A DNA stretch of 62,028 bases. Origin: an uncultured beta proteobacterium (GTDB lineage Bacteria; Pseudomonadota; Gammaproteobacteria; Burkholderiales; Burkholderiaceae_C). Positions within the stretch are counted from its first letter, which is position 1. Each line of letters opens with the position of its first letter. The notes beneath the pieces are model-generated. The model saw nothing but the letters and a program-made list of their open reading frames with translations. It was not told where the DNA came from and did no database searches. Below are positions 1 to 62,028 of the stretch, one piece after another. The stretch covers positions 1 to 62,028 of the forward strand of contig CAIVLG010000215.1 of NCBI GenBank assembly GCA_903906695.1, read 5' to 3'. A program made the translations under genes and the position numbers.

Positions 1-990
1 GGCGAGCCGATCGAGGTGCTGCGCTCTGGCCTTGATCAGTTGATGTGGCAGGCGATCACGCTGCGCGATCATGCCTGGCACGAGCGTGATTTGTCGGGAT
101 CGCTGTGTTCCATCCGCGAGGGCGTTGAGCGGACGCCAGACGGCACCTGGTTGCCGAGCTGGGGGCCGCCAGCGTCCATTTTGTTCGACACCGGCAAGGC
201 CGCAGCGCTTCCCGCACAGACCGACGTGATTGAGCAGGTGCGCTGGCTGGTGCAGCGCGACCCGAACTATTTGCTGATCTATCCAACCGTGTTGGCGGCG
301 CTGTTGCGGCAGTTGCAGCAGAATGACCTCAAACTGCCACGCCTGCGCGAGGTGCGCACGGTGGCCGAAGTGCTCAGCGATGCAACGCGCGACCTATGCC
401 GTCAGGTGCTGGGTGTGCCGATTGTTGACATCTACAGTGCCAGTGAGCTTGGCAACCTCGCCTTGCAGTGTCCGCAGTCCGGGCTGTACCACGTTCAGTC
501 AGAGAGTCTCCTGGTTGAAATACTCGACAGCGATGGGACGCCGTGTTTGCCGGGTGAAGTGGGTCGCGTGGTGGTGACGACCTTGCACGGATTTGCCATG
601 CCCTTGCTGCGCTATGAACTTCGAGACTACGCCGAGGTTGCGATGGCCTGCCCCTGCGGGCGGGGCTTGCCGAGTTTGCGGCGGATTCTGGGGCGGACAC
701 GAAACTTGATGCGCACGCCGCAGGGGGAAGACCTTTGGCCGCTGGGTCTTCTCAACGACTACCACTGGGCGCCGATTCGGCAGTACCAGGTCGCCCAATT
801 GGGACTCGACCACATCGAATTTCGCATGGTCACGGATCGTCCTCTGACGCATGAGGAAGAAGCCAATCTGGCGGCCAAACTGCGAATGGATCTGTACGAT
901 TTCAAGCGCATTGATTTTTGCTACCTGCAGGAGTTTGCGCGAGCGGAAAATGGCAAGTTCGAAGAGTTTGTTTCTCTGTTGCCTGGCTGA
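1..990 (+). CDS. PaaK/CapK-like adenylate-forming ligase, 5' end outside window
   Basis: The frame is open from base 1, so the N-terminus lies upstream; about 330 residues are present of the usual 430-450. The family (phenylacetate-CoA ligase PaaK, coenzyme F390 synthetase, CapK) activates a carboxylic acid as an acyl-adenylate and usually transfers it to CoA. The visible part has the family's central motif around VVTTLHGFAMPLLRYELRD, followed by a Cys-containing PCGRGLPSL segment and the GRTRN hinge before the mobile C-terminal domain. CapK-like members occur in polysaccharide loci, and a large EPS locus follows at 11 kb, but the substrate cannot be read from sequence. Family assignment is firm; true function is open. 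Confidence 0.75.
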   Translation, partial: GEPIEVLRSGLDQLMWQAITLRDHAWHERDLSGSLCSIREGVERTPDGTWLPSWGPPASILFDTGKAAALPAQTDVIEQVRWLVQRDPNYLLIYPTVLAALLRQLQQNDLKLPRLREVRTVAEVLSDATRDLCRQVLGVPIVDIYSASELGNLALQCPQSGLYHVQSESLLVEILDSDGTPCLPGEVGRVVVTTLHGFAMPLLRYELRDYAEVAMACPCGRGLPSLRRILGRTRNLMRTPQGEDLWPLGLLNDYHWAPIRQYQVAQLGLDHIEFRMVTDRPLTHEEEANLAAKLRMDLYDFKRIDFCYLQEFARAENGKFEEFVSLLPG

Positions 991-1458
991 CGATTCGGGG
1001 AGTCTGGTCGTGCTGCTGCAACCGTAAGCGATGCGCCACCGGCCGCTGGTTAAGAGCCTTGCAAGCGGTCACGTAGCCAAGCCGGAAACTGCACCAGCAA
1101 GGTCGTTTTGCCGGATTGACGTGGCCCCGTCACCAGCACGGCTGGAAAGCTGGCGATGGCCTTTTGCAGGGTGATGGCGAGATTTCGTTGCTGGTACATC
1201 CGCCCACATTAAAAACCAGTTTTAGTTTTGTCAAATTAATCCGGTGGGGAAATGATTCAGCACCCGGCACCGGCCGGGTCAAACCACGACCTGCAGGTAA
1301 AACCAGCACGCTGACCACCATCATCTGCCGCGACCAGGTCTCGTTCATGGCGGATACGCTTGATCTGGCAACGCTCAAGGACCGCCTGCACTTGCTGTTC
1401 CCGAATCTCTACCCCGAGGCAGCAACTACCCCGCGAGAAGAGTGAGCAGCGTGCAGGC
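991..1458. other. Decayed intergenic region
   Basis: No intact recognisable gene lies between the ligase and hepT. The stretch holds a truncated minus-strand ATPase start (1050-1199), a short AT-richer segment around 1205-1260 unlike the rest of the window, and an open plus-strand frame (1116-1445) whose last 32 codons from the ATG at 1347 resemble nothing I know. It looks like a scar from past insertion or deletion. Confidence 0.5.
1050..1199 (-). pseudogene. N-terminal remnant of an AAA ATPase (DUF4143-type)
   Basis: Reading the minus strand from the ATG at 1199 gives 49 residues starting MYQQRNLAITLQKAI and containing VLVTGPRQSGKTTLL, a textbook Walker A motif in the style of the AAA+ ATPases that carry a C-terminal DUF4143 domain. 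Intact members are about 380-420 residues; here the frame stops (TAA, 1052-1050) just after the P-loop and no later part is visible downstream. It is a truncated remnant. Such ATPases are common accessory genes, which fits the adjacent toxin-antitoxin pair. Confidence 0.65.
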
Positions 1459-1866
1459 CTAGAACTTCTTGAGCAAAAAGTCGACAACGAATTGGTCTTT
1501 GTCAGCTGACAACAGCGCGATGACTTGATCCATGTCGATGTTCATGTAGTCGTGCACGATGCGGTTGCGCAGTCCAACGATGGCGTTCCACGCCGGCAGG
1601 TCTGCCTGCGCGATTTGGTTGCGGTTGGCCAGGGCCTTGAATGCGTCATAGCCGGATACAGGTACGGGCTGCTCGCTGGCTTTGAGCAATTGTTTGGCTT
1701 TGCCGATGGCATTTTCGACCAGTACTTGCAGTGCATGCAGCACTCCCGCTTGCTCCAACGGAGTCAAAGTGCGCCCCTGTTTGAGAATGTCTTTGGCCTG
1801 CCCCAGCAGTGCGCTTTGCTCGGCGGCAACGCGGGCGGTCTCGGCCTGATAGAGATCAAGCCGCAT
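1459..1866 (-). CDS. hepT: HepT-like HEPN ribonuclease toxin
   Basis: 135 residues from the ATG at 1866. HepT is the toxin of the HEPN/MNT class, an RNase whose active site is the RX4-6H motif. Near residues 110-120 the sequence reads RNRIVHDY, an exact R-X4-H-X-Y signature, where the tyrosine is the residue that the partner nucleotidyltransferase modifies with AMP. The start overlaps the end of mntA by 11 bp, as expected for translational coupling. The frame is open further upstream, but the ATG at 1866 gives the normal family length. Both motif residues and the modified tyrosine are present, so it should be functional. Confidence 0.85.
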   Translation of the reverse strand: MRLDLYQAETARVAAEQSALLGQAKDILKQGRTLTPLEQAGVLHALQVLVENAIGKAKQLLKASEQPVPVSGYDAFKALANRNQIAQADLPAWNAIVGLRNRIVHDYMNIDMDQVIALLSADKDQFVVDFLLKKF

Positions 1867-2245
1867 GCTGTTGGTCCCTGTAGTAATCTTCGAGTTCGCG
1901 CCAGGTGCGCCGCAAGAAATGCATCCAGGCCAGAGAATCCTGTCCGGTGAGCGGCAATCCGTCTTCGGCAACGCTGGCGCGCATGGTCAGATTGGCACGC
2001 CGAAGTTCAATCAGGTCGATGGCCGTTGCTGCAACGCCGAGTTTGTCGGCCAGCTTTCGGCGCAGGGTTTCGGTGTTGCCCAGCACCGTGAACCAGTCGA
2101 GTTCTGGTGACCACTGTAGGGCGATGTCCCAGTCACTGGCCGCTCTGGCCGTGCCAGCGGCGCGGCTGCCCACCAAAACCGCGAATTCGAGTTGCGGCTC
2201 AGCTTCCAGGGCTTGCGTCAGAGTGTCCTTAGCGGTGCTTGTCAT
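1856..2245 (-). CDS. mntA: MntA-like minimal nucleotidyltransferase antitoxin
   Basis: 129 residues from the ATG at 2245; a TTG at 2260 in the same frame would add five. The protein is a minimal Pol-beta-type nucleotidyltransferase with the GS-X10-DXD motif (GSRAAGTARAASDWD) that binds nucleotide and metal. In characterised pairs MntA adds AMP units to the tyrosine of the HepT RX4HXY motif and so silences the toxin. It is first in the two-gene operon with hepT, overlapping it by 11 bp. Catalytic residues look intact. Confidence 0.85.
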   Translation of the reverse strand: MTSTAKDTLTQALEAEPQLEFAVLVGSRAAGTARAASDWDIALQWSPELDWFTVLGNTETLRRKLADKLGVAATAIDLIELRRANLTMRASVAEDGLPLTGQDSLAWMHFLRRTWRELEDYYRDQQHAA

Positions 2246-2532
2246 ACGGTGTGGCGTCAATATCCGGGTCTGTGCATTATGCCGATGGTTTGGATCTGCA
2301 GGGACGCGCAGCCAGATGTCAGCCTGTGTCAGCCTCAGTCAGCAAGTGTCAGTCACTCACGCTGTTTAGTCGGCACACTCTGAGCTGAACAGATGGCAAC
2401 AGGTAACAAGGTTTGATTTCACTCCTTCTTGAGACCGAGCAAGCGTGCAGCATGAAGAATTCAACGATTCCAATTGATCAGCGCGTGCGGCTGTCTGAGG
2501 CAAACAACCCTCGGGCTGAGGGGAGATGACCG
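2246..2532. other. Intergenic region with clustered GTCAG repeats
   Basis: 287 bp between the divergently transcribed mntA and the haem-sensor cyclase. Around 2317-2355 there is an imperfect run of TGTCAGCC / AGTCAGCA / TGTCAGTC units. The Shine-Dalgarno-like GAGGGGAGATG for the plus-strand gene lies at about 2518. No RNA gene or clear terminator was seen. Confidence 0.4.
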
Positions 2533-3792
2533 ATGTCGCGCTGCGCCACGTATCTCGCTTCGAATGAGTCTGACAGCCTGCGCGGGGTCGTGGTTTGGAT
2601 TTCGCTGGCGGCTGCGGTCTGCGTCATCGGCGGTTTTCTCGGCACTGCCTATTACAGCCGCGGACTGATTCAGGAGGAGATGCTCAACAGCGCACGGCGC
2701 AATTTCCTCAACATCGTTCTCATGCGTCGCTGGAATGCAGACCATGGCGGGGTTTACGTGCTCAAGCGCCCTGGCGTCGAGTCCAACCCCTACCTCGACA
2801 ACCCCGACATCCTGGCGACCGACGGCAAAGCCTACACGATGAAGAGCTCTGCCCTGATGACGCGCGAGATTTCCGAACTGCTGCAAAAGTCTGAAGGGTT
2901 CTTTTTTCACATCACCAGTCTTCTGCCGTTGAACCCCAACAACGCGCCCGACCAGAGCGAGCGCAGCGCCCTGCTGTCTTTCGAAAAGGGCGTGCCGGAG
3001 GCGGTCTGGGAACAGCAGATAGGGGGCGCTTCGCATTACCGCTACATGGCGCCGCTCAGGGTGGAGGAGGGCTGCTTGACTTGCCACGCCAAGCAGGGCT
3101 ATCGGGTCGGTGATGTTCGCGGTGGCATCAGCATTTCGTTTCAGATGAGCGAAGTGCAGAAGAAGCTGCAGCGCAACAGCGTTGTGATGCTGGGGTTGGC
3201 CACGCTCACGATTTCCGGACTAATGATCTTTGTCGGCCTGTTCGCTCGCGGCCTGATCCACAAGCTGGAAGATACCCGCTTCAAACTGAGCTGGTTGGCG
3301 ACCACCGATCAACTCACCGGCCTGGCCAACCGCACTACCTTGTTATGGCGCCTGGAAGAGGAGTGCAGACGTCAGCAGCGCAGTGGTCAGGCGCTCAGCA
3401 TTCTGATGATCGACGTCGATCATTTCAAGTCGGTCAACGACAGCTACGGACATGCAGCGGGAGACGCGGCGCTGAAGGAAATTGCGCAACACATCCGTTC
3501 CAACGTGCGCAAGTACGACATTGCCGCCCGATTTGGTGAAGAAGAGTTTTTGGTCGTGCTGCCCGATTCTGACGCCGTCAAGACGCACCAAACCGCCGAG
3601 CGGATCCGCAAGGTCATAGAGGAACAGGTCCGGGTCGGTCCGGCAGATGGACAAAGAGTACTCACCGTCAGCATGGGCGCAGCGATCCTGCGTGCCAGCG
3701 AGGACAAAGAGACGCTGATGCAGCGTGCCGACGCCGCACTTTATCGGGCCAAGGAAGGGGGGCGCAATTGTGTCGTTGTTGACGCTGAGTGA
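2533..3792 (+). CDS. Diguanylate cyclase with Tll0287-like c-haem sensor domain (DUF3365)
   Basis: 419 residues. A transmembrane helix (about 19-42) leads into a periplasmic DUF3365/Tll0287-like domain that ends with CLTCH at 181-185, the CxxCH site for covalent c-type haem. A second helix (about 217-240) is followed by a cytoplasmic GGDEF domain (about 250-415) with the DVDHFK metal/substrate motif. The signature reads GEEEF at 335-339, so the second glycine of GGEEF is a glutamate; activity is plausible but not certain. The likely role is synthesis of c-di-GMP in response to redox state or a haem-binding gas. Its 3' end abuts the next c-di-GMP gene, so the two are probably co-transcribed. 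Confidence 0.85.
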   Translation: MSRCATYLASNESDSLRGVVVWISLAAAVCVIGGFLGTAYYSRGLIQEEMLNSARRNFLNIVLMRRWNADHGGVYVLKRPGVESNPYLDNPDILATDGKAYTMKSSALMTREISELLQKSEGFFFHITSLLPLNPNNAPDQSERSALLSFEKGVPEAVWEQQIGGASHYRYMAPLRVEEGCLTCHAKQGYRVGDVRGGISISFQMSEVQKKLQRNSVVMLGLATLTISGLMIFVGLFARGLIHKLEDTRFKLSWLATTDQLTGLANRTTLLWRLEEECRRQQRSGQALSILMIDVDHFKSVNDSYGHAAGDAALKEIAQHIRSNVRKYDIAARFGEEEFLVVLPDSDAVKTHQTAERIRKVIEEQVRVGPADGQRVLTVSMGAAILRASEDKETLMQRADAALYRAKEGGRNCVVVDAE

Positions 3793-3793
3793 A

Positions 3794-6649
3794 ATGGAGC
3801 CTCTGGCTGGACAACAGCAGTTCTCGGCGCTTTTTGCGTTGGCTGCGGTCGTCCTCACACTGTTGGCTGGGGCCTGGATCTGGCGGTTGCTCAGACGAGA
3901 CCGTGCACCACAGACGACGACCGCGCGGACGCTGGCGACGGTGTCGGAAACTGGCGATTTGCCGCAGCCGATGGTGAGCAAGGACCAGATCGGAGAGCTG
4001 ATCGGCGGCTTCAATCACCTGGTCGGCCAACTGAGCCAGCGCGAGGCGCTTTTGCTTCTGAAAGCCCGCGAGAAGCGCCTGCAGCTCTTGTTCGAACGCG
4101 CTACCGATGGCATCATGATTCTTGCGGCCGACGGCAGCTTTGTTGCGGTCAACGAGTCGTTCGCCCGGATGCACGGTTATAGCGTGGAGGAAATGCTGGC
4201 CTTGAATCTGAAAGACCTGGACACGCCTGAGACTGGTCGCCAGGCGCCGGAGCGGCTCAGGCGAATTCATGCCGGTGAAGCGCTGGTGTTTGAGGTCGAG
4301 CACTATCACAAGGACGGTCACATCTTTGCGCTCGAAGTTTCGGCCAGTCTGGTGGTTGACCAGGGCGAGTCCTTGATCCAGTCCTTTCATCGCGACATCA
4401 CCGAGCGCAAACAGCACGAAGCCAGTCAACTCGTTCTGACCCGGCGCGCCGAGGCCTTGCTGAAGCTGCCCTGTGCCGCGGAGAGCCGCGACGAGCACGC
4501 TTTCTTGCAGTACGGGCTGGAAATGATCGAGCAGCTCACCGGCAGCCAGATTGCCTTCGCTCATTTTGTCCATGAGGACCAGGAAACCATCGAGCTACTG
4601 GCCTGGTCGCAAGCCACTCTGGTTCACTATTGCAACGCCAATATCAGCAGGCATCAGCCGATCAGTGAGGCTGGAATCTGGGCGGATGCACTGCGTCGGC
4701 GTGCGCCGCTTCTGATCAACGATTATGCCCGCGCACCTGGCAAACAGGGTCTGCCCGAGGGGCACGCCCGGATGGAACGTTTGATCAGCGTCCCGGTGAT
4801 CGAGTCCGGCCTGGTTCGTATGATGATGGGGGTTGGCAACAAGCCGCAACCCTATACCCAGTTTGATGTGGAGTCGGCGCAGCTGATCTCGGATGCCATT
4901 TGGCGCATTGTTTCCCAGCGCAGATCGGAGCAGGCGATGCGTCAGACCCAGAAATGCCTGAGCGAAGCTCAGCGCATTGCGGGCCTGGGCAGCTACCTGC
5001 TGAGCATTGACAGCGGACGCTGGGAAAGCTCAACGGAGCTTGATCGACTGTTCGGGATCGACGCAGACTATGAGCGCACGGTGCCGGGATGGTTGGCCCT
5101 GATCCACCCTGACGACCGGACCATGATGGGCGACTATTTCAAGAACCAGATACTTGGACAACACAAGGATTTCAATCGGGCCTACCGCATCATGCGGCAC
5201 AACGACAAAGCGCAACGCTGGGTGCACGGATTGGGGCAACTGACATTCGATTCACTCGGGCAGGTGCAGGCCATGCACGGTTCGGTACAAGACATTACCG
5301 AGCACAAGGCGGCAGAAGAACGCATCAGGAGTCTGGTGTTCACCGACCCGTTGACCAACTTGCCCAATCGCAGGTTTCTGATGGATCGAATCGACAAGGC
5401 CATGGCCAGCGCCTTGCGACATGGTCACAAGAGTGCGCTGTTGCTGGTCGATCTGGACAATTTCAAGACGCTCAACGATAGTCTGGGGCACCACAAGGGC
5501 GACCTGGTGTTGCAGCAAGTTGCCAGACGATTGTCCGAGTGCGTGCGAGAAGAAGACACGGTGGCTCGTCTTGGTGGAGATGAATTCGTGGTGCTTGTGG
5601 AAGCCCTGAGCATGACGACGCAGGATGCTATCACTCAGGTGAAGACCGTCGCTGAAAAGATTCTTGACGTGCTCGGCCAGCCCTACCAGCTCGATGACAG
5701 CAAGCATCGGAGTACCGCCAGCGTCGGCGCCACCCTGTTTGGCGACCACCTGGAGAGCACCGAAGAGCCATTAAAGCGGGCCGACCTGGCCATGTACCAG
5801 GCCAAAGCCGATGGCCACAACACCATGTGTTTCTTCGATCCGACGATGCAGTCCATGTTGAACGCCCGCGCCGCAATGGAGGCCAGCTTGCAGGGCGCCT
5901 TGCGCAAGGAGCAGTTCATCCTTCATTACCAGCCACAGGCGAACGACCATGGTGAGATCACCGGTGCGGAGGCACTGTTGCGCTGGCAGCTTCCCGGGCG
6001 CGGCCTGATCGCGCCGGCAGAGTTCATCCAGATGGCAGAGGAGACCGGCTTGATCCTGCCAATCGGCCGCTGGGTGCTGGAGACGGCTTGCAGACAATTG
6101 GCGCACTGGGCCGGTGTGCAAGAGATGTCGCATTTGAGGCTGGCAGTGAATGTCAGTGCGCGTCAGTTCCGCCAGGGCGACTTCGTTCAGCAGGTGCTGA
6201 CAATCCTGCAGGGTACCGGCGCCCGGGCGCAGCGACTCAAACTGGAGCTGACCGAGAGTGTGCTGGTTTCCAACGTTGAGGATCTGATCGTCAAGATGAA
6301 TGCCCTGAAGGCCATCGGTGTTGGCTTCTCGCTGGACGATTTCGGCACCGGCTATTCATCTTTGTCCTACCTCAAACGCCTGCCGCTCAATGAGCTCAAG
6401 ATTGATCGCGCATTTGTGCAGGACATCCTGACAGACCCCGATGACGCGGCCATTTCCAGGATGGTTATCGCGCTGGCTGACAGCATGGGGCTGACCACGA
6501 TCGCCGAAGGGGTGGAAACCGAGGAACAACGTCAGTTCCTGGCCGAACTGGGCTGCCGTTGTTATCAGGGCTATCTGATTAGCCGACCACTGCCGATGCC
6601 GGAGTTTGAGGTCTATGTGAAGCAGTTCGCAAGGGCCATGGCCGACTGA
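3794..6649 (+). CDS. PAS-GAF-PAS-GGDEF-EAL c-di-GMP enzyme
   Basis: 951 residues from the ATG at 3794, one base after the preceding stop; the frame is open upstream to 3725, and a GTG near 3770 is the alternative start. Layout: membrane helix (about 13-33), HAMP-like linker, PAS (about 95-205), GAF (about 225-370), PAS (about 385-500), GGDEF with intact RLGGDEF, and EAL with EALLRW and DDFGTGYSSL. Both catalytic halves retain their core motifs, so it could make and/or hydrolyse c-di-GMP; in such hybrids one activity often dominates. Its position behind the haem-sensor cyclase suggests a paired input-output unit for switching between motility and matrix production. Confidence 0.88.
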   Translation: MEPLAGQQQFSALFALAAVVLTLLAGAWIWRLLRRDRAPQTTTARTLATVSETGDLPQPMVSKDQIGELIGGFNHLVGQLSQREALLLLKAREKRLQLLFERATDGIMILAADGSFVAVNESFARMHGYSVEEMLALNLKDLDTPETGRQAPERLRRIHAGEALVFEVEHYHKDGHIFALEVSASLVVDQGESLIQSFHRDITERKQHEASQLVLTRRAEALLKLPCAAESRDEHAFLQYGLEMIEQLTGSQIAFAHFVHEDQETIELLAWSQATLVHYCNANISRHQPISEAGIWADALRRRAPLLINDYARAPGKQGLPEGHARMERLISVPVIESGLVRMMMGVGNKPQPYTQFDVESAQLISDAIWRIVSQRRSEQAMRQTQKCLSEAQRIAGLGSYLLSIDSGRWESSTELDRLFGIDADYERTVPGWLALIHPDDRTMMGDYFKNQILGQHKDFNRAYRIMRHNDKAQRWVHGLGQLTFDSLGQVQAMHGSVQDITEHKAAEERIRSLVFTDPLTNLPNRRFLMDRIDKAMASALRHGHKSALLLVDLDNFKTLNDSLGHHKGDLVLQQVARRLSECVREEDTVARLGGDEFVVLVEALSMTTQDAITQVKTVAEKILDVLGQPYQLDDSKHRSTASVGATLFGDHLESTEEPLKRADLAMYQAKADGHNTMCFFDPTMQSMLNARAAMEASLQGALRKEQFILHYQPQANDHGEITGAEALLRWQLPGRGLIAPAEFIQMAEETGLILPIGRWVLETACRQLAHWAGVQEMSHLRLAVNVSARQFRQGDFVQQVLTILQGTGARAQRLKLELTESVLVSNVEDLIVKMNALKAIGVGFSLDDFGTGYSSLSYLKRLPLNELKIDRAFVQDILTDPDDAAISRMVIALADSMGLTTIAEGVETEEQRQFLAELGCRCYQGYLISRPLPMPEFEVYVKQFARAMAD

Positions 6650-6807
6650 CCCGAAGGCAGCAGGGCTTCTTCGAGGCAAAATAAAAAAAGCCGAAAGTTC
6701 TGCTTTAATTGCACTGCGTCAATAAATGGTGTTGCACTTTGAGGTGCCAGGGCGCATAGTGAAGCCGTTGGTATGTGTTAAACCCGGAAAGCAACAGGAG
6801 AGTATTT
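6650..6807 (+). promoter_or_regulatory. Leader region of hpf
   Basis: 158 bp between the GGDEF-EAL gene and hpf, with an A-rich stretch at about 6680-6690 and AT-richer sequence than the flanking genes. ACAGGAGAG at about 6791-6799 is a good ribosome binding site for the ATG at 6808 and decides that start over the in-frame upstream codon at 6775. No promoter could be assigned with confidence. Confidence 0.4.
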
Positions 6808-7137
6808 ATGAACTTGACGATCAGCGGTCATCATCTTGAGGTCACCCCGGCTCTGCGTGGATACGTTACGAGCAAGCTTGATCGGATTGTTCGGCATTTT
6901 GATCAGGTTGTGGATGTCAAGGTGCTGCTCACCATTGAAAAACAGAAGGAAAAGGAGGGTCGCCAGCGAGCGGAGTGCAATATCCATGTCAAGGGCACCG
7001 ACATCTTTGCCGAAAGTTCGCACGCCGATCTGTACGCGGCGGTCGACGAACTGGTGGACAAACTCGACCGTCAGGTCGTTCGTCACAAGGATCGCCTGCA
7101 AAGTCACCATCACGAGGCGCCCAAACGGGTGATGTAA
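6808..7137 (+). CDS. hpf: Ribosome hibernation promoting factor (HPF/RaiA family)
   Basis: 109 residues beginning [20 protein letters not shown]. The protein binds the 30S decoding region and inactivates ribosomes in slow growth, protecting or dimerising them as 100S particles. The length matches short-type HPF/YfiA without the long-HPF C-terminal domain. The typical pattern is visible: the [12 protein letters not shown] strand, a helix with KLDRIVRHF, and the [22 protein letters not shown] helix. The start is chosen from the Shine-Dalgarno at about 6791. It is monocistronic, with a clear terminator 30 bp downstream. Confidence 0.95.
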
Positions 7138-7166
7138 ACCCGGCCTGATGGCCACCAAATTCTGCC

Positions 7167-7190
7167 AGCCGCCCCGATGGGCGGCTTTTT
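7167..7190 (+). terminator. Rho-independent terminator of hpf
   Basis: An inverted repeat GCCGCCC/GGGCGGC with a short loop (CGAT) is followed directly by a T-run at 7186-7190. It lies 30 bp after the hpf stop. Confidence 0.85.
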
Positions 7191-7297
7191 GTTGTTGACG
7201 GACCTCGACCTTGCCTACCGCTAAAATCGACTCTAGCCCAGTGAAAGGGAGGTGCTTTTCGCTTCCGACCTCGCACCAACCAGTACACTAGCATTCC

Positions 7298-7936
7298 ATG
7301 TCAAGCTATAACGCTCCCCTAGAAATCCATGTTCATGGTCAGGTCGCCTTGCGCCCTGATGTCGTTTTCGGGCAGTTGCAGGACGCACTCAAGCCAGTCT
7401 GGAAGTACACCGGTGCGCGCTCACTGTCCGAGGCAGCCGACAGCTCCTATGAGGACGAGCCGGGTATCAAGTTCGATCCGCAGGAGCACTTGTTGCAGGT
7501 CTGCTGGACGGTCGAGGGCGATGACGATTTTCGCCAGGCCCTCGATGAAATGTGCATGAACCTCAATGAGCTCGCGCTGACCGGTGCCGCCATCGAGGTC
7601 ACCTTCTATGACACTGAATTTGAAGACGAAGAAGACGAGGAAGAATCGGAGTCGGAATCACGCGATGATTTCGTCATGCTTTTCGTCGGACCCGATCCTG
7701 CTGCCATCATGCAGGTGCAACGCGACCTGTTGGTGCAGGACGTGGTGAACCTGATGGAGCGCCATTTTGACGGCGCCGAACTGGGCGGAGTGGTCGCCGA
7801 AATTGACAAGCTGTTTGGACAGCGTTTTGACGAGCTGGTGAATTCGCTGCAGCTTGGCAAGCCGCCACGCGGCTCCAGCGGCGGCCATGGCGGAATCGGC
7901 CATGGTGGCGGGCGCAAGCCGCGCCACCTGCACTAA
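7298..7936 (+). CDS. Conserved acidic protein of unknown function
   Basis: 212 residues with no motif I recognise. The N-terminal 100 residues are a mixed alpha/beta sequence; residues about 107-125 form a strongly acidic run (EDEEDEEESESES); a second folded stretch follows (about 125-190, with VQRDLLVQDVVNLMERHFDG), and the last 20 residues are a Gly/His/Arg tail. There is no signal peptide or membrane segment, so it should be cytosolic. I recall similar proteins in Comamonadaceae but cannot name a characterised one. It lies alone between the hpf terminator and a convergent acyl-CoA dehydrogenase; codon usage resembles its neighbours. Confidence 0.7.
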   Translation: MSSYNAPLEIHVHGQVALRPDVVFGQLQDALKPVWKYTGARSLSEAADSSYEDEPGIKFDPQEHLLQVCWTVEGDDDFRQALDEMCMNLNELALTGAAIEVTFYDTEFEDEEDEEESESESRDDFVMLFVGPDPAAIMQVQRDLLVQDVVNLMERHFDGAELGGVVAEIDKLFGQRFDELVNSLQLGKPPRGSSGGHGGIGHGGGRKPRHLH

Positions 7937-7953
7937 GGACCGCGCCGGCGCGT

Positions 7954-9204
7954 TCAGGCCGGTTTGGCCTTGACCATGTATTTGCCAAGCTCGGCCTTGG
8001 CGATGGAATTGCGGTGCACCTCGTCCGGACCGTCGGCAAAGCGCAGTGTGCGCGCGCTGGCAAAGCTGTGTGCGAGCGGAAAATCGTCGCACATGCCGCC
8101 GCCGCCGTGGGCTTGCATCGCCCAGTCGATCACCTGGCAGGCCATACTTGGCGCCACTACCTTGATCATCGCAATTTCGTTCTTGGCAAACTTGTTGCCG
8201 GCGAGATCCATCATCCAGGATGCCTTCAGAGTCAGCAGGCGCGCCATATCAATCTTGCAGCGAGCCTCGGCGATACGCTCCTGCGTCACCGTTTGCGCGG
8301 CAATCGGTTTGCCAAAAGCCACCCGCAACGAACTTCGCTTGCACATCAGCTCGAGCGCCCGCTCGGCCAGTCCGATCAGGCGCATGCAGTGGTGAATGCG
8401 TCCCGGGCCAAGTCGTCCCTGGGCGATCTCGAAGCCACGGCCTTCGCCGAGCAGAATGTTGCTGGCAGGAACGCGCACGTTCTCGAACAGCACTTCCATG
8501 TGGCCGTGTGGCGCGTCGTCGTAGCCCATGACGTTGAGGGCACGCACCACGCTGATGCCGGGTGTGCCGGCGGGCACGATGATCATGCTTTGCTGCGAAT
8601 GGCGCGGTGCGTCGGGGTTGGTCTTGCCCATCGTGATGAAGACGGCGCAACGCGGGTCGCCGGCACCGGAGGTCCACCATTTGCGCCCGTTGATCACGTA
8701 ATCGTCGCCCTGGCGTTCGATGCGGGTCTGGATGTTGGTTGCGTCGCTGGAGGCAACGTCGGGCTCGGTCATGGCAAAGGCGGAGCGGATATTGCCTTCA
8801 AGCAGCGGCTTGAGCCAGCGTGCCTTGATGGCTTCCGAGCCATAGCGGGCGATGGTTTCCATGTTGCCGGTGTCGGGGGCCGAGCAGTTGAAGACTTCGC
8901 TCGACCACATCACATGGCCCATGATCTCAGCCAGCGGTGCGTACTCCTGATTCGTCAGGCCGGCGCCGTGGTAGCCCGAGGCGGCAGCGCTGTCGACTGG
9001 CAAGAACAGATTCCATAAGCCGGCCGCCTGCGCCTTGGGCTTCAGGCGCTCGATTGTCTGCAGCGGTGTCCAGCGCTTGCCGGCCGCGGTGTTGGCAGCG
9101 ATCTCCGCGTGGTAGGCACCTTCGGCTGGATAGATGTGCTCGTCCATGAAGGCCTGCAAGCGGACTTGCAGGTCTTTTGTTTTCGGTGAATAGTCAAAGT
9201 CCAT
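7954..9204 (-). CDS. Acyl-CoA dehydrogenase family protein
   Basis: 416 residues from the ATG at 9204 ([26 protein letters not shown]). The frame is open through the upstream repeat, but that part is repeat sequence, not protein. Typical ACAD signatures are present: [18 protein letters not shown] for FAD binding, [16 protein letters not shown], and the C-terminal [34 protein letters not shown]. It oxidises an acyl-CoA to the enoyl-CoA, passing electrons to ETF. With the APH-like gene upstream it makes the arrangement seen in ACAD10/11-type systems, where a hydroxyacyl-CoA is phosphorylated before oxidation; the family resembles those more than short-chain ACADs. Confidence 0.88.
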
Positions 9205-9230
9205 GATGTCTCCGGTGGGTTGAGGTGTAG

Positions 9231-9433
9231 ATGATCGGCCAGCGCCGGGCCGCCCCAAGCAGGCCGACGGCCCCCTCGGGGGGCAGTGAAGCACACGCAG
9301 TGGCGAACGTGGGGGTGATGATCGGCCAGCGCCGGGCCGCCCCAAGCAGGCCGACGGCCCCCTCGGGGGGCGGTGAAGCACGTGCGTCATCGGCCAATGC
9401 CGACGCCGGGGCAGTGGCGAACGTGGGGGTCAT
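9231..9433. repeat. Two tandem copies of a GC-rich Comamonadaceae-type intergenic repeat
   Basis: Copy 1 (9231-9317) and copy 2 (9318-9430) share a nearly identical block of about 65 bp starting ATGATCGGCCAGCGCCGGGC and running through CCCCCTCGGGGGGC. Copy 2 carries an extra segment of about 25 bp before the shared end GCAGTGGCGAACGTGGGGGT. The first base of the second copy follows the last base of the first. It lies between the acyl-CoA dehydrogenase and the phosphotransferase gene, abutting the latter's stop codon. The CCCCC/GGGGG core can form a hairpin. I know very similar blocks from other Comamonadaceae intergenic regions. Confidence 0.85.
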
Positions 9434-10533
9434 GACTGTTGTGCGAAGCGCCAGGCCATTTGCGCCAGTGGTTTGACGCCGGCCGCAGAGTTGAGGGCTT
9501 GGGCGCTGGCGGCGGTGCCGGCTTCGATGCGTTTGGCGATGCCCTGCAAGATGGCCGCGATGCGAAACAGGTTGTAGGCCATGTAGAAATTCCAGTCGGC
9601 CTTGAGGGCCTGCGGTGTCGTCAGGCCGGTTCGCTTGCAGTAAAGGCGGATGTATTCGTCTTCGGTCGGAATGCCCAGGCTGGCAACATCGAGCCCGCCG
9701 ATGCCGCGGAAAGACCCCGGTGGAATGTGCCAGGCCATGCAGTGGTAGCTGAAATCGGCCAGCGGGTGCCCGAGCGTCGACAGTTCCCAGTCCAGTACCG
9801 CGATGATGCGCGGCTCGGTCGGATCAAACATGAGGTTGTCGAGGCGGTAGTCACCGTGCACGATGCTGACCATCGCATCGGCGCGCGCCGTCTCTGGAAT
9901 GTGCTGCGGTAGCCAGACCATCAATTCTTCCATTTCGACAACTGACTGCGACAAGGGCCCGGCGCCGTCGGCCGACGCCATGTACTGTTTGCTCCAGCGA
10001 CCGATCTGGCGTTCGAAATAATTGCCCGGTTTGCCATAGGCGGCCAGACCGCGCTCGGCGAACTTGACGTTGTGCAGAGCCGCGATGACGCGGTTCATCT
10101 CGTTGTAGATTGCGCCGCGGTCCTGATTGCTCATGCCGGGCAGGGTCTGGTCCCACAGGATGCGCCCGGCCATGAACTCCATGATGTAGAAGGCGCGGCC
10201 GATCACGGCTTCGTCCTCGCACAGGCAGTACATGCGGGGCACCGGCACATCGGTGCCATACAGGCCGCGCATGACCGCAAACTCGCGTTCAATGGCGTGC
10301 GCCGACGGCAGCAGCTTGGCCACCGGCCCGGGCTTGGCGCGCATGACGTAGCTCTGGCTTGGTGTGCTGAGCTTGTAGGTCGGGTTGGACTGGCCGCCCT
10401 TGAAGGATTCGACGCTCAAGGGGCCACTGAAGCCGCTCAGGTTCTGTTGTAGCCAATCGGACAACGCGTCGACGTCAAAGGCCTGCGCCGCCGAGACCGG
10501 TCGGGTGCCAACGAAATGGTCAAAATCGCTCAT
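9430..10533 (-). CDS. APH-like phosphotransferase family protein (ACAD10/11 N-domain type)
   Basis: 367 residues with the aminoglycoside phosphotransferase/choline kinase fold. The Brenner-type catalytic motif reads IVHGDYRLDNLMFDP and the metal motif reads VLDWELSTLGHPLADF. Genes of this type next to acyl-CoA dehydrogenases correspond to the N-terminal kinase domain of human ACAD10/11, which phosphorylates 4-hydroxyacyl-CoA; antibiotic resistance is not implied. It is probably co-transcribed with the downstream dehydrogenase despite the 225-bp repeat-filled gap. Motifs look intact. Confidence 0.85.
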   Translation of the reverse strand: MSDFDHFVGTRPVSAAQAFDVDALSDWLQQNLSGFSGPLSVESFKGGQSNPTYKLSTPSQSYVMRAKPGPVAKLLPSAHAIEREFAVMRGLYGTDVPVPRMYCLCEDEAVIGRAFYIMEFMAGRILWDQTLPGMSNQDRGAIYNEMNRVIAALHNVKFAERGLAAYGKPGNYFERQIGRWSKQYMASADGAGPLSQSVVEMEELMVWLPQHIPETARADAMVSIVHGDYRLDNLMFDPTEPRIIAVLDWELSTLGHPLADFSYHCMAWHIPPGSFRGIGGLDVASLGIPTEDEYIRLYCKRTGLTTPQALKADWNFYMAYNLFRIAAILQGIAKRIEAGTAASAQALNSAAGVKPLAQMAWRFAQQS

Positions 10534-10556
10534 GGTGTGCTAAGGGTATTGGGTTT

Positions 10557-11276
10557 CTAGTTGTCGGCTTCGATGATGCGCATCAGCGCTTCGCGGTTGC
10601 GAATGACCAGACCGCCGGGCTCGATCCGGATCGCTTCCTCACGCTCCATCGATTTGAGTTCCTGGTTGACGCGCTGGCGCGACGCGCCCAGCAGTTGCGC
10701 CAGTTCCTCCTGCGCCAGCTGCAGACCGATGCGGACCTCGCTTGCGTTGCTCAGCGATGGCACGCCATAGCTTCGAACCAGATGCAGCAACTGTTTGGCC
10801 AGTCGCGCCCGCAGCGGCAGCGTGTTGAGGTCTTCCACCAAGCCGTAGAGCTGGCGGATGCGCCGCGCATGCAGGCGCAGCAGCGCTTCGTACAACTCGG
10901 TATGCAGCGCCAGTATCTTCTTGAAGTCGGCTCGGGCCACGCACAGGATCGTGCTGTCGCCGTGGGCATAGGCATCGTGGGTGCGCCGGTCGCCGTCGAA
11001 GATCGCCACGTCGCCAAACCAGATGCCGGGTTCGACGTAGGTCAGGGTGATCTGCTTGCCCGATATGGAGGTCGAGCTGACCCGCACCGCGCCACGCGCA
11101 CAGGCAATCCATTCCTGCGGTTGTTCGCCGCGCGCAGTAATCAGTTCGCCGTCTTTGTAACGTTTGACGTAGGCGCATCGCAGAATATCGTGCCGCAGTG
11201 AAGGTGAAAGGGAAGAAAACCAGCGACCCGAGTTGATCGCTTCGCGTTCTTCAATGGTAAGAATGGGGTCGTCCAT
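10557..11276 (-). CDS. Crp/Fnr family transcriptional regulator
   Basis: 239 residues. A cNMP-binding-type beta-barrel (about 15-135) is followed by a dimerisation helix and a winged helix-turn-helix (about 155-235, with AQEELAQLLGASRQRVNQELKSMERE as the HTH). No Fnr-like N-terminal cysteine cluster is visible, so oxygen sensing by an Fe-S cluster is unlikely. Whether the effector is cAMP, c-di-GMP or something else cannot be read. It lies 23 bp upstream of the phosphotransferase gene in the same direction and may control that operon; proximity to the EPS locus leaves matrix control as an alternative. Confidence 0.88.
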   Translation of the reverse strand: MDDPILTIEEREAINSGRWFSSLSPSLRHDILRCAYVKRYKDGELITARGEQPQEWIACARGAVRVSSTSISGKQITLTYVEPGIWFGDVAIFDGDRRTHDAYAHGDSTILCVARADFKKILALHTELYEALLRLHARRIRQLYGLVEDLNTLPLRARLAKQLLHLVRSYGVPSLSNASEVRIGLQLAQEELAQLLGASRQRVNQELKSMEREEAIRIEPGGLVIRNREALMRIIEADN

Positions 11277-11378
11277 GGCCTGTCTTGTCGGTGACTTGAA
11301 ACAGGCTGATTGTCGCGCTGGCGACGAGTTCCTGGTTTGAGGCTTGTCACCAGCGTGTCTGCGCGCCGGCGCAAGGCC

Positions 11379-14162
11379 CTAAAGCGGCAGGGCGCCGAAC
11401 AACAGACGGATCCTCTGAGCCAGGCCCTGATTGACGGCAAAGAACACGTCGGCGGCGGCGCCTGCTTCGGCACTCTCGCCCTGAGCTTCCGACCAGGCTG
11501 GTGCGTGCAGACAACCGACCGGCGTATGGGCCAACAAGAGCTGCCAGTCACGACTCAAGGCATACCATTCAGACTGGCTGCGCGGGCGCGCGCCGAACCA
11601 GCTTCGGCGTCCGGCGGCAATATCCAGCCAGGCGCCGTAGCTGGCCAGCAATCGACCGGCACCACGTGCGCCCGGATTGGCGCAGCGCAATTTTTGCAGT
11701 CGCACTTGTCCGCCGTCAGCCTCCAGTCCCAGCACCACAGTGCGCGGACTCCAGCGCAGCGGCAAACCGCGTGCGCGGCGCAGGCCAGTATCGATCAGCA
11801 GCCACGGAAGAAACGCAACGCACGTGAGCGCTGCCATGCCTCTGGCTGACCAGGACGTGCGGACCGCTCGCTTTGTCTGCAGGCCAAGCAGCAGACCCTC
11901 AGAGGCGGGCATGACAGTGCGTACACCCAGACGAAGGTTCTGGACACTGTGGGCATGGACGACGGTCTCATCAAGTTCGAGTCCGGCGCCAACATAAGTG
12001 TGCGACAAGACAAGGCTGTTTCGCACGATGGAGTCGGACGAGATGACGATGTCACTGGTCAGGACCGTGAGCGGGCCGATGCGCGCACCGGGGGCCACCA
12101 GGCAGCCAGGACCAATCAATACCGGTCCCTCAATCATGGCACCGTCCTGCACCACGGCGTCCGGACTGTAGGCGCCCCAGGGGGTGCGCAGCCAGGTCGC
12201 CGGTACCTGGTCCATGAGCGCACCGACCAGCGCTGTGCGCTGTGCCTGCAGCAACTGGGCAGCGCTGCCAACCTCGATCAGTTGATCCGGCTCCAGTACC
12301 AGCAATTCGGAGCTTGTGCCGCAAAGCTGCCTGCCAAGCGCGGCTTCGTTGCTGAAGGGCGAAACAGTGTCCAGGGTGTCAGGTTTCACGCTCGCCCAAC
12401 CGGCCCAGCTGACCCCCGCCTGCTCGCTGGCCACGACCAATACCTGGTCGCGCTGTACCAGCGACAGCAGTGCTTCGTCGGCGATCCACCGGTCTGCGTG
12501 ACCCATCAGTATTCGCTCGGACGGCTCCAGCACCAGCGATTGCAGAATGCCATAGGGGGTGGCCGTGTCTTTGGCCAGATGCCAGCGCAGTTGCAGACCC
12601 CAGCGTTCGCCATTGCCGAGCAGCTGTCGCATTTCCTCCGGGCGCGAGCTGACCACCAGATCGATCTGGCGGATACCGGCGTTCGACAATTGTTCCAGCG
12701 TGCGCTCGATAAAGGTGTTGCAGCCCATCGGCAGCAGGGCCGCCGGAAAGTCGTCGTTCACCGGTATATCGTGCGCCGCCGTCGCGGTGGCGAACAGCAC
12801 AGTGCGCAATCCGGCAATGCCGGCTGCGCCGGCGCCCATGGCGTGGCCGGCCTGATGCAGCTCATCGCTGGCCGCTCGCCTCAGACCCAGGCGCTGCAGC
12901 AAGATGCGTCCCAAAAAAGTGAAGTTTCCCACCAGATAGCGCCGCCACATTCGCGATGGCTCCTGCAGCAGACGATAAATCCATTCGAGGCCGCTGTCGC
13001 GCATCCATGCCGGAGCGCGATCGATGCGGCCTGAAACGAAGTCGAACAGGCCGCCCACGCCAATGGCCACCCTGACGCCCAGCTGGTGCAGGTGGCGATC
13101 AATGAATATGTCCTGCATCGGAACACCACGCGCCACCAGCAGCACGTCCGCCTTGCTGGTGCGTACCTGTGCCGCCACTTCGCCCTCCTGGGCGGTGCTA
13201 AAAAAACCATCGCGCAAGCCGGCAATGCGCAAGCGCGGCCAGCTCTGCCGAACCACCTCAGCGACTTTCTCGGCAACACCGGGTTGACCGCCAAGCAGGA
13301 ACAGACTGGCATCGCCGGCCTCAAGCATTTCACAAAGGCGCGGAAACAGGTCGGTGCCATTGACGTTCTGTTTCAGTCCGACTCCCAGTATGTCAGCGGC
13401 AATCTTGATGCCGATGCCGTCGGGCAGTACCAGGGCAGCACGCGCCAGCAGGCGACGATAGCCCCGATCACGGGCAGCAATATTGACGCAGGCCGGATTC
13501 ACAAAGCTCACCTGCTGCGCGTTGGGGCTCTGCAGCATTCCGGCAATTCTTGCCAGCGCCTGCGTCATGTTGACATTGTCAAAAGAAACATCACCCACGC
13601 ACAGGCGGCCCTCGCTGATCTCACGTGGCGCCGGCAGCCACACAAGTAGAAGCGCCCGCAACAGAACACCCAGGTCATGCCGCAAACTGCGCTGGGCCAG
13701 ATATTCCAGGTTGGCATCAAGTTCCGAGCCAAAATCGACTGCGGTGCGCCGACGCAAATCCCAGCTGCTGACCAGGCCAGGACGAACCCGACTCAACGCG
13801 GGCGGCCCCTCAGCCAGTACGCTGCTCGGTAACGGACGCGGTCCGACCCAGGCCATCTCACCCTTGAGGATATTGAGCAAAACGGGCCAGGAACCGACGC
13901 CGGTTCGGCGCAGCAAGCGGCCCATCCAACGATTTGAAAAATCGATTTGCCAGCGCTTGAAGACCTGACCCTTGCAGCTGGTGTAGAGCAGGGCGCGCGG
14001 CCGTCCGATGGGCAGGCACAGCGCCATTGGCAGCGCAAGCAGCAGCAGGATCAGCGCCGACAGCGTGAAGTCGAGCGCGCGAAGCTGCCGGTCGGCGCGT
14101 TCGCTGAAGGCCATGGCGGGGTCGGCCGCCAGTGGCTTGTCAGGGTTCAACCAGCTCGCCAT
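11379..14162 (-). CDS. Triple-domain EPS protein: PGT-like / WecG-TagA GT26 / NTase-like with beta-helix
   Basis: 927 residues from the ATG at 14162, 11 bp after the stop of the upstream sugar transferase; the frame is open further upstream but there overlaps that gene. Domains: (1) about 1-180, bacterial sugar-transferase-like with a membrane helix (32-52) and NILKGEMAWVGPRP, but the catalytic Asp-Glu of DELPQ is replaced (GVGSWP, about 87-93); (2) about 185-430, GT26 with VLPDGIGIKIAAD, NGTDLFPRL and GVGGLFDFVSGRIDRAPAWM, apparently intact; (3) about 450-670, nucleotidyltransferase-like but lacking GxGTRL; (4) about 680-770, hexapeptide beta-helix, then a second hydrophobic helix and a tail with GARPR. 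Probably the second-step glycosyltransferase with scaffold domains. Confidence 0.8.
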   Translation of the reverse strand: MASWLNPDKPLAADPAMAFSERADRQLRALDFTLSALILLLLALPMALCLPIGRPRALLYTSCKGQVFKRWQIDFSNRWMGRLLRRTGVGSWPVLLNILKGEMAWVGPRPLPSSVLAEGPPALSRVRPGLVSSWDLRRRTAVDFGSELDANLEYLAQRSLRHDLGVLLRALLLVWLPAPREISEGRLCVGDVSFDNVNMTQALARIAGMLQSPNAQQVSFVNPACVNIAARDRGYRRLLARAALVLPDGIGIKIAADILGVGLKQNVNGTDLFPRLCEMLEAGDASLFLLGGQPGVAEKVAEVVRQSWPRLRIAGLRDGFFSTAQEGEVAAQVRTSKADVLLVARGVPMQDIFIDRHLHQLGVRVAIGVGGLFDFVSGRIDRAPAWMRDSGLEWIYRLLQEPSRMWRRYLVGNFTFLGRILLQRLGLRRAASDELHQAGHAMGAGAAGIAGLRTVLFATATAAHDIPVNDDFPAALLPMGCNTFIERTLEQLSNAGIRQIDLVVSSRPEEMRQLLGNGERWGLQLRWHLAKDTATPYGILQSLVLEPSERILMGHADRWIADEALLSLVQRDQVLVVASEQAGVSWAGWASVKPDTLDTVSPFSNEAALGRQLCGTSSELLVLEPDQLIEVGSAAQLLQAQRTALVGALMDQVPATWLRTPWGAYSPDAVVQDGAMIEGPVLIGPGCLVAPGARIGPLTVLTSDIVISSDSIVRNSLVLSHTYVGAGLELDETVVHAHSVQNLRLGVRTVMPASEGLLLGLQTKRAVRTSWSARGMAALTCVAFLPWLLIDTGLRRARGLPLRWSPRTVVLGLEADGGQVRLQKLRCANPGARGAGRLLASYGAWLDIAAGRRSWFGARPRSQSEWYALSRDWQLLLAHTPVGCLHAPAWSEAQGESAEAGAAADVFFAVNQGLAQRIRLLFGALPL

Positions 14163-14173
14163 AAGCCCTGCAA

Positions 14174-14872
14174 TCAGTAGGCGCCACGGCCCCGAATGAC
14201 GGCCGGTAGAGTTTGTGCCAGCAGCTTGACGTCGGTACGCATCGAGCGTTGCTGGATGTAGTCGATGTCCATCAGAACCTGTTGGGGGAACGGTATTTCG
14301 GAGCGTCCGTTGACTTGCCAGATACAGGTCAGACCGGGCGTTACCGACAGGCGCTGGCGCTCCTTCATGGTATAGCGTGCGACCTCGTTGATCAGCGGCG
14401 GACGCGGTCCGACCAGACTCATGTCGCCAGTCAATACGCACCAGAGCTGAGGCAGCTCGTCGATGCTGGTGCGCCGGATCAGACGGCCAATCGGTGTGAT
14501 GCGGGGGTCGCGTTTCATCTTGAAGGTGACGCCTTCGCTGCCATGCTGGTTGTTGGCCATCAAGGCGGCACGCACCGCTTCGGCATTGACACACATGGAA
14601 CGAAATTTTGGAAATTCGAAGATTCGACCGTTCAGGCCGACGCGCTTTTGCCAGAACAGGACCGGACCGCGGTCATACAGCTTGATGGCCAGCGCCACCA
14701 GCGCAAACAGCGGGGCCAGCACGAGTAGCGCGCCCAGTACCAGCGTGACGTCCAGACTGCGTTTGAGCAGCGTCAGCCTTCGCGTTGACCACCACCAGAC
14801 CAGGCGCGCACGGCTGGCCCGCAACCGGTTGGAAAGAGGCATTTTGAGTTGAGGCAGCGAAGAGGTGGTCAT
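14174..14872 (-). CDS. Undecaprenyl-phosphate sugar phosphotransferase (monotopic PGT, initiating enzyme)
   Basis: 232 residues. It starts EPS repeat-unit assembly by moving a sugar-phosphate from a nucleotide sugar to undecaprenyl phosphate at the inner face of the membrane. All hallmarks are present: a re-entrant membrane helix (about 40-65), FEFPKFRSM, the catalytic dyad in RRTSIDELPQLW (about 135-146), GDMSLVGPRPP, and VTPGLTCIWQVNGRS. Length fits the short catalytic-domain class (PglC, WecP-like) without the large N-terminal WcaJ-type membrane part. It heads an operon with the fusion gene 11 bp downstream. Sugar specificity is unknown. Confidence 0.93.
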   Translation of the reverse strand: MTTSSLPQLKMPLSNRLRASRARLVWWWSTRRLTLLKRSLDVTLVLGALLVLAPLFALVALAIKLYDRGPVLFWQKRVGLNGRIFEFPKFRSMCVNAEAVRAALMANNQHGSEGVTFKMKRDPRITPIGRLIRRTSIDELPQLWCVLTGDMSLVGPRPPLINEVARYTMKERQRLSVTPGLTCIWQVNGRSEIPFPQQVLMDIDYIQQRSMRTDVKLLAQTLPAVIRGRGAY

Positions 14873-15002
14873 GAGGCAAGGCGGCTTGATTGGATGCCTC
14901 GTATTACAGTCCTTTGCCGCAAACCAGTTGTGACAGGATTGTCAACGACTTGTTAAACTGAGGACGCCCTTTGCGCTGCAGTCCAACTATGATCCGCCAT
15001 CC
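14873..15002. promoter_or_regulatory. Divergent control region between sugar transferase and hybrid kinase operons
   Basis: 130 bp serving two operons. TGACAGGATTGTCA at 14931-14944 is an inverted repeat TGACA-N4-TGTCA; on the minus strand the same site reads GTTGACAATCCTGTCAC, two half-sites 11 bp apart, resembling the site ahead of the wza-like gene. TTAAAC (14953-14958) is a possible -10 element for the plus operon, and the same ATTGTC-N9/10-TTAAAC arrangement occurs upstream of the STAS gene at 17599. Promoters themselves are inferred. Confidence 0.45.
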
Positions 15003-16805
15003 ATGCACAGTTCAATAACGGCGACACGCGCATTGCGGATTCTGGTGGCCGACGATATCCAGGCCTCGCGTCTGCAGTTGTGTGCCCTGGTGCAGGGCCT
15101 GGGTCATCAGGCATTGGGTGTGGCAAGTGGCAGCGCGGCTGTGCAACTGGTGACCGAGCAGGCGCTGGATGTGGTGTTGCTTGATCTGCTGATGCCGGGC
15201 ATGGACGGTTTCGAGGTGACGCAGCGCATACGTGAACTGGTCACCGACCGCTGGCTGCCGGTGATCGTGACCTCGTCGCTGGAAGGGGAAGAGCATTTCA
15301 TCCATGCGCTGTCGCGTGGCGCCGACGATTACCTGGTGCGTCCCATCAGCTCCGGCCTGCTGAAAGCCAAGTTGCGTCATTACGCGCGGGTGTTGGGCCT
15401 GCAGTCGCGCTTGGCGGCGCTGGCGCAGCGTCAACGTGCCATTCATGACAATATTCTTGATGCCGTCATCACGCTTGACGATGACGGACTGATTGAAGAG
15501 AGCAATCTTGCTGCCAGGATCATTTTTGGACGTGACCGGGAGCCGCTGACCGGGCAGCAAGGCGCTACCGTGTTGGGCGCGCCATTGCCTGATCTGCTGT
15601 TGCGGCCCGAGTTGTCGCTGCGGCGCTCCAATGGCACGGTGTTCCCAGCCGAAATTGCGCTCAGCGATTGGACCGAACAAGGACGTATCCAGCACACGCT
15701 GGTGATCCGCGATCTGACCGAGCGACGTCACATCGACCGCATGAAGGACGAATTCCTGGCTACCGTAAGCCATGAATTGCGCACACCCCTGACCTCGATT
15801 CGGGGCGCATTGAGTTTGCTGGCCAGTGGTGCGGCGGGAACTTTGCCGAAGGCAGCAGTGCCTTTGGCGGAGGTCGCAAAGCGCAATGGCGAGCGCCTGA
15901 GTCGCTTGATTGACGACATCCTCGATCTGACCAAACTTGAAGGCAACCAGATGTTGCTGCAAATGCGCTCCATGCGTTTGGATGCCTTGTTGCAGGAGGC
16001 GATGACCACCAACCAGGCCTATGCGCAGCGCGCCGGCGTGACGCTGAGCGCCGTCATTGCAGAGGAGAGTCCGCTGGTTCGAGTCGATGGCGAGCGCTTC
16101 TTGCAGGTCATGGCAAACCTTTTGTCGAACGCCGTCAAGCATTCAGCCGGCGGCGACAGTGTGAGTGTCAGTCTCGACTGGTCGGACAGCCATGTCCGGG
16201 TGCGGGTGCGTGATCGGGGGCCGGGCATTGATCCCCAGTTTCGCTCGCGCATGTTCGAGAAGTTTTCGCAGGCCGATGGTTCGGATCGCCGTGCCATGGG
16301 CGGAACCGGTCTGGGCCTTTACATCAGCCGCATGTTGATCGAGCGCATGGGCGGGCGTATCGGCGTTGATTCGGTGCCCGGTCAAGGCGCCATCTTCAGT
16401 GTCGAATTGCCGCGCGTGGATGCCGCAGCACCGGTCTCGACACCCTGGCTATTGCACATCGACCGCGACCTTGACGCCAGACGCAGGGTGGCCGATTGGC
16501 TGTCGCCGCTGTGCCGGGTCGAAGGCGCTGCCGACCTGCAGCAAGCCCAAGCTCTGCCGCTGCAGGAACAGGCCCCGATCATCATGGCGGACCCTCAGGC
16601 GCAAGGTGCTGCCGAGGAATTTTGCAGCGCGCTCAAGCGCCTGGCGGCCGGCCGGCCGGTCATTTTGTACAGCGACAGTGTGGATGCGGCATTTGTCGGC
16701 CGCATGGGCGTGAAGTGGTTGCGAAAGTCACAGGGCGGTAGCGAAACAGTGATTGCAGCGCTTCGAACCGCGCTGCTCAAAGCTGACACGAAGGCGCAGC
16801 CATGA
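15003..16805 (+). CDS. Hybrid sensor histidine kinase with N-terminal receiver domain
   Basis: 600 residues, no membrane segment. An N-terminal receiver (about 10-130, phospho-acceptor D61 in VVLLDLLMPGMDGF) is followed by a PAS domain (about 140-240), HisKA with ATVSHELRTPLTS (H257) and HATPase_c (about 355-470, with NLLSNAVKHS and GGTGLGLYIS). The C-terminal 120 residues look like a degenerate second receiver (PIIMADPQ in place of the usual acidic site). It overlaps the next gene by 4 bp (ATGA). Together with the CheY-like and Hpt proteins downstream it makes a phosphorelay whose output may feed the SpoIIE/STAS switch. Confidence 0.9.
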   Translation: MHSSITATRALRILVADDIQASRLQLCALVQGLGHQALGVASGSAAVQLVTEQALDVVLLDLLMPGMDGFEVTQRIRELVTDRWLPVIVTSSLEGEEHFIHALSRGADDYLVRPISSGLLKAKLRHYARVLGLQSRLAALAQRQRAIHDNILDAVITLDDDGLIEESNLAARIIFGRDREPLTGQQGATVLGAPLPDLLLRPELSLRRSNGTVFPAEIALSDWTEQGRIQHTLVIRDLTERRHIDRMKDEFLATVSHELRTPLTSIRGALSLLASGAAGTLPKAAVPLAEVAKRNGERLSRLIDDILDLTKLEGNQMLLQMRSMRLDALLQEAMTTNQAYAQRAGVTLSAVIAEESPLVRVDGERFLQVMANLLSNAVKHSAGGDSVSVSLDWSDSHVRVRVRDRGPGIDPQFRSRMFEKFSQADGSDRRAMGGTGLGLYISRMLIERMGGRIGVDSVPGQGAIFSVELPRVDAAAPVSTPWLLHIDRDLDARRRVADWLSPLCRVEGAADLQQAQALPLQEQAPIIMADPQAQGAAEEFCSALKRLAAGRPVILYSDSVDAAFVGRMGVKWLRKSQGGSETVIAALRTALLKADTKAQP

Positions 16806-17200
16806 GCGAATTGCGACGTGTCATGTGCGTGGAGGACGATCCGGATATCCGGATGATTCTGGAGTTCAGTCTGAACACCGTGGGAGGTTACGAGGTTTGT
16901 ATGTGCGCGGGGGGGCGGTCAGCGCTGGCGCAGGCTCCGCTGTTTCTACCGGACCTGGTCCTGCTCGATGTGATGATGCCCGACCTGAGCGGCCCACAAA
17001 CGCTCGAGGGCTTGCGGGGCCAGGCCGGCATGAAGGGCGTGCCGGTCGTGTTTCTGACGGCCAAGGCGATGCCCGACGAGGTCGAGGAGTTGCTGCAGTA
17101 TGGCGCCAGCGGTGTCATCGTCAAACCCTTTGACCCGATCAAATTGCCGCAAGATATCCGTTTCTATTGGGAGCATGGGCGTGGCAGAGTCGCCGACTGA
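16802..17200 (+). CDS. Single-domain CheY-like response regulator
   Basis: 132 residues, one receiver domain and no output domain. Acidic pocket EDD at 11-13, phospho-acceptor D56 in LVLLDVMMPDLSG, Thr in FLTAK and conserved lysine in VKPFDP. It is translationally coupled to the kinase by the ATGA overlap and in turn overlaps the Hpt gene by 26 bp. It probably carries phosphoryl groups between the hybrid kinase and the Hpt protein or acts by protein contact. All receiver residues are intact. Confidence 0.92.
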   Translation: MSELRRVMCVEDDPDIRMILEFSLNTVGGYEVCMCAGGRSALAQAPLFLPDLVLLDVMMPDLSGPQTLEGLRGQAGMKGVPVVFLTAKAMPDEVEELLQYGASGVIVKPFDPIKLPQDIRFYWEHGRGRVAD

Positions 17201-17480
17201 CGGTCTGTCGCCGCAGATCCAGGCCAAGTTCTTGCTGCTGCAGCACCGCTTTAGAGCGGGCTTGCAAGGCCGCTGGCTGGAGATCCGGGATGCGCCCGAT
17301 GGCCAGTCGCTGGCGTCGGCGTTGCACCGGCTGGCAGGCGCTGCCGCAAGTTTCGGCTTTGATCGCATCGGTCAGTGTGCGCATGAAGCCGAAGCGCTGG
17401 CGGTGCAAGGCGCCAGCGCCGCACTGGCGCAGGCACTTGCCGTCCTTGAACGTGAGATCGGGGCGGTCTGCCTGGGCTGA
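17175..17480 (+). CDS. Small Hpt-domain phosphotransfer protein
   Basis: 101 residues from the ATG at 17175, inside the 3' end of the response regulator gene. The helix SLASALHRLAGAAASFGFDRIG matches the Hpt signature with phospho-acceptor H51. The fold should be a four-helix bundle. It acts as histidine phosphotransfer carrier between receivers; the gene order kinase-CheY-Hpt supports a local relay. The start is chosen from size and overlap; the frame is open upstream to 17100. Confidence 0.8.
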   Translation: MGVAESPTDGLSPQIQAKFLLLQHRFRAGLQGRWLEIRDAPDGQSLASALHRLAGAAASFGFDRIGQCAHEAEALAVQGASAALAQALAVLEREIGAVCLG

Positions 17481-17598
17481 GGCGCAGCGCCTGGAATCCG
17501 GGCGCGAGTTCGTCACATTGTCGTGACATTCCTTAAACCGCTTCGAGCTTTAATACGGGCCAAGCCAATCCGGACTCCCAACCACAGAAGGAAAGCAT
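17481..17598 (+). promoter_or_regulatory. Intergenic control region ahead of the STAS gene
   Basis: GTCAC-ATTGTC-GTGAC (17512-17527) is a perfect 5-bp inverted repeat; the same bases give GTCACA and GTGACA 11 bp apart. TTAAAC follows at 17533-17538, as it does 9 bp after ATTGTC in the 14.9-kb control region. GAAGGAAAG at about 17586-17594 is the ribosome binding site. This suggests a separate promoter for the STAS-to-acyltransferase part of the cluster. Confidence 0.45.
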
Positions 17599-17937
17599 AT
17601 GGAACTCAAGGGCAAGATCGAAGACAACGATGTGCTGGTTATTGAATTGAACGAAGACAATCTGGACGCCGGCAATGCGCGTGAGTTCAGGGATGCGGTG
17701 CAATCGATGATGCATGAGCGAACCAAGGTCGTGCTCGACATGTCGGCCGTCAAGTTTGTTGACAGTTCGGGTCTGGGCGCGCTGATTTCCTGCCTGCGTC
17801 TGCTCAATAGCCGGCGAGGCGATTTCAAGCTCTGCGCCATGTCCAAGACGGTACGCGCCTTGTTTGAACTGATGCGCATGCACCGGGTGTTCAATATCTA
17901 CGAGTCACGCGAAGAAGCGGTCAAGTCATTTGTCTGA
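17599..17937 (+). CDS. STAS-domain anti-sigma factor antagonist
   Basis: 112 residues, one STAS domain of the SpoIIAA/RsbV class. The phosphorylation loop reads VKFVDSSGLGALISCLRLL with serines 56/57 at the regulatory position. In such switches an ATPase-kinase phosphorylates the serine and a SpoIIE/RsbU phosphatase removes it; only the unmodified form binds the partner. Both opposing domains occur in the 996-residue protein three genes on. No sigma factor lies nearby, so the final target is open. Confidence 0.92.
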   Translation: MELKGKIEDNDVLVIELNEDNLDAGNAREFRDAVQSMMHERTKVVLDMSAVKFVDSSGLGALISCLRLLNSRRGDFKLCAMSKTVRALFELMRMHRVFNIYESREEAVKSFV

Positions 17938-17976
17938 TCTGCCCGGCGCGGCAGTACTGTTTTTGACTGACTCCAG

Positions 17977-18795
17977 ATGATTCGGTTTCGTGTGATGACG
18001 CTAGGCCGTCTGGCTGCGTTGGCCCTCTTTGCGGGCCTTGGTTTGTCGTGCGTGCAGCCGGTGTTGGCGGGTCCCGTATGGGATCATGTGAAGGCGGCCA
18101 AGGCGGTGCGGGTCTGCATTTGGCCGGACTACTACGGCGTTTCTTTCAGAAATCCGCGCAACCAGAAACTCGAGGGCATCGATATCACGCTCTCGTATGA
18201 ATTTGCCAGGGATCTTGAGCTTAGGCTGGAGTACGTCGAGTCTTCGTTTGCGCAATTGATTGGCGACCTCACCGGCGACCGTTGCGATGTCGCGATGTTT
18301 GCGGTCGGCGTGACGGCACAGCGTCAGCAGGCGCTCAGGTTTTCGCAGCCGTATTTGCAAAGCGATATCTATGGCATGACAACGCGCAGCAATCGCAGCA
18401 TCAGGAACTGGGACGATATTGATAAACCCGGAATTCAGGTCGCGGTGCAGGCAGGCACCTTCATGGAGCCCGTGATGAAAGCGGCCCTCAGGCAGGCCAA
18501 TCTGGTCGTGATCCGCCCGCCGCAGACCCGTGAGCAGGAGCTTGAGTCGGGTCGTGTCGATGTCTTCATGACCGACTACCCTTATAGCCGCCGTCTGCTG
18601 GAGAGTGTCGACTGGGTGCGTCTGGTTTCGCCTTCCAAGCCGTTCAACGTCATTCCCTACGCCTATGCGGTGAAGCCAGGCGATCCCGAGTGGCTGTCCC
18701 TGGTCGACCAGTTTGTGGTTCGCATCAAAGCCGACGGCCGCCTTGAGAAGGCTGCCAGGCAGTATGGCTTGAACGAAATCGTCATCGGAAGGTAA
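17977..18795 (+). CDS. Periplasmic solute-binding protein (SBP family 3)
   Basis: 272 residues with an N-terminal signal peptide (hydrophobic stretch about 10-30 ending near VLAG). The mature part has the type II periplasmic binding fold: VRVCIWPDYYGVSF, LEGIDITLSYEFARDL, CDVAMFAVGVTAQRQQ, and VAVQAGTFMEP before the second lobe. No permease or ATPase gene is nearby. It sits 7 bp upstream of the SpoIIE/HATPase sensor, so it may present a ligand to that protein's periplasmic domain rather than feed a transporter; this is inference. Confidence 0.85.
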   Translation: MIRFRVMTLGRLAALALFAGLGLSCVQPVLAGPVWDHVKAAKAVRVCIWPDYYGVSFRNPRNQKLEGIDITLSYEFARDLELRLEYVESSFAQLIGDLTGDRCDVAMFAVGVTAQRQQALRFSQPYLQSDIYGMTTRSNRSIRNWDDIDKPGIQVAVQAGTFMEPVMKAALRQANLVVIRPPQTREQELESGRVDVFMTDYPYSRRLLESVDWVRLVSPSKPFNVIPYAYAVKPGDPEWLSLVDQFVVRIKADGRLEKAARQYGLNEIVIGR

Positions 18796-18802
18796 GGCGA
18801 TC

Positions 18803-21793
18803 GTGCCAGGATCCGGTCATTCGTCGGCCACCCCTCTCAAAGTCTGGCTGAACAGCCGGCACCTGGTTGGCATGGCCGGTTTGCTGGCGGCGATTGCGCT
18901 GGCGCTGAGCCTGGGATTCATTGAGATCGAGCGCAGCGAGAAGCGGGCTGAAAATCTGCTGCAGCTTCAGCAGTTGGCAAAACTGATGGCGCGCCAGACC
19001 GCCACTGATATCAGTGCGGTCGAATCGATGCTGCTGGTTTTGGCCTCCTCTGATCGCAGTTTGCTCGACCCGCATGAGCCCGGACAAATGCAATCCCTGG
19101 TCGGCAGCGTGGTGCGTGGCTACCCGCAGTTGAGAAGCGTCTCTGTGCTGAGCGACGAGGGGCGGGTCATGGCCAGCACGTCCCCGGGCAATCTGGGGGT
19201 GCAGGTCGGCATGAATACTTTTGGAGTCTGGCCGCTCGACCCGTCCAAGGTGGTGACGGGCCGAATTCTGGCAGGCCGGGACCTGGCTGACCTTCAGCGC
19301 AGAAGCTCCGGTGCCGAGAAGTCGAATGTGTTGCCAATGCTGGTGCGACTGAGCAGTCCTGCCGGAGCGGGGCAGTCGCTGCTGGCGCTCGTCAATGCGG
19401 ACTACTTCAGTTCGGTTTATGAAGCTTCAGCCAATGACCCCAGCGTGCGGGTCGCTTTGATCGGGTACGAGGGGGAACTGATGGTCGCCAGCAGCAACGT
19501 CGCGCGCAAGCTGGGCAGTTCGCTGAGTCAGCTTCGGCTGTTCAGCGAGTATCTGCCGAGCAAGGAGTGGGGCAGCTACGTCGGCGTCGGTCTTGATGAT
19601 CAACAGGTCAGCACCGCATTTGCTGTGTTACCGAAATGGCCCATGACGTTGATCGTCGAGTCGTCCCTGAGCGACGTCATGGTGGACGTCAAGCAGCTTG
19701 AAAAGTGGACCCTGCTTTTGGCCGCTGCCACCTTGTCGGTGATCCTGTTGTTGACGGTCGTAACCACCCGCAGTCTGAGGCGGCACGTGGCGATCAATGA
19801 ACAGTTGTACCAGGCCGCTCATGCCAGCGAAACGCGCCAGCGCGCGATGTTCGATTCTTCGGTTGACGGAATATTGACCCTCGATTCGGCCGGCAACATC
19901 ATCGTCTTCAATCCGGCTGCGCAGCGCATCTTCGGTCGGACCCAAGCCGAGGTCATCGGCAAACCGATGCACGAATACCTCTTGCCGGAAAATTTGCGGC
20001 ACTCTCACCAGGAGAGCCTCGCACGTTTTCTGGCGGCGGGTGACGGGTCGGTTCTTCATCGCTTGAACCGGACGATCGAAACCCTGGGCATGCGCAGTGA
20101 CCAAAGCGTGTTTCCAATGGAGCTGACGATCGTTCCATTGCGCATTCAGGATCAGGCAATTTTTACCGCCACCGTGCGTGACATCAGTGAAAAGAAAGAA
20201 ATCGAGAGGGAAAGAACCGAACTTCTGCTCAAGTACCGCGAATTGACGACCGATCTGGAGCGACAAAAAAGGGCGCTCGACGAGCATGCCATTGTCAGTA
20301 TCGAAGACCCCGATGGAACCATCATCTATGCCAATGACAAGCTGGTGCAGATTTCGGGTTTTCCAAAAGATGAACTGCTAGGCAGAAAATATTATGAATT
20401 TCGCGAGTACCTGAACCCGGTCGCCTACGCCGACATGCGATCCACCCTCGCAGTCGGATGGGTTTGGCACGGGGAGTTGTCGCTGCGTCGGCGCGATGGT
20501 GGCAATTATTGGGTCGCCAACACCACGGTTCCGGTGCCGAACCAGGATGGCAGCATCAGGCAGTTGATCACGATACAGACCGACATCACGAAGTTGCGCG
20601 AAGCCGAGATGGCGTTGGCCCAAGCCAGGCAGCGTGAACTGGAAATTGGTACCCGCATCCAGCAAACTCTGCTGGCGGCGAGTCCACTGCAGCAGGAATC
20701 CAGTGTCTGGATCAGTTGTTTCAACCAGGCTTCCAAGGGCATCGATGGCGATTTTGTCGAGGTCATCAAAGTGGGCGAGCATTGTGTTGACATCATTGCC
20801 GGCGACGTCATGGGCAAGGGCGTGCCGGCTGCCCTTGTGGGCGCCGCCACCAAGCTGCAATTCAGTCGCTCGCTGGCTGAATTGCTGTCTGTCCGCGGCA
20901 GCGGACATGCGGTGCCGCAGCCGATCGCCATCATGTCCTCGGTGCACGGCATCATGACGCCTCACTTGCAGCAGCTCGAGGTCTTTGTCACCCTGTCCTA
21001 TATCCGGATTGACCGGGCCCGCAACAGCATCACCTGGGTTGGTTGCGGTCACGAAGAAGCGCTCGTCATTCACGCTGATGGTCAGACCAAACTTCTACCC
21101 AACCAGCATCCGCCGCTGGGCGTTTTGCAAAACGTTGACTATGTCCAGCATGAGTACCCGATCGCCGCCGGAGACGCCTTGTTTCTGTGCTCGGACGGCC
21201 TGGCCGATGCTGTTCTTCCCAATGGCGATCGTATTGGCCGGGATCTGATCAACACGACCGTGCGCCAACTGGTGCTCGAACACAGGGTACCCGGTGCCGC
21301 CCTGCATTCGCTGCGTCGCCGCTTGCTGCATGACAAGGTCACCGTCAATGACGATGTATCGCTGGTTCTGGTCGCGCTGCCCGCTGGCGAAAGCGGCAAG
21401 GAACGCTGTGAACTGAGCATCGACATGAAATCCTTGCGTGCGCTTCGCGAGTTTGTGGTGCCACAGGCCACGCAGGCAGGTATGTCGGAAGGCGAGGTCG
21501 CCATGTTGGAGGTTGCCAGCGTCGAGGTGTTTACCAACATAGTCCGGCACGCCAAGGGATTGTTGGCGGGTGCGCCGGTAGAACTGGTTGCGTCCTGCAT
21601 TCGACAGGAGTTTGTGCTGGAGGTCATTTATCTGGGTGAGGCCTACGAACCGCCTGAGGAACTGGCCGAAACCAACTTTGATGTCTTTCCGGAAGGCGGT
21701 TTTGGTTTGACCATCATTCGCAACGCCTGCGACCGGGTCGAGTATCTGCATCACAAGGGCGCCAACACAGTGCGCATGTCTCGCTATGTCTAG
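18803..21793 (+). CDS. Membrane sensor with PAS domains, SpoIIE phosphatase and RsbW-like HATPase
   Basis: 996 residues from a GTG start 7 bp after the solute-binding gene. Two membrane helices (about 14-36 and 297-320) enclose a periplasmic sensor region (Cache-like). Two PAS domains (about 345-465, 490-610) lead to a SpoIIE/PP2C phosphatase (about 640-855) with metal aspartates in GIDGDF, GDVMGKG and CSDGLAD, and a C-terminal HATPase_c of the RsbW/SpoIIAB type (about 870-996, N-box EVFTNIVRHA, GGFGLTII). It thus carries both phosphatase and probable serine kinase for a STAS partner, presumably the 17599 product. The end overlaps the next gene by 8 bp. Confidence 0.9.
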   Translation: MPGSGHSSATPLKVWLNSRHLVGMAGLLAAIALALSLGFIEIERSEKRAENLLQLQQLAKLMARQTATDISAVESMLLVLASSDRSLLDPHEPGQMQSLVGSVVRGYPQLRSVSVLSDEGRVMASTSPGNLGVQVGMNTFGVWPLDPSKVVTGRILAGRDLADLQRRSSGAEKSNVLPMLVRLSSPAGAGQSLLALVNADYFSSVYEASANDPSVRVALIGYEGELMVASSNVARKLGSSLSQLRLFSEYLPSKEWGSYVGVGLDDQQVSTAFAVLPKWPMTLIVESSLSDVMVDVKQLEKWTLLLAAATLSVILLLTVVTTRSLRRHVAINEQLYQAAHASETRQRAMFDSSVDGILTLDSAGNIIVFNPAAQRIFGRTQAEVIGKPMHEYLLPENLRHSHQESLARFLAAGDGSVLHRLNRTIETLGMRSDQSVFPMELTIVPLRIQDQAIFTATVRDISEKKEIERERTELLLKYRELTTDLERQKRALDEHAIVSIEDPDGTIIYANDKLVQISGFPKDELLGRKYYEFREYLNPVAYADMRSTLAVGWVWHGELSLRRRDGGNYWVANTTVPVPNQDGSIRQLITIQTDITKLREAEMALAQARQRELEIGTRIQQTLLAASPLQQESSVWISCFNQASKGIDGDFVEVIKVGEHCVDIIAGDVMGKGVPAALVGAATKLQFSRSLAELLSVRGSGHAVPQPIAIMSSVHGIMTPHLQQLEVFVTLSYIRIDRARNSITWVGCGHEEALVIHADGQTKLLPNQHPPLGVLQNVDYVQHEYPIAAGDALFLCSDGLADAVLPNGDRIGRDLINTTVRQLVLEHRVPGAALHSLRRRLLHDKVTVNDDVSLVLVALPAGESGKERCELSIDMKSLRALREFVVPQATQAGMSEGEVAMLEVASVEVFTNIVRHAKGLLAGAPVELVASCIRQEFVLEVIYLGEAYEPPEELAETNFDVFPEGGFGLTIIRNACDRVEYLHHKGANTVRMSRYV

Positions 21794-22811
21794 GACCAAG
21801 GTGAACCTGCGCATTGAAACCTTGCGCGGTCTGGCATGCCTGCTGCTGGTGCTCTACCATGTGATCGGGGCCGACGCAAGCTTCGGTTTGGGGCTACACG
21901 ATGGGGTCATGCGCAGGTTCAACGACGGTTTGGTTTATCTGCGCATGCCGCTGTTCACTTTTCTGTCGGGGCTGGTCTATGGTCTGCGCCCGTTTGCCGG
22001 CGACAGCCGTGCCTTTCTGCTGGGCAAGGCGCGCCGATTGCTGATTCCGATGCTGGTGGTCGGCACCCTTTTTGCCCTGCTGCAGACCGTGACGCGGGGG
22101 GCCAGCGCGCTGCTTGGACCGTGGTATCTGATCCATCTGTTGCCGGTGGCGCACTACTGGTTTGTCGAATCGTTGTTCTGGGTTTTTGTGCTGATGTGGG
22201 TACTGGAACGCCGTGATTTCATTGCCACTCCTGCCGGTTTCGGGCTGGTGCTGACGTTGACGTGTGCAATCTATCTGACAGTGCGCGGCCCACACTGGTT
22301 GGGCATCGAGGGCGCCATTTACCTGCTTCCCTATTTCCTTGTTGGCTTGGCGGTGTCACGGTTTTCGCTAAGAAACTTGCTGGTCGTCCCCGGGGTCCGT
22401 TTGGCCCTGGCGCTGCTGGCGCTGGGCAGTGTTGTGATGATGGGGCTGCCGATGCCGAACCCGGATCGACGTACGGTGACGATGCTGCTGGCCGGCGTCT
22501 CTTTGTGTTTGCTGCTGGTGAGCTCAAGCTTGCTGATACCTCGACTTGCCTGGGTCGGACGCTACTCTTTTTCAATTTACCTTTTTCACGTCTTCTTCAC
22601 CGCCTTTGCCAGGCTCGCCCTGACTGCGCTGAAGGTTGACGAATTGCTGTTTCACATATTGCTGGGTCTGGCGTTGGGCGTGGCCGGTCCGATCGTGCTC
22701 GAGCAGTTCGTGTTGCGCTACAAGTGGCCAGCCCTGTTGCTGCTTGGAAGGACCGTCCAACCATCAAACCGGTCGGGCACCGGAGCGGATGTGGCGGTAA
22801 CGGTCTACTGA
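21786..22811 (+). CDS. Acyltransferase 3 family membrane protein
   Basis: 341 residues with about ten hydrophobic segments. The start reads RIETLRGLACLLLVLYHVIG, the N-terminal signature of acyltransferase-3 proteins with the catalytic histidine in the first helix. These carry acetyl or similar groups across the membrane and put them on polysaccharides, lipids or peptides. The gene overlaps the SpoIIE sensor by 8 bp, which ties EPS decoration to this regulatory block. No fused SGNH domain. Confidence 0.88.
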   Translation: MSRTKVNLRIETLRGLACLLLVLYHVIGADASFGLGLHDGVMRRFNDGLVYLRMPLFTFLSGLVYGLRPFAGDSRAFLLGKARRLLIPMLVVGTLFALLQTVTRGASALLGPWYLIHLLPVAHYWFVESLFWVFVLMWVLERRDFIATPAGFGLVLTLTCAIYLTVRGPHWLGIEGAIYLLPYFLVGLAVSRFSLRNLLVVPGVRLALALLALGSVVMMGLPMPNPDRRTVTMLLAGVSLCLLLVSSSLLIPRLAWVGRYSFSIYLFHVFFTAFARLALTALKVDELLFHILLGLALGVAGPIVLEQFVLRYKWPALLLLGRTVQPSNRSGTGADVAVTVY

Positions 22812-22825
22812 GTTGGGCTGAGGCA

Positions 22826-23395
22826 ATGGACGCAGCGTTGGAAGTGGTTTATGGCGCAGCGGGCGTTTGGGAGCAGGCACTAGCGGGTCTGAGTTGGTAC
22901 CACGGCGTTATCGCGGCGGCCTACCTCGGTGTAGCTTGGACTTGCCTGGTCAATGGGTACATTGCGAGAACAGAAAGGGACCCGCACCGGGTCTGGTACC
23001 TGACGGCGCTGTTGCTGTGCCTGCTGGCAATCAACACGCTGCTGCGCGGGGATGTTTTTGTCACCCATATGCTGCGCGGCTTGGCCAAGATCGAGGGTTG
23101 GTATGGTGTGCGCCGGCCGCTGCAATACCTGGCGGAATTCCTGCTTGCCGTGTTCCTGTTGTTTCTGTTTGGCCGCTTGCGCCGCGAATTGACGGTGGGT
23201 GCGGTTCAATCCGAATCAGTGGCCTTTGGTCTGGTTCTGCTGCTGCTGCTGTTGGCGCTGCGTACGGTATCGGCGCACGGCACCGATGCCATCATCAATC
23301 TCTACCTTGCCGGTGTTTCGGTTGGGCGCTGGTTTGAGTTGGGTGGTCTTGCATTGGTTTTGCAGGGCGCGCTGCATGGCTTGCGATTGCGCTGA
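22826..23395 (+). CDS. Small polytopic membrane protein of unknown function
   Basis: 189 residues from the ATG at 22826, 14 bp after the acyltransferase stop. Four to five hydrophobic segments are visible (about 22-40, 57-75, 95-120, 132-150, 165-185). No family motif was recognised. It ends the plus-strand block and converges on the SGNH acyltransferase gene with a 14-bp gap. A role with the adjacent acyltransferase is the simplest guess. Confidence 0.65.
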   Translation: MDAALEVVYGAAGVWEQALAGLSWYHGVIAAAYLGVAWTCLVNGYIARTERDPHRVWYLTALLLCLLAINTLLRGDVFVTHMLRGLAKIEGWYGVRRPLQYLAEFLLAVFLLFLFGRLRRELTVGAVQSESVAFGLVLLLLLLALRTVSAHGTDAIINLYLAGVSVGRWFELGGLALVLQGALHGLRLR

Positions 23396-23409
23396 GTCCG
23401 CTCGCGGAA

Positions 23410-25467
23410 TTACCGGTCTGCCTGCTTCTCGATTGCCGTCTTGAACGCGCCGGAAAGTGTCAACGCACCCGGCACGCTGAGGTGGGCGCCGTCGCGAAAG
23501 ATCCAGACCCCATCCTTGAGCACACGGCAGGTGGAATCAGGACAAAGAATGTCAGCAAGTTCCAGCGTCGCCGCACGGGGGTTTTTCGCAATCGCCGCCA
23601 ACTCGCTCTGGACCGCGCGCTGGCGCCAGGCATCCACTTCGATGCGGGTCGTCGTGCCAGCGCACGAATTCGGATCGAGCCAGACTTTGTAGGCGGCGCA
23701 ACTGTCCAGTGTCCAGGTGCGAAAGCGAGGGATCGGATGGACCAGCAGCACCGGGGCAGAAGCAGTCAGGCGCGCCAGCACCGAGGACAGCCCGCTGCTC
23801 CAGACAATGGCTTTGTCTGCTGGACTGTGTGCCGGCGCCGAGTCTGGCGTGGCACCGAGCGTGGTGGAAGGTTCTTCAATGTAGCCGTCGCTTGCGGTGG
23901 CCAGGATGATCAGGTTGGGGCGGCGCTTTTCAATCTCGGCCAGTGCGCTGGCAACGAACGCCTGACATGCATCATTGGGAACACCGTTGCTGTAAATTCG
24001 CAAGTCGACAAAGGGGCAGGCCGCCAGGGTGGCAACACTCACATCGTAGCCGGCCGCATTCGCCGCCTGGATCACCGGCTCGGTGAAGTGACCTGCGTTG
24101 GAGTCGCCCAGCAGCAGCACCCGGCCGCGAGCCTGTGCAACTGGCCAGCGGCAGTCGGGTCGCAGCTCAGGATCCAGCGCCTTGCTGCCTTCGCAATGAC
24201 GGACTTCGTCGATATGCAGTTGCAGTGCCGCACCGATCTGCACCGCACTGCTGGAGCTCACAATCGCCCGATTCGCCAGCCACAAGCCGCCAAATGCGAG
24301 TATCGGCCCGATGATGCAGATCGCGGCCAGCGTCAGTGTTGATCCAGTGGAAGGCCGTCTGGCGGAGCGGATCGGCGTTTCGATGAAGCGGTACGACGCC
24401 CAGGCCGGAACAATCGACAGCGCTGAGCCAATCACGATGGCGCTCGCTGAATGTGGGAACAGCGCTCGCGCAAACACGACAAAAGGCCAATGCCAGAGAT
24501 ACCAGCCATAGGAGCGATCACCGATCCAGATCGCAGCCCGGCTGGAAAGGAGCCGGGTGATCCAGTTGCGGTTTGCATTGCCACCGACGATTAGCAACAG
24601 GGTCGCGGCGACCGGAACCCACGCCACCCAGCCCGGGAACGGCATGCTGCCATCGATGGCAAAGGCCGACCAGGCCATCATGGCCAGCCCGGCTGTACCA
24701 GCGGTCAGCGCCGCAGAAGCGGGCAGCCTTTGGAGCCAGGCGCCGCTCAGTGCCAACAAGGCGCCGGCGGCAAATTCCCAAGCTCGGGTCGGTGATGCGT
24801 AGAACGCGAACTGAGCTGGGGCGCTGATGCCTGGAAGCAGGGAATAGCGGTAGGACATCTCACAGGAAACCCAGAACGACAGGCTCAGCATCGCCAAAAT
24901 CAAGGCCGCTGCAGTCCAGCGTCGCCGGTTTGGCGGTGCGCCGGAGCGGGTCGAGCGCCAGCCCAGCAGCAGCACCAGGGGAAAGACAAAATAGAACTGT
25001 TCCTCAACCGACAGCGACCAGGTGTGCAGCATTGGATTGAACTCGGCGCCCGGGCTGAAATAGCCAGGCGCCGATCGGTACAGGTAGCCGTTCGCAACAA
25101 ACAGCGAAGTGGCGATGCCGGTGAATGCCGCCGTGACCTGGGTGCCGATCGGGTTGGCCAGGACGGCAATGGCGGCGGTGCTGATCGAGGTGGTCGCGAG
25201 TGCCGGCAGCAAGCGGCGAATGCGGCGTAGATAGAACTTCTTCAGGTTCAGGCCTTGCCCGCTCTCAAGTTCGGTCAGCAGCATGCTTGTGATGACGAAA
25301 CCGGAAATCACAAAAAAGACATCAACGCCAGCGAATCCGCCCGGCAACGGCAGGCCGGCATGAAAAATGATGACCAGCAGAACCGCGATGGCTCGCAGGC
25401 CCTGAATGTCGGCGCGCCGATTGGACTGTGTCAATGGAGTTGGGGAGAGGTCGTGCATCGTGGGCAT
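23410..25467 (-). CDS. OatA-like acyltransferase 3 with fused SGNH domain
   Basis: 685 residues. The N-terminal 380 or so form the acyltransferase-3 membrane domain (DIQGLRAIAVLLVIIFHAG, about ten helices). A periplasmic SGNH hydrolase-like domain follows, with block I GDSNAGH and block V DGAHLSVPGA, so Ser, Asp and His are all present. Such proteins O-acetylate peptidoglycan, LPS or exopolysaccharide: the membrane part carries the acyl group across and the SGNH part transfers it. The ATG at 25467 touches the stop of the glycosidase-like gene, so they are one transcription unit. Confidence 0.9.
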   Translation of the reverse strand: MPTMHDLSPTPLTQSNRRADIQGLRAIAVLLVIIFHAGLPLPGGFAGVDVFFVISGFVITSMLLTELESGQGLNLKKFYLRRIRRLLPALATTSISTAAIAVLANPIGTQVTAAFTGIATSLFVANGYLYRSAPGYFSPGAEFNPMLHTWSLSVEEQFYFVFPLVLLLGWRSTRSGAPPNRRRWTAAALILAMLSLSFWVSCEMSYRYSLLPGISAPAQFAFYASPTRAWEFAAGALLALSGAWLQRLPASAALTAGTAGLAMMAWSAFAIDGSMPFPGWVAWVPVAATLLLIVGGNANRNWITRLLSSRAAIWIGDRSYGWYLWHWPFVVFARALFPHSASAIVIGSALSIVPAWASYRFIETPIRSARRPSTGSTLTLAAICIIGPILAFGGLWLANRAIVSSSSAVQIGAALQLHIDEVRHCEGSKALDPELRPDCRWPVAQARGRVLLLGDSNAGHFTEPVIQAANAAGYDVSVATLAACPFVDLRIYSNGVPNDACQAFVASALAEIEKRRPNLIILATASDGYIEEPSTTLGATPDSAPAHSPADKAIVWSSGLSSVLARLTASAPVLLVHPIPRFRTWTLDSCAAYKVWLDPNSCAGTTTRIEVDAWRQRAVQSELAAIAKNPRAATLELADILCPDSTCRVLKDGVWIFRDGAHLSVPGALTLSGAFKTAIEKQADR

Positions 25468-27441
25468 TCAGCGCAAGCTCAGGCTGGAAAGAATGAAGCC
25501 GGAAGTCTCAGTGCGGGTCGTCAGGCGCAGCGTATTGAAGCCCTGTTTGAGCTTGACTGTGATGGGTAGATTGTCAGTCGGATTGCCCCAGCCGGTCTTG
25601 GCCAGTTCAAAGGCAGGTGCGACCAGCACCGAATTGACGGCCAGATCAATCGAATTGCCGCTTTGGCTGGCTTCGGTGCGAAGGATCAGCGAGTAGCTGG
25701 CGCTGGCTGGTGCCTGAACCAAATAGTCAACCGATGCGCCGGGATGCAGGTAGTGCACCCGATCACGCGAGGCTGCCGAATAGGGGCTAGCGTTTCCGAC
25801 ATAGGCCAGTGCATCGAAGGTGCCGGGGATTGAATTGCGCCCGATGGGCGCGGTGGGTGGCGCCCCGAGCACGGTATCCATGCACTTGATCTTGGGTGTA
25901 TCGGGCAGCGCCAGGTCAGTGGTCAATTCCCAGGTTCCGTAGGGGGTGTCCCAGTCGCCGGCGCCCGCCATGAACCACATCATCATGTCGCCGCCCTGTT
26001 GATACCAGCGATGCAGGTAGTCGACGCACAAGTCCAGCATACGCGGATCGAGGTTGGCAGCCTTCTTGGCCGCCAGGCTGCCCGGGCCGAAAGTGGCAGG
26101 TCCGCCTTCATACGCCAAGAACTTTAGCCCGTACCAGGCGGCCAGCGCCTGGTCGGCTTCCAGGTCGCTGACGATGGAGGCTCGCTGGATCGAGTTGCTC
26201 ATCGCCGTGAGTACCTGCTCGGTGCTCAGTCCATCGACGGTTTGCTGGTCCCCGAGGTCGAAGTAAGGTGCTCCGGCGATGGCATAGAAGAAGCTTGCCG
26301 GCGGGCCATACACATCTGCCACGAAATCCAGTCCCAACTGGGCGGTGATGGACTGCACCACCTGAAAACCCAGCACCGGCCGAATCAGGGTGAACATGGC
26401 GCCATCGCCATAGACGCCGCGGAATATGTCGCTGACCTCCTTGAGGCGCTTGGCGATGCGGCGAAAGGCTATTTGATCTTGCTTGGTCGTGCCGTCATAG
26501 ATCAGTTTCGATGCCGGGTCGGCTTGCACCTCGGCCATGGCCATGGCCCGGTTGCTGTTGTATTGCTCGAAGCCACCGTTCCAGATCTCGTTGCTGTATT
26601 CAAGATAGACCTTCGAGTCAGCGTTGAGTGTTCGCTTGAGCAAACGTGCCAGCTGCAGTGCATAGTCGTCATCGACACTGATCGGCAGATTGATCCAGAT
26701 GTCCTTCTGTGTCTGGTTCGCCAGTGCGATGATGTGTTCCCACGGCACCCCCGCGTCTGATGCATAGTGGGTTGTCTCGGGCGCCGCGCGCGACTCCCAA
26801 GACGTCACCCGGTTGTTGTTGGTTCGCAGCCAGTCCATGAAGCGCAGTGTCTTGAATCTGGCGATGTGGCTCAGAAACGTCTGTGTGAACAAAGGCGAAA
26901 TGGCCGTGTCGTAGCCGGGACGGATGAGCTTCACCTCCTTGATGCCAGGTCCGGTGCCGGTAAAGGACAGCATTAACTGATCTTCATTGGCTGCCAGTAC
27001 CACATCGGCGCTGCTGAGGTCACGAACCGCGTCGTAAGACGGGTTGATCACCTTGGCGCTGGTGGCTACACCCGTCACCTTGGCGTGGCCTCGAAAGGAC
27101 AATTTGTAGGTGCCTGCGTTACCTGAGTACTTGCTGGCACCTGTCATCAGCACGACGCCAAAGTCACCGACCGGCCAGCCGTCAGCGCCCAGCGGCGCTG
27201 CTTCATCCCAGGGCGCAGCGGGAGACCCGAACTTGCGTGCCTGATGCATCAGGTCCACGTAGACCGGCGTGAACGACCAGTCCCTGATCGGCTGCAAGTT
27301 GGCGCCCAGGTGCGTGGCCACCGTCGATTTCTGCGTCACCCCTGGGGCACCGGTTGGAGCGGACGTTGTGCTGCCTCCGCCGCAAGAGGGCAGCAGCATC
27401 AATGCGATGACGATCAGCAAGCGATGGATCTGGAGTGACAT
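25468..27441 (-). CDS. Secreted glycosidase-like lipoprotein with C-terminal carbohydrate-binding domain
   Basis: 657 residues. The N-terminus is a signal peptide ending at a lipobox-like LPSC (Cys about 20), followed by a Gly/Ser/Thr/Pro linker, so it is probably lipid-anchored. The central region contains FMDWLRTNNNRV, PWEHIIALANQTQKDIWINLPI and VYLEYSNEIWNGGFEQY, a TIM-barrel-like pattern with a candidate acid/base Glu in SNEIWNG, as in cellulase-type glycoside hydrolases. The last 110 residues look like a beta-sandwich CBM (GASVDYLVQAPASASYSLILR). It may trim or process the EPS during export. The exact GH family cannot be named. Confidence 0.75.
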   Translation of the reverse strand: MSLQIHRLLIVIALMLLPSCGGGSTTSAPTGAPGVTQKSTVATHLGANLQPIRDWSFTPVYVDLMHQARKFGSPAAPWDEAAPLGADGWPVGDFGVVLMTGASKYSGNAGTYKLSFRGHAKVTGVATSAKVINPSYDAVRDLSSADVVLAANEDQLMLSFTGTGPGIKEVKLIRPGYDTAISPLFTQTFLSHIARFKTLRFMDWLRTNNNRVTSWESRAAPETTHYASDAGVPWEHIIALANQTQKDIWINLPISVDDDYALQLARLLKRTLNADSKVYLEYSNEIWNGGFEQYNSNRAMAMAEVQADPASKLIYDGTTKQDQIAFRRIAKRLKEVSDIFRGVYGDGAMFTLIRPVLGFQVVQSITAQLGLDFVADVYGPPASFFYAIAGAPYFDLGDQQTVDGLSTEQVLTAMSNSIQRASIVSDLEADQALAAWYGLKFLAYEGGPATFGPGSLAAKKAANLDPRMLDLCVDYLHRWYQQGGDMMMWFMAGAGDWDTPYGTWELTTDLALPDTPKIKCMDTVLGAPPTAPIGRNSIPGTFDALAYVGNASPYSAASRDRVHYLHPGASVDYLVQAPASASYSLILRTEASQSGNSIDLAVNSVLVAPAFELAKTGWGNPTDNLPITVKLKQGFNTLRLTTRTETSGFILSSLSLR

Positions 27442-27642
27442 GAAGTTGTCGGTGGGACGTTCTGATTCTACGAAGCAATCTCATTCAAGCGTGTCCAAGC
27501 AAGCGCAGTCGCTGATTTCACACTTCTGCGATGTTTTTTGGTGATCAATTCCATACCATATCCGTCATTGATCGGGCGCCAACCAGCAGGACCGCGGTAC
27601 TGGGTACTGGTGAGGCACCCCCACCATTTCAGGAAGTATGCA
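27442..27642. promoter_or_regulatory. Divergent control region between glycosidase-like and FkbH fusion genes
   Basis: 201 bp. TTCACACTTCTG at 27517-27528 recurs exactly on the minus strand at 45546-45535 ahead of the wza-like gene, in the same orientation to its gene. A T-run follows at 27533-27539. AGGAAG at about 27630 is placed 7 bp before the GTG at 27643 and decides that start. Confidence 0.45.
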
Positions 27643-30576
27643 GTGATCGTTATCAGCTCCACTTTTGTCGCCGAACCCATGGGCACGCCGCTGGCTTATC
27701 TGCTGGCAGAGGCAGGTCTGGAGTCGGACCTTCAGTTCGCGCCCTATAACCAGGTGTTCCAGCAGTTATTGACACCCGGCAGCGAGTTTGACCGCAACCG
27801 CGACGGCATCAACATCGCGCTGATTCGGCTGGAAGATTTCGTGCGCGAGCAGGGTGAGCCGAACGTCGCCTGCCAGACCGTTGCCAGGATCGCTGACGAA
27901 CTCGCCGCCGCTCTGGAGAGTTTTGCTGCCGCCCGGAAAGGCACTGTGCTGCTGAGTCTGCTGGCGCCTTCCGCACACGTGCCGGAACTGGTTGCGCTGG
28001 CCATCGAGAAAGCTTCTGCAAAGCTGCTGGCGAGCGTCGCCAGCCAGGGGAACATCCAGCTTCTGAGCGACCAGGAGATTGATCGCGTCGCCAGTGCGGA
28101 TCGCTTTGATGCCAGGCGCGACGAGCTCGCCCACATTCCGTTTTCGGATGACTACTTTGCGGCATTGGCGCTGGCATTGACGCGCCGCATTCACGCCTTG
28201 CGGGTGCCTGCGGCCAAGGTGCTGGTGCTCGATTGCGACAATACGCTGTGGCGCGGTGTGGTGGGCGAAGACGGGGTCGACGGCATTGCACTGAGCGAGC
28301 CGTTCCTGGCGTTGCAGGAGTTCGCTGTGGCGCAGCAGCGCAAAGGCGTTCTGATCTGTCTGGCAAGCAAGAATTCCGAGGCTGATGTTTTGGATGTGCT
28401 GGATCGGCGCAAGGATATGAGGCTGCGCTTGAGCGACGTGGTGGCGCACCGCATCAATTGGTTGCCCAAGGCGGTCAACGTGCGATCACTGGCCGAAGAA
28501 CTCAACCTGGGGCTTGATGCCTTTGTGTTTCTGGATGACAACCCGATGGAGTGCGCCCAGATGCGCGCCGAGTTGCCCCAGGTGGTGACGCTGCAAGTGC
28601 CGGCGGAGGCCCAGATTGCAGGTTGGCTGCGCCACATCTGGAGTTTCGACAAGCTGGCCACCACCGAGGAAGACGCGACCCGTACTCAGATGTACCGTGA
28701 GAACGCGGCCCGGCGCTCGCTGGAGTCGAGCGTCAGTGACATTGGTGAATTTATGGCTGCACTGAGCCTTCAGGTCGACATTGAGCTGCCGGCTGAAGAC
28801 GAGTGGCCGCGCATAGAGCAACTCACGCAGCGTACCAACCAGTTCAATTTCACGACTCGCCGGCGCAGCGTGCAGGAGCTCAAGTCGCTCGTGGCGCAGG
28901 GCGCGGAAGTGCTTCGTGTGCGTGTCAGTGATCGCTTTGGAAATTACGGATTGGTGGGTGTTCTGATTGCACAGGCACGTGATCACGCTTGGGAAGTGGA
29001 CAGCTTCTTGTTGAGCTGCCGCGTGCTGGGACGCGGTGTTGAGCATGCCATGTTGCGTCGCTTGGGGGAGGGCGCCCGCGATCGCGGATTGGATGTGGTT
29101 AACCTGCAGGTGATCAGCACCGCCCGCAATGAGCCGGCTCGCGCTTTTGTCGACAGCGTGGCGGCCGCCTACGGTGAAACCCGCGCTGATGGCTGGCTTT
29201 ATCGTTTGCCGGTCGTGCAAGCGTTGCAGATCCAGCATCGACCGGGTCATGACCCGCAAGCGGTGCTGGAGGCGCGTCAGGCCGACGAGCGCAAGGGTGG
29301 CGCAAAATCCGTCTCTGCACCGGTGGCCCGCTCGGAGCGATATGACCGGTTGGCCGGCGTGCTGGTGTCGGGTGCGGCAGTGCTGCAGCAACTTGGCCGG
29401 CAGGCTCGCAGGTCGCGTTCGATGGAGGCGCCTGCCGTAGCGGCAGTCACGCCGATCGAAATCGCTCTGAAGGAATTGTGGGAAGAAGTGCTGTCGATTG
29501 ACAGTCTCGGTGTCGAGGATGACTACTTTGCACTCGGCGGAACCTCGTTGCAGTCGGTCAAATTGTTCAGCGAAATCGAGCGTCGCTTTGGCGTGCAGCT
29601 GCGCCTGACCACCATTCTTGCGGCACCGACGGTGCGCGCGCTGGCGCGCCTGATCCAGCCCACAAGTGCAGACACTCGCAGCGGCATCGTATTGCTGCGG
29701 CCGGGGCAGCACAAAAACCTGTTTCTGGTTCACGACGGACTGGGCGAAACGCTGCTCTATCTGAATCTGGCACGGTGTCTGCCGAGCGCCTTTTCGGTCT
29801 ATGGCATCGAACCCAGACGCCTGCCCGGCATTGCCATGGCGCATGCCACGATGCAAGACATGGCGGCCTACTATGTCGAACAGATTCGCTCGGTTCAGCC
29901 CCACGGTCCGTATCGCTTGGGTGGTATGTGTGCCGGTGGTGTGATCGCTTATGCGATGGCAGCGCGCCTGCAGACTTTGGGCGAGCACGTGGAAGTGGTC
30001 ATTATTCTCGACGGTGCGACACCGCAGGCGGCGCATCGGGCCGGCCGGATTGCCAGCGCGCGCCTGTCGCGCATGCGGGCTTTGATGCAGGGTGATCCCT
30101 CACAGGGTGTGGCGCTGAGCCGCATGCTGGTATTGGCAGCCTCTGCGCTGAGCAAGGTCTGGAATGCCTTGCGCTACGAGTCCTCGGCCTATCTGGCACG
30201 CATTTCTGCGCGATTGCGTTTTGGACTGCTGCAGCGACTGGTGCGCCATAACCAGCCCTGGCCGCAGTGGCTGCCGCAGTTGAAGGTGGCGCAAATCTAC
30301 ACTGCCTTGGAACAGCGTTATCAACCTCCAGCAGTACCCGATGTGCCGGTACTGCTGGTGCGCGCTTCGCAGGGCGTTGATGGTGACACGCCCTACAAGG
30401 AAATTTACAGCGACGACGATTTTGGCTGGCGCCAGGTTGCCGGCCAACTTGTGCTGGCAGATGTGGCAGGCGGTCACGCCAGCATGTTGCAGCAGGCCCA
30501 TGTCGATTCTCTGGCTAGCGCGCTGCTGGCGCAGTTGCCGGCCTGGTCCGAGTCATCAGTTGGGAGCAGAGCATGA
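27643..30576 (+). CDS. FkbH-ACP-thioesterase fusion (HAD-IIIC, PP-binding, Cys-type TE)
   Basis: 977 residues from GTG 27643; the frame is open upstream to 27538. Residues about 190-540 are FkbH-like HAD-IIIC with DCDNTLWRG (D197) and the C-terminal acetyltransferase-like part; FkbH enzymes take 1,3-bisphosphoglycerate and load a glyceryl unit on carrier-protein phosphopantetheine. Residues about 605-670 are a carrier protein with LGGTSLQS (Ser 635). Residues about 685-970 are an alpha/beta thioesterase in which GxSxG reads GMCAG (Cys 763), with His 945 in GGHASML. Loading, carrying and releasing are thus in one chain. A GT2 and a PPTase follow. Predicted role: glyceryl decoration of the EPS. 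Confidence 0.88.
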   Translation: MIVISSTFVAEPMGTPLAYLLAEAGLESDLQFAPYNQVFQQLLTPGSEFDRNRDGINIALIRLEDFVREQGEPNVACQTVARIADELAAALESFAAARKGTVLLSLLAPSAHVPELVALAIEKASAKLLASVASQGNIQLLSDQEIDRVASADRFDARRDELAHIPFSDDYFAALALALTRRIHALRVPAAKVLVLDCDNTLWRGVVGEDGVDGIALSEPFLALQEFAVAQQRKGVLICLASKNSEADVLDVLDRRKDMRLRLSDVVAHRINWLPKAVNVRSLAEELNLGLDAFVFLDDNPMECAQMRAELPQVVTLQVPAEAQIAGWLRHIWSFDKLATTEEDATRTQMYRENAARRSLESSVSDIGEFMAALSLQVDIELPAEDEWPRIEQLTQRTNQFNFTTRRRSVQELKSLVAQGAEVLRVRVSDRFGNYGLVGVLIAQARDHAWEVDSFLLSCRVLGRGVEHAMLRRLGEGARDRGLDVVNLQVISTARNEPARAFVDSVAAAYGETRADGWLYRLPVVQALQIQHRPGHDPQAVLEARQADERKGGAKSVSAPVARSERYDRLAGVLVSGAAVLQQLGRQARRSRSMEAPAVAAVTPIEIALKELWEEVLSIDSLGVEDDYFALGGTSLQSVKLFSEIERRFGVQLRLTTILAAPTVRALARLIQPTSADTRSGIVLLRPGQHKNLFLVHDGLGETLLYLNLARCLPSAFSVYGIEPRRLPGIAMAHATMQDMAAYYVEQIRSVQPHGPYRLGGMCAGGVIAYAMAARLQTLGEHVEVVIILDGATPQAAHRAGRIASARLSRMRALMQGDPSQGVALSRMLVLAASALSKVWNALRYESSAYLARISARLRFGLLQRLVRHNQPWPQWLPQLKVAQIYTALEQRYQPPAVPDVPVLLVRASQGVDGDTPYKEIYSDDDFGWRQVAGQLVLADVAGGHASMLQQAHVDSLASALLAQLPAWSESSVGSRA

Positions 30577-31589
30577 GCGACACCAACGGCAAACTGTTGC
30601 GGGTGGCAGTGGTGATCGTCACTTATCGCTCGGCGGCGTTGACACTGGATTGCCTGCGCTCGCTGCAGTCAGAGCGCTTGCATCCCGCCTACCAGCTCAG
30701 CGTGGTGGTTGTGGACAATGCCTCCGGTGACTATGCGGCGATCGCCGAAGTCATTGCGCGCGAAGGCTGGGGCGATTGGGTCGCACTGATTGAGGCGCCA
30801 CGCAATGGTGGCTTCGCGTACGGCAATAACGTCGGATTTGCGCACGCCGTGCAGCTTTGGAATCCGCATTACCTGCACATGCTCAATCCCGACACTCGCG
30901 TCAAGCCCGGCGCCGTCGGTGCCCTGCTGGCCTTTCTGGAACGCAACCCGTCGGTCGGCATTGCCGGCAGCAGTTTCGAGAATGGTGATGGCAGCGACTG
31001 GCCGATGGCGTTTCGCTTTCCGAGCGCGTTGAGCGAACTCGAATCCGGTCTGGGCCTGGGTCTGGTCTCGCGCCTGCTGCGCCGCTGGGTTGTTGCGCGC
31101 GTCATGGCGCCCAGGCCGCAGCAGATTGACTGGTGCGCCGGCGCATCGATGATGCTGAGGCGTTCCATGCTGGAGAGAATTGGCGGATTGGACGAGCGAT
31201 TCTTTCTCTACTATGAGGAGACCGAGTTCTGCTGGCGCGCACTCCAAGCGGGCTTTCAGACCTGGTATGTACCCGCCAGTCGGGTGATCCATATTGCCGG
31301 TCAGAGTACCGGGCTGACCGAGCGCGGCGCGGCGCCCAAGCGTCTACCTGACTATATGTTCGAATCAAGGCGGCGCTATTTTCTGCTGACCCTGGGCTTG
31401 CGCCAAGCCTGTCTGACCGATCTGCTGGCACTGGCAGCAGGCGCGCTGGGCCGGGCCAAACTGCTACTGCAGGGCCGACGCCACGAGATGGTTCCCGGTT
31501 ATCTGTCGGGGATCTGGCGCCACAGCGTGCTGCGAGCGAGAAACAGGTTGCTGGCAACACCGCTGACGCCGCAACTGCCGCCAGCCTGA
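30573..31589 (+). CDS. Glycosyltransferase family 2 (rhamnosyltransferase-like)
   Basis: 338 residues, overlapping the FkbH fusion by 4 bp (ATGA). N-terminal GT-A fold with VVIVTYRSAALTLDCLRSL, VVVDNASGD, the acceptor region GGFAYGNNVGFA and a metal motif in HMLNPDTRV. YYEETEFCWRAL near residue 215 is the WbbL-type ED-like base motif. It belongs to the GT2 group that often moves deoxyhexoses such as rhamnose. The tight coupling to the FkbH fusion hints that the sugar it adds may be the one that receives the acyl unit. Probably cytoplasmic and peripheral. Confidence 0.9.
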   Translation: MSDTNGKLLRVAVVIVTYRSAALTLDCLRSLQSERLHPAYQLSVVVVDNASGDYAAIAEVIAREGWGDWVALIEAPRNGGFAYGNNVGFAHAVQLWNPHYLHMLNPDTRVKPGAVGALLAFLERNPSVGIAGSSFENGDGSDWPMAFRFPSALSELESGLGLGLVSRLLRRWVVARVMAPRPQQIDWCAGASMMLRRSMLERIGGLDERFFLYYEETEFCWRALQAGFQTWYVPASRVIHIAGQSTGLTERGAAPKRLPDYMFESRRRYFLLTLGLRQACLTDLLALAAGALGRAKLLLQGRRHEMVPGYLSGIWRHSVLRARNRLLATPLTPQLPPA

Positions 31590-31592
31590 GTC

Positions 31593-32327
31593 GTGTTTGA
31601 CGGCACGACCCTTCTGGGTTCGATTGAAGTGCCGCCATATCTGGCGGTCAGTTCTGGTTTGCTGCGCGACGAGGCACCCGTGCTCACGCCGGGTGAGCAG
31701 GCGACGATTCGACCGATGTCTACAGCGCGTCTGGCGGAATTCGCCCAAGGTCGGATGCATGCGCGCATTGCCCTGACCCGACTGGGTCTGGCGAGCGCCA
31801 GCATCCCGGTGGCGGCGGACCGCTCGCCGGTCTGGCCGCAAGGCTTCGTCGGAAGCATCAGCCATGTCCCGCCAGACCCTGCGCGGAGACTGCCAGGCCA
31901 GGTGATTGCCGTTGCGGCACGCTCGGCCGATTGTGCTGGCCTGGGTGTGGATCTGGAGCGCATCGGAAGTCTGGCGCCAGAACACTGGTCAGCCTTCATG
32001 ACAAAGCGTGAACTGGCGTGGATCGCGACCCGTCCGGTGGTGCAGCGAAGTTGGCTTGCACATGGACTGTGGAGCGCCAAGGAGGCCGTCATGAAGGCAT
32101 TGTGCCGTCCACTGGAGCCACAGGATATCGAAGTCAGCATGGGTGAGGATACCGGTACATTTTTCGCCGAATGCTGTCTTGCCGATGTCGTTTCCGACAC
32201 GCACAGCGTCAGCCTGAACGGTTGGCTGACCCACACCGAAGGCTGGGTGGTGGCACTGGCAATCTTGCCGTCAACGCGGCTGCCGGTACCGGTTGCGCCA
32301 GCGTCGGAGCTTGGCAACAGAACCTGA
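31593..32327 (+). CDS. 4'-phosphopantetheinyl transferase (EntD/Sfp superfamily)
   Basis: 244 residues from a GTG start 3 bp after the glycosyltransferase stop. Motifs are complete: WPQGFVGSISH (81-91), GVDLER with D120 and E122, and WSAKEAVMKAL with E164. It transfers the phosphopantetheine arm from CoA to the carrier serine; the only visible client in the window is the ACP of the FkbH fusion two genes upstream. A dedicated PPTase in an EPS locus is unusual and supports real carrier-based chemistry. The 3' end overlaps the convergent GT25 gene by 57 bp. Confidence 0.92.
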   Translation: MFDGTTLLGSIEVPPYLAVSSGLLRDEAPVLTPGEQATIRPMSTARLAEFAQGRMHARIALTRLGLASASIPVAADRSPVWPQGFVGSISHVPPDPARRLPGQVIAVAARSADCAGLGVDLERIGSLAPEHWSAFMTKRELAWIATRPVVQRSWLAHGLWSAKEAVMKALCRPLEPQDIEVSMGEDTGTFFAECCLADVVSDTHSVSLNGWLTHTEGWVVALAILPSTRLPVPVAPASELGNRT

Positions 32328-33029
32328 TAAGCAGGCCATCCGATCGAACCAGCGCAAGGCTTGTACATCGGTCCTGGACGATCTCTGAAAACCCAGCGCA
32401 CTGCTGGACAGACAGGTCAGAACTTCAGGATGAGCTTGCCTGAACCAGCAGTAGGCGCCGTCGATATGCATGGGCCCACCGAGCGCGTCGCCGGGTGAGC
32501 GCTTGAGCATGGCATCCAGGTAAGCGACAAGCGCGTCAATATGTCTTCCATGGATCGCGATGAAGGCGCTGGTTCCAATCGCGCACTGCGGATCGACGGG
32601 CGTGCAGGGTTGCTCCGACCGCTGCAGCGGCTCAGCCAGAAAGTAGCTGCCGTAGAACATGCCCCACTGGCTTGCTTCAAGCCAGTGGGCAACGGCACTG
32701 AATCTGGCGACAAAGTCTTCGCAGAAATTCAGGTCATCTTCAAGAATCAGGACCGAAGCGGCGTGCTTGCGACTGGCATCGCGCAGCACCTCCAGATGAC
32801 TCATGAAACAGCCGCGAACGCCGGCCGTTGGAAAGCCGGCGGGAGCGTCGGGTTTGATGGCTTCAAAGAGCGTCAGACCGGGCGACCGCAAGCTCAGGCC
32901 GATGCGCCCCAACTGCTCTGCCATTTCGGCTCGCCGATCCGATCTGGAGCGCAGGTTGATGATGTAAGTTGCCCCAAAAAAGGAATTGATTTCTTTGCTG
33001 GCGCGTGGTGTGTCCCGACCTGGCTGCAT
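32271..33029 (-). CDS. Glycosyltransferase family 25 protein
   Basis: 252 residues. The family signature is clear: TYIINLRSRSDRRAEM at the start, GCFMSHLEVLRDA, and the metal motif in VLILEDDLNF. GT25 enzymes move galactose or related sugars in LPS and surface glycan assembly. The end overlaps the convergent PPTase gene by 57 bp. It lies 3 bp after the membrane GT2 gene and is likely co-transcribed with it. The final 50 residues are Arg/Ser-rich and may not be conserved. Confidence 0.88.
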   Translation of the reverse strand: MQPGRDTPRASKEINSFFGATYIINLRSRSDRRAEMAEQLGRIGLSLRSPGLTLFEAIKPDAPAGFPTAGVRGCFMSHLEVLRDASRKHAASVLILEDDLNFCEDFVARFSAVAHWLEASQWGMFYGSYFLAEPLQRSEQPCTPVDPQCAIGTSAFIAIHGRHIDALVAYLDAMLKRSPGDALGGPMHIDGAYCWFRQAHPEVLTCLSSSALGFQRSSRTDVQALRWFDRMACLSGSVAKLRRWRNRYRQPR

Positions 33030-33032
33030 CGC

Positions 33033-34226
33033 TCACTCTGACTTGCGTTTGGTGCGTACCCAGCCCGACCTTTTCTTCAGGAAATACGCCAGGTACACCG
33101 GCATCTTCCACAGCGCGTAGAGCGGCGTGCTCATGAGTTCTCTGGCGCTGAGCAGGTGGCGTCCAAAACCTTGCCATGCCAAGGCGATGGCCAGAATAAA
33201 ACACAGCGCCGAGACGCCGGACAACTGCGCTGCCATGCGCCACACGGGCCAAACCGCTGCCGCTGCGAGGCTGCCGACCACGGTTACTGCGAGTACCAAA
33301 AAATACAGGGCCGTGGGCGGGATCAGCAGATCCATGGTCAGCACGATCAAGGCCGGACTGCAGGACCTGATCGCTTTTGCCGCGAGGCCGGGTAGTTCCT
33401 CGGTCAGGGTGGCAAGGTGGCCGTGTTCCCAGCGTGACTTTTGCACTTTGGCCACGCCCGTATCGACCGGGAAGGAACTGCTGACCCGGACCTGGGGCAA
33501 AAATTGCGGCGCGTGTCCTGCAACAGCCAGATCAATCCCGAGCTTCATGTCCTCGGTGATGTGACCGGTGGCCAGTTTGGCGGTCGACATCAGCGACCAG
33601 GGCAGCGCCATGCCAGTGCCCATCAGGTGGCAGGCCTTGCCCAATCGAAACGATCCCAGCGGTCGCACCAGATTTTTCATCACCATGGCGAATTCAAGCA
33701 CCCTGAGTTTGAGACCGGCACCGCTTGGGGCGCTCATCAGGTTGAGCATTTGCACTGGCTTGGCGCTGGCGCGGCAGTGTTGTGCAATGCAGGTTACGGC
33801 ACCCTCGGAGACGAGGCAGTCTGCGTCCACCACCAACACCACGTCGGGCGGGTCGGCACGCAGATGATCGACACCGAAGGCCAGTGCGTAGCCCTTGCCG
33901 CGAAGCTGCGCATCGTGACGCTCGATGACCTCGGCCCCGGCCGAGCGCGCCAGTTCGGCTGTGTCGTCGTCGCAGTTGTCGGCGATCACCAGCAGGCGAT
34001 CACGTGGGCCCAGTTGAGACTTCAGACATTCAATCGTCGGCAGCAGATTGACAGATTCGTTGTGTGCCGGCACCAGAATGGCCGTGCGTACTGGAGGCGC
34101 CCCGCAATCCGTGAAACCGGCGTCCTCGCCGCGCCCTCCTGCCGACGCGGCCAGGGTCAGAATCAATAGAGACAGGGCTGGCAGCGCGATCGGGACCAGC
34201 GCCAGGGCCAGCAGAAGTTCAATCAT
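33033..34226 (-). CDS. Membrane glycosyltransferase family 2 with processive-type motifs
   Basis: 397 residues from the ATG at 34226 (MIELLLALALVPIALPALS); an in-frame codon at 34265 lies in poorer sequence. One N-terminal helix, a GT2 catalytic domain and about three C-terminal helices. Motifs: AILVPAHNES, VDADC, HITEDMKLGIDLA and VQKSRWEHGH, i.e. D, DxD, TED and QxxRW as in PgaC/BcsA-like synthases. It may be an inverting enzyme that adds sugars to a lipid-linked chain, or processive. Shares the divergent region with the wzc-like gene. Confidence 0.88.
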   Translation of the reverse strand: MIELLLALALVPIALPALSLLILTLAASAGGRGEDAGFTDCGAPPVRTAILVPAHNESVNLLPTIECLKSQLGPRDRLLVIADNCDDDTAELARSAGAEVIERHDAQLRGKGYALAFGVDHLRADPPDVVLVVDADCLVSEGAVTCIAQHCRASAKPVQMLNLMSAPSGAGLKLRVLEFAMVMKNLVRPLGSFRLGKACHLMGTGMALPWSLMSTAKLATGHITEDMKLGIDLAVAGHAPQFLPQVRVSSSFPVDTGVAKVQKSRWEHGHLATLTEELPGLAAKAIRSCSPALIVLTMDLLIPPTALYFLVLAVTVVGSLAAAAVWPVWRMAAQLSGVSALCFILAIALAWQGFGRHLLSARELMSTPLYALWKMPVYLAYFLKKRSGWVRTKRKSE

Positions 34227-34378
34227 GTTTTGGTAGCGACGCCTCTCTGGACAAAACCGCCACACTCTGGTAACACTCGCAGGCGGTTCCCGCAGTGTAA
34301 TGGAGCTCGGGGCAACGCAGAGCAGATGGCGCCTAAGCTGGCGCGCCAGCCAATTTACAAAGAGTCAACCCAATCGAG
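34227..34378. promoter_or_regulatory. Divergent intergenic region, GT2 and Wzc-like genes
   Basis: 152 bp between two EPS operons. CACACTCTGGTAACAC at about 34261-34276 weakly resembles the CACACTTCTGTCAC site found ahead of the wza-like gene, with one base less in the spacer. No clear -35/-10 pair was assigned. Confidence 0.3.
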
Positions 34379-36517
34379 ATGGATACCAGTCAACTGCCAG
34401 GACGCGGCATCAGCCCGTTGCGCAGCCTGCGCACTCACTACCGGATCAGCATTGCGATCTGGCTGCTGGTGGTGCTGGCTGGTCTGCCGCTGGTCTGGAT
34501 CAAGGGGCAGAGTTACTACAGCGCTGAGTCGGTGTTTCAGGTCTCGCCCAACTACATGAAGATTCTTTCGACCGACAAGGAAGTCGAGTTGCAATCGAAT
34601 TCCCAGTATCGCGAATTTGTCAATCACCTCTCCAGCACCGTCAAACGTTACGACGTGGTACAGCGTGCCTTGAAGAAGTTGCGCGAGGCCAAGATCGACG
34701 TCCAACCCAAGGCCTTGAGCGAGCGAAAGTACATTGAGTTTTTGCAGAAGCAGGTCTCGGTGCGTGCCATTCCCGACACCTACATGGTGCGCATTGTGCT
34801 GGAAGGCGACAAGAAGGAATCGCTTGCTGAAATTGTCAATACCATCACAACCGCGTTTCTGGAGACGACCAAGAGCGAGCAGATCTTCGGATCGGTCGAG
34901 CGGGTTGAAGCACTGGAAGCCAATTCAAAGAGATTGCAGGACGAGATTACGCAACTTGAAGGGCAGCGCGTACAGCTCTCCGAACAGCTTGGCCTGACTA
35001 CTTTTGGCGACAATGTCGTCAATCCCTACGACAGCATGCTGTCCCAGGCGCGAGAGAAATTCACCAGCGCCTCGATCGAGCGTGCGCACGCTGAAGCCAC
35101 GCTGCAGGCGTTTCTGGTACAGCGGGAAACACCAACTTCGGTCGGGCGCTCGATTATGGAAATGCGCCTGCAGGACAACGGACTGCAGGCTTTGCGAAAC
35201 GAGGTGGTCAAGCGATCCGAAGAACTCGGGCGAACGGCTGCCGGACTGGAAGAGAAGCATCCGGCAAGAAAGCCGGCGCTGGCGGAATATGACGCCATCA
35301 ACAAGCGTCTTCAGAGCAGGGAAGCCGAATTCGAGCAGGTCGCCTTTGACAATGTGAAGACGCGGCTGACGGCATCGTTGCGCCAGACCAAGCAGGTTGA
35401 GACCGAGATTGAGGTCAAGCTGAAGAAGATCGAAGGGCAAGCTGCAGACTACGCCAGAAATTTCCAGAAGGCGATGCGTTTTACCAGCGATATTCGCAAA
35501 CGTGAGCAGGAGCAAAAAGAAGTCCGAGACCGTCTCAACTATCTGCAAAACGAAAGTGCCGCGATCGGCTTTGTGCGCCTGGTCACACCAGCGATGCCGG
35601 CCGAGATGCCGATGGGCGTCGGGAAAACCAAGTTGCTGCTGGCGCTGCTGGTAGCCGCCACGGTCTTGGCCTTGGTCGCCGCCATCGCGCTGGACATGGT
35701 TGATCGGCGCATCTACACCGTCAACGACGCTGAAAAGTTGATGGGCATTCCAGCGGCTGGATGGCAGTTGGAGAGTCATGATCTGGCATCCGAGATTTTT
35801 GCCAAGGAACAAACCCGACGATTCGCTTCGACCTTGATCCGCAGCAGGACCCGAACCGGGAAAAATGTATTTGCCTTTACCTCGGTCAAGACGGTCGGCA
35901 GCGCAACCGCTATCATTCTTGATGCCGCAGTGGTTGTGCGCCAACTGGGTCTGCGGGTACTGGTACTGGATGCCAACAGCTTTGCTCCCAGTCCTGTCTT
36001 CGATGCTCAGGTTCCTGGTCTGTCGGATTACCTGTCGGAGCGGGCCAATCTTGAGGAGATCGGGCAAACCGTTGTTCACGAGGGGCAAGAGCTGGAGGCC
36101 ATTGGCTTTGGCAGCCTGCTTGCAGGGGGTGTGCAGCGGCTCGACTTGTTCAAGCAAGCTGTCAGCCAGTGGTCGCAACAATATGATTTTGTCCTGATCG
36201 ATTTGCCGCCGGTTCTGCTGAGTGCGGATGCGGAACTGCTGATCGATGCACTGGGGCAGGTGTTCATGGTGCTTGAGGCGCAAGCCGTGAGCAAGGGAGA
36301 GGTGACCCGTGCCAAACGTGTACTGGAAAAATTGGACCCGGAGGCAGTGGGGCTTTTCGTGAGTGGCATTCCCGTCTTTCAGCAGGGCGGTTACATGAAG
36401 GAACTGATGGTCGAGATGCTGACCAAGGAAAGATTCAGCCGTTTCATGAGCTTGTCCAACCTGAGACTGCAATTGGAGTTGCTGCGTGTTCGCTGGGTGC
36501 AAAAGCGCAACAGATAG
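34379..36517 (+). CDS. Wzz/Wzc-like chain-length protein with degenerate tyrosine-kinase domain
   Basis: 712 residues. A Wzz-type N-terminus with membrane helices at about 22-42 and 418-442 flanks a long coiled-coil periplasmic region. The C-terminal BY-kinase-like ATPase domain (about 485-690) keeps a Walker B-like FVLIDLPPVLL, but at the P-loop position (about 498-512) it reads SVKTVGSATA instead of GxGKS/T, Walker A' is VLVLDAN, and the C-terminus has no tyrosine cluster. It should still set chain length and couple to the Wza-like exporter, without autophosphorylation. The polymerase gene follows directly. Confidence 0.88.
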   Translation: MDTSQLPGRGISPLRSLRTHYRISIAIWLLVVLAGLPLVWIKGQSYYSAESVFQVSPNYMKILSTDKEVELQSNSQYREFVNHLSSTVKRYDVVQRALKKLREAKIDVQPKALSERKYIEFLQKQVSVRAIPDTYMVRIVLEGDKKESLAEIVNTITTAFLETTKSEQIFGSVERVEALEANSKRLQDEITQLEGQRVQLSEQLGLTTFGDNVVNPYDSMLSQAREKFTSASIERAHAEATLQAFLVQRETPTSVGRSIMEMRLQDNGLQALRNEVVKRSEELGRTAAGLEEKHPARKPALAEYDAINKRLQSREAEFEQVAFDNVKTRLTASLRQTKQVETEIEVKLKKIEGQAADYARNFQKAMRFTSDIRKREQEQKEVRDRLNYLQNESAAIGFVRLVTPAMPAEMPMGVGKTKLLLALLVAATVLALVAAIALDMVDRRIYTVNDAEKLMGIPAAGWQLESHDLASEIFAKEQTRRFASTLIRSRTRTGKNVFAFTSVKTVGSATAIILDAAVVVRQLGLRVLVLDANSFAPSPVFDAQVPGLSDYLSERANLEEIGQTVVHEGQELEAIGFGSLLAGGVQRLDLFKQAVSQWSQQYDFVLIDLPPVLLSADAELLIDALGQVFMVLEAQAVSKGEVTRAKRVLEKLDPEAVGLFVSGIPVFQQGGYMKELMVEMLTKERFSRFMSLSNLRLQLELLRVRWVQKRNR

Positions 36518-37906
36518 ATGACCGAATACAGCGTCTTCATCGCGATGCTGGTCTCGATCATCGTGATCGTGAAGAAGGACATCGAGACCGCTTTTCTGCG
36601 CGTCTGGATTCCGTTCTTCTTACTTGTTCCCTTTATTTTCTGGGTTCACGTGCCTCTGGCAGCCGACTACAACTTTATGTCGGCAGCGGTCTTTCCGATC
36701 CTTTTCAGCCTGGTTCGTGACAAGGCCAAGGAAATTCGCATCGGTCCGATGGAAGCGCTGCTGTTGATGTATGTCGTGCTGCGCGTGGTCGCCGACTTTC
36801 TGGGGCGCGGCTATTCGGACGCGCAGCATTACGCGCACTACATGGTGAGCTCGGTCATCGGGCCGTTTTTGCTGGGCCGCTACATCATCAACAGTCGGCG
36901 CATGGACATCGAAACCGCGCGCAGCTTCGTGCTGATGTTTCTTTTGCTGTTCCCGGTGTTCCTGTACGAAGCCAAGTTCTGGGTCAGTCCGATCTACCAG
37001 CTGCTGTCTCCGCTGTTTCCAAACTCGTACAGTTCTGTTTCGATCCGCTATGGAATTGCGCGCACCGCCGGCACCTTCGAACATCCGATTCTGGCCTGCA
37101 TCATGATCGTTGCAGTCTATCGATTGCATCGCTGGTTGTCCTGGCAGGGAGTTTGGGAGCAGACGCAAGCGGGTTGGCTCGGATGGATTCAGAAGCAGTT
37201 GAAGCGATTTCCGTTTGACTTCAAGTATCAAATTTCGATCGTGTTGATCGTGATGGCCTTGATGACGATTTCGCGCGGTCCCTGGATCGGGGCCTTTGCC
37301 GGCGCGACCCTGACGATGGTGGGCAACGCCAAGGATCGCAAGAAGTGGCTGATCATCGTCGTTGTTGTGTTCCTGGTTGGCGGCATCGCCGGCCAGACAG
37401 CTCTGGACGCGTACATCACACCAAAGGAGGGTGAAATTCTCAGCGACGAAGCCCAAACCATGTTGTACCGCAAGGTGATGATTGAACAGTACAAGGAATT
37501 CCTGATGGCCAAATTTTGGACCGGCTGGGGCTTGACCACGGTACCAAAAATTCAGGGAATGGAATCGGTTGATAACGCCTTCTTTCTGATGGCCTTGCAG
37601 CATGGTGTGCTGGCACCAGCCATGTTCGCTTTGATCTTCGTCTACGCCATCATTTCGCAGGTCAAATTTGGGTTGGCCGCTGCACCTGGCCAGGCGCCGA
37701 TCGGTTTTACTTTTTCCGGCATCTTTTTGATGTGCTTCGTTGCCTTCTCCACCGTCTACATGGGGTCGCAGACCGAGCCGATGCTGTTCCTGTTACTGGG
37801 CTGGGGTGAAAGCATCAAGAACCGAAAAGAGGGGGCCGAAAACGGCACGGGTATTTCCACAGCGAAGACGCCAACTTCGTTTTCCTTCAGGCGTGTGTTG
37901 TATTAG
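36518..37906 (+). CDS. Wzy-like polysaccharide polymerase / O-antigen ligase-type membrane protein
   Basis: 462 residues, starting on the base after the wzc-like stop. About ten to eleven hydrophobic helices and a large periplasmic loop near RYGIARTAGTFEHPILACIMIV, typical of O-antigen ligase/Wzy proteins (a conserved Arg and His flanking the loop). It would join lipid-linked repeat units in the periplasm. Being next to the chain-length protein supports Wzy rather than ligase. The 3' end overlaps the convergent acyltransferase by 20 bp. Confidence 0.85.
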   Translation: MTEYSVFIAMLVSIIVIVKKDIETAFLRVWIPFFLLVPFIFWVHVPLAADYNFMSAAVFPILFSLVRDKAKEIRIGPMEALLLMYVVLRVVADFLGRGYSDAQHYAHYMVSSVIGPFLLGRYIINSRRMDIETARSFVLMFLLLFPVFLYEAKFWVSPIYQLLSPLFPNSYSSVSIRYGIARTAGTFEHPILACIMIVAVYRLHRWLSWQGVWEQTQAGWLGWIQKQLKRFPFDFKYQISIVLIVMALMTISRGPWIGAFAGATLTMVGNAKDRKKWLIIVVVVFLVGGIAGQTALDAYITPKEGEILSDEAQTMLYRKVMIEQYKEFLMAKFWTGWGLTTVPKIQGMESVDNAFFLMALQHGVLAPAMFALIFVYAIISQVKFGLAAAPGQAPIGFTFSGIFLMCFVAFSTVYMGSQTEPMLFLLLGWGESIKNRKEGAENGTGISTAKTPTSFSFRRVLY

Positions 37907-39068
37907 GCCGGTCGTCCGACGTGGACCTGCGCGCAATGCGGCTGGCGATCCGGTGCCCCGCAGCAATCAGCGGGTTCTCAATGAATAGCATGCTGACAGT
38001 TGCGCAGGCGAAGACGGCGAGCAGGTTGGAGGGAAAGATCTGCAACCACGCCAGGGCTGGCGCACGGTCGTCATTCCAGACCAGAAACAACTGCTGCCAC
38101 AAGTACAGGCTGTAGGAAAGTCGCCCCAGCCAACGCAGTATCGGAGTTTCCAGAATGCGCCCGGCCAATGCCGAGTGCTGAATGACAGTGCCCAATATAA
38201 CGAGCGGAATCAGGACGGCTTTGATGGAGATCAGCAAGAAATTCAGTTTCCAATTCAAGTCCGGAATCGATTGGATCGCCAATAGTGCGATGACCAGGGT
38301 CGGCCAGCTGGCCGGTAGCGAATAGAACTTCTGCAGTCGAAGTTGCCACGATCTTTCGCCATACAGCAGGGCCACCAGAACACCCCAAAGAATACTGTCG
38401 GCCTGAATATCGGTGCGTCCCCAGAACACATCGGGTGCTGAACCCGTCAACTGAAATTTGAAATCCACGGCCCGCCAGAGCGCAATCAGCAAGGCTGCAA
38501 AGATGGCCAGAGCCGTGCGTCGGCGGCTTACGCCCAGCAATAGAAAGGCTGCGGGCCACAGAAAGTAGAAGTGCTCCTCCACCGCCAACGACCAGAAATG
38601 TCCAAGGTACCAGCTATGGTCGGCGTGCGTGTAGTTGGCCGAGAACAACAGGGCGCTGAGCCAGCGTCCGAGACTGATGTCAATCAATCCAGTCAGGGCC
38701 AAAATGCCGGCGATCGCCAGGAAGAAGGTGGATGCCGGAAGTATGCGAAAAGCCCGTCGAATGTAAAACGACTTGAGAGATATCTTTCCGTGGCGGAACT
38801 CTTCATCCATCAGTTTGCTGGTGATCAAAAACCCGCTCAATCCGAAAAAGAGTTGAACCCCAAGCATTCCGAATTTCTTCAAAGTATCGGTATTCGAAAA
38901 AGCGCTGAAATCGATCGCGTTTTGTATCGAGTCCGAAGCATGGGCAAGTAGGACCAGTGCGATGGCAATGGCGCGCCAACCGTCGAGCGTTGGCAGGTAG
39001 GTGCCCGTCGTGCGCGCCTGCATTGTGTTGCTGCTTCGGATGTGTGGCTGAGCAATGTCTGCGTTCAT
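37887..39068 (-). CDS. Acyltransferase 3 family membrane protein
   Basis: 393 residues from the ATG at 39068; an in-frame codon at 39113 is less likely because it runs into the upstream gene. LPTLDGWRAIAIALVLLAHASD is the acyltransferase-3 opening with the helix-1 histidine; FGLSGFLITSKLMDEEFRHGKISLKSFYIRRAFRILPA and SLAVEEHFYFLWP are further family motifs. No SGNH domain. It is last in the long minus-strand operon from the wza-like gene and is the third O-acyltransferase of the locus. Confidence 0.9.
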   Translation of the reverse strand: MNADIAQPHIRSSNTMQARTTGTYLPTLDGWRAIAIALVLLAHASDSIQNAIDFSAFSNTDTLKKFGMLGVQLFFGLSGFLITSKLMDEEFRHGKISLKSFYIRRAFRILPASTFFLAIAGILALTGLIDISLGRWLSALLFSANYTHADHSWYLGHFWSLAVEEHFYFLWPAAFLLLGVSRRRTALAIFAALLIALWRAVDFKFQLTGSAPDVFWGRTDIQADSILWGVLVALLYGERSWQLRLQKFYSLPASWPTLVIALLAIQSIPDLNWKLNFLLISIKAVLIPLVILGTVIQHSALAGRILETPILRWLGRLSYSLYLWQQLFLVWNDDRAPALAWLQIFPSNLLAVFACATVSMLFIENPLIAAGHRIASRIARRSTSDDRPNTTHA

Positions 39069-39078
39069 GGTGTTTTTC

Positions 39079-40152
39079 TTATTGCAGGACCTGCAGCAGG
39101 CGCGTTGTCGCATCGCTCCAGGAATAGCTGTGCGCCTTGGCGTAGGCGCGTTCGGAGCGCCGCCGCCAATCGCTCTCGGTCAGTCTGCAGGTGGTAACGA
39201 TGGCAGCGGCCATGTCCCCCGGTGACTCCTTGGCAACCAGCATTCCGGTGCCATCACCCAGTAGATCGCTTGCTGCGCCGATCGGAACCGCGATAACGGG
39301 CGTGCGGCAGGCCATGGCTTCAAGAATTGGCAGACCAAAGCTGTCCAGTCGCGAGCCGAACAGCCAGGCGTCGCAACGTGCATAGATGTCCCTGAGTTCG
39401 GTTTGTGCGGGACGGTAGAAGAACTCTGTACCGCTAGGCACTGGCACTTCGGCGCTGGGCTGGTCAGCGCCAAATGCCAAGACTTTGAGTTCCGGAATTT
39501 GCAGTCGCGCCAGTTCGCAGGCCTGGGTGCAGATGTCGGCACCCTTGATGTGGGCGACTGCATAAACGAAGCCAACCGTTGGCGTTTGCTGTTTGCTGCG
39601 CCAGGGTGCATTGAACTGCGTCAGATCCACGGCATTGGGGACGACCGTGATGCCGAGGTCACCGATTTCCTCCTCGATCGTGTTTTTTAGGTCGGACGAT
39701 ATGGCAATCTTCAAGTTGGGCAGGCGCAAGGCAGCTTGCACCTGGGCCGTGGCCTGCGGCGCCAGCCAGACCTCATAACCCTGAATCAAATGGACCTTGC
39801 GGCCTTTGGTGGAGGGCATGCGGTGCATCCACACCGCAGTTTCCCACCAGGTGGCGACGATGACGTCGGCGTCGGGCACGTCGCTGGCCTCGATTGCGCG
39901 TGGGCGCTCTAGGATCTTGTGCGGCACACCGGAGAGCTGGATGTGGCCCGGCTGTGTGACGCCATCGCTTCGCAGCGCTTGCCAGTCTCGCCTCATCAGG
40001 GCACGCAGTTTTTCGCGCCAACTCAGGCGATCCGGTGCGCAGGTCACCACCAGTACCTGGTGGCCGCGCCCCATCAGTTGCTGTGCATAGATAGCGACGA
40101 CGCGGTTGCCACCGGTGAGGTTGTCAGAAGGTAGTAAAAAGGTGATGCGCAT
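39079..40152 (-). CDS. Glycosyltransferase family 4 protein
   Basis: 357 residues, GT-B fold. N-terminal LLPSDNLTGGNRVVAIYAQQLMGRGHQV contains the glycine-rich acceptor loop; the C-terminal half shows DAWLFGSRLDSFGLPILEAMACRTPVIAV, the GT4 EX7E nucleotide-sugar motif. It adds one sugar to the lipid-linked repeat unit on the cytoplasmic side. Spacing to the flippase gene upstream is 4 bp. Confidence 0.9.
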   Translation of the reverse strand: MRITFLLPSDNLTGGNRVVAIYAQQLMGRGHQVLVVTCAPDRLSWREKLRALMRRDWQALRSDGVTQPGHIQLSGVPHKILERPRAIEASDVPDADVIVATWWETAVWMHRMPSTKGRKVHLIQGYEVWLAPQATAQVQAALRLPNLKIAISSDLKNTIEEEIGDLGITVVPNAVDLTQFNAPWRSKQQTPTVGFVYAVAHIKGADICTQACELARLQIPELKVLAFGADQPSAEVPVPSGTEFFYRPAQTELRDIYARCDAWLFGSRLDSFGLPILEAMACRTPVIAVPIGAASDLLGDGTGMLVAKESPGDMAAAIVTTCRLTESDWRRRSERAYAKAHSYSWSDATTRLLQVLQ

Positions 40153-40156
40153 GGTC

Positions 40157-41542
40157 TTACTTCAGAATGGTGCTCAGTGCCGAGTCCAGGGCCCAGCCGG
40201 CTAACACGCCGACGGCGAATGCCGGCAACCAGATCCGCTCCGACGCGAGAGTGAGCAGCTGATTGCGGTACTTGAACCAAAGTGCTACCGGCCAACTGGA
40301 AAACTGACTTACAACCACGGCGGCGATGGCCCCTCTCTCACCGGCGGCAGCGAAGCCGGCAGGGATCAGCAGTGCCAGGCTGATCGCTCGCACGCTGTTG
40401 CTGGCACTGACCCAGACCGGCTGCCCCTTGGCAAACATGAGTTGCTCCACCACCTGGTGCCGGATCGCCAGCAGGCCCAGGCCCAGCCATTGCAGCATCC
40501 ATCCTGCATTCTGGTAGCGATGGTCGTAAAGCAGATCAACTACCCAGTGTCCCGACATGAAGATGCCGCCCGCCATGACACCGAGAAAGGCATCCGCAAT
40601 CTGTTGGACGCGCGTATACACCCGCGCCGCACTTTCGCTATCACTGCGCAGGGCTTCGCTGAGCGTTGAAAAGATGATGTGTGCGTTCAGGCTGGCGTAG
40701 ACACTCATGACGGCCATCATCAAGGTGGTGGCAATCGAGAACACGCCAAAAGTCTCGGTCGTCAGGCTGCTGCCCAGAATCAGTTTTTCGCCATGGGCTG
40801 CCAGAAAGCCGATCACGGACGAGACAAATATCCACTTGCCAAAGCCAACGATCTCACCGGCGCAGGACCGGTCCCAGCCGGGCCGGCATGAGGGACCCGG
40901 CAAATACCAGTGGCTCATGGCGGTTCTGGCGGCGGCCGAAACCAGGGTGCCCGCCAGCAGGCTCCAAACGGATCGGGTTGCCAGTGCCAGTGCCAGGGTG
41001 ACGACCATTGCAATGACCTGGGTGATGACCTCCAGGCGTGTCAGATAGGCGACCTTGAGCTCGCGCTGCGCGATTGCCAGCTTCATGGACTCAAGACCCT
41101 GCAGCAGGGCACAGAGGCTGAAGACAGCAATCATGGGAGGAAGCCGGGGATCCGCATAAACAGTGCCGCTCTGGAAGTAGCCGATGCGGCCAGTCAGATG
41201 AAAGCCCAGCGCAATCAGCAGTACGACTGCGCACAGCAAGGCGCCCCGCATTAACTGTACCGACCAGGCGGTGCCCAAAAATTCGCCCTGCGTGCCGCGC
41301 TCGCTCTTGACCACGCTCTGCCAGACACCCAGATCGGAGAACATGACCAGCGCAAAGTACAGAGTGTTGACGGCTGCGACCAAGCCGAACGCCTCCGGTA
41401 CCAGGAGTCGGGTCAGGATCAGGTTGCTCAGCAGTCGCAGCGCCTGCGACGAGATGTTGCCGCCCACCAGCCAGCCGGTCGCCCGCAGCATGCGCTGCTT
41501 GAGGGAGAGGGGGGTGGCAGATGACGGGCTCACGGGTTCCAC
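40157..41542 (-). CDS. Wzx-like oligosaccharide flippase
   Basis: 461 residues with about twelve to fourteen hydrophobic helices. The start, KQRMLRATGWLVGGNISSQALRLLSNLILTRLLVPEAFGLVAAVNTLYFALVMFSDLG, is typical of polysaccharide-biosynthesis MATE-like flippases (MurJ/Wzx superfamily). It moves undecaprenyl-linked repeat units to the periplasm for the Wzy-like enzyme. It lies between two GT4 genes with 4-5 bp gaps. Confidence 0.92.
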   Translation of the reverse strand: MEPVSPSSATPLSLKQRMLRATGWLVGGNISSQALRLLSNLILTRLLVPEAFGLVAAVNTLYFALVMFSDLGVWQSVVKSERGTQGEFLGTAWSVQLMRGALLCAVVLLIALGFHLTGRIGYFQSGTVYADPRLPPMIAVFSLCALLQGLESMKLAIAQRELKVAYLTRLEVITQVIAMVVTLALALATRSVWSLLAGTLVSAAARTAMSHWYLPGPSCRPGWDRSCAGEIVGFGKWIFVSSVIGFLAAHGEKLILGSSLTTETFGVFSIATTLMMAVMSVYASLNAHIIFSTLSEALRSDSESAARVYTRVQQIADAFLGVMAGGIFMSGHWVVDLLYDHRYQNAGWMLQWLGLGLLAIRHQVVEQLMFAKGQPVWVSASNSVRAISLALLIPAGFAAAGERGAIAAVVVSQFSSWPVALWFKYRNQLLTLASERIWLPAFAVGVLAGWALDSALSTILK

Positions 41543-41547
41543 GCGAC

Positions 41548-42777
41548 TCAGGACCCGGTCGCGTCAAATTGGGAAAAGATGCGACTCAATTTGGGCACAT
41601 TGACACCGAGGTCAAAGTCAGCCAGCACTTTGGCATGGGCTGCCTCGGCCAGCGATCGTCTCAATTCTGGTTCTTGAATCAAACGTCGCAGCTGCGTGGT
41701 CAGACTCGGGACATCGCCGGGCGTGGCCAGCAGTCCGGTGCGACCGTGCTCAATCAACTCAGGGATGCCGTTGACCGGCGTTGAGATGCAGGGTACGCCG
41801 CTGGACATGGCTTCCATCAGCACCACCGGAATGCCCTCTGCCAGACTGGGTAGGACAAAGACATCTGCACGCGCAAAATGGGCACGGACCGCCTCCTGAT
41901 TGAGCGCTCCGGTGAGATGAATCTGGGGTTCCAGCTGTAACCCCGCAATCGTCTGCTCAATGCGCGCGCGATCTGGTCCTTCACCGACCATGGTCAACGC
42001 GAAATCAAGGCCTTCATCGCGCAGCTGCGCGCAGGCCTGCACCAGCAGCACCTGCGCTTTGGCAGACGACAGGCGACCGACACACAGCAGTTCGACTCTG
42101 CGCTTGTTCATTGGGCGCACTGAGTAGGTAAATTGGGCCGGATCGATGCCCAGGCGGCAGACCTGCAACTTGGGCCAATTCTTGGGGTCACTGATGCGCA
42201 TCAATTGCCCCTTGGCAAATTGGCTGATACAGATCACGCTATCGGCCTCCTGCATCTTTAAAGGCAGGTGCTGGCCGAACACGTCGTCGAACTCGTCGGG
42301 GCCATGGATGGTGTAGGACAGATGGCAGTTCATGAGCTTCTTGACAAGCACACCCACCGTGGCGCCGACGCTGCCAAAGTGGACGTGCAGGAACTTCAGA
42401 TCGTGTTGACGCATCCAGCGTGCTACCAGAACGGCCTCGATGGCGTAGGCCAGACCGTAGAGCGGGCTACCGTCTTTGCCTAGTCGCGAGCCCAGCCAGA
42501 GAGTCCGCCATAGCGTTGTCGGCGATCTAACAGCCCAGTACAGTAGCGCCACCATTGCGCCGAGCGCGCCTTGCGCCTTGATGAAGAAAGTGTCTTGGGC
42601 TTCCTTTCTTTCGTAGGCTTCCATCGCATCGAGCGAGCGATCAGGTGGATTCACGGAGGCGGTGAAGATGGTGTGACCCAGGTCACGTAGACGCTGGACC
42701 TCGCGCAGAATGAAGGTGTGTGAAATGGCAGGGTAGCGGCTGACCAGATAGGCCATCGGGGGAGGGTGGGTGTTCAT
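41548..42777 (-). CDS. Glycosyltransferase family 4 protein
   Basis: 409 residues, GT-B fold. N-terminal YLVSRYPAISHTFILREVQRL is the pattern of colanic-acid-type GT4 enzymes (WcaL/AmsK-like). The C-terminal motif is VFVLPSLAEGIPVVLMEAMSSGVPCIS with the two conserved glutamates. The start overlaps the hexapeptide acetyltransferase gene by 4 bp (ATGA). A second in-frame ATG seven codons later is possible. Confidence 0.92.
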   Translation of the reverse strand: MNTHPPPMAYLVSRYPAISHTFILREVQRLRDLGHTIFTASVNPPDRSLDAMEAYERKEAQDTFFIKAQGALGAMVALLYWAVRSPTTLWRTLWLGSRLGKDGSPLYGLAYAIEAVLVARWMRQHDLKFLHVHFGSVGATVGVLVKKLMNCHLSYTIHGPDEFDDVFGQHLPLKMQEADSVICISQFAKGQLMRISDPKNWPKLQVCRLGIDPAQFTYSVRPMNKRRVELLCVGRLSSAKAQVLLVQACAQLRDEGLDFALTMVGEGPDRARIEQTIAGLQLEPQIHLTGALNQEAVRAHFARADVFVLPSLAEGIPVVLMEAMSSGVPCISTPVNGIPELIEHGRTGLLATPGDVPSLTTQLRRLIQEPELRRSLAEAAHAKVLADFDLGVNVPKLSRIFSQFDATGS

Positions 42778-43409
42778 GCTTGCTTCGCGGTCGGATCGAT
42801 TGAATTGGAGGTGGCCGGATGCAGAGCCTTGGCTGGCACGCCACCGATCACCTGATGTGCGGCGACCGCCTTGGTTACCACCGAGTTGGCGCCGACAACG
42901 CTGCTGTCTCCGATGCTGCTGCCCTTGAGAATTGTGGCGCCGCGGCCAATCCAGACATTGCGGCCAATGTCGATGGACGCGCTGACGTGACCGGAGGTGC
43001 GGATCGAATGGGCATCGAGTTTGTGATTGGCGTCACGCAGGCTCGCGTATTCACCGACCATGCAACCATCGCCCAGGGTGACACGCTCGAACGCCACAAT
43101 ATGCACGCCGCGTGACAAAACCACATCGTCGCCCAGGGTGATGACGCCGGCGCCCTGGGTCTCCAGATAGACACCGGGGTAAATCAGTGCATTGCGTCCG
43201 AGCCGGATATTGCGTGTGCCGTGGAGTTCGATCCGGCCCATGATGACATTGGATGAGTCGACGGGCTCGCCAATCGCTTCCTGAATGAGCGCCAGACTCC
43301 AGAGCCGTTGCCATTTGTCGAAGATCACGCGCTGGCACCAGGCCAGGGGCATCAGCGCTGCTACTAGCAACGCCTTGGTGCCCACAGCGATGCGAGGGGA
43401 AGCATTCAT
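42774..43409 (-). CDS. Left-handed beta-helix O-acetyltransferase (hexapeptide repeat)
   Basis: 211 residues from the ATG at 43409, overlapping the GT2 gene by 4 bp; the longer open frame to 43709 lies in that gene. From about residue 75 on the protein is made of hexapeptide turns and ends with the standard GRNVWIGRGATILKGSSIGDSSVVGANSVVTKAVAAHQVIGGVPAKAL. The N-terminus has one hydrophobic stretch (about 12-28). Family members (WcaF/WcaB-like) acetylate sugars of the repeat unit in the cytoplasm using acetyl-CoA. Confidence 0.9.
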   Translation of the reverse strand: MNASPRIAVGTKALLVAALMPLAWCQRVIFDKWQRLWSLALIQEAIGEPVDSSNVIMGRIELHGTRNIRLGRNALIYPGVYLETQGAGVITLGDDVVLSRGVHIVAFERVTLGDGCMVGEYASLRDANHKLDAHSIRTSGHVSASIDIGRNVWIGRGATILKGSSIGDSSVVGANSVVTKAVAAHQVIGGVPAKALHPATSNSIDPTAKQA

Positions 43410-44458
43410 TTCTTGTAATCGACCAGGGCAATTTCGAAGTGCTGCCGAACCGCCCGGCGCCACTTGAGCTGGCCGAAAAGCGCCGGTATCTTCTGGAAGT
43501 GAGCGTGCACCGCATACTGGGTGCACAAGATCCCTTGTCCCGGTGCCTTCCAGGCACAGCGACGCGCAGTACGGGCCACAAACAGGACCGCCAGCGCCAG
43601 CAAAATGAGGGCCAAGGTGGTGCTCAGCCATAGCGACACGGCGAACAATAGAGGCGACAGTACAAAGACGATTCCATGGCGAAAGTCGCGCCGCGCTTCG
43701 TGCTGCCAAAGGACATCGCCGCGCAGACGCATGCGCTGCGCCACCTCCGCATAGGCGATGCCGGAGCGGTAGGCCCGCAACCAGTAGGCGCGAAAGGAGT
43801 TGACCGCCAGATCATGCAGCGTCATAGGGGCATCGATGTGCTCGATCTGCCAGCCTGCGGCGCGCAGTCGAGCGCACATTTCAGGCTCCTCGCCGGCTTT
43901 CAGGGTGGGATCGAAACCATCCACCTGCGACAGCGCTGCACGTCGTACCAGAACGTCACCGCCAAAGTAGAGCGTGCGACCAGCCGGGTAGATCCAGTCG
44001 AGATCAAGCACCTTGGTGTAGATTGATTGTGAAGGTCTGGACTCACGTCGGTGACCCCAGACCGCGCACAACTTGGGCTCGCTCAGCGTCTGCAGTGCAC
44101 GCTGCACAAAGTCAGCGTGGAGTTCAGTGTCACCATCCAGAAATAGCACAAACTCGCCGCTGGCCGAGCGCCACCCCAGGTTGCGCGCCTTGGATGCACA
44201 GGGGCTGGCGTCGTCCAGGACGATGACGTTGGCAGCCAACGCCTGCGCCTTGACAACGCTTTGATCGGTGGAGCGGGAATCGACGTAGATCAGCTCGTAG
44301 CGTGTGCTGCCCCAGTCAGCCTGTTTCACGGAACGCAGGCAACGCTCAAGTCGTTCGCCCTCGTTACGGCCGATCACCACGACCGAGACGTTGATCCTGG
44401 AAAAATCCGAATTCGTGGAAGGATCCACATGAACTTCAGGAGAATTCTGATTACCCAT
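43406..44458 (-). CDS. Glycosyltransferase family 2 (ExoA-like) with C-terminal membrane helices
   Basis: 350 residues. GT-A domain with VSVVVIGRNEGERLERCLRSV, YVDSRSTDQSV and metal motif LDGDTELHADF; two hydrophobic helices near 275-315 anchor it. The start lies one base upstream of the stop region of the wza-like gene, and the end overlaps the acetyltransferase gene by 4 bp. Role: one step of repeat-unit assembly. Confidence 0.9.
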   Translation of the reverse strand: MGNQNSPEVHVDPSTNSDFSRINVSVVVIGRNEGERLERCLRSVKQADWGSTRYELIYVDSRSTDQSVVKAQALAANVIVLDDASPCASKARNLGWRSASGEFVLFLDGDTELHADFVQRALQTLSEPKLCAVWGHRRESRPSQSIYTKVLDLDWIYPAGRTLYFGGDVLVRRAALSQVDGFDPTLKAGEEPEMCARLRAAGWQIEHIDAPMTLHDLAVNSFRAYWLRAYRSGIAYAEVAQRMRLRGDVLWQHEARRDFRHGIVFVLSPLLFAVSLWLSTTLALILLALAVLFVARTARRCAWKAPGQGILCTQYAVHAHFQKIPALFGQLKWRRAVRQHFEIALVDYKK

Positions 44459-45496
44459 TTATTTAAGCAAGGTGTTGATCGTGGTACCAAATGTCAGGAC
44501 CGAGATGAAGGGCGAAATCTGACGCATGATGTATCCAAAATCGGCAAGACCGCTCTTCGGAATGAAGATCACATCACCGTCTTCCAACGCGTAATTGACG
44601 GTTCTTGAAACATTGACCAGGTCGGAAAAGGCAATGACTTCGATCTGCTTGGCGCCTGCTCTATAGACCCCGATCTGCTGCGGCGCAGCGTCCTCGTTCG
44701 GGCCGCCGGCCTGCGCCAGGGCGTCAAGCACGGTCATGCGTGGCGTCAGCCGGTAGGAGCCAGGTTTGGGCACAGAACCCAAAACGTAGATGGCGGTGTC
44801 CGAAGAATCAGGGATGAAGACGATATCGCCCTTCTTCATGCGAATGTTGTAGCTGGGGTCACCATTCAAGAGAGCCTTGAGGTCAACCCAAATCAGTTTT
44901 TCGCGCCCGCGCATGATGGCGCAGCGTGTGAGAGTAGCCTGCTTGTCCAGGATTGGCATGGCACCGGCGCCGGCCAGGACCTCGGCCAGTGTCGGCGCCT
45001 GCGCGAACTTCTGGACACCAGCCCGTTCGACCCGCCCCAAGACAGTGACCTGGTTGGAGGTGTACTGCTCGACCGCCAGTGTGGCAAGAGGTTGCGTGTA
45101 GAACCTGTGCAAACGTTGATCGATGAGCTCCAAGGCAGCTTCTCGCGTCAAGTCGTTCAAGGCGACATCACCCACGATCGGTATCGTGATCCTGCCGTCC
45201 GGACCGACCACATGCGTGCCAGTGACTTCGGGTCTTCCGAAAACGTCGAGCTTGAGCACGTCACCGCTGCCAATGCGATAGACCGGGTTGACGGTTTCTT
45301 CTAACAAGGCCAAGTCTTCCTTGGACATCAAGGTGGCGCTACTGGCTTTTTCAATGGGTTTGAAATTAGGGTTTTGGACCGATGGATCCGAGCCCTCACG
45401 CATCCAGCCAGACGACCCGGCGCAACCGGCCAGCAAGTTCGTCAAAACCAGCAACAACGTGCCGGCCCACTTGAGTGGAGCAAATCGAGGATTCAT
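44459..45496 (-). CDS. Wza-like polysaccharide export lipoprotein
   Basis: 345 residues from the ATG at 45496, which gives a proper lipoprotein signal peptide ending in LLAGC (Cys 25). Two to three SLBB/Poly_export domains follow: YRIGSGDVLKLDVFGRPEVTGTHVVGPDGRITIPIVGDV, VTVLGRVERAGVQKF, and IYVLGSVPKPGSYRL. It forms the outer-membrane exit channel, working with the Wzc-like protein. First gene of a seven-gene minus-strand operon down to 37887. The open frame continues upstream to 45661, but without a signal peptide. Confidence 0.93.
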   Translation of the reverse strand: MNPRFAPLKWAGTLLLVLTNLLAGCAGSSGWMREGSDPSVQNPNFKPIEKASSATLMSKEDLALLEETVNPVYRIGSGDVLKLDVFGRPEVTGTHVVGPDGRITIPIVGDVALNDLTREAALELIDQRLHRFYTQPLATLAVEQYTSNQVTVLGRVERAGVQKFAQAPTLAEVLAGAGAMPILDKQATLTRCAIMRGREKLIWVDLKALLNGDPSYNIRMKKGDIVFIPDSSDTAIYVLGSVPKPGSYRLTPRMTVLDALAQAGGPNEDAAPQQIGVYRAGAKQIEVIAFSDLVNVSRTVNYALEDGDVIFIPKSGLADFGYIMRQISPFISVLTFGTTINTLLK

Positions 45497-45567
45497 GAGC
45501 CCCGATGCTACTGAGCCGGCGCAGAACAGCGTGACAGAAGTGTGAACTGGCGCGAGCCTTTGAGGCC
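45497..45567 (-). promoter_or_regulatory. Upstream region of the export operon with 11-bp direct repeat
   Basis: On the plus strand GTGACA (45531-45536) and GTGAAC (45542-45547) are 11 bp apart; on the minus strand the site reads GTTCACACTTCTGTCAC. Twelve bases (45535-45546) match the site at 27517-27528, and 14 of 17 match the site at about 14930. A two-half-site, one-turn spacing is typical of PhoB/OmpR-type regulators, and one is encoded 1.1 kb upstream. Confidence 0.45.
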
Positions 45568-46614
45568 TCAGGAGGTCGATGCGTACGAGGCGCAGAGTTC
45601 CTGCAAGCGTGCCAGCTCTGCGCGCAACGTCTCTGGCACCGGCAAGTTCGTCAGGCCACAAAGTGCCTCAATCCGGTAGCGCCAATCATGGTGACCGAGT
45701 GAATAAAAAATGTTGCTGCGCCGTTGCTGCGCCAGGGCATCGTTGTTTGACAACAGCTCGACCAGTTCATCTGAAGCAGTTTGAGGATCATCCGACAGCT
45801 CAAGCGTAGCCTTTGGCCAGAACAGCATTTCGTCGGCCATGCGGGAGACGGGTCGCCGACCAGCGACGATGCAGCCCGATAGCAGGGATTCGAGCCAGCG
45901 GCTGGTGACCATCATGGAGCGCGGCCGGTCGCCCTGCGGCTCGACGTAGAGATGAAATGCCAGCGAGATGCGGGTGCGCTGCAGCAATTTGAACAACATG
46001 CCGCGCTCCAGCGCCACACTCGGGCCGGACAGGTTACCCAGGGGGGAGTGCAGGTACAGGTAGGGTGAGTCGGCTGGATGAAAGCGTTTGGAGAAGCAGG
46101 CCTGGTAACTGGGCGGCGTGCGTCCAAAACCGATCACATCGATCTCGCGGATATTTGCTTCGCGTGGCACCCAGGTCAGGCAATCAGCCCCCTGGTACAA
46201 CTGATGCACCGGAATGCCAAAACGGTTCTTGGGATAGTCCACATCCTCATGCGCGGTGACCGTGATCGCATCATAAAAAGCGGTTTCCCTGACAAAGCCG
46301 GGTTTGAAGTAGGAGTCGGTCACAAAGCCGTAAATCTTGCTGAACTTCTTGCGACAGTCCGGGATGGCATTGATCAGGCCCAGATCGCCGGGTCCGCGAG
46401 CGACCACGATCAGTACGTCACCGCCGCCAGTTTGCAAAGGCTGGTAACAAACCTGATGCGGGCGAATCAAGCGTGCCGGCCATGTGCAAGGTATCGGTTT
46501 GGGTGACAGGATCTCGGCCTCAAAGAAATGGGCCAGCAGTTCGGCCAATTCATCAATTGCAACCCAGCCCGCATGAGGCGACGCGAGACCGGCGTAAAGG
46601 ACGGAGGTCTTCAT
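45568..46614 (-). CDS. Glycosyltransferase, GT-B fold with Glyco_trans_1-type C-terminus
   Basis: 348 residues. The N-terminal half is weakly conserved; the C-terminal half (SRWLESLLSGCIVAGRRPVSRMADEMLF, then ELSDDP and repeated short helices) matches the spore-coat/CgeB-like glycosyltransferase C-terminal pattern. No membrane segment. The start is 3 bp downstream of the response regulator stop, and a 71-bp gap separates it from the export operon. Probable EPS glycosyltransferase; donor and acceptor unknown. Confidence 0.7.
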   Translation of the reverse strand: MKTSVLYAGLASPHAGWVAIDELAELLAHFFEAEILSPKPIPCTWPARLIRPHQVCYQPLQTGGGDVLIVVARGPGDLGLINAIPDCRKKFSKIYGFVTDSYFKPGFVRETAFYDAITVTAHEDVDYPKNRFGIPVHQLYQGADCLTWVPREANIREIDVIGFGRTPPSYQACFSKRFHPADSPYLYLHSPLGNLSGPSVALERGMLFKLLQRTRISLAFHLYVEPQGDRPRSMMVTSRWLESLLSGCIVAGRRPVSRMADEMLFWPKATLELSDDPQTASDELVELLSNNDALAQQRRSNIFYSLGHHDWRYRIEALCGLTNLPVPETLRAELARLQELCASYASTS

Positions 46615-46617
46615 AAA

Positions 46618-47307
46618 TCAGTCGACCGAATCAACCCGGTCGAAGCGGTAGCCGTAGCCATAGATCGGTGTCAGTTTCCAGCCCTTGCTGCCGTCAAGCA
46701 GCAACTTCTTGCGCAAGCGGCTGATGTGGGTGTCCACGGTACGGGTATCGACATCGGTATTGAGTCCCCAGATCTTGTTGAGCAAATGATCCCTTGATAG
46801 CAGCTTGCCCGGGTTCTGGAACAGGTAGACCGACAAATCGAACTCTTTTTGGGTCAGCGTGATGGCCGCGCCATCCAGGGTGAGGCGATGGCGCGTTACA
46901 TCGACTTCAAACGAACCCAGTCGCAAGACCGGCAGTCCGCCAGGCTTGACCCGCCGCGCCACATTCTCCAGGCGCGCCAGCAGTTCCATCGGCTTGGGCG
47001 GCTTCACGACATAGTCGTCTGCTCCCATTTTGAGGGCGGAAACGACGGTTGCCTCATCGTCGCGTGCAGTTACGACAACGACCGGTATGTCCCAACCCAG
47101 GTTTTGCCGGACCCACTGCAAGACATCGGCGCCGGTGCCGTCGGGCAGCATCCAGTCGATCAGCAACAAGTCAAAACGCTCTTTCTTTGCGCCTTCAATA
47201 AAGTCGGCCGCCAACCCAAAGCCACGGCTGCTGTGCTGACCGCTGCTCAGCCACAATTCAAGCAAATCACGTTGCTCGCGGTCGTCTTCAAGCAGGCCGA
47301 TGTGCAT
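46618..47307 (-). CDS. OmpR/PhoB-type response regulator
   Basis: 229 residues. Receiver domain (about 1-118) with DDRE at 8-11, phospho-acceptor in LLLIDWMLPDGTGADV and lysine in VVKPPKP. C-terminal winged helix (about 130-225) with LTQKEFDLSVYLFQNPGKLLSRDHLLNKIWG and DTRTVDTHISRLRKKL, the recognition helix of the OmpR/PhoB type. No cognate kinase is adjacent; the hybrid kinase at 15003 is a candidate. Such proteins bind direct repeats with 11-bp spacing, and sites of that form lie ahead of the export operon. Confidence 0.93.
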   Translation of the reverse strand: MHIGLLEDDREQRDLLELWLSSGQHSSRGFGLAADFIEGAKKERFDLLLIDWMLPDGTGADVLQWVRQNLGWDIPVVVVTARDDEATVVSALKMGADDYVVKPPKPMELLARLENVARRVKPGGLPVLRLGSFEVDVTRHRLTLDGAAITLTQKEFDLSVYLFQNPGKLLSRDHLLNKIWGLNTDVDTRTVDTHISRLRKKLLLDGSKGWKLTPIYGYGYRFDRVDSVD

Positions 47308-47310
47308 GGT

Positions 47311-48831
47311 TTATTCCTCCTCGTGCATCAGGCTCACGCCAATGGCGCCGCGTCGACGCAGCCAGGGGCTGGGGCGATAACGTGGGTCGCCGTAGACTGT
47401 TTGCATATTGAAAAGCACTTCCAGCACATTGGCCGGACCGTAGAGATTGCCCATCGCCAACGGGCCCAAGGGGTAGCCCAATCCAAGTGTCACTGCGGTC
47501 TCAAGATCGGCCGGTGAGCAAATGGCTTGCTGGCACATATCGGACGCAATATTGACAATAGTGGCGACCACACGTTGACTTACAAAGCCACCGCTGTCCC
47601 GTATCACGCTGACGGCCTTGCCGTCACGCGCCATCAGCGCGTGAGCGGCGTCGCGCATGTCGGTTCGTGTGGCCGGGTTGGTGGCCAGCACCCTGCGCTT
47701 GCTGGCGGCATCTTCCACCAGCATGTCGATGCCGATGGTACGAGCCGGATCGAGCCGCTCGACCACGGCCACCGTGGTGACATCGAAGCCCAAAGGTGCG
47801 ACGAAGCTCAGGGCTTGCGCGGAGGGCGCGGCGCCGGTCTCGATCCGGGCGCCCAGGTTCTTCAGCAATAACAGCAATTCAGCGCGCCGTGCCGCACGCG
47901 GCGAGACCCACACTGGTGGCATTTCGTCAACCTGCGGCACTGCGGCCTCGGGACTGATCTGCGCAATGCCATTGACGTATCGATAAAAGCCCTCGCCCAC
48001 CTTCTTGCCGACCACGCCCCCCGCCAAGCGCTGGGCGGTGATGACGCTGGGCCGATAGCGTGGCTCTTCAAAGTACTGGTGGTAAATGGATTCCATCACC
48101 GGATGTGAAACATCGAGCGCCGTCAGGTCCATCAACTCAAACGGACCTAGCTTGAAGCCGATCTGGTCTTTGAGGATGCGGTCGATGGTGGCGAAATCGG
48201 CGATGCCCTCGCTCACGATGCGAAGCGCTTCGGTGCCATAGCCGCGCCCGGCATGGTTGACGATAAAGCCCGGACTGTCCTGTGCCTGCACCGGTGTGTG
48301 GCCCATTTGTCTGGCATAGGCAGCCAGGTCGGTGCAGACGCTGGCGCTGGTCTTGAGTCCCGCGATGACCTCGACCACCTTCATCAGGGGTACCGGGTTG
48401 AAGAAGTGATAGCCGGCAAATCGCTCCGGTCGTTTGAGTCGTGCTGCTATCGCGGTCACTGACAGCGAAGAGGTATTGGTGGCCAGTACAGCCGAGGGAC
48501 GAATAGTGCTTTCGAGCTCAGTGAACAGATTGGCTTTGACATCCAGACGCTCCACGATCGCTTCCACAATCAGATCACTGCCAGACAGTTCGGCCAGTGA
48601 GTCGGCACAGAGCAGCCGCGCTTTGTAGGAGGCAGCCCGTGCTGCATCGAGCCGGCCTTTATCGCACAGCTTGTCCCATTGGGAAAACACGGCGACCTGC
48701 GCGCTGAGTGCCGCACCGACCTGCACGTCAAACAACAGAACCTCACTGCCGGCCTGAGCCGCAACCTGGGCGATGCCACGTCCCATGGCGCCGGCACCGA
48801 CGATGCCGACCTTCTGAAATGTTGGTTTCAT
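47311..48831 (-). CDS. 3-hydroxyacyl-CoA dehydrogenase, PaaH/PaaC-like
   Basis: 506 residues from the ATG at 48831. The Rossmann motif VGIVGAGAMGRGIAQVAAQAG opens the NAD domain, with a catalytic His in YHFFNPVPLMKVVEVI; the 3HCDH C-terminal domain (IVNHAGRGYGTEALRIVSEG, GPFELMDLTALDVSHPVMESIY) is followed by a second C-terminal domain copy. The length near 500 and layout match 3-hydroxyadipyl-CoA dehydrogenase of phenylacetate breakdown, though no other paa genes are adjacent. The response regulator gene starts 3 bp downstream. Confidence 0.85.
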   Translation of the reverse strand: MKPTFQKVGIVGAGAMGRGIAQVAAQAGSEVLLFDVQVGAALSAQVAVFSQWDKLCDKGRLDAARAASYKARLLCADSLAELSGSDLIVEAIVERLDVKANLFTELESTIRPSAVLATNTSSLSVTAIAARLKRPERFAGYHFFNPVPLMKVVEVIAGLKTSASVCTDLAAYARQMGHTPVQAQDSPGFIVNHAGRGYGTEALRIVSEGIADFATIDRILKDQIGFKLGPFELMDLTALDVSHPVMESIYHQYFEEPRYRPSVITAQRLAGGVVGKKVGEGFYRYVNGIAQISPEAAVPQVDEMPPVWVSPRAARRAELLLLLKNLGARIETGAAPSAQALSFVAPLGFDVTTVAVVERLDPARTIGIDMLVEDAASKRRVLATNPATRTDMRDAAHALMARDGKAVSVIRDSGGFVSQRVVATIVNIASDMCQQAICSPADLETAVTLGLGYPLGPLAMGNLYGPANVLEVLFNMQTVYGDPRYRPSPWLRRRGAIGVSLMHEEE

Positions 48832-48873
48832 GCAAGTCATTATGACTCGGCGCATTCGCAACGATGGGCAGAG

Positions 48874-49881
48874 TCAGCGCCGGACCTGCAATGCGCCCGG
48901 ATTGACGATGTTGGTCGGTGTGCCCTTGATGAAATTGATGACGTTGTCAAAGGCGGCGCTGAAATACATTTCATAACTGGCCTGCTCTACATAGCCGATG
49001 TGCGGCGTACAAATGCAATTCTCGATTCTCAGCAGAGCATGACCCTGCAAAATCGGTTCGGTCTCGAAGACATCAACCGCTGCCATGCCGGGTCGTCCGC
49101 GGTTGAGCGCGCTGATCAGGGCCTCCGGTTCAATCAGTTCAGCACGCGAGGTGTTGACCAGCAGCGCGGTAGGCTTCATGCGACCGAGGTCATCAAGGCG
49201 GACAATGCCGCGCGTTTCGTCAAGCAGGCGAAGGTGCAGGCTGACTACGTCGCATTGGGAAAAGAATTCGTCGCGACTGGCCGCTGCAACAAACCCGTCC
49301 AAAACTGCTTTTTCACGCGATGCAGGCTGGCCCCAGATCACTACTTTCATGCCAAAGGCCTTGCCGTAGTTCGCCAGCAATTGGCCGATCTTGCCGTAAC
49401 CCCAAATACCCAGCGTCTTGCCTTTGAGGACAACACCCAGACCAAAATTTGCCGGCATGGAACCGGCCTTTAGCCCTGACTGCTGCCACGCGCCATGCTT
49501 GAGGTTGCCAATGTAATGAGGCAGGCGGCGCATGGCTGCCATGATCAGGGCCCAGGTAAGTTCGGCCGGAGCCACCGGTGAACCGGTGCCCTCGGCCACG
49601 GCAATGCCGCGCTCGGTGCAGGCGTTCACGTCGATATGCGAGCCGACACGGCCAGTTTGCACAATCAGCTTGAGTTTGGGCAACTTTTCGATCAACGGCC
49701 TGGGCATGTGCGTGCGTTCCCGGTTCAGCACAATGACATCCGCATCTTTCAGTCGAAATGTCAACTGGCCCAGTCCCTTGACGGTGTTGGTGTAGACCTT
49801 AGCCGCGTAGGGCTCCAGTTTGGCGGAACATTCGAGCTTTCGAATTGCATCCTGGTAATCGTCAAGAATCACAATGTTCAT
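48874..49881 (-). CDS. D-2-hydroxyacid dehydrogenase family protein
   Basis: 335 residues. NAD-binding motif LGIWGYGKIGQLLANYG; catalytic Arg in LLVNTSRAELIEPEALISAL, followed by Glu in AVDVFETEPI and His in CTPHIGYVEQ. It reduces a 2-oxoacid or oxidises a D-2-hydroxyacid; 3-phosphoglycerate dehydrogenase-like but without the ACT domain, so probably not SerA. It lies 42 bp upstream of the 3-hydroxyacyl-CoA dehydrogenase gene in the same direction. The substrate is unknown. Confidence 0.88.
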   Translation of the reverse strand: MNIVILDDYQDAIRKLECSAKLEPYAAKVYTNTVKGLGQLTFRLKDADVIVLNRERTHMPRPLIEKLPKLKLIVQTGRVGSHIDVNACTERGIAVAEGTGSPVAPAELTWALIMAAMRRLPHYIGNLKHGAWQQSGLKAGSMPANFGLGVVLKGKTLGIWGYGKIGQLLANYGKAFGMKVVIWGQPASREKAVLDGFVAAASRDEFFSQCDVVSLHLRLLDETRGIVRLDDLGRMKPTALLVNTSRAELIEPEALISALNRGRPGMAAVDVFETEPILQGHALLRIENCICTPHIGYVEQASYEMYFSAAFDNVINFIKGTPTNIVNPGALQVRR

Positions 49882-49941
49882 ACTTGTTATTGTGCCTTGA
49901 CATTTTGCCTGCCGACCGCAGGCGTCAAGCGGATTGCAGAA

Positions 49942-50211
49942 TCAGTGGCGTGCCGCCAGTCGATCCAGTTCGGCGCAGACATCCGACATGCGGCCGGAGA
50001 TGATCATGCGCCCGACATGGCTTGGCGCCTGATCAACCTCCAGGATGCGCACAATGCGCAGTGGTTTGTGACGGCGTGGCGATGCGGGTTCACGCAGCGC
50101 CCGATCTGCGGCTGCCGGTGCCGGACTGCCGGCTGCCTTGGGTGCGAACCAATGCCACGCAGCTTGCAGCGGCATCAGGATGTTGGACATGGCAAATAAT
50201 GCAGTGCTCAT
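49942..50211 (-). CDS. Small conserved hypothetical protein
   Basis: 89 residues. The N-terminal 25 are hydrophobic (MSTALFAMSNILMPLQAAWHW), possibly a membrane anchor; residues 26-48 are low-complexity; the C-terminal part (RIVRILEVDQAPSHVGRMIISGRMSDVCAELDRLA) looks folded and is the region I believe is conserved in related bacteria. No function is known to me. It lies 33 bp downstream of lexA and could be co-transcribed with it. Confidence 0.6.
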   Translation of the reverse strand: MSTALFAMSNILMPLQAAWHWFAPKAAGSPAPAAADRALREPASPRRHKPLRIVRILEVDQAPSHVGRMIISGRMSDVCAELDRLAARH

Positions 50212-50244
50212 TCGAGTTCTTTCAATCTGAAAATGGATTCAGGT

Positions 50245-50919
50245 TTACATCAGCATCGTGTTGCGGATCAGTCCCACAGCCAGACCCTCAATTTCAAAGG
50301 GCTCACCGGGCTCGACCACGATGGTTTGGTAATCCGGGTTCTCCGGATGCAGTTCGATCAGGTTCTTGTTGCGACGAAAACGTTTGACCGTCACCTCATC
50401 TCCCAGACGAGCGACCACAATCTGGCCATTCTTGGCCTCTTTGGTGGATTGCACCGCCAGCAGGTCGCCATCCATGATGCCGGCGTCGCGCATCGACATA
50501 CCGCGCACTTTGAGGAGATAGTCTGGCTTGCGTTGAAAGAGGCTGCTCTCCAGGTAATAGGTCTGGTCTATGTGCTCCTGCGCCAGAATCGGCGAGCCTG
50601 CTGCGACCCGACCTACCAGCGGCAGGGCCAACTGCGCCAAACTGGGAAGCTGGAAAGAGTATTGTTTGTTGCGCGATTCATTGATGGAGCGCAGCGCCTC
50701 GCTTCTGAGCCGAATACCGCGCGAAGTGCCACTGACAAGTTCAATGACGCCTTTGCGTGCAAGCGCCTGCAGGTGCTCCTCGGCTGCATTGGCCGATTTG
50801 AAACCCAATTCGGTGGCGATTTCGGCGCGGGTCGGGGGGGCGCCCGTGCGAGCAATTGCGCTTTGGATCAGGTCAAGAATTTGCTGTTGGCGGGCTGTCA
50901 GTTTGGGGCTTTCAAGCAT
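50245..50919 (-). CDS. lexA: LexA repressor
   Basis: 224 residues. N-terminal winged helix (about 1-70, with [29 protein letters not shown]) and C-terminal S24 peptidase domain. Self-cleavage site Ala107-Gly108 in VAAGSP, catalytic Ser142 in RGMSMRDAG and Lys179 in EVTVKRF. It represses SOS genes until RecA filaments trigger cleavage. Two LexA boxes lie upstream, so it is autoregulated. All catalytic residues are present. Confidence 0.97.
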
Positions 50920-50966
50920 GGCGACTCCTTTGCGTTTGGGTAGGTCTTGCTGTCAGTCTGTACACA

Positions 50967-50982
50967 CTGTTTCGATATCCAG
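50967..50982. promoter_or_regulatory. LexA box 1 (CTG-N10-CAG)
   Basis: CTGTTTCGATATCCAG fits the CTG-N10-CAG SOS operator. It lies 48 bp upstream of the lexA start codon; its left end is 19 bp from that of box 2. Confidence 0.75.
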
Positions 50983-50985
50983 TAA

Positions 50986-51001
50986 CTGTATTTTTAACCA
51001 G
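50986..51001. promoter_or_regulatory. LexA box 2 (CTG-N10-CAG)
   Basis: CTGTATTTTTAACCAG is the better match to the SOS box, with the usual TA-rich centre. It lies between lexA and the divergent asnS, so it may also affect the latter. Two tandem boxes imply tight autoregulation. Confidence 0.85.
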
Positions 51002-51056
51002 TTTTTGAAAATATGCAAGCGATAAAATGCGCAACCTTAACTTGAGGGGCATCCAG

Positions 51057-52457
51057 ATGATTTCGCTTTCCTGCCACGCCATTCTTTCTGGACGGGCACC
51101 CTCTGACGAAATCGTCGTCGTTCGCGGCTGGGTCCGCACCCGGCGCGATTCAAAGGCGGGCTTCTCTTTTGTCCAGGTGTCCGACGGTTCCTGCTTCCAT
51201 CCGGTACAGGTTATGGCGCCGGCCGCGCTGGCCAATTACGCCAGCGAAGTCCAGAAACTGACCGCGGGTTGCGCGGTCGAGGCGATCGGGATGATCGTGC
51301 CGTCGCCCGCCGCCGGTCAACCGTTCGAGATGCACGCGACCGAGCTTAGAGTGGTCGGCTGGGTCGATGATCCCGACACCTATCCGATTCAGCCCAAGCC
51401 GCACAGCATGGAATTTCTGCGCGAGGTGGCTCACCTGCGCCCCCGCACCAATGTCATTGGCGCCAGTGCTCGCGTGCGGCACACGCTGGCGATGTCGATC
51501 CACAGGTTCTTCAGTGAGAACGAATTTCTTTGGGTTAACACGCCGATCATCACTGCGTCCGATGCAGAGGGAGCCGGTGAGCTGTTTCGGGTGTCGACAC
51601 TGGATGCGCTGAATCCGCCGCGTACCTCCGATGGTAAAGTGGACTTTTCGCAGGATTTTTTCGGGCGCGAGGCCTTCCTTACGGTATCGGGCCAATTAAA
51701 CGTGGAGACCTATTGCATGGCTCTGTCCAAGGTCTACACCTTCGGGCCAACGTTTCGCGCAGAGAACTCCAACACCAGCCGTCACCTGGCCGAGTTCTGG
51801 ATGGTTGAGCCTGAAATCGCGTTTGCCGATCTGGCTGCCAATGCTGATTTGGCCGAGGCCTTGCTCAAGTACGTCTTTAAGGCAGTACTCGCGGAGCGTC
51901 CCGACGACATGGCCTTCTTCGAGGACCGCGTCGAGAAGGGTGTTATCGCCAAGCTTCAGGGCATTGTCGAACGCGAGTTCGTGCGCATGGACTACACCGA
52001 GGCGATCAGGATCCTGGAGAGTTCCAAGCACAAATTCGAATACCCGGTGCAATGGGGTATCGACCTGCAAAGCGAGCACGAGCGCTATTTGGCGGAGAAG
52101 CATGTCGGCGGCCCGGTTGTGTTGATGAATTACCCGAAGGAGATCAAGGCCTTTTACATGCGCCTGAGCGACGACGGCAAGACAGTGGCCGCCATGGATG
52201 TGCTGGCTCCCGGGATTGGCGAGATCATTGGCGGCAGCCAGCGCGAGGAGCGGCTCGAAGTGCTCGATGCACGTCTGGAGGCCACGGGTCTCGACAAGGG
52301 CGCCTATAGCTGGTACCGGGACTTGCGTCGCTACGGCAGCGTTCCCCATGCAGGATTTGGCCTCGGATTCGAGCGCACCGTGGCGTACGTGACGGGCCTG
52401 TCCAATGTGCGCGATGTGATCCCGTTTCCGCGCACGCCAGGCAGCGCCCGCTATTGA
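51057..52457 (+). CDS. asnS: Asparaginyl-tRNA synthetase
   Basis: 466 residues from the ATG at 51057, chosen because GAGGGG (about 51044) is well placed before it; an ATG at 51027 would add ten residues. Class IIb synthetase: N-terminal OB-fold ([26 protein letters not shown]), motif 2 near [25 protein letters not shown], and motif 3 [16 protein letters not shown]. Charges tRNA-Asn. The length matches the family (about 466). Confidence 0.97.
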
Positions 52458-52497
52458 ACTTTTTCGCAGCTCGCCTCGGGACCTTTTGGCCAACCGA

Positions 52498-53178
<681 letters not shown>

Positions 53179-53279
53179 TCAGCCAGCATATTCGAATCTG
53201 CTCCAGTGCAGGCCTCGATGCTTTGTCGACTCGAAGAATAGCACGCCGCAGCGCTTGACCGGCTGACGCACCAGCTCAG

Positions 53280-54035
53280 TCACGCAGTGAACAGACGGCG
53301 CACCCGCTCCAGATCTTCAGTTGTATCCACGCCAGGGCCTGGTGCTTGTTCAGTGATGTGAACCGCGATGCGATAGCCATGCCAAAGGGCACGCAGTTGC
53401 TCGAGCGCTTCAGTCACTTCGATCGGTGCCGGCGCCAGCCTCGGATACTGCCTCAGGAAGCCAACCCGGTAGCCGTAGATGCCGATGTGTCGCAGCGGCG
53501 CCGGGACGGGCAACGTGCCCGGTTGATCACGCGAGAACGGGATCGCCGCACGACTGAAGTAAAGCGCCATTGAGTCAGCATCGATCAGAACTTTGACGAC
53601 GTTCGGGTTGTTGAATTCGGCCTGGGTGCCGATGGAATGAGCGGCTGTAGTCATGCTGGCTGCCGGTCGCTCGATCAGCAGTTTGGCCACGGCTGTCACC
53701 AGTGTCGGTTCAATCAGTGGTTCATCACCCTGGACATTCACCACGATTTCGTCGTCGCCGAGATTGAGCAACTCGCAGGCCTCAGACAGACGATCGCTGC
53801 CCGAGAAGTGGTCATTGCGGGTCAGTACGGCCTCGACATGATGGGATTGACAGACTTGGACAATCTTGGCGCTGTCGGTTGCCACGCAGACGCGAACCGG
53901 GCCCTCCGGTGGTGTACCTGACATGACCCGATGGGCTACCCTGACCACCATCGGCAAGCCGCCGATATCGGCCAATGGCTTGTTGGGCAGGCGGGTCGAG
54001 GCCAGGCGGGCCGGAATCAGAACGGTGAAGTTCAA
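53280..54035 (-). CDS. kdsB: 3-deoxy-manno-octulosonate cytidylyltransferase
   Basis: 251 residues. N-terminal [21 protein letters not shown] is the CMP-Kdo synthetase signature; [11 protein letters not shown] carries the metal-binding acidic residues, and [20 protein letters not shown] and RHIGIYGYR follow. It activates Kdo for LPS inner core. The start overlaps the end of the Trm112-like gene by 4 bp. Confidence 0.97.
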
Positions 54036-54214
54036 AGTCCGAGTTCCTCGTCCGTCAGGGTTCGGGCTTCGCTTTCCAACAGAATCGGAATGCCGTCGCG
54101 TACCGGGTAGGCCAGGCGCCCGCTGCGGGAGGTCAGCTCCTGCTTTTCACGGTCATATTCAAGCGGGCCTTTGGTGACAGGGCAAACCAGGAGTTCAAGA
54201 AGTCGTGTGTCCAT
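54032..54214 (-). CDS. Trm112 family protein (YcaR-like)
   Basis: 60 residues: [20 protein letters not shown]...[15 protein letters not shown]. Bacterial members lack part of the zinc ligands, as here (one Cys visible). They are small partner proteins, often between lpxK and kdsB, exactly the order here. It overlaps lpxK by 20 bp and kdsB by 4 bp. Confidence 0.93.
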
Positions 54215-55253
54215 TGTGTGATGATAGCCTTGAGTTTGATCGGGACATCAGCAAATTCGAGAGCAAAGCGTCGAACCGTGTGATGAACGCTGGATCGAAA
54301 GTGCATAACAGCGGTACCGCCAGCGCGTCGGGCTGGCGTTGCCAAAGTTTGACAGCGTCCTTTTCAGTGCATATGACGGTGAAATCGCGGCAGTCATGGC
54401 TGGACCAGCTTGAAAAATCGCAATGGTCTGGCAGACTGACGGTGCGATCTAAGACCAGGCCCTTGGCACGTAACATGAAAAAAAATTCATCCGGCTTGGC
54501 AATGGCAGCCACCGCCAGCAGTGGCTTGGTGCTCGACAGCATAAGCGCTTGGAGCGAAATTCGGCTGCCATCGGCCGCCTGTGCATGGTCAGCCATCGCT
54601 CGATGGGCTTTAAAGCCCGTTAATGCGGCCAGATTGCCTGTGTGCAGCACTAGGTCCACCGGACGCGGCCAGTGTTCGCGAAGCGGGCCGGCAGGCAATA
54701 GAAAGCCATTACCGATACCGCGCTCGTCGAACACACAAATTTCCAGGTCGCGCCGCAGTGCCAGGTGTTGCAGGCCATCATCGGCGACGATGACTTGGGT
54801 CTCGGGATACCGTTCAAGCAGGGATCGTGCCGCTTCAAGGCGACGGCTGGCGACGAAGACGCTGGCCGACGTGTTGCGCTTGATCAGTACCGGCTCATCG
54901 CCTACTGCCGAAATGGGGCTGTTTTGGTGGACTTCCTGGCAATCCTTTTCGCGGCGTCCATAGCCGCGCGAGATCACCCCCACTTGGAGGCCGCGGGCCC
55001 GCAGGTGCTGAACCAGTGCGATCACGACGGGGGTCTTGCCTGAGCCACCGGCCACCACATTTCCGACCACGATGACCGGGACCGGGACCTGCCCGCTTTG
55101 AAGCAGGCCAAGTTTGAACATACCCCGTCGCAGCATCACCAGGGTGCCAAACAACAGCGCCAGCGGCCAAAGCGCCCATGCCAGCAAGCCCCGATGGGTC
55201 CAGGCTGTGAGAAGCCGGCGTTGCAAAGCGGCTCTCTGCGCTGCGACCTCCAT
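54195..55253 (-). CDS. lpxK: Tetraacyldisaccharide 4'-kinase
   Basis: 352 residues. An N-terminal membrane helix (about 22-42) precedes the P-loop [35 protein letters not shown] is the second signature. It phosphorylates the lipid A precursor at the inner membrane. Gap to exbD upstream is 3 bp. Confidence 0.96.
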
Positions 55254-55256
55254 CGC

Positions 55257-55685
55257 TTAGCGGGTCCCACCCCGGGCTGTAGACTGCGTCGCAAAAGTGA
55301 TGTGGATCAGGCCGGCACGCCGGGCTGCTTCCATCACCGTAATCACTGCCTGATGTTTGGCGCTGGCATCGGCGTTGATGATCAGAACCGATTCCTTGCC
55401 CGCTTTGGCGGCATCGACCAGCGCGGCCGCAAGTGTGCTGGCGTCGCGGTTGGTCAGCGCCACCTTGTTGACCGAATACGTTCCGTCACTGCTGACGCTG
55501 ACCTGTACCTCTTTTTCGTAGTCGCGCTGGGCTTGGGCATCTGCAACCGGCAGGTTCAGTTGCAGCTCCGTGAACTTGCTGTAGGTGGTGGACAACATCA
55601 AGAAGATCAGAATCACCAGCAGTACATCGATGAAGGGGATCAGGTTGATTTCGGGCTCGTCACGGGTCAGGGGTCGGAAATTCAT
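55257..55685 (-). CDS. exbD: ExbD/TolR-type biopolymer transport protein
   Basis: 142 residues from the ATG at 55685 (MNFRPLTRDEPEINLIPFIDVLLVILIFLML). The single N-terminal helix carries the conserved Asp (FIDVLLV) used for proton flow; the rest is a periplasmic domain. It works with ExbB to energise an outer-membrane or envelope process. Gap to exbB is 7 bp. Confidence 0.93.
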   Translation of the reverse strand: MNFRPLTRDEPEINLIPFIDVLLVILIFLMLSTTYSKFTELQLNLPVADAQAQRDYEKEVQVSVSSDGTYSVNKVALTNRDASTLAAALVDAAKAGKESVLIINADASAKHQAVITVMEAARRAGLIHITFATQSTARGGTR

Positions 55686-55692
55686 TGCCGGC

Positions 55693-56322
55693 TCACTTGC
55701 GCAACGTATTGAGATGACGCACCAGTCTTTCAGACGCGAGTTCAAGAGTCAGCAGATAGGCATCCAGCCGGGCCCGAAAATAGCGCCAGAAAATGAGCGA
55801 TGGAATGGCCACAATGAGACCAAAGGCGGTGTTGTACAGGGCAACGGAAATACCATGGGCCAGCAGTGCAGGGTTGCCACCGGTGGCCACGCCGCTAGAA
55901 GATTGAGAGCCAAAGATCTCGATCATTCCCACCACTGTGCCAAACAGGCCCATGAGCGGTGCGGCTGATGCGATGGTTGCCAGCGCACTCAGATAGCGCT
56001 CCAGGCGATGCGCCACCATGCGCCCGGTCCCCTCCATGGTGGCGCGAAGATCGTCTGCGCTGCAGCGCGGGTTGCTGTTGAGTGCCTGTAAGCCGCTGGC
56101 AAGTACTTCGCCCAGAGCCGAGTTCTTTGCCAGTTGATTCACGACGTCCGGAGCCGGAACTGCGTTTCGTGAGACGCTCAATACTTCTTCGAGCAGCCGG
56201 GGCGGTGCAATTCTGGAAGACTTCAGGCTGATAAACCGTTCGATTACCAGGGCCAAGGCCAAAATGGAGCAGGCAATCAGTGGCCAGATCGGCCAACCGG
56301 CGGCTTGTATGATTGAAAACAA
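55693..56322 (-). CDS. exbB: ExbB/TolQ/MotA-type proton channel protein, probable TTG start
   Basis: 209 residues from a TTG at 56322, five bases after GGAGAG, which makes FSIIQAAGWPIWPLIACS the N-terminus, as is usual for this family; the frame is open to 56355 but the extra residues (MCRPLFARRVY) look non-homologous. Three helices (about 8-30, 105-130, 150-175); ATIASAAPLMGLFGTVVGMIEIF is the MotA/ExbB signature. Forms the proton channel with ExbD. Confidence 0.9.
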   Translation of the reverse strand: MFSIIQAAGWPIWPLIACSILALALVIERFISLKSSRIAPPRLLEEVLSVSRNAVPAPDVVNQLAKNSALGEVLASGLQALNSNPRCSADDLRATMEGTGRMVAHRLERYLSALATIASAAPLMGLFGTVVGMIEIFGSQSSSGVATGGNPALLAHGISVALYNTAFGLIVAIPSLIFWRYFRARLDAYLLTLELASERLVRHLNTLRK

Positions 56323-56546
56323 ATAGACTCTCCGCGCAAATAGTGGGCGGCACAATTATGTCCCACGGACCTTTGAGTTTCGATACCTTGAGAGTGGCAG
56401 CAGCAAATTCAGAGGTCGTTTTGGGCCTGAGGCGACGCACAGAATCTGTGGATAACTTTGTGAAAAAGTTGCTTTGGAAGTGTCTTCAAGTCGCGCCGGC
56501 CTTGACTTGTGACACATTGGTGACAAATGAGGCAGCGATAAACTGA
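56323..56546. promoter_or_regulatory. Divergent region between exbB and xseA with perfect direct repeat
   Basis: 224 bp. GTGACA occurs at 56509-56514 and again at 56520-56525, a perfect repeat with 11-bp spacing resembling a PhoB-type box. GATAAACT at about 56537 could be a -10 element for xseA. The first half is not notable. Confidence 0.4.
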
Positions 56547-57887
56547 ATGAAATCAATGGTTTCCAACACAGAATCAGGCGTTCAGGGGATGGTTTCGCTG
56601 TCACATGCAGATGAAGTCAAAGCATCGGTCGCCATGAGCAAGGTCTGGCAAGTGGGTGCTTTGTGCCGCGCCGTGGCCGATGCGCTGGAGGCTCGTTTCA
56701 ATCCGGTGCAAGTGCTTGGCGAATTGTCTGGATTCTCGCGAGCTTCCAGCGGGCACTGTTACTTTTCACTGAAAGACGAAAGCAGTCAGATTCGTTGTGC
56801 CATGTTTCGTCGCGCTGCCAGTCTTCTTGACTTTTCACCACGTGATGGCGACATGGTTGAACTGCGCGGTCGCCTCGGCGTTTACGAGTCCCGCGGGGAT
56901 CTGCAACTGGTCGTGGAAAGCATGAGCCAAGCCGGGCCGGGTGCCTTGTTTGAACAGTTTGTTAAGCTCAAGGTCAAACTCGAAGCTCAGGGATTGTTCA
57001 ACGCCGCGAGGAAACGTTCGCTGCCGGTCATGCCCCGCGCCATCGGCTTGGTGACTTCTCTCGGCGCAGCGGCGCTGCGTGATGTGATAACCGCCTTGCG
57101 GCGGCGCGTGCCGCACATTCCGGTGGTGCTGGCTGCCGCGTCTGTTCAGGGTGGCAGTGCGCCGCAGGAATTGCGGCGGGCCCTTGAGGGGCTGTACCGG
57201 CTCACGCCGCAGGGTCAAGAGTTGACCTCCGGATTGGGTGTCAAAGCGCGACGATTGGCAGATTCATCCGGACCGCCGGTCGACGTCATTCTGCTGGTGC
57301 GAGGTGGTGGTTCAGCCGAGGATTTGTGGGCTTTCAATGACGAGCAACTGGCGCATACGTTGGCGCAGAGTCCGGTGCCCGTTGTGTGCGGTGTTGGCCA
57401 TGAGACTGACTTCACAATAGCCGATTTTGTTGCCGATCTGCGGGCGCCGACCCCAACAGCGGCCGCTGAAATGGTGGCTGAGTCGCGCGATGCCTGGCTG
57501 TCTGGGCTCGATGACATTGGGCGTCATTTGCAGCTTGCGACGTGCAGATACCTGGATCAGCAAAGTCAGCGGCTTGACTTGACCGCATCGCGTCTTGGTC
57601 GACCGTCGGCCCTGGTGGCGCAGGAGCACCTGAAATTGGCAGCCAAAGCGCAACAGTTGCAGTTCCTCATGCTGGATTTCTTCAAGCGGCGACAAGAGGA
57701 TCTGGAACGTGCTCGTTTGCGATTGGGGTTGCTGGATCCGACGCTGGTTTTGCGGCGTGGCTACGCATGGCTCACCAGCCTTGACGGACGGACCATTACC
57801 AGCGTGCAGCAAACCCATGCCGGTCAGGCGCTGCAGGTCACCCTTGCTGACGGCAGGCTTGATTTGACCGTCTCCGACCCAAGCTAG
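56547..57887 (+). CDS. xseA: Exodeoxyribonuclease VII large subunit
   Basis: 446 residues. OB-fold N-terminus ([33 protein letters not shown]) and catalytic core with [42 protein letters not shown] and [31 protein letters not shown]. Degrades single-stranded DNA with XseB. The start may be one of several in-frame Met codons in the first 30 residues. Confidence 0.96.
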
Positions 57888-57937
57888 GCAAAGTTTCTAC
57901 AATCGCGCTTCTTAAACACTCAACCGACGAGGATCTC

Positions 57938-58519
57938 ATGGAACACACACTGCCTGCACTGCCTTTTGCACTCGATGCCTTGGCTCCACATTACTCCAAA
58001 GAAACGCTCGAATATCACCATGGCAAACATCACAACGCCTATGTGGTGAACCTCAACAATCTGCAAAAAGGCACGGATTTTGAGAACTTGGCGCTGGAAG
58101 ACATCATCAAGAAATCCAGCGGTGGCATCTACAACAATTCGGCTCAGGTCTGGAACCACACATTCTTCTGGAATTGCATGAAACCCCAGGGTGGTGGAGA
58201 ACCTTCAGGTGCCTTGGCGGTGGCGATCAATGCCAAGTGGGGTTCCTACGCGGCCTTCAAGGAGGCATTTATCAAGTCTGCTGTCGGCAATTTCGGCTCC
58301 GGTTGGACCTGGCTCGTCAAGAAACCTGACGGTTCGGTCGACATTGTCAATACGGGCGCCGCCGGCACGCCGCTCACGACGGCAGACAAGGCTTTGCTGA
58401 CCGTTGACGTGTGGGAGCACGCCTACTACATCGATTACCGCAATTTGCGTCCCAAGTACGTGGAAACTTTCCTCGACAAGTTGGTGAACTGGAAATTCGC
58501 CGAAGCCAACTTTGCCTGA
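57938..58519 (+). CDS. sodB: Superoxide dismutase, Fe type
   Basis: 193 residues. Metal ligands fit His in [13 protein letters not shown], His in [12 protein letters not shown], Asp in [12 protein letters not shown] and the His after it. The motif [10 protein letters not shown] and lack of the Mn-type pattern indicate Fe-SOD. Cytoplasmic removal of superoxide. The gene is 50 bp from xseA and converges on the DUF192 gene. Confidence 0.97.
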
Positions 58520-58536
58520 AGTTTGACGCCGGTTTG

Positions 58537-58989
58537 CTATTTGCTTTGAAAAGGCGGGCCACCGAGCTTGAAACCAGCTTTGATGCCTCTCTTTGCGAAC
58601 CAGCCCTGGTTCATTTCGAGCACGTAGCGAACCGGCCGCGCTGAACAGTGGGAGTCGGTGGTCTGAGGTTTCATGTCCGCCAGATTGACGATGGTGCCGT
58701 CGTCGGCGACAAAGGCGGCGGTCAGGGGCAACAGTGTGTTCTTCATCCAGAAACACTGTTCGCTGGCTTGTTCGAATGCGAACAACATACCTTCCGATGA
58801 CGGCATGTCCCTGCGAAACATGAGCCCGGTGGCTCGCTGTTCCACAGTTGACGCTATCTGAGTGTCTATCAGATGCACGCCGGCCGAGATTTTGATTCGT
58901 GGCAGATCCGCCTGTGGCAGGCTTTGGGAATGCGCCACGCTGCCCAGCGCGAATAGCAAAGCGAGAAGTCTGAGGTCAATTTTCTTCAT
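58537..58989 (-). CDS. DUF192 family secreted protein
   Basis: 150 residues with a signal peptide (about 1-21, LLALLFALGSVAHSQ). DUF192 motifs: EQRATGLMFRRDMPSSEGMLFAFEQ, CFWMKNTLLPLTAAFVADDGTIVNL and YVLEMNQGWFAKRGIKAG. The biochemical function is unknown. Periplasmic. It converges with sodB, leaving 17 bp. Confidence 0.92.
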   Translation of the reverse strand: MKKIDLRLLALLFALGSVAHSQSLPQADLPRIKISAGVHLIDTQIASTVEQRATGLMFRRDMPSSEGMLFAFEQASEQCFWMKNTLLPLTAAFVADDGTIVNLADMKPQTTDSHCSARPVRYVLEMNQGWFAKRGIKAGFKLGGPPFQSK

Positions 58990-59033
58990 GACTCAATTCT
59001 GCTGCAAGCGGCGGCCGATTGAACATGATTCAG

Positions 59034-59064
59034 ACAAAAAATGCCCGCTAAAGCGGGCATTTTC
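59034..59064 (-). terminator. Rho-independent terminator for the Ala/Lys-rich protein gene
   Basis: A perfect stem ATGCCCGCT/AGCGGGCAT with a 3-base loop at 59041-59061 is followed on the minus strand by a run of six T (59040-59035). It lies 30 bp downstream of the minus-strand gene at 59093-59401. Confidence 0.88.
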
Positions 59065-59092
59065 ATTGGAAGCAGTGCTTCCAAAACGGCGA

Positions 59093-59401
59093 TTACTTGG
59101 TAGCGGAAGCAGCGGGCTTCTTGGCAGCAGCCTTCTTTTCAGCGGCGGCAGCTTTCTTGGCTTCGGCGGCAGCTTTCTTGGCGGCCTTCTTTTCAGCAGC
59201 GGCAGCTTTCTTGGCAGCCTTGTCGTCAGCCTTGGCTGGAGCCGCTTCCTTGGCAGCCGGAGTAGCAGCAGGTGCTGCAGCGGCCGCAGGTGCGGCAGCA
59301 GGAGCAGCCGCCTTGGCGGGAGCAGCCGCCGGAGCGGAGGCCTGGGCGAAAGCACCGACGGCGAAAAGACCAGCAACCAAAGCAGCGAGGAGTTTGTTCA
59401 T
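59093..59401 (-). CDS. Exported Ala/Lys/Pro-rich low-complexity protein
   Basis: 102 residues. The first 20 (MNKLLAALVAGLFAVGAFAQ) are a clear signal peptide; the rest is nearly all Ala, Lys, Pro and Glu, first an Ala-Pro-rich stretch, then KKAAAEKKAA-type helical repeats. The composition resembles histone H1-like tails but the signal peptide puts it in the periplasm or outside. Strong own terminator. Function unknown; I recall similar proteins in Comamonadaceae. Codon repetitions (GCAGCC/GCGGCA) make the DNA repetitive. Confidence 0.8.
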   Translation of the reverse strand: MNKLLAALVAGLFAVGAFAQASAPAAAPAKAAAPAAAPAAAAAPAATPAAKEAAPAKADDKAAKKAAAAEKKAAKKAAAEAKKAAAAEKKAAAKKPAASATK

Positions 59402-59620
59402 TTTCAGTTTCCTTGAAATAACGTTATTGCAGAAGTTCCCTCCATGCTCTGGAAGGTCTGTCCGTAACGGCGTTGGTTTGTGGCCGGTTGACAGAAATCG
59501 CTAATTTTTTGGGACTAGAATCAAAAAAGAGCTCCAAACCATCCTGAAACAGCGACTCCTGGCTGATTTTGGCATCGGAAACACTTCAGTTATATCAATC
59601 GCTAGCAACGGAGAAATCTC
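59402..59620. promoter_or_regulatory. Divergent intergenic region between Ala/Lys-rich gene and icd
   Basis: 219 bp, AT-richer towards icd. AACGGAGAAATC at about 59608 is the ribosome binding site of icd. No operator could be assigned. Confidence 0.4.
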
Positions 59621-60877
59621 ATGTACCAGCACATCAAGGTCCCAGCCAAAGGTCAAAAAATTACCGTCAACGCCGACATGTCGCTGAACGTGCCAGATCA
59701 GCCAATCATTCCGTTTATCGAGGGCGACGGCACCGGTTTTGATATCACACCTGTGATGCTTAAGGTGGTTGATGCGGCCGTTGCCAAAGCCTACGGTGGC
59801 AACAAGCAAATTCACTGGATGGAAGTGTACGCAGGGGAGAAATCGACCAAGGTCTATGGACCGGACGTCTGGCTGCCCGAAGAAACCCTTCACGCGCTGC
59901 GCGACTATGTCGTTTCAATCAAGGGACCGTTGACCACGCCGGTGGGAGGCGGCATTCGTTCCCTGAATGTGGCGCTTCGCCAGGAACTTGATCTCTATGT
60001 TTGTTTGCGCCCGATTCAGTACTTTGACGGTGTTCCCAGCCCGGTCAAGGAGCCGCATAAGACCGACATGGTGATATTCCGCGAAAATTCGGAAGATATT
60101 TACGCCGGCATCGAGTTCGAGGCCGAGTCTGACAAGGCGAAAAAACTGATCAATTTTTTACAAAAGGAAATGGGAGTCACCAAAATCCGCTTCCCGAACA
60201 CGTCGGGCATTGGCATCAAGCCTGTTTCGCGCGAAGGCACCGAGCGTCTGGTGAGAAAGGCCCTGCAATACACCATCGACAATAACAAACCCAGCCTGAC
60301 AATTGTTCACAAGGGCAACATCATGAAATACACCGAAGGCGGCTTCCGTGATTGGGCCTATGGTCTGGCACAAAAAGAGTTTGGCGCCGAGTTGATTGAC
60401 GGTGGACCCTGGTGCAAATTCAAGAATCCGAAGACGGGTAAGGACATCATCGTCAAGGACAGCATTGCCGATGCTTTTTTGCAGCAAATCCTGTTGCGGC
60501 CCGCTGAATACAGCGTTATCGCTACTCTGAACTTGAACGGCGACTATGTGTCCGACGCTCTGGCAGCTCAAGTAGGCGGTATTGGCATTGCGCCGGGTGC
60601 CAATTTGTCCGATTCGGTGGCGTGTTTTGAAGCCACGCATGGCACCGCGCCGAAGTACGCGGGTAAAGATTATGTGAACCCGGGCTCGGAGATTCTTTCA
60701 GCCGAGATGATGTTGCGTCACATGGGTTGGTTTGAAGCGGCTGATCTGATCATCAGTTCGATGAAAAAATCCATCGCCAGCAAGAAAGTGACCTACGACT
60801 TTGCCCGGCTAATGGACGGCGCAACGCAGGTCAGTTGTTCTGGTTTCGGTCAGGTCATGATTTCCAATATGGGATAG
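59621..60877 (+). CDS. icd: NADP-dependent isocitrate dehydrogenase
   Basis: 418 residues, E. coli type (416). [19 protein letters not shown] at the start, the substrate/phosphorylation loop [23 protein letters not shown] with its regulatory serine, and the core signature [28 protein letters not shown] cycle enzyme of the cytoplasm. The insertion sequence starts 50 bp after its stop codon. Confidence 0.97.
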
Positions 60878-60928
60878 CGTATAAAGGCCGCCAAGGAAGG
60901 CCAAAGTGAAACCCCAAGCTATTGATTA

Positions 60929-60952
60929 TTGATATTTCCGTAAATCATGACA
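60929..60952. repeat. Left terminal inverted repeat of the IS630 element
   Basis: Starts TTGATATTTCC and ends TCATGACA; pairs with 62003-62026. Preceded by the TA at 60927-60928. Confidence 0.88.
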
Positions 60953-61007
60953 ACCATTGAACGCCTCAAACGTTATGTCTCCAGTAGCAATATTGGAGAA
61001 TGTGGTC

Positions 61008-61493
61008 ATGGCAAAACGGGGACTGAGCGAGGCGGCAAGAAAGCGAGTCAAGGCGGGGCGACTGCTGCTCGCGGGCAAAGGTTGCGCCGAAGTGGCGCTT
61101 GCCGTTGGTGTGGCGCGGCAAACCTTGTACACGTGGAAGAAGTTGCTCGATGAAGGTGGCATTGATGCCCTGCGCGGCGTACCTGAGCGAGGACGACCGG
61201 CCCACTTGGATGAACAGCAATTGGCTTCTCTGCGTGCAGCGATCCTGCAAAAGCCAACCGAGCACGGATTTGGCACCGAGTTGTGGACGCTCAAGCGCGT
61301 GGGCGCAGTCATCGAGCGCTTGCACGGTGTGCGATACAGCCAGACACAGATCTGGCGCATTCTGGGCTCGATGGGCTTTAGCCCGCAAAAGCCGAACAAG
61401 CGCGCTATCGAGCGCAATGAGGATGCGGTGCGATCATGGAAGCGAAGCACGTTTCCTGCCCTTAAAAAAAAGCCCAGCGAGAAGGCCGAGTAA
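61008..61493 (+). CDS. IS630 transposase, first frame (DNA-binding part)
   Basis: 161 residues from the ATG at 61008 with GGAG about 10 bp before; the frame is open from 60957. The N-terminus is a helix-turn-helix domain (AEVALAVGVARQTLYTWKKLLDEGG), followed by GVPERGRPAHLDEQQL and a second HTH-like part (YSQTQIWRILGSMGFSPQKP). The catalytic residues lie in the -1 frame, reached by slippage at 61466-61472. Confidence 0.9.
   Translation: MAKRGLSEAARKRVKAGRLLLAGKGCAEVALAVGVARQTLYTWKKLLDEGGIDALRGVPERGRPAHLDEQQLASLRAAILQKPTEHGFGTELWTLKRVGAVIERLHGVRYSQTQIWRILGSMGFSPQKPNKRAIERNEDAVRSWKRSTFPALKKKPSEKAE
61466..61472 (+). other. Probable -1 ribosomal frameshift site A AAA AAG
   Basis: A run of eight A at 61464-61471 forms A_AAA_AAG in the correct zero frame of the first ORF. 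The second ORF is in the -1 frame, and slippage gives a continuous protein passing through VIVFVDESG, the first DDE aspartate, which has no start codon of its own. Confidence 0.85.
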
Positions 61494-62002
61494 TCGTCTT
61501 TGTCGACGAGTCCGGACTCAGCGAACGCCCCACCCGTGTGCGTACTTGGGCGCTCAAGGGACAGACGCCCGTTATTCAGTTCCATTTCAACTGGAACCAT
61601 GTCTCGGTCATTGCCGGTCTGACCCGTACCAACTGCTTGTTCCGACTTCACGAAGGCAGCATCAAGAAAGAGGAGATCGTCGATTTCCTCAAGGCGCTCA
61701 AAACTCATTTGAAGCAACCGCTGCTGGTGATATGGGATGGCTTGAAGGCGCATCGCAGCCGGCTCGTGCGCGAGTACCTGGACAGCTTGAACGGGCACAT
61801 CCAGATCGCGTTCCTGCCACCCTATGCGCCGGACCTGAACCCGGTCGAATACTTGTGGGCGTGGCTCAAGCGCCATGCCATGGCCAACTACTGTCCCAAC
61901 AACCTCACCGAGTTGCACACGACCGCGCGCAACAAGCTCAAAAGCGCCCAGAAGCGTCCCTCGATCATTGCCGCTTGCTGGATGCAGGCTACCCTGTGGT
62001 GA
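61472..62002 (+). CDS. IS630 transposase, second frame (DDE catalytic part)
   Basis: The -1 frame runs from the slippery site to the stop at 62002. Residues: first Asp in VFVDESGLSE (about 61502-61512), second Asp in LLVIWDGLKAHRS, and Glu in APDLNPVEYLW, the DDE triad of the IS630/Tc1-mariner superfamily. The first codon that could serve as an independent start is a GTG at 61538, after the first Asp, so translation alone would give an inactive protein. No stop interrupts it; the element may be active. Confidence 0.9.
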   Translation, partial: AQREGRVIVFVDESGLSERPTRVRTWALKGQTPVIQFHFNWNHVSVIAGLTRTNCLFRLHEGSIKKEEIVDFLKALKTHLKQPLLVIWDGLKAHRSRLVREYLDSLNGHIQIAFLPPYAPDLNPVEYLWAWLKRHAMANYCPNNLTELHTTARNKLKSAQKRPSIIAACWMQATLW

Positions 62003-62026
62003 TGTCATGAATTATGGAACTCTCAA
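62003..62026. repeat. Right terminal inverted repeat of the IS630 element
   Basis: Starts TGTCATGA and ends GTTCC-complement GGAACTCTCAA; followed by TA, the last two bases of the window. Confidence 0.88.
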
Positions 62027-62028
62027 TA

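Follow-up and report, generated by a model that had tools for sequence, protein, structure and literature searches.

Introduction

Glycerate and similar acyl groups alter the properties of bacterial polysaccharides. In teichoic acid D-alanylation (DltA/DltC/DltB), a loading enzyme and a carrier decorate a surface polymer, with a membrane MBOAT protein acting as the transferase. Gellan shows that glycerate esters on a bacterial EPS are real chemistry; its glycerate is reportedly L-glycerate, going by the title of Kuo 1986, and no enzyme for its glyceryl group is named in those parts of the gellan literature that were accessible.

FkbH proteins are described, in the portions of the sources available to us, as loading from 1,3-bisphosphoglycerate (PMC7489565, PMC8949500), and the glyceryl-ACP systems in which they act, such as those of FK520, of tetronates (e.g. 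tetromadurin, Mad7/Mad8) and of the NRPS products vioprolide and cystomanamides, deliver the glyceryl unit into a polyketide or peptide. In the O-polysaccharide locus of Flavobacterium psychrophilum, wfpC-wfpG are predicted by their authors to supply an ACP-borne acyl group, according to the accessible text (PMC6519341), and for the cysteine thioesterase (TE) of ObiF the available part of the report describes a Cys-to-Ser mutant that gives the hydrolysis product only (PMC6668435). Among the literature matches listed, mostly from non-subscription journals, we found no description of the arrangement reported here, in which an FkbH-ACP-TE fusion adjoins a GT2 glycosyltransferase gene.

A three-gene cassette encoding an FkbH-ACP-TE fusion

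The cassette lies in a window of 62,028 nucleotides, the whole stretch of DNA analysed, from an uncultured beta proteobacterium (contig CAIVLG010000215.1). Its first gene (27643..30576, + strand) encodes a fusion of 977 aa, an assignment based on matches to TIGR01686, PF00550 and PF00975, on the start shared with orthologues and on full-length relatives. The reading frame is open from TTG 27538, from which all residue numbers are counted here, and GTG 27643 is the start that agrees with the orthologues. The start of the GT2 gene (30573..31589, + strand; PF00535), ATG 30573, lies inside the 3' end of the fusion gene with a 4 bp overlap; its role as the fusion's partner is indicated by conserved adjacency and by the GT2 tree discussed below. 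A phosphopantetheinyl transferase (PPTase) gene (31593..32327, + strand) begins at GTG 31593, 3 bp past the GT2 stop. The earlier note, made from the letters and open reading frames, had read FkbH, carrier and thioesterase on one chain starting at 27643, with a DCDNT motif and an intact carrier serine, followed by genes at these same spacings, and profile matches and coordinates bear out each of these points.

The FkbH HAD-IIIC loading domain (28207..29163, + strand; aa 224-542) matches TIGR01686 at E 9.9e-94 and scores 314.1 bits against a curated cut-off of 146.65, which places it among FkbH proteins. DCDNT occupies aa 232-236 (28231-28245) and the conserved SCRV cysteine is encoded at 29017-29019; both aspartates of DxD, the motif II serine, the lysine, the motif IV aspartate and the SCRV cysteine are invariant in all 25 aligned proteins, the window's included. 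The only solved structure matched by the FkbH half in a sequence search was 3slr, and the GT2 had no solved-structure relative at E 0.001. The carrier domain (29467..29655, + strand; aa 644-706; PF00550, E 2.1e-15) has its phosphopantetheine serine at aa 670, likewise a serine in 25/25 aligned proteins.

The thioesterase domain (29716..30531, + strand; aa 727-998; PF00975, E 4.4e-23) belongs to the type I thioesterases of NRPS/PKS systems, with 83.1 bits against a cut-off of 26.4 and a triad of Cys798, Asp825 and His980. Its nucleophile is thus a cysteine and not a serine (aa 798, within GGMCAGG at 29920-29940), a feature that had escaped the earlier note. In alignment A1, from which L007 (ending within the TE) and L012 (its fusion split over two frames) were left out, a Cys/Ser-Asp-His triad is intact in 13 of the 15 TE-holding proteins, 12 of them with cysteine; the aspartate and histidine are lost in L014 and L019. 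A tree of 63 rows, including the window, was built from 83 TE matches after removal of short pieces and duplicate loci, and it contains a Cys-TE clade of 19 rows (support 100/100) in which the loaders are exchanged, FkbH giving way to A or C-A domains in cyanobacteria. Alignment and tree thus define a Cys-nucleophile TE in a clade whose loader varies. The cysteine was also considered as a unique mark, a notion we rejected when it was found in several unrelated NRPS TEs, so cysteine alone does not prove transfer. In the aligned TE of AB3403 (4zxh), the motif reads GGWCFGG, a GxCxG nucleophile as in the window.

Both PPTase domains, 4PPT_N (PF17837, E 3.8e-18) and ACPS (PF01648, E 5.1e-12), score above cut-off and indicate an Sfp/EntD-like type; the EntD, PptT and Npt equivalog models score below cut-off. 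The 98.2%-complete genome holds two recognisable PPTases, that of the cassette and a 149-aa AcpS-sized frame, and two PF00550 carriers, one of them in the fusion. No Condensation domain exceeded the cut-off genome-wide, the best being a single match of 25.4 bits against 30.6, and no NRPS or PKS gene was present among the scanned window proteins. The fusion was on these grounds ruled out as part of a PKS/NRPS cluster. The usual pathway setting of FkbH was accordingly not found in this genome by searches that covered carriers and Condensation domains, in line with the absence of polyketide and peptide synthase genes stated in the earlier note.

The surrounding EPS locus

Polysaccharide genes span 32271-46614, with two AT3-type acyltransferase genes on the opposite side of the cassette. 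On the + strand are a Wzc-like protein (34379..36517), a label inferred from a weak AAA_31 match under cut-off, and a Wzy-like polymerase (36518..37906; Wzy_C, PF04932) that has orthologues in four members of the family. On the - strand are an EpsU-like GT2 (33033..34265; NF041865, 185.9 bits, under the cut-off of 700), two GT4 glycosyltransferases of the EPS locus (39079..40152 and 41548..42777), a Wzx-like flippase (40157..41542; PF13440), a GT2 glycosyltransferase of the same locus that is not the fusion's partner (43406..44458) and an outer-membrane polysaccharide export (OPX) protein (44459..45661; PF02563 and SLBB). Wzx, Wzy_C and OPX all score above cut-off, so that a Wzx/Wzy-type EPS locus is recognisable even with Wzc represented by its weak match. 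A Pfam scan of 30 proteins encoded in the window (15003-54035) found no MBOAT DltB homologue. The four family members have the Wzy-like gene (58-67%) together with further orthologues of the EPS core, and the stretches examined hold no fusion, as would be expected if the cassette is an add-on to the EPS core.

Distribution of related loci

The cassette might have been an oddity of one genome, an idea rejected because ten further betaproteobacterial MAG loci carry orthologues of the fusion, with TEs 65-78% identical where complete. It is sparsely distributed nonetheless: with at most two candidates scored per genome, a full-length match was found only in the window's own genome among 399 of its order, and likewise only there among 299 of its phylum.

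Across 80 related loci, NRPS/PKS motifs occur in 44, whereas none accompanies the 16 loci with a stand-alone FkbH-ACP-TE. We note that the NRPS motif match at L007 is false. Homologues are thus found largely with assembly lines when all loci are counted and never so when the stand-alone fusions are considered, and the proposal in the earlier note of a module working apart from polyketide clusters holds for the latter group. Some glycan gene is present at 14 of these 16 loci: at least two in nine, GT2 alone in four, a gene recognised by Pfam only in one (L018), and none in the remaining two. EPS genes besides GT2 accompany the cassette in the window and in L002, L003, L006, L009, L010, L011, L012, L020 and L212; GT2 was the only glycan gene found at L013 and L004, and no EPS gene other than GT2 was recognised at L214-L218. 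The cyanobacterial loci L215-L218, which share the TE clade and the GT2, adjoin genes for prephenate dehydrogenase, an HPPD-like protein and/or DAHP synthase. Acidobacteria present a separate case, with four loci that encode FkbH-ACP, a GT4 and a GT4-thioesterase fusion.

A PPTase lies 3' of the GT2 in 6/8 testable betaproteobacterial loci (7/9 counting the window), that of L002 having been recovered by tblastn, and in none of the other, non-betaproteobacterial loci tested. The dedicated PPTase of the earlier note is therefore a betaproteobacterial trait and not a general part of the module.

Unconstrained trees set the betaproteobacterial FkbH apart from the cyanobacterial FkbH, hinting at two origins of the FkbH fusion. 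This was not upheld by an AU test, in which 23 long-branched or redundant loci and short matches were left out and a common origin was not rejected (p-AU 0.559).

The GT2 partner and an exchange of acyltransferases

The GT2 adjoins the fusion in all nine betaproteobacterial loci whose contig extends beyond the TE, and a homologue was found in 10 of 12 fusion-bearing genomes searched, the fusions of the other two falling outside the TE clade. In the GT2 tree, 22 module-associated GT2s lie within a clade of 24 rows (support 100/98), and none of 500 label shuffles was equally clustered. In the order of Leptolyngbya, the GT2 adjoins ACP-TE in 11 of 18 places, with a contig edge at one further place; of the 14 places where the TE clade occurs without FkbH, nine have the GT2 and five have none within ~1.5 kb. 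The association is not universal, as no GT2 was found at L014, L130, L131 or L133 when longer loci were searched. A close GT2 (at least 57%) is present in 15 cyanobacterial genomes, 13 of which have no close ACP-TE, some of them having a distant one; this had favoured the GT2 as an indifferent backbone enzyme, a possibility set aside after the GT2 tree and the order-level search.

A hexapeptide acyltransferase, defined as more than 50% identical to a reference and within 1 kb of the GT2, is present at 0/22 module-associated loci versus 13/16 others, counts that are not phylogenetically independent and that include L008, which ends 30 bases beyond its GT2 match. At three of these 13 loci it is fused to the GT2. 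This exchange beside the same GT2 family provides independent support for sugar acylation, and suggests that the TE occupies the place held elsewhere in the family by a hexapeptide-type acyltransferase.

A proposed route for EPS acylation and its rivals

Sequence comparison establishes the domain order, the intact catalytic residues, the conserved coupling of the genes, the acyltransferase exchange, and the EPS-core orthologues in relatives with no cassette nearby; from these we infer all of the chemical steps, the acceptor and the polymer. The explanation we favour, at somewhat better than even odds, is a one-module acyl-decoration cassette of the EPS locus, in which a glyceryl unit is loaded and then transferred by the Cys-TE to a sugar handled by the GT2. 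The PPTase (31593) would produce the holo carrier domain; FkbH would take the glyceryl unit of 1,3-bisphosphoglycerate, strip its phosphate and pass D-glyceryl to the carrier; the glyceryl group would move from the carrier to Cys798 by thioester-to-thioester exchange; and the Cys-TE would attach it at a hydroxyl (or amine) on the sugar added by the GT2, so that one residue in the Wzx/Wzy-exported EPS would bear a glycerate ester. The GT2 coupling and the acyltransferase exchange point to a carrier-dependent glycan acylation that is Dlt-like in strategy. The earlier note had likewise proposed a carrier-bound three-carbon acid destined for an EPS sugar, and the FkbH residues, the stand-alone loci with glycan genes and the acyltransferase exchange speak for it, although the strictly EPS setting does not extend to some cyanobacterial relatives.

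Two rivals, both unlikely in our estimation, concern the product. The GT2 might glycosylate the carrier-bound glyceryl group at a hydroxyl, with the Cys-TE then moving glycosyl-glycerate to a polymer or lipid, so that glycerate would be a linker and not a terminal ester; the coupling of GT2 and module, the free hydroxyls of the glyceryl group and the cassettes outside recognisable EPS loci agree with this, but elsewhere in the GT2 family the partner is a hexapeptide acyltransferase, which offers no carrier-bound hydroxy acid to glycosylate. Alternatively, the cassette may make a small secreted or membrane glycoconjugate (an acylated sugar or glycolipid), the EPS locus being a mere genomic neighbourhood. 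The cyanobacterial cassettes beside aromatic-precursor genes, where EPS genes are unrecognised, and the relatives whose EPS-core orthologues lack a nearby cassette speak for this; the EPS genes that accompany the cassette in the window and nine other loci speak against it, and we give it about the same low probability.

We consider it quite improbable that the TE hydrolyses glyceryl-carrier to free D-glycerate, or proofreads, within the relic of a lost assembly line. PF00975 TEs commonly hydrolyse, other NRPS TEs share the cysteine, and the triads of L014 and L019 are degenerate; yet most of the aligned TEs keep their triad, nearly always with cysteine, every testable betaproteobacterial locus retains the adjacent GT2, and a futile source of glycerate would leave the link to the GT2 unexplained. 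A similarly slight chance attaches to the same architecture loading something other than glyceryl, e.g. another phosphorylated acid. Substrate identity is predicted from sequence and the loaders of relatives differ, but the FkbH motif residues checked are kept and the available descriptions of FkbH specify 1,3-bisphosphoglycerate (PMC7489565, PMC8949500).

If the favoured EPS-acylation reading is extended to the relatives, a broader and more tentative picture emerges, which we rate at a little under even odds: an exchangeable assembly-line glycan acylation in which a loader (FkbH for glyceryl; A or C-A for amino or aromatic acids), a carrier and a Cys-TE serve one GT2 family in place of a hexapeptide acyltransferase. 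By exchanging loaders, Proteobacteria and Cyanobacteria could then alter which acid their surface glycans carry, and Acidobacteria would have built the same link a second time through a GT4-thioesterase fusion. NRPS/PKS loading would then be a modular means of placing non-acetyl acids on glycans, with the loader predicting the acid, and would offer a candidate route for EPS glycerate. An X-ACP-CysTE beside a gene of this GT2 family would become a search signature for unmapped glycan decorations, and genome-mining tools would need caution, as such genes may yield no natural product.

Comparison with known systems

The Dlt system resembles the cassette in its strategy of loader and carrier acting on a surface polymer and differs in its membrane MBOAT, where the cassette has an in-cis thioesterase. 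Gellan shares the glycerate ester on a bacterial EPS, its L-glycerate contrasting with the D-glycerate that we would expect from FkbH. Hexapeptide-type polysaccharide acyltransferases (WcaB/EpsC-like, under NCBIfam cut-offs) take the same place beside the GT2 family with an unrelated fold and a presumed dependence on acetyl-CoA.

The known FkbH glyceryl-ACP systems, as far as the available parts of their descriptions go, have an intact-HAD FkbH beside a carrier and the same inferred substrate (PMC7489565, PMC8949500), whereas for the cassette a search for PKS/NRPS partners found none, and TE and GT2 stand in a glycan locus. In the accessible account of F. psychrophilum wfpC-wfpG (PMC6519341), a dedicated carrier likewise bears a hydroxyacyl group, to be placed on a sugar in a Wzy-dependent glycan; synthesis there is fatty-acid-like and a PglD-like acyltransferase acts on a nucleotide sugar, in contrast to the FkbH loading and Cys-TE of the cassette. 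The TE itself has a parallel in ObiF, which in the part of the report available (PMC6668435) has the same GxCxG nucleophile and carrier-to-TE thioester and frees a beta-lactone, where the window's enzyme is predicted to admit an external sugar nucleophile.

The fusion and its locus

Domain and open-reading-frame checks bear out the positions that the earlier note had claimed for the fusion, GT2 and PPTase genes. The fusion (27643-30576) lies in a frame open from a TTG at 27538, with its orthologous start at a GTG at 27643, and its product combines an FkbH domain (TIGR01686 match at E 9.9e-94) with a carrier domain (ACP) and a type I thioesterase (TE). The partner GT2 gene (30573-31589) shares 4 bp with the end of the fusion, and 3 bp beyond the GT2 lies a PPTase gene (31593-32327) that has 4PPT_N and ACPS domains. 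The checked FkbH and carrier residues are invariant in all 25 aligned proteins, 15 with a TE and 10 FkbH-ACP. Also in the locus are genes for a Wzx-like and a Wzy-like protein, an OPX protein, several glycosyltransferases and three AT3-type membrane acyltransferases. Upstream, 25468-27441 (minus strand) encodes a 657-aa protein with no Pfam match and an N-terminus that is lipoprotein-like by eye; homologues (26-83%) occur in beta- and gammaproteobacterial and cyanobacterial loci, with two copies in locus L234.

In the genome of the window, which measures 4.42 Mb and is 98.2% complete, PF00550 matches two carriers and PF01648 two PPTases. Besides the fusion and the window's own PPTase, these are frames of 91 aa and 149 aa, respectively, both on contig C270; from its size the latter would be AcpS. 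Nothing in the genome matches PF00668 above cut-off. This leaves one carrier and one PPTase, 1 kb apart, that do not resemble the fatty-acid pair. A PPTase follows the GT2 in six of the eight loci of betaproteobacterial relatives that extend that far (7/9 with the window); L003 and L010 have none next to the cassette, and none was found in the remaining loci tested.

The window's Wzy-like protein is matched in five other genomes among 180 of the family, in four of them at 58-67%. Around these four genes are EPS-core orthologues (OPX at 67-68% in two, glycosyltransferases at 53-68% in all), and the fetched stretches, of which one (G1139) is a contig of only 10 kb, contain neither the fusion nor the orthologous GT2, the nearest being one GT2 at 34% in L234. 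The EPS backbone may thus be older than its decoration.

Distribution of related loci

The scan of genome contigs kept 80 related loci, a few of which match the carrier-TE part only, and 16 of them (L002-L014, L018-L020) encode a stand-alone FkbH-ACP-TE protein. Among the 16, L007 stops within the TE, and the L012 gene (10004-12944) is spread over two overlapping frames, through sequencing error or a real frameshift. Full-length matches are rare, being confined to the window's own genome both among 399 genomes of its order and among 299 of its phylum.

The earlier note had weighed the prospect that homologues sit mainly with polyketide clusters. For the FkbH family as such, assembly lines do still predominate, NRPS/PKS motifs being found in 44 of the 80 loci (45 before removal of a false match, the single one in L007), a lower bound because only three motifs were used; for the stand-alone fusions the count is 0/16. 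Some glycan gene, counting the GT2, accompanies 14 of the 16; an adjoining PPTase was found, among the loci tested, in betaproteobacteria only. At least two glycan genes are present in nine loci (L002, L003, L006, L009-L012, L019, L020), the GT2 partner alone in four (L004, L005, L008, L013; L005 and L008 are short contigs), a Pfam polysaccharide-biosynthesis match alone in L018, and none in L007 and L014.

The thioesterase clade and its glycosyltransferase

In the window's TE the nucleophile is a cysteine (GMCAGG), and the Asp and His of the triad are retained. Cys-Asp-His is present in 12 of the 15 aligned TE-bearing fusions. In L018 the triad reads Ser-Asp-His, and in L014 and L019 the Cys remains but the catalytic Asp and His are absent in the alignment; the FkbH domains of L018 and L019 read DCDQT instead of DCDNT. 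A tree of 63 TEs places the window within a 19-row Cys-TE clade (support 100/100). The loaders within this clade vary: members from beta- and gammaproteobacteria and from Leptolyngbya-type cyanobacteria have FkbH, L130-L133 have adenylation or condensation-adenylation domains, and L128, truncated by a contig edge, has a condensation domain. Since L018 and L019 fall outside this clade, FkbH-ACP-TE arose, by the TE tree, more than once; beta- and cyanobacterial FkbH domains may have joined this TE once, a single clade of them not being rejected (p-AU 0.559). Near the Cys-TE NRPS of cyanobacterial L133, 14004-16529 encodes a chorismatase (FkbO/Hyg5)-like N-terminal domain fused to an AMP-binding domain.

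Of the 12 fusion-bearing genomes searched, 10 have a GT2 homologue, and only those of L018 and L019 lack one. In the Leptolyngbya order (42 genomes) the carrier-TE part is matched at 18 places, four of FkbH type and 14 others. A GT2 adjoins two of the four, including the query's own (L020), and nine of the 14, at 64-71% identity to the Leptolyngbya GT2; six of the nine were fetched at length (L214-L219). One of the FkbH-type places without an adjoining GT2 ends at a contig edge, and five of the 14 have no GT2 within about 1.5 kb, three of which belong to a single genome. The tree of 38 GT2s puts the 22 associated with a module in a clade of 24 rows (100/98); one of the two additional rows is L129, whose genome has a fusion elsewhere. 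In L011 and L132 some genes separate GT2 and module.

Cyanobacterial GT2s of this family that lack the module usually adjoin a hexapeptide-repeat acyltransferase instead, whose nearest NCBIfam models, EpsC/CysE and WcaB, score below cut-offs. Such a gene (within 1 kb of the GT2, >50% identity) is found in 13/16 module-less loci against 0/22 module-associated ones (Fisher p 1e-7, the rows not being independent); the three exceptions are L181 and the most distant pair of GT2s, L187 and L188. In L184 (9161-10675), L185 (9435-10997) and L186 (9227-10822) the two form a single protein. At 3.4 kb L020 does have a hexapeptide protein, a different and more distant one, and in the window there is a weak match at 11 kb. 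A frame at 42774-43709 (minus strand) of the window has a C-terminal hexapeptide-repeat domain; it overlaps a GT2 gene at 43406, and its true start is probably further inside. We read this ACYLTRANSFERASE exchange as one acyl donor system having replaced another, in which case the TE would be an acyltransferase acting on whatever the GT2 handles.

Downstream of an FkbH-ACP gene, Acidobacteria L027, L030, L043 and L044 have genes for a GT4 and for a GT4-thioesterase fusion (the latter at 14734-16782, 4280-6343, 13463-15529 and 13388-15421, respectively), assigned by Pfam for both L043 proteins and the L044 GT4 and by homology for the rest. This is a second link of FkbH carrier, thioesterase and glycosyl transfer; the TE here has a Ser nucleophile (GHSMGA or GHSLGA), and could be of the proofreading kind.

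Mechanism, acceptor and precedents

From known FkbH chemistry, carrier loading with glyceryl from 1,3-bisphosphoglycerate (described in PMC7489565 and PMC8949500), the carrier of the fusion would be expected to receive the same unit, and the TE Cys would then pass it to a sugar. For the Cys-TE of ObiF, exchange onto Cys is energy-neutral and a Ser mutant hydrolyses instead, according to PMC6668435. Because of the locus, EPS is the likely acceptor in the betaproteobacteria. It is not general across the relatives, as the neighbourhoods of L215-L218 differ: there A- or C-A-type Cys-TE modules with GT2 adjoin prephenate dehydrogenase, HPPD/hydroxymandelate-synthase-like and/or DAHP synthase genes, neighbours that hint that the unit loaded there is an aromatic acid.

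Gellan is a known case of an EPS that bears glycerate, there L-glycerate by the title of Kuo 1986, so that the stereochemistry may not be the same. For the O-polysaccharide of Flavobacterium psychrophilum an acyl group borne on a carrier has been predicted (PMC6519341); the carrier strategy thus has a precedent, whereas the machinery in the window differs.
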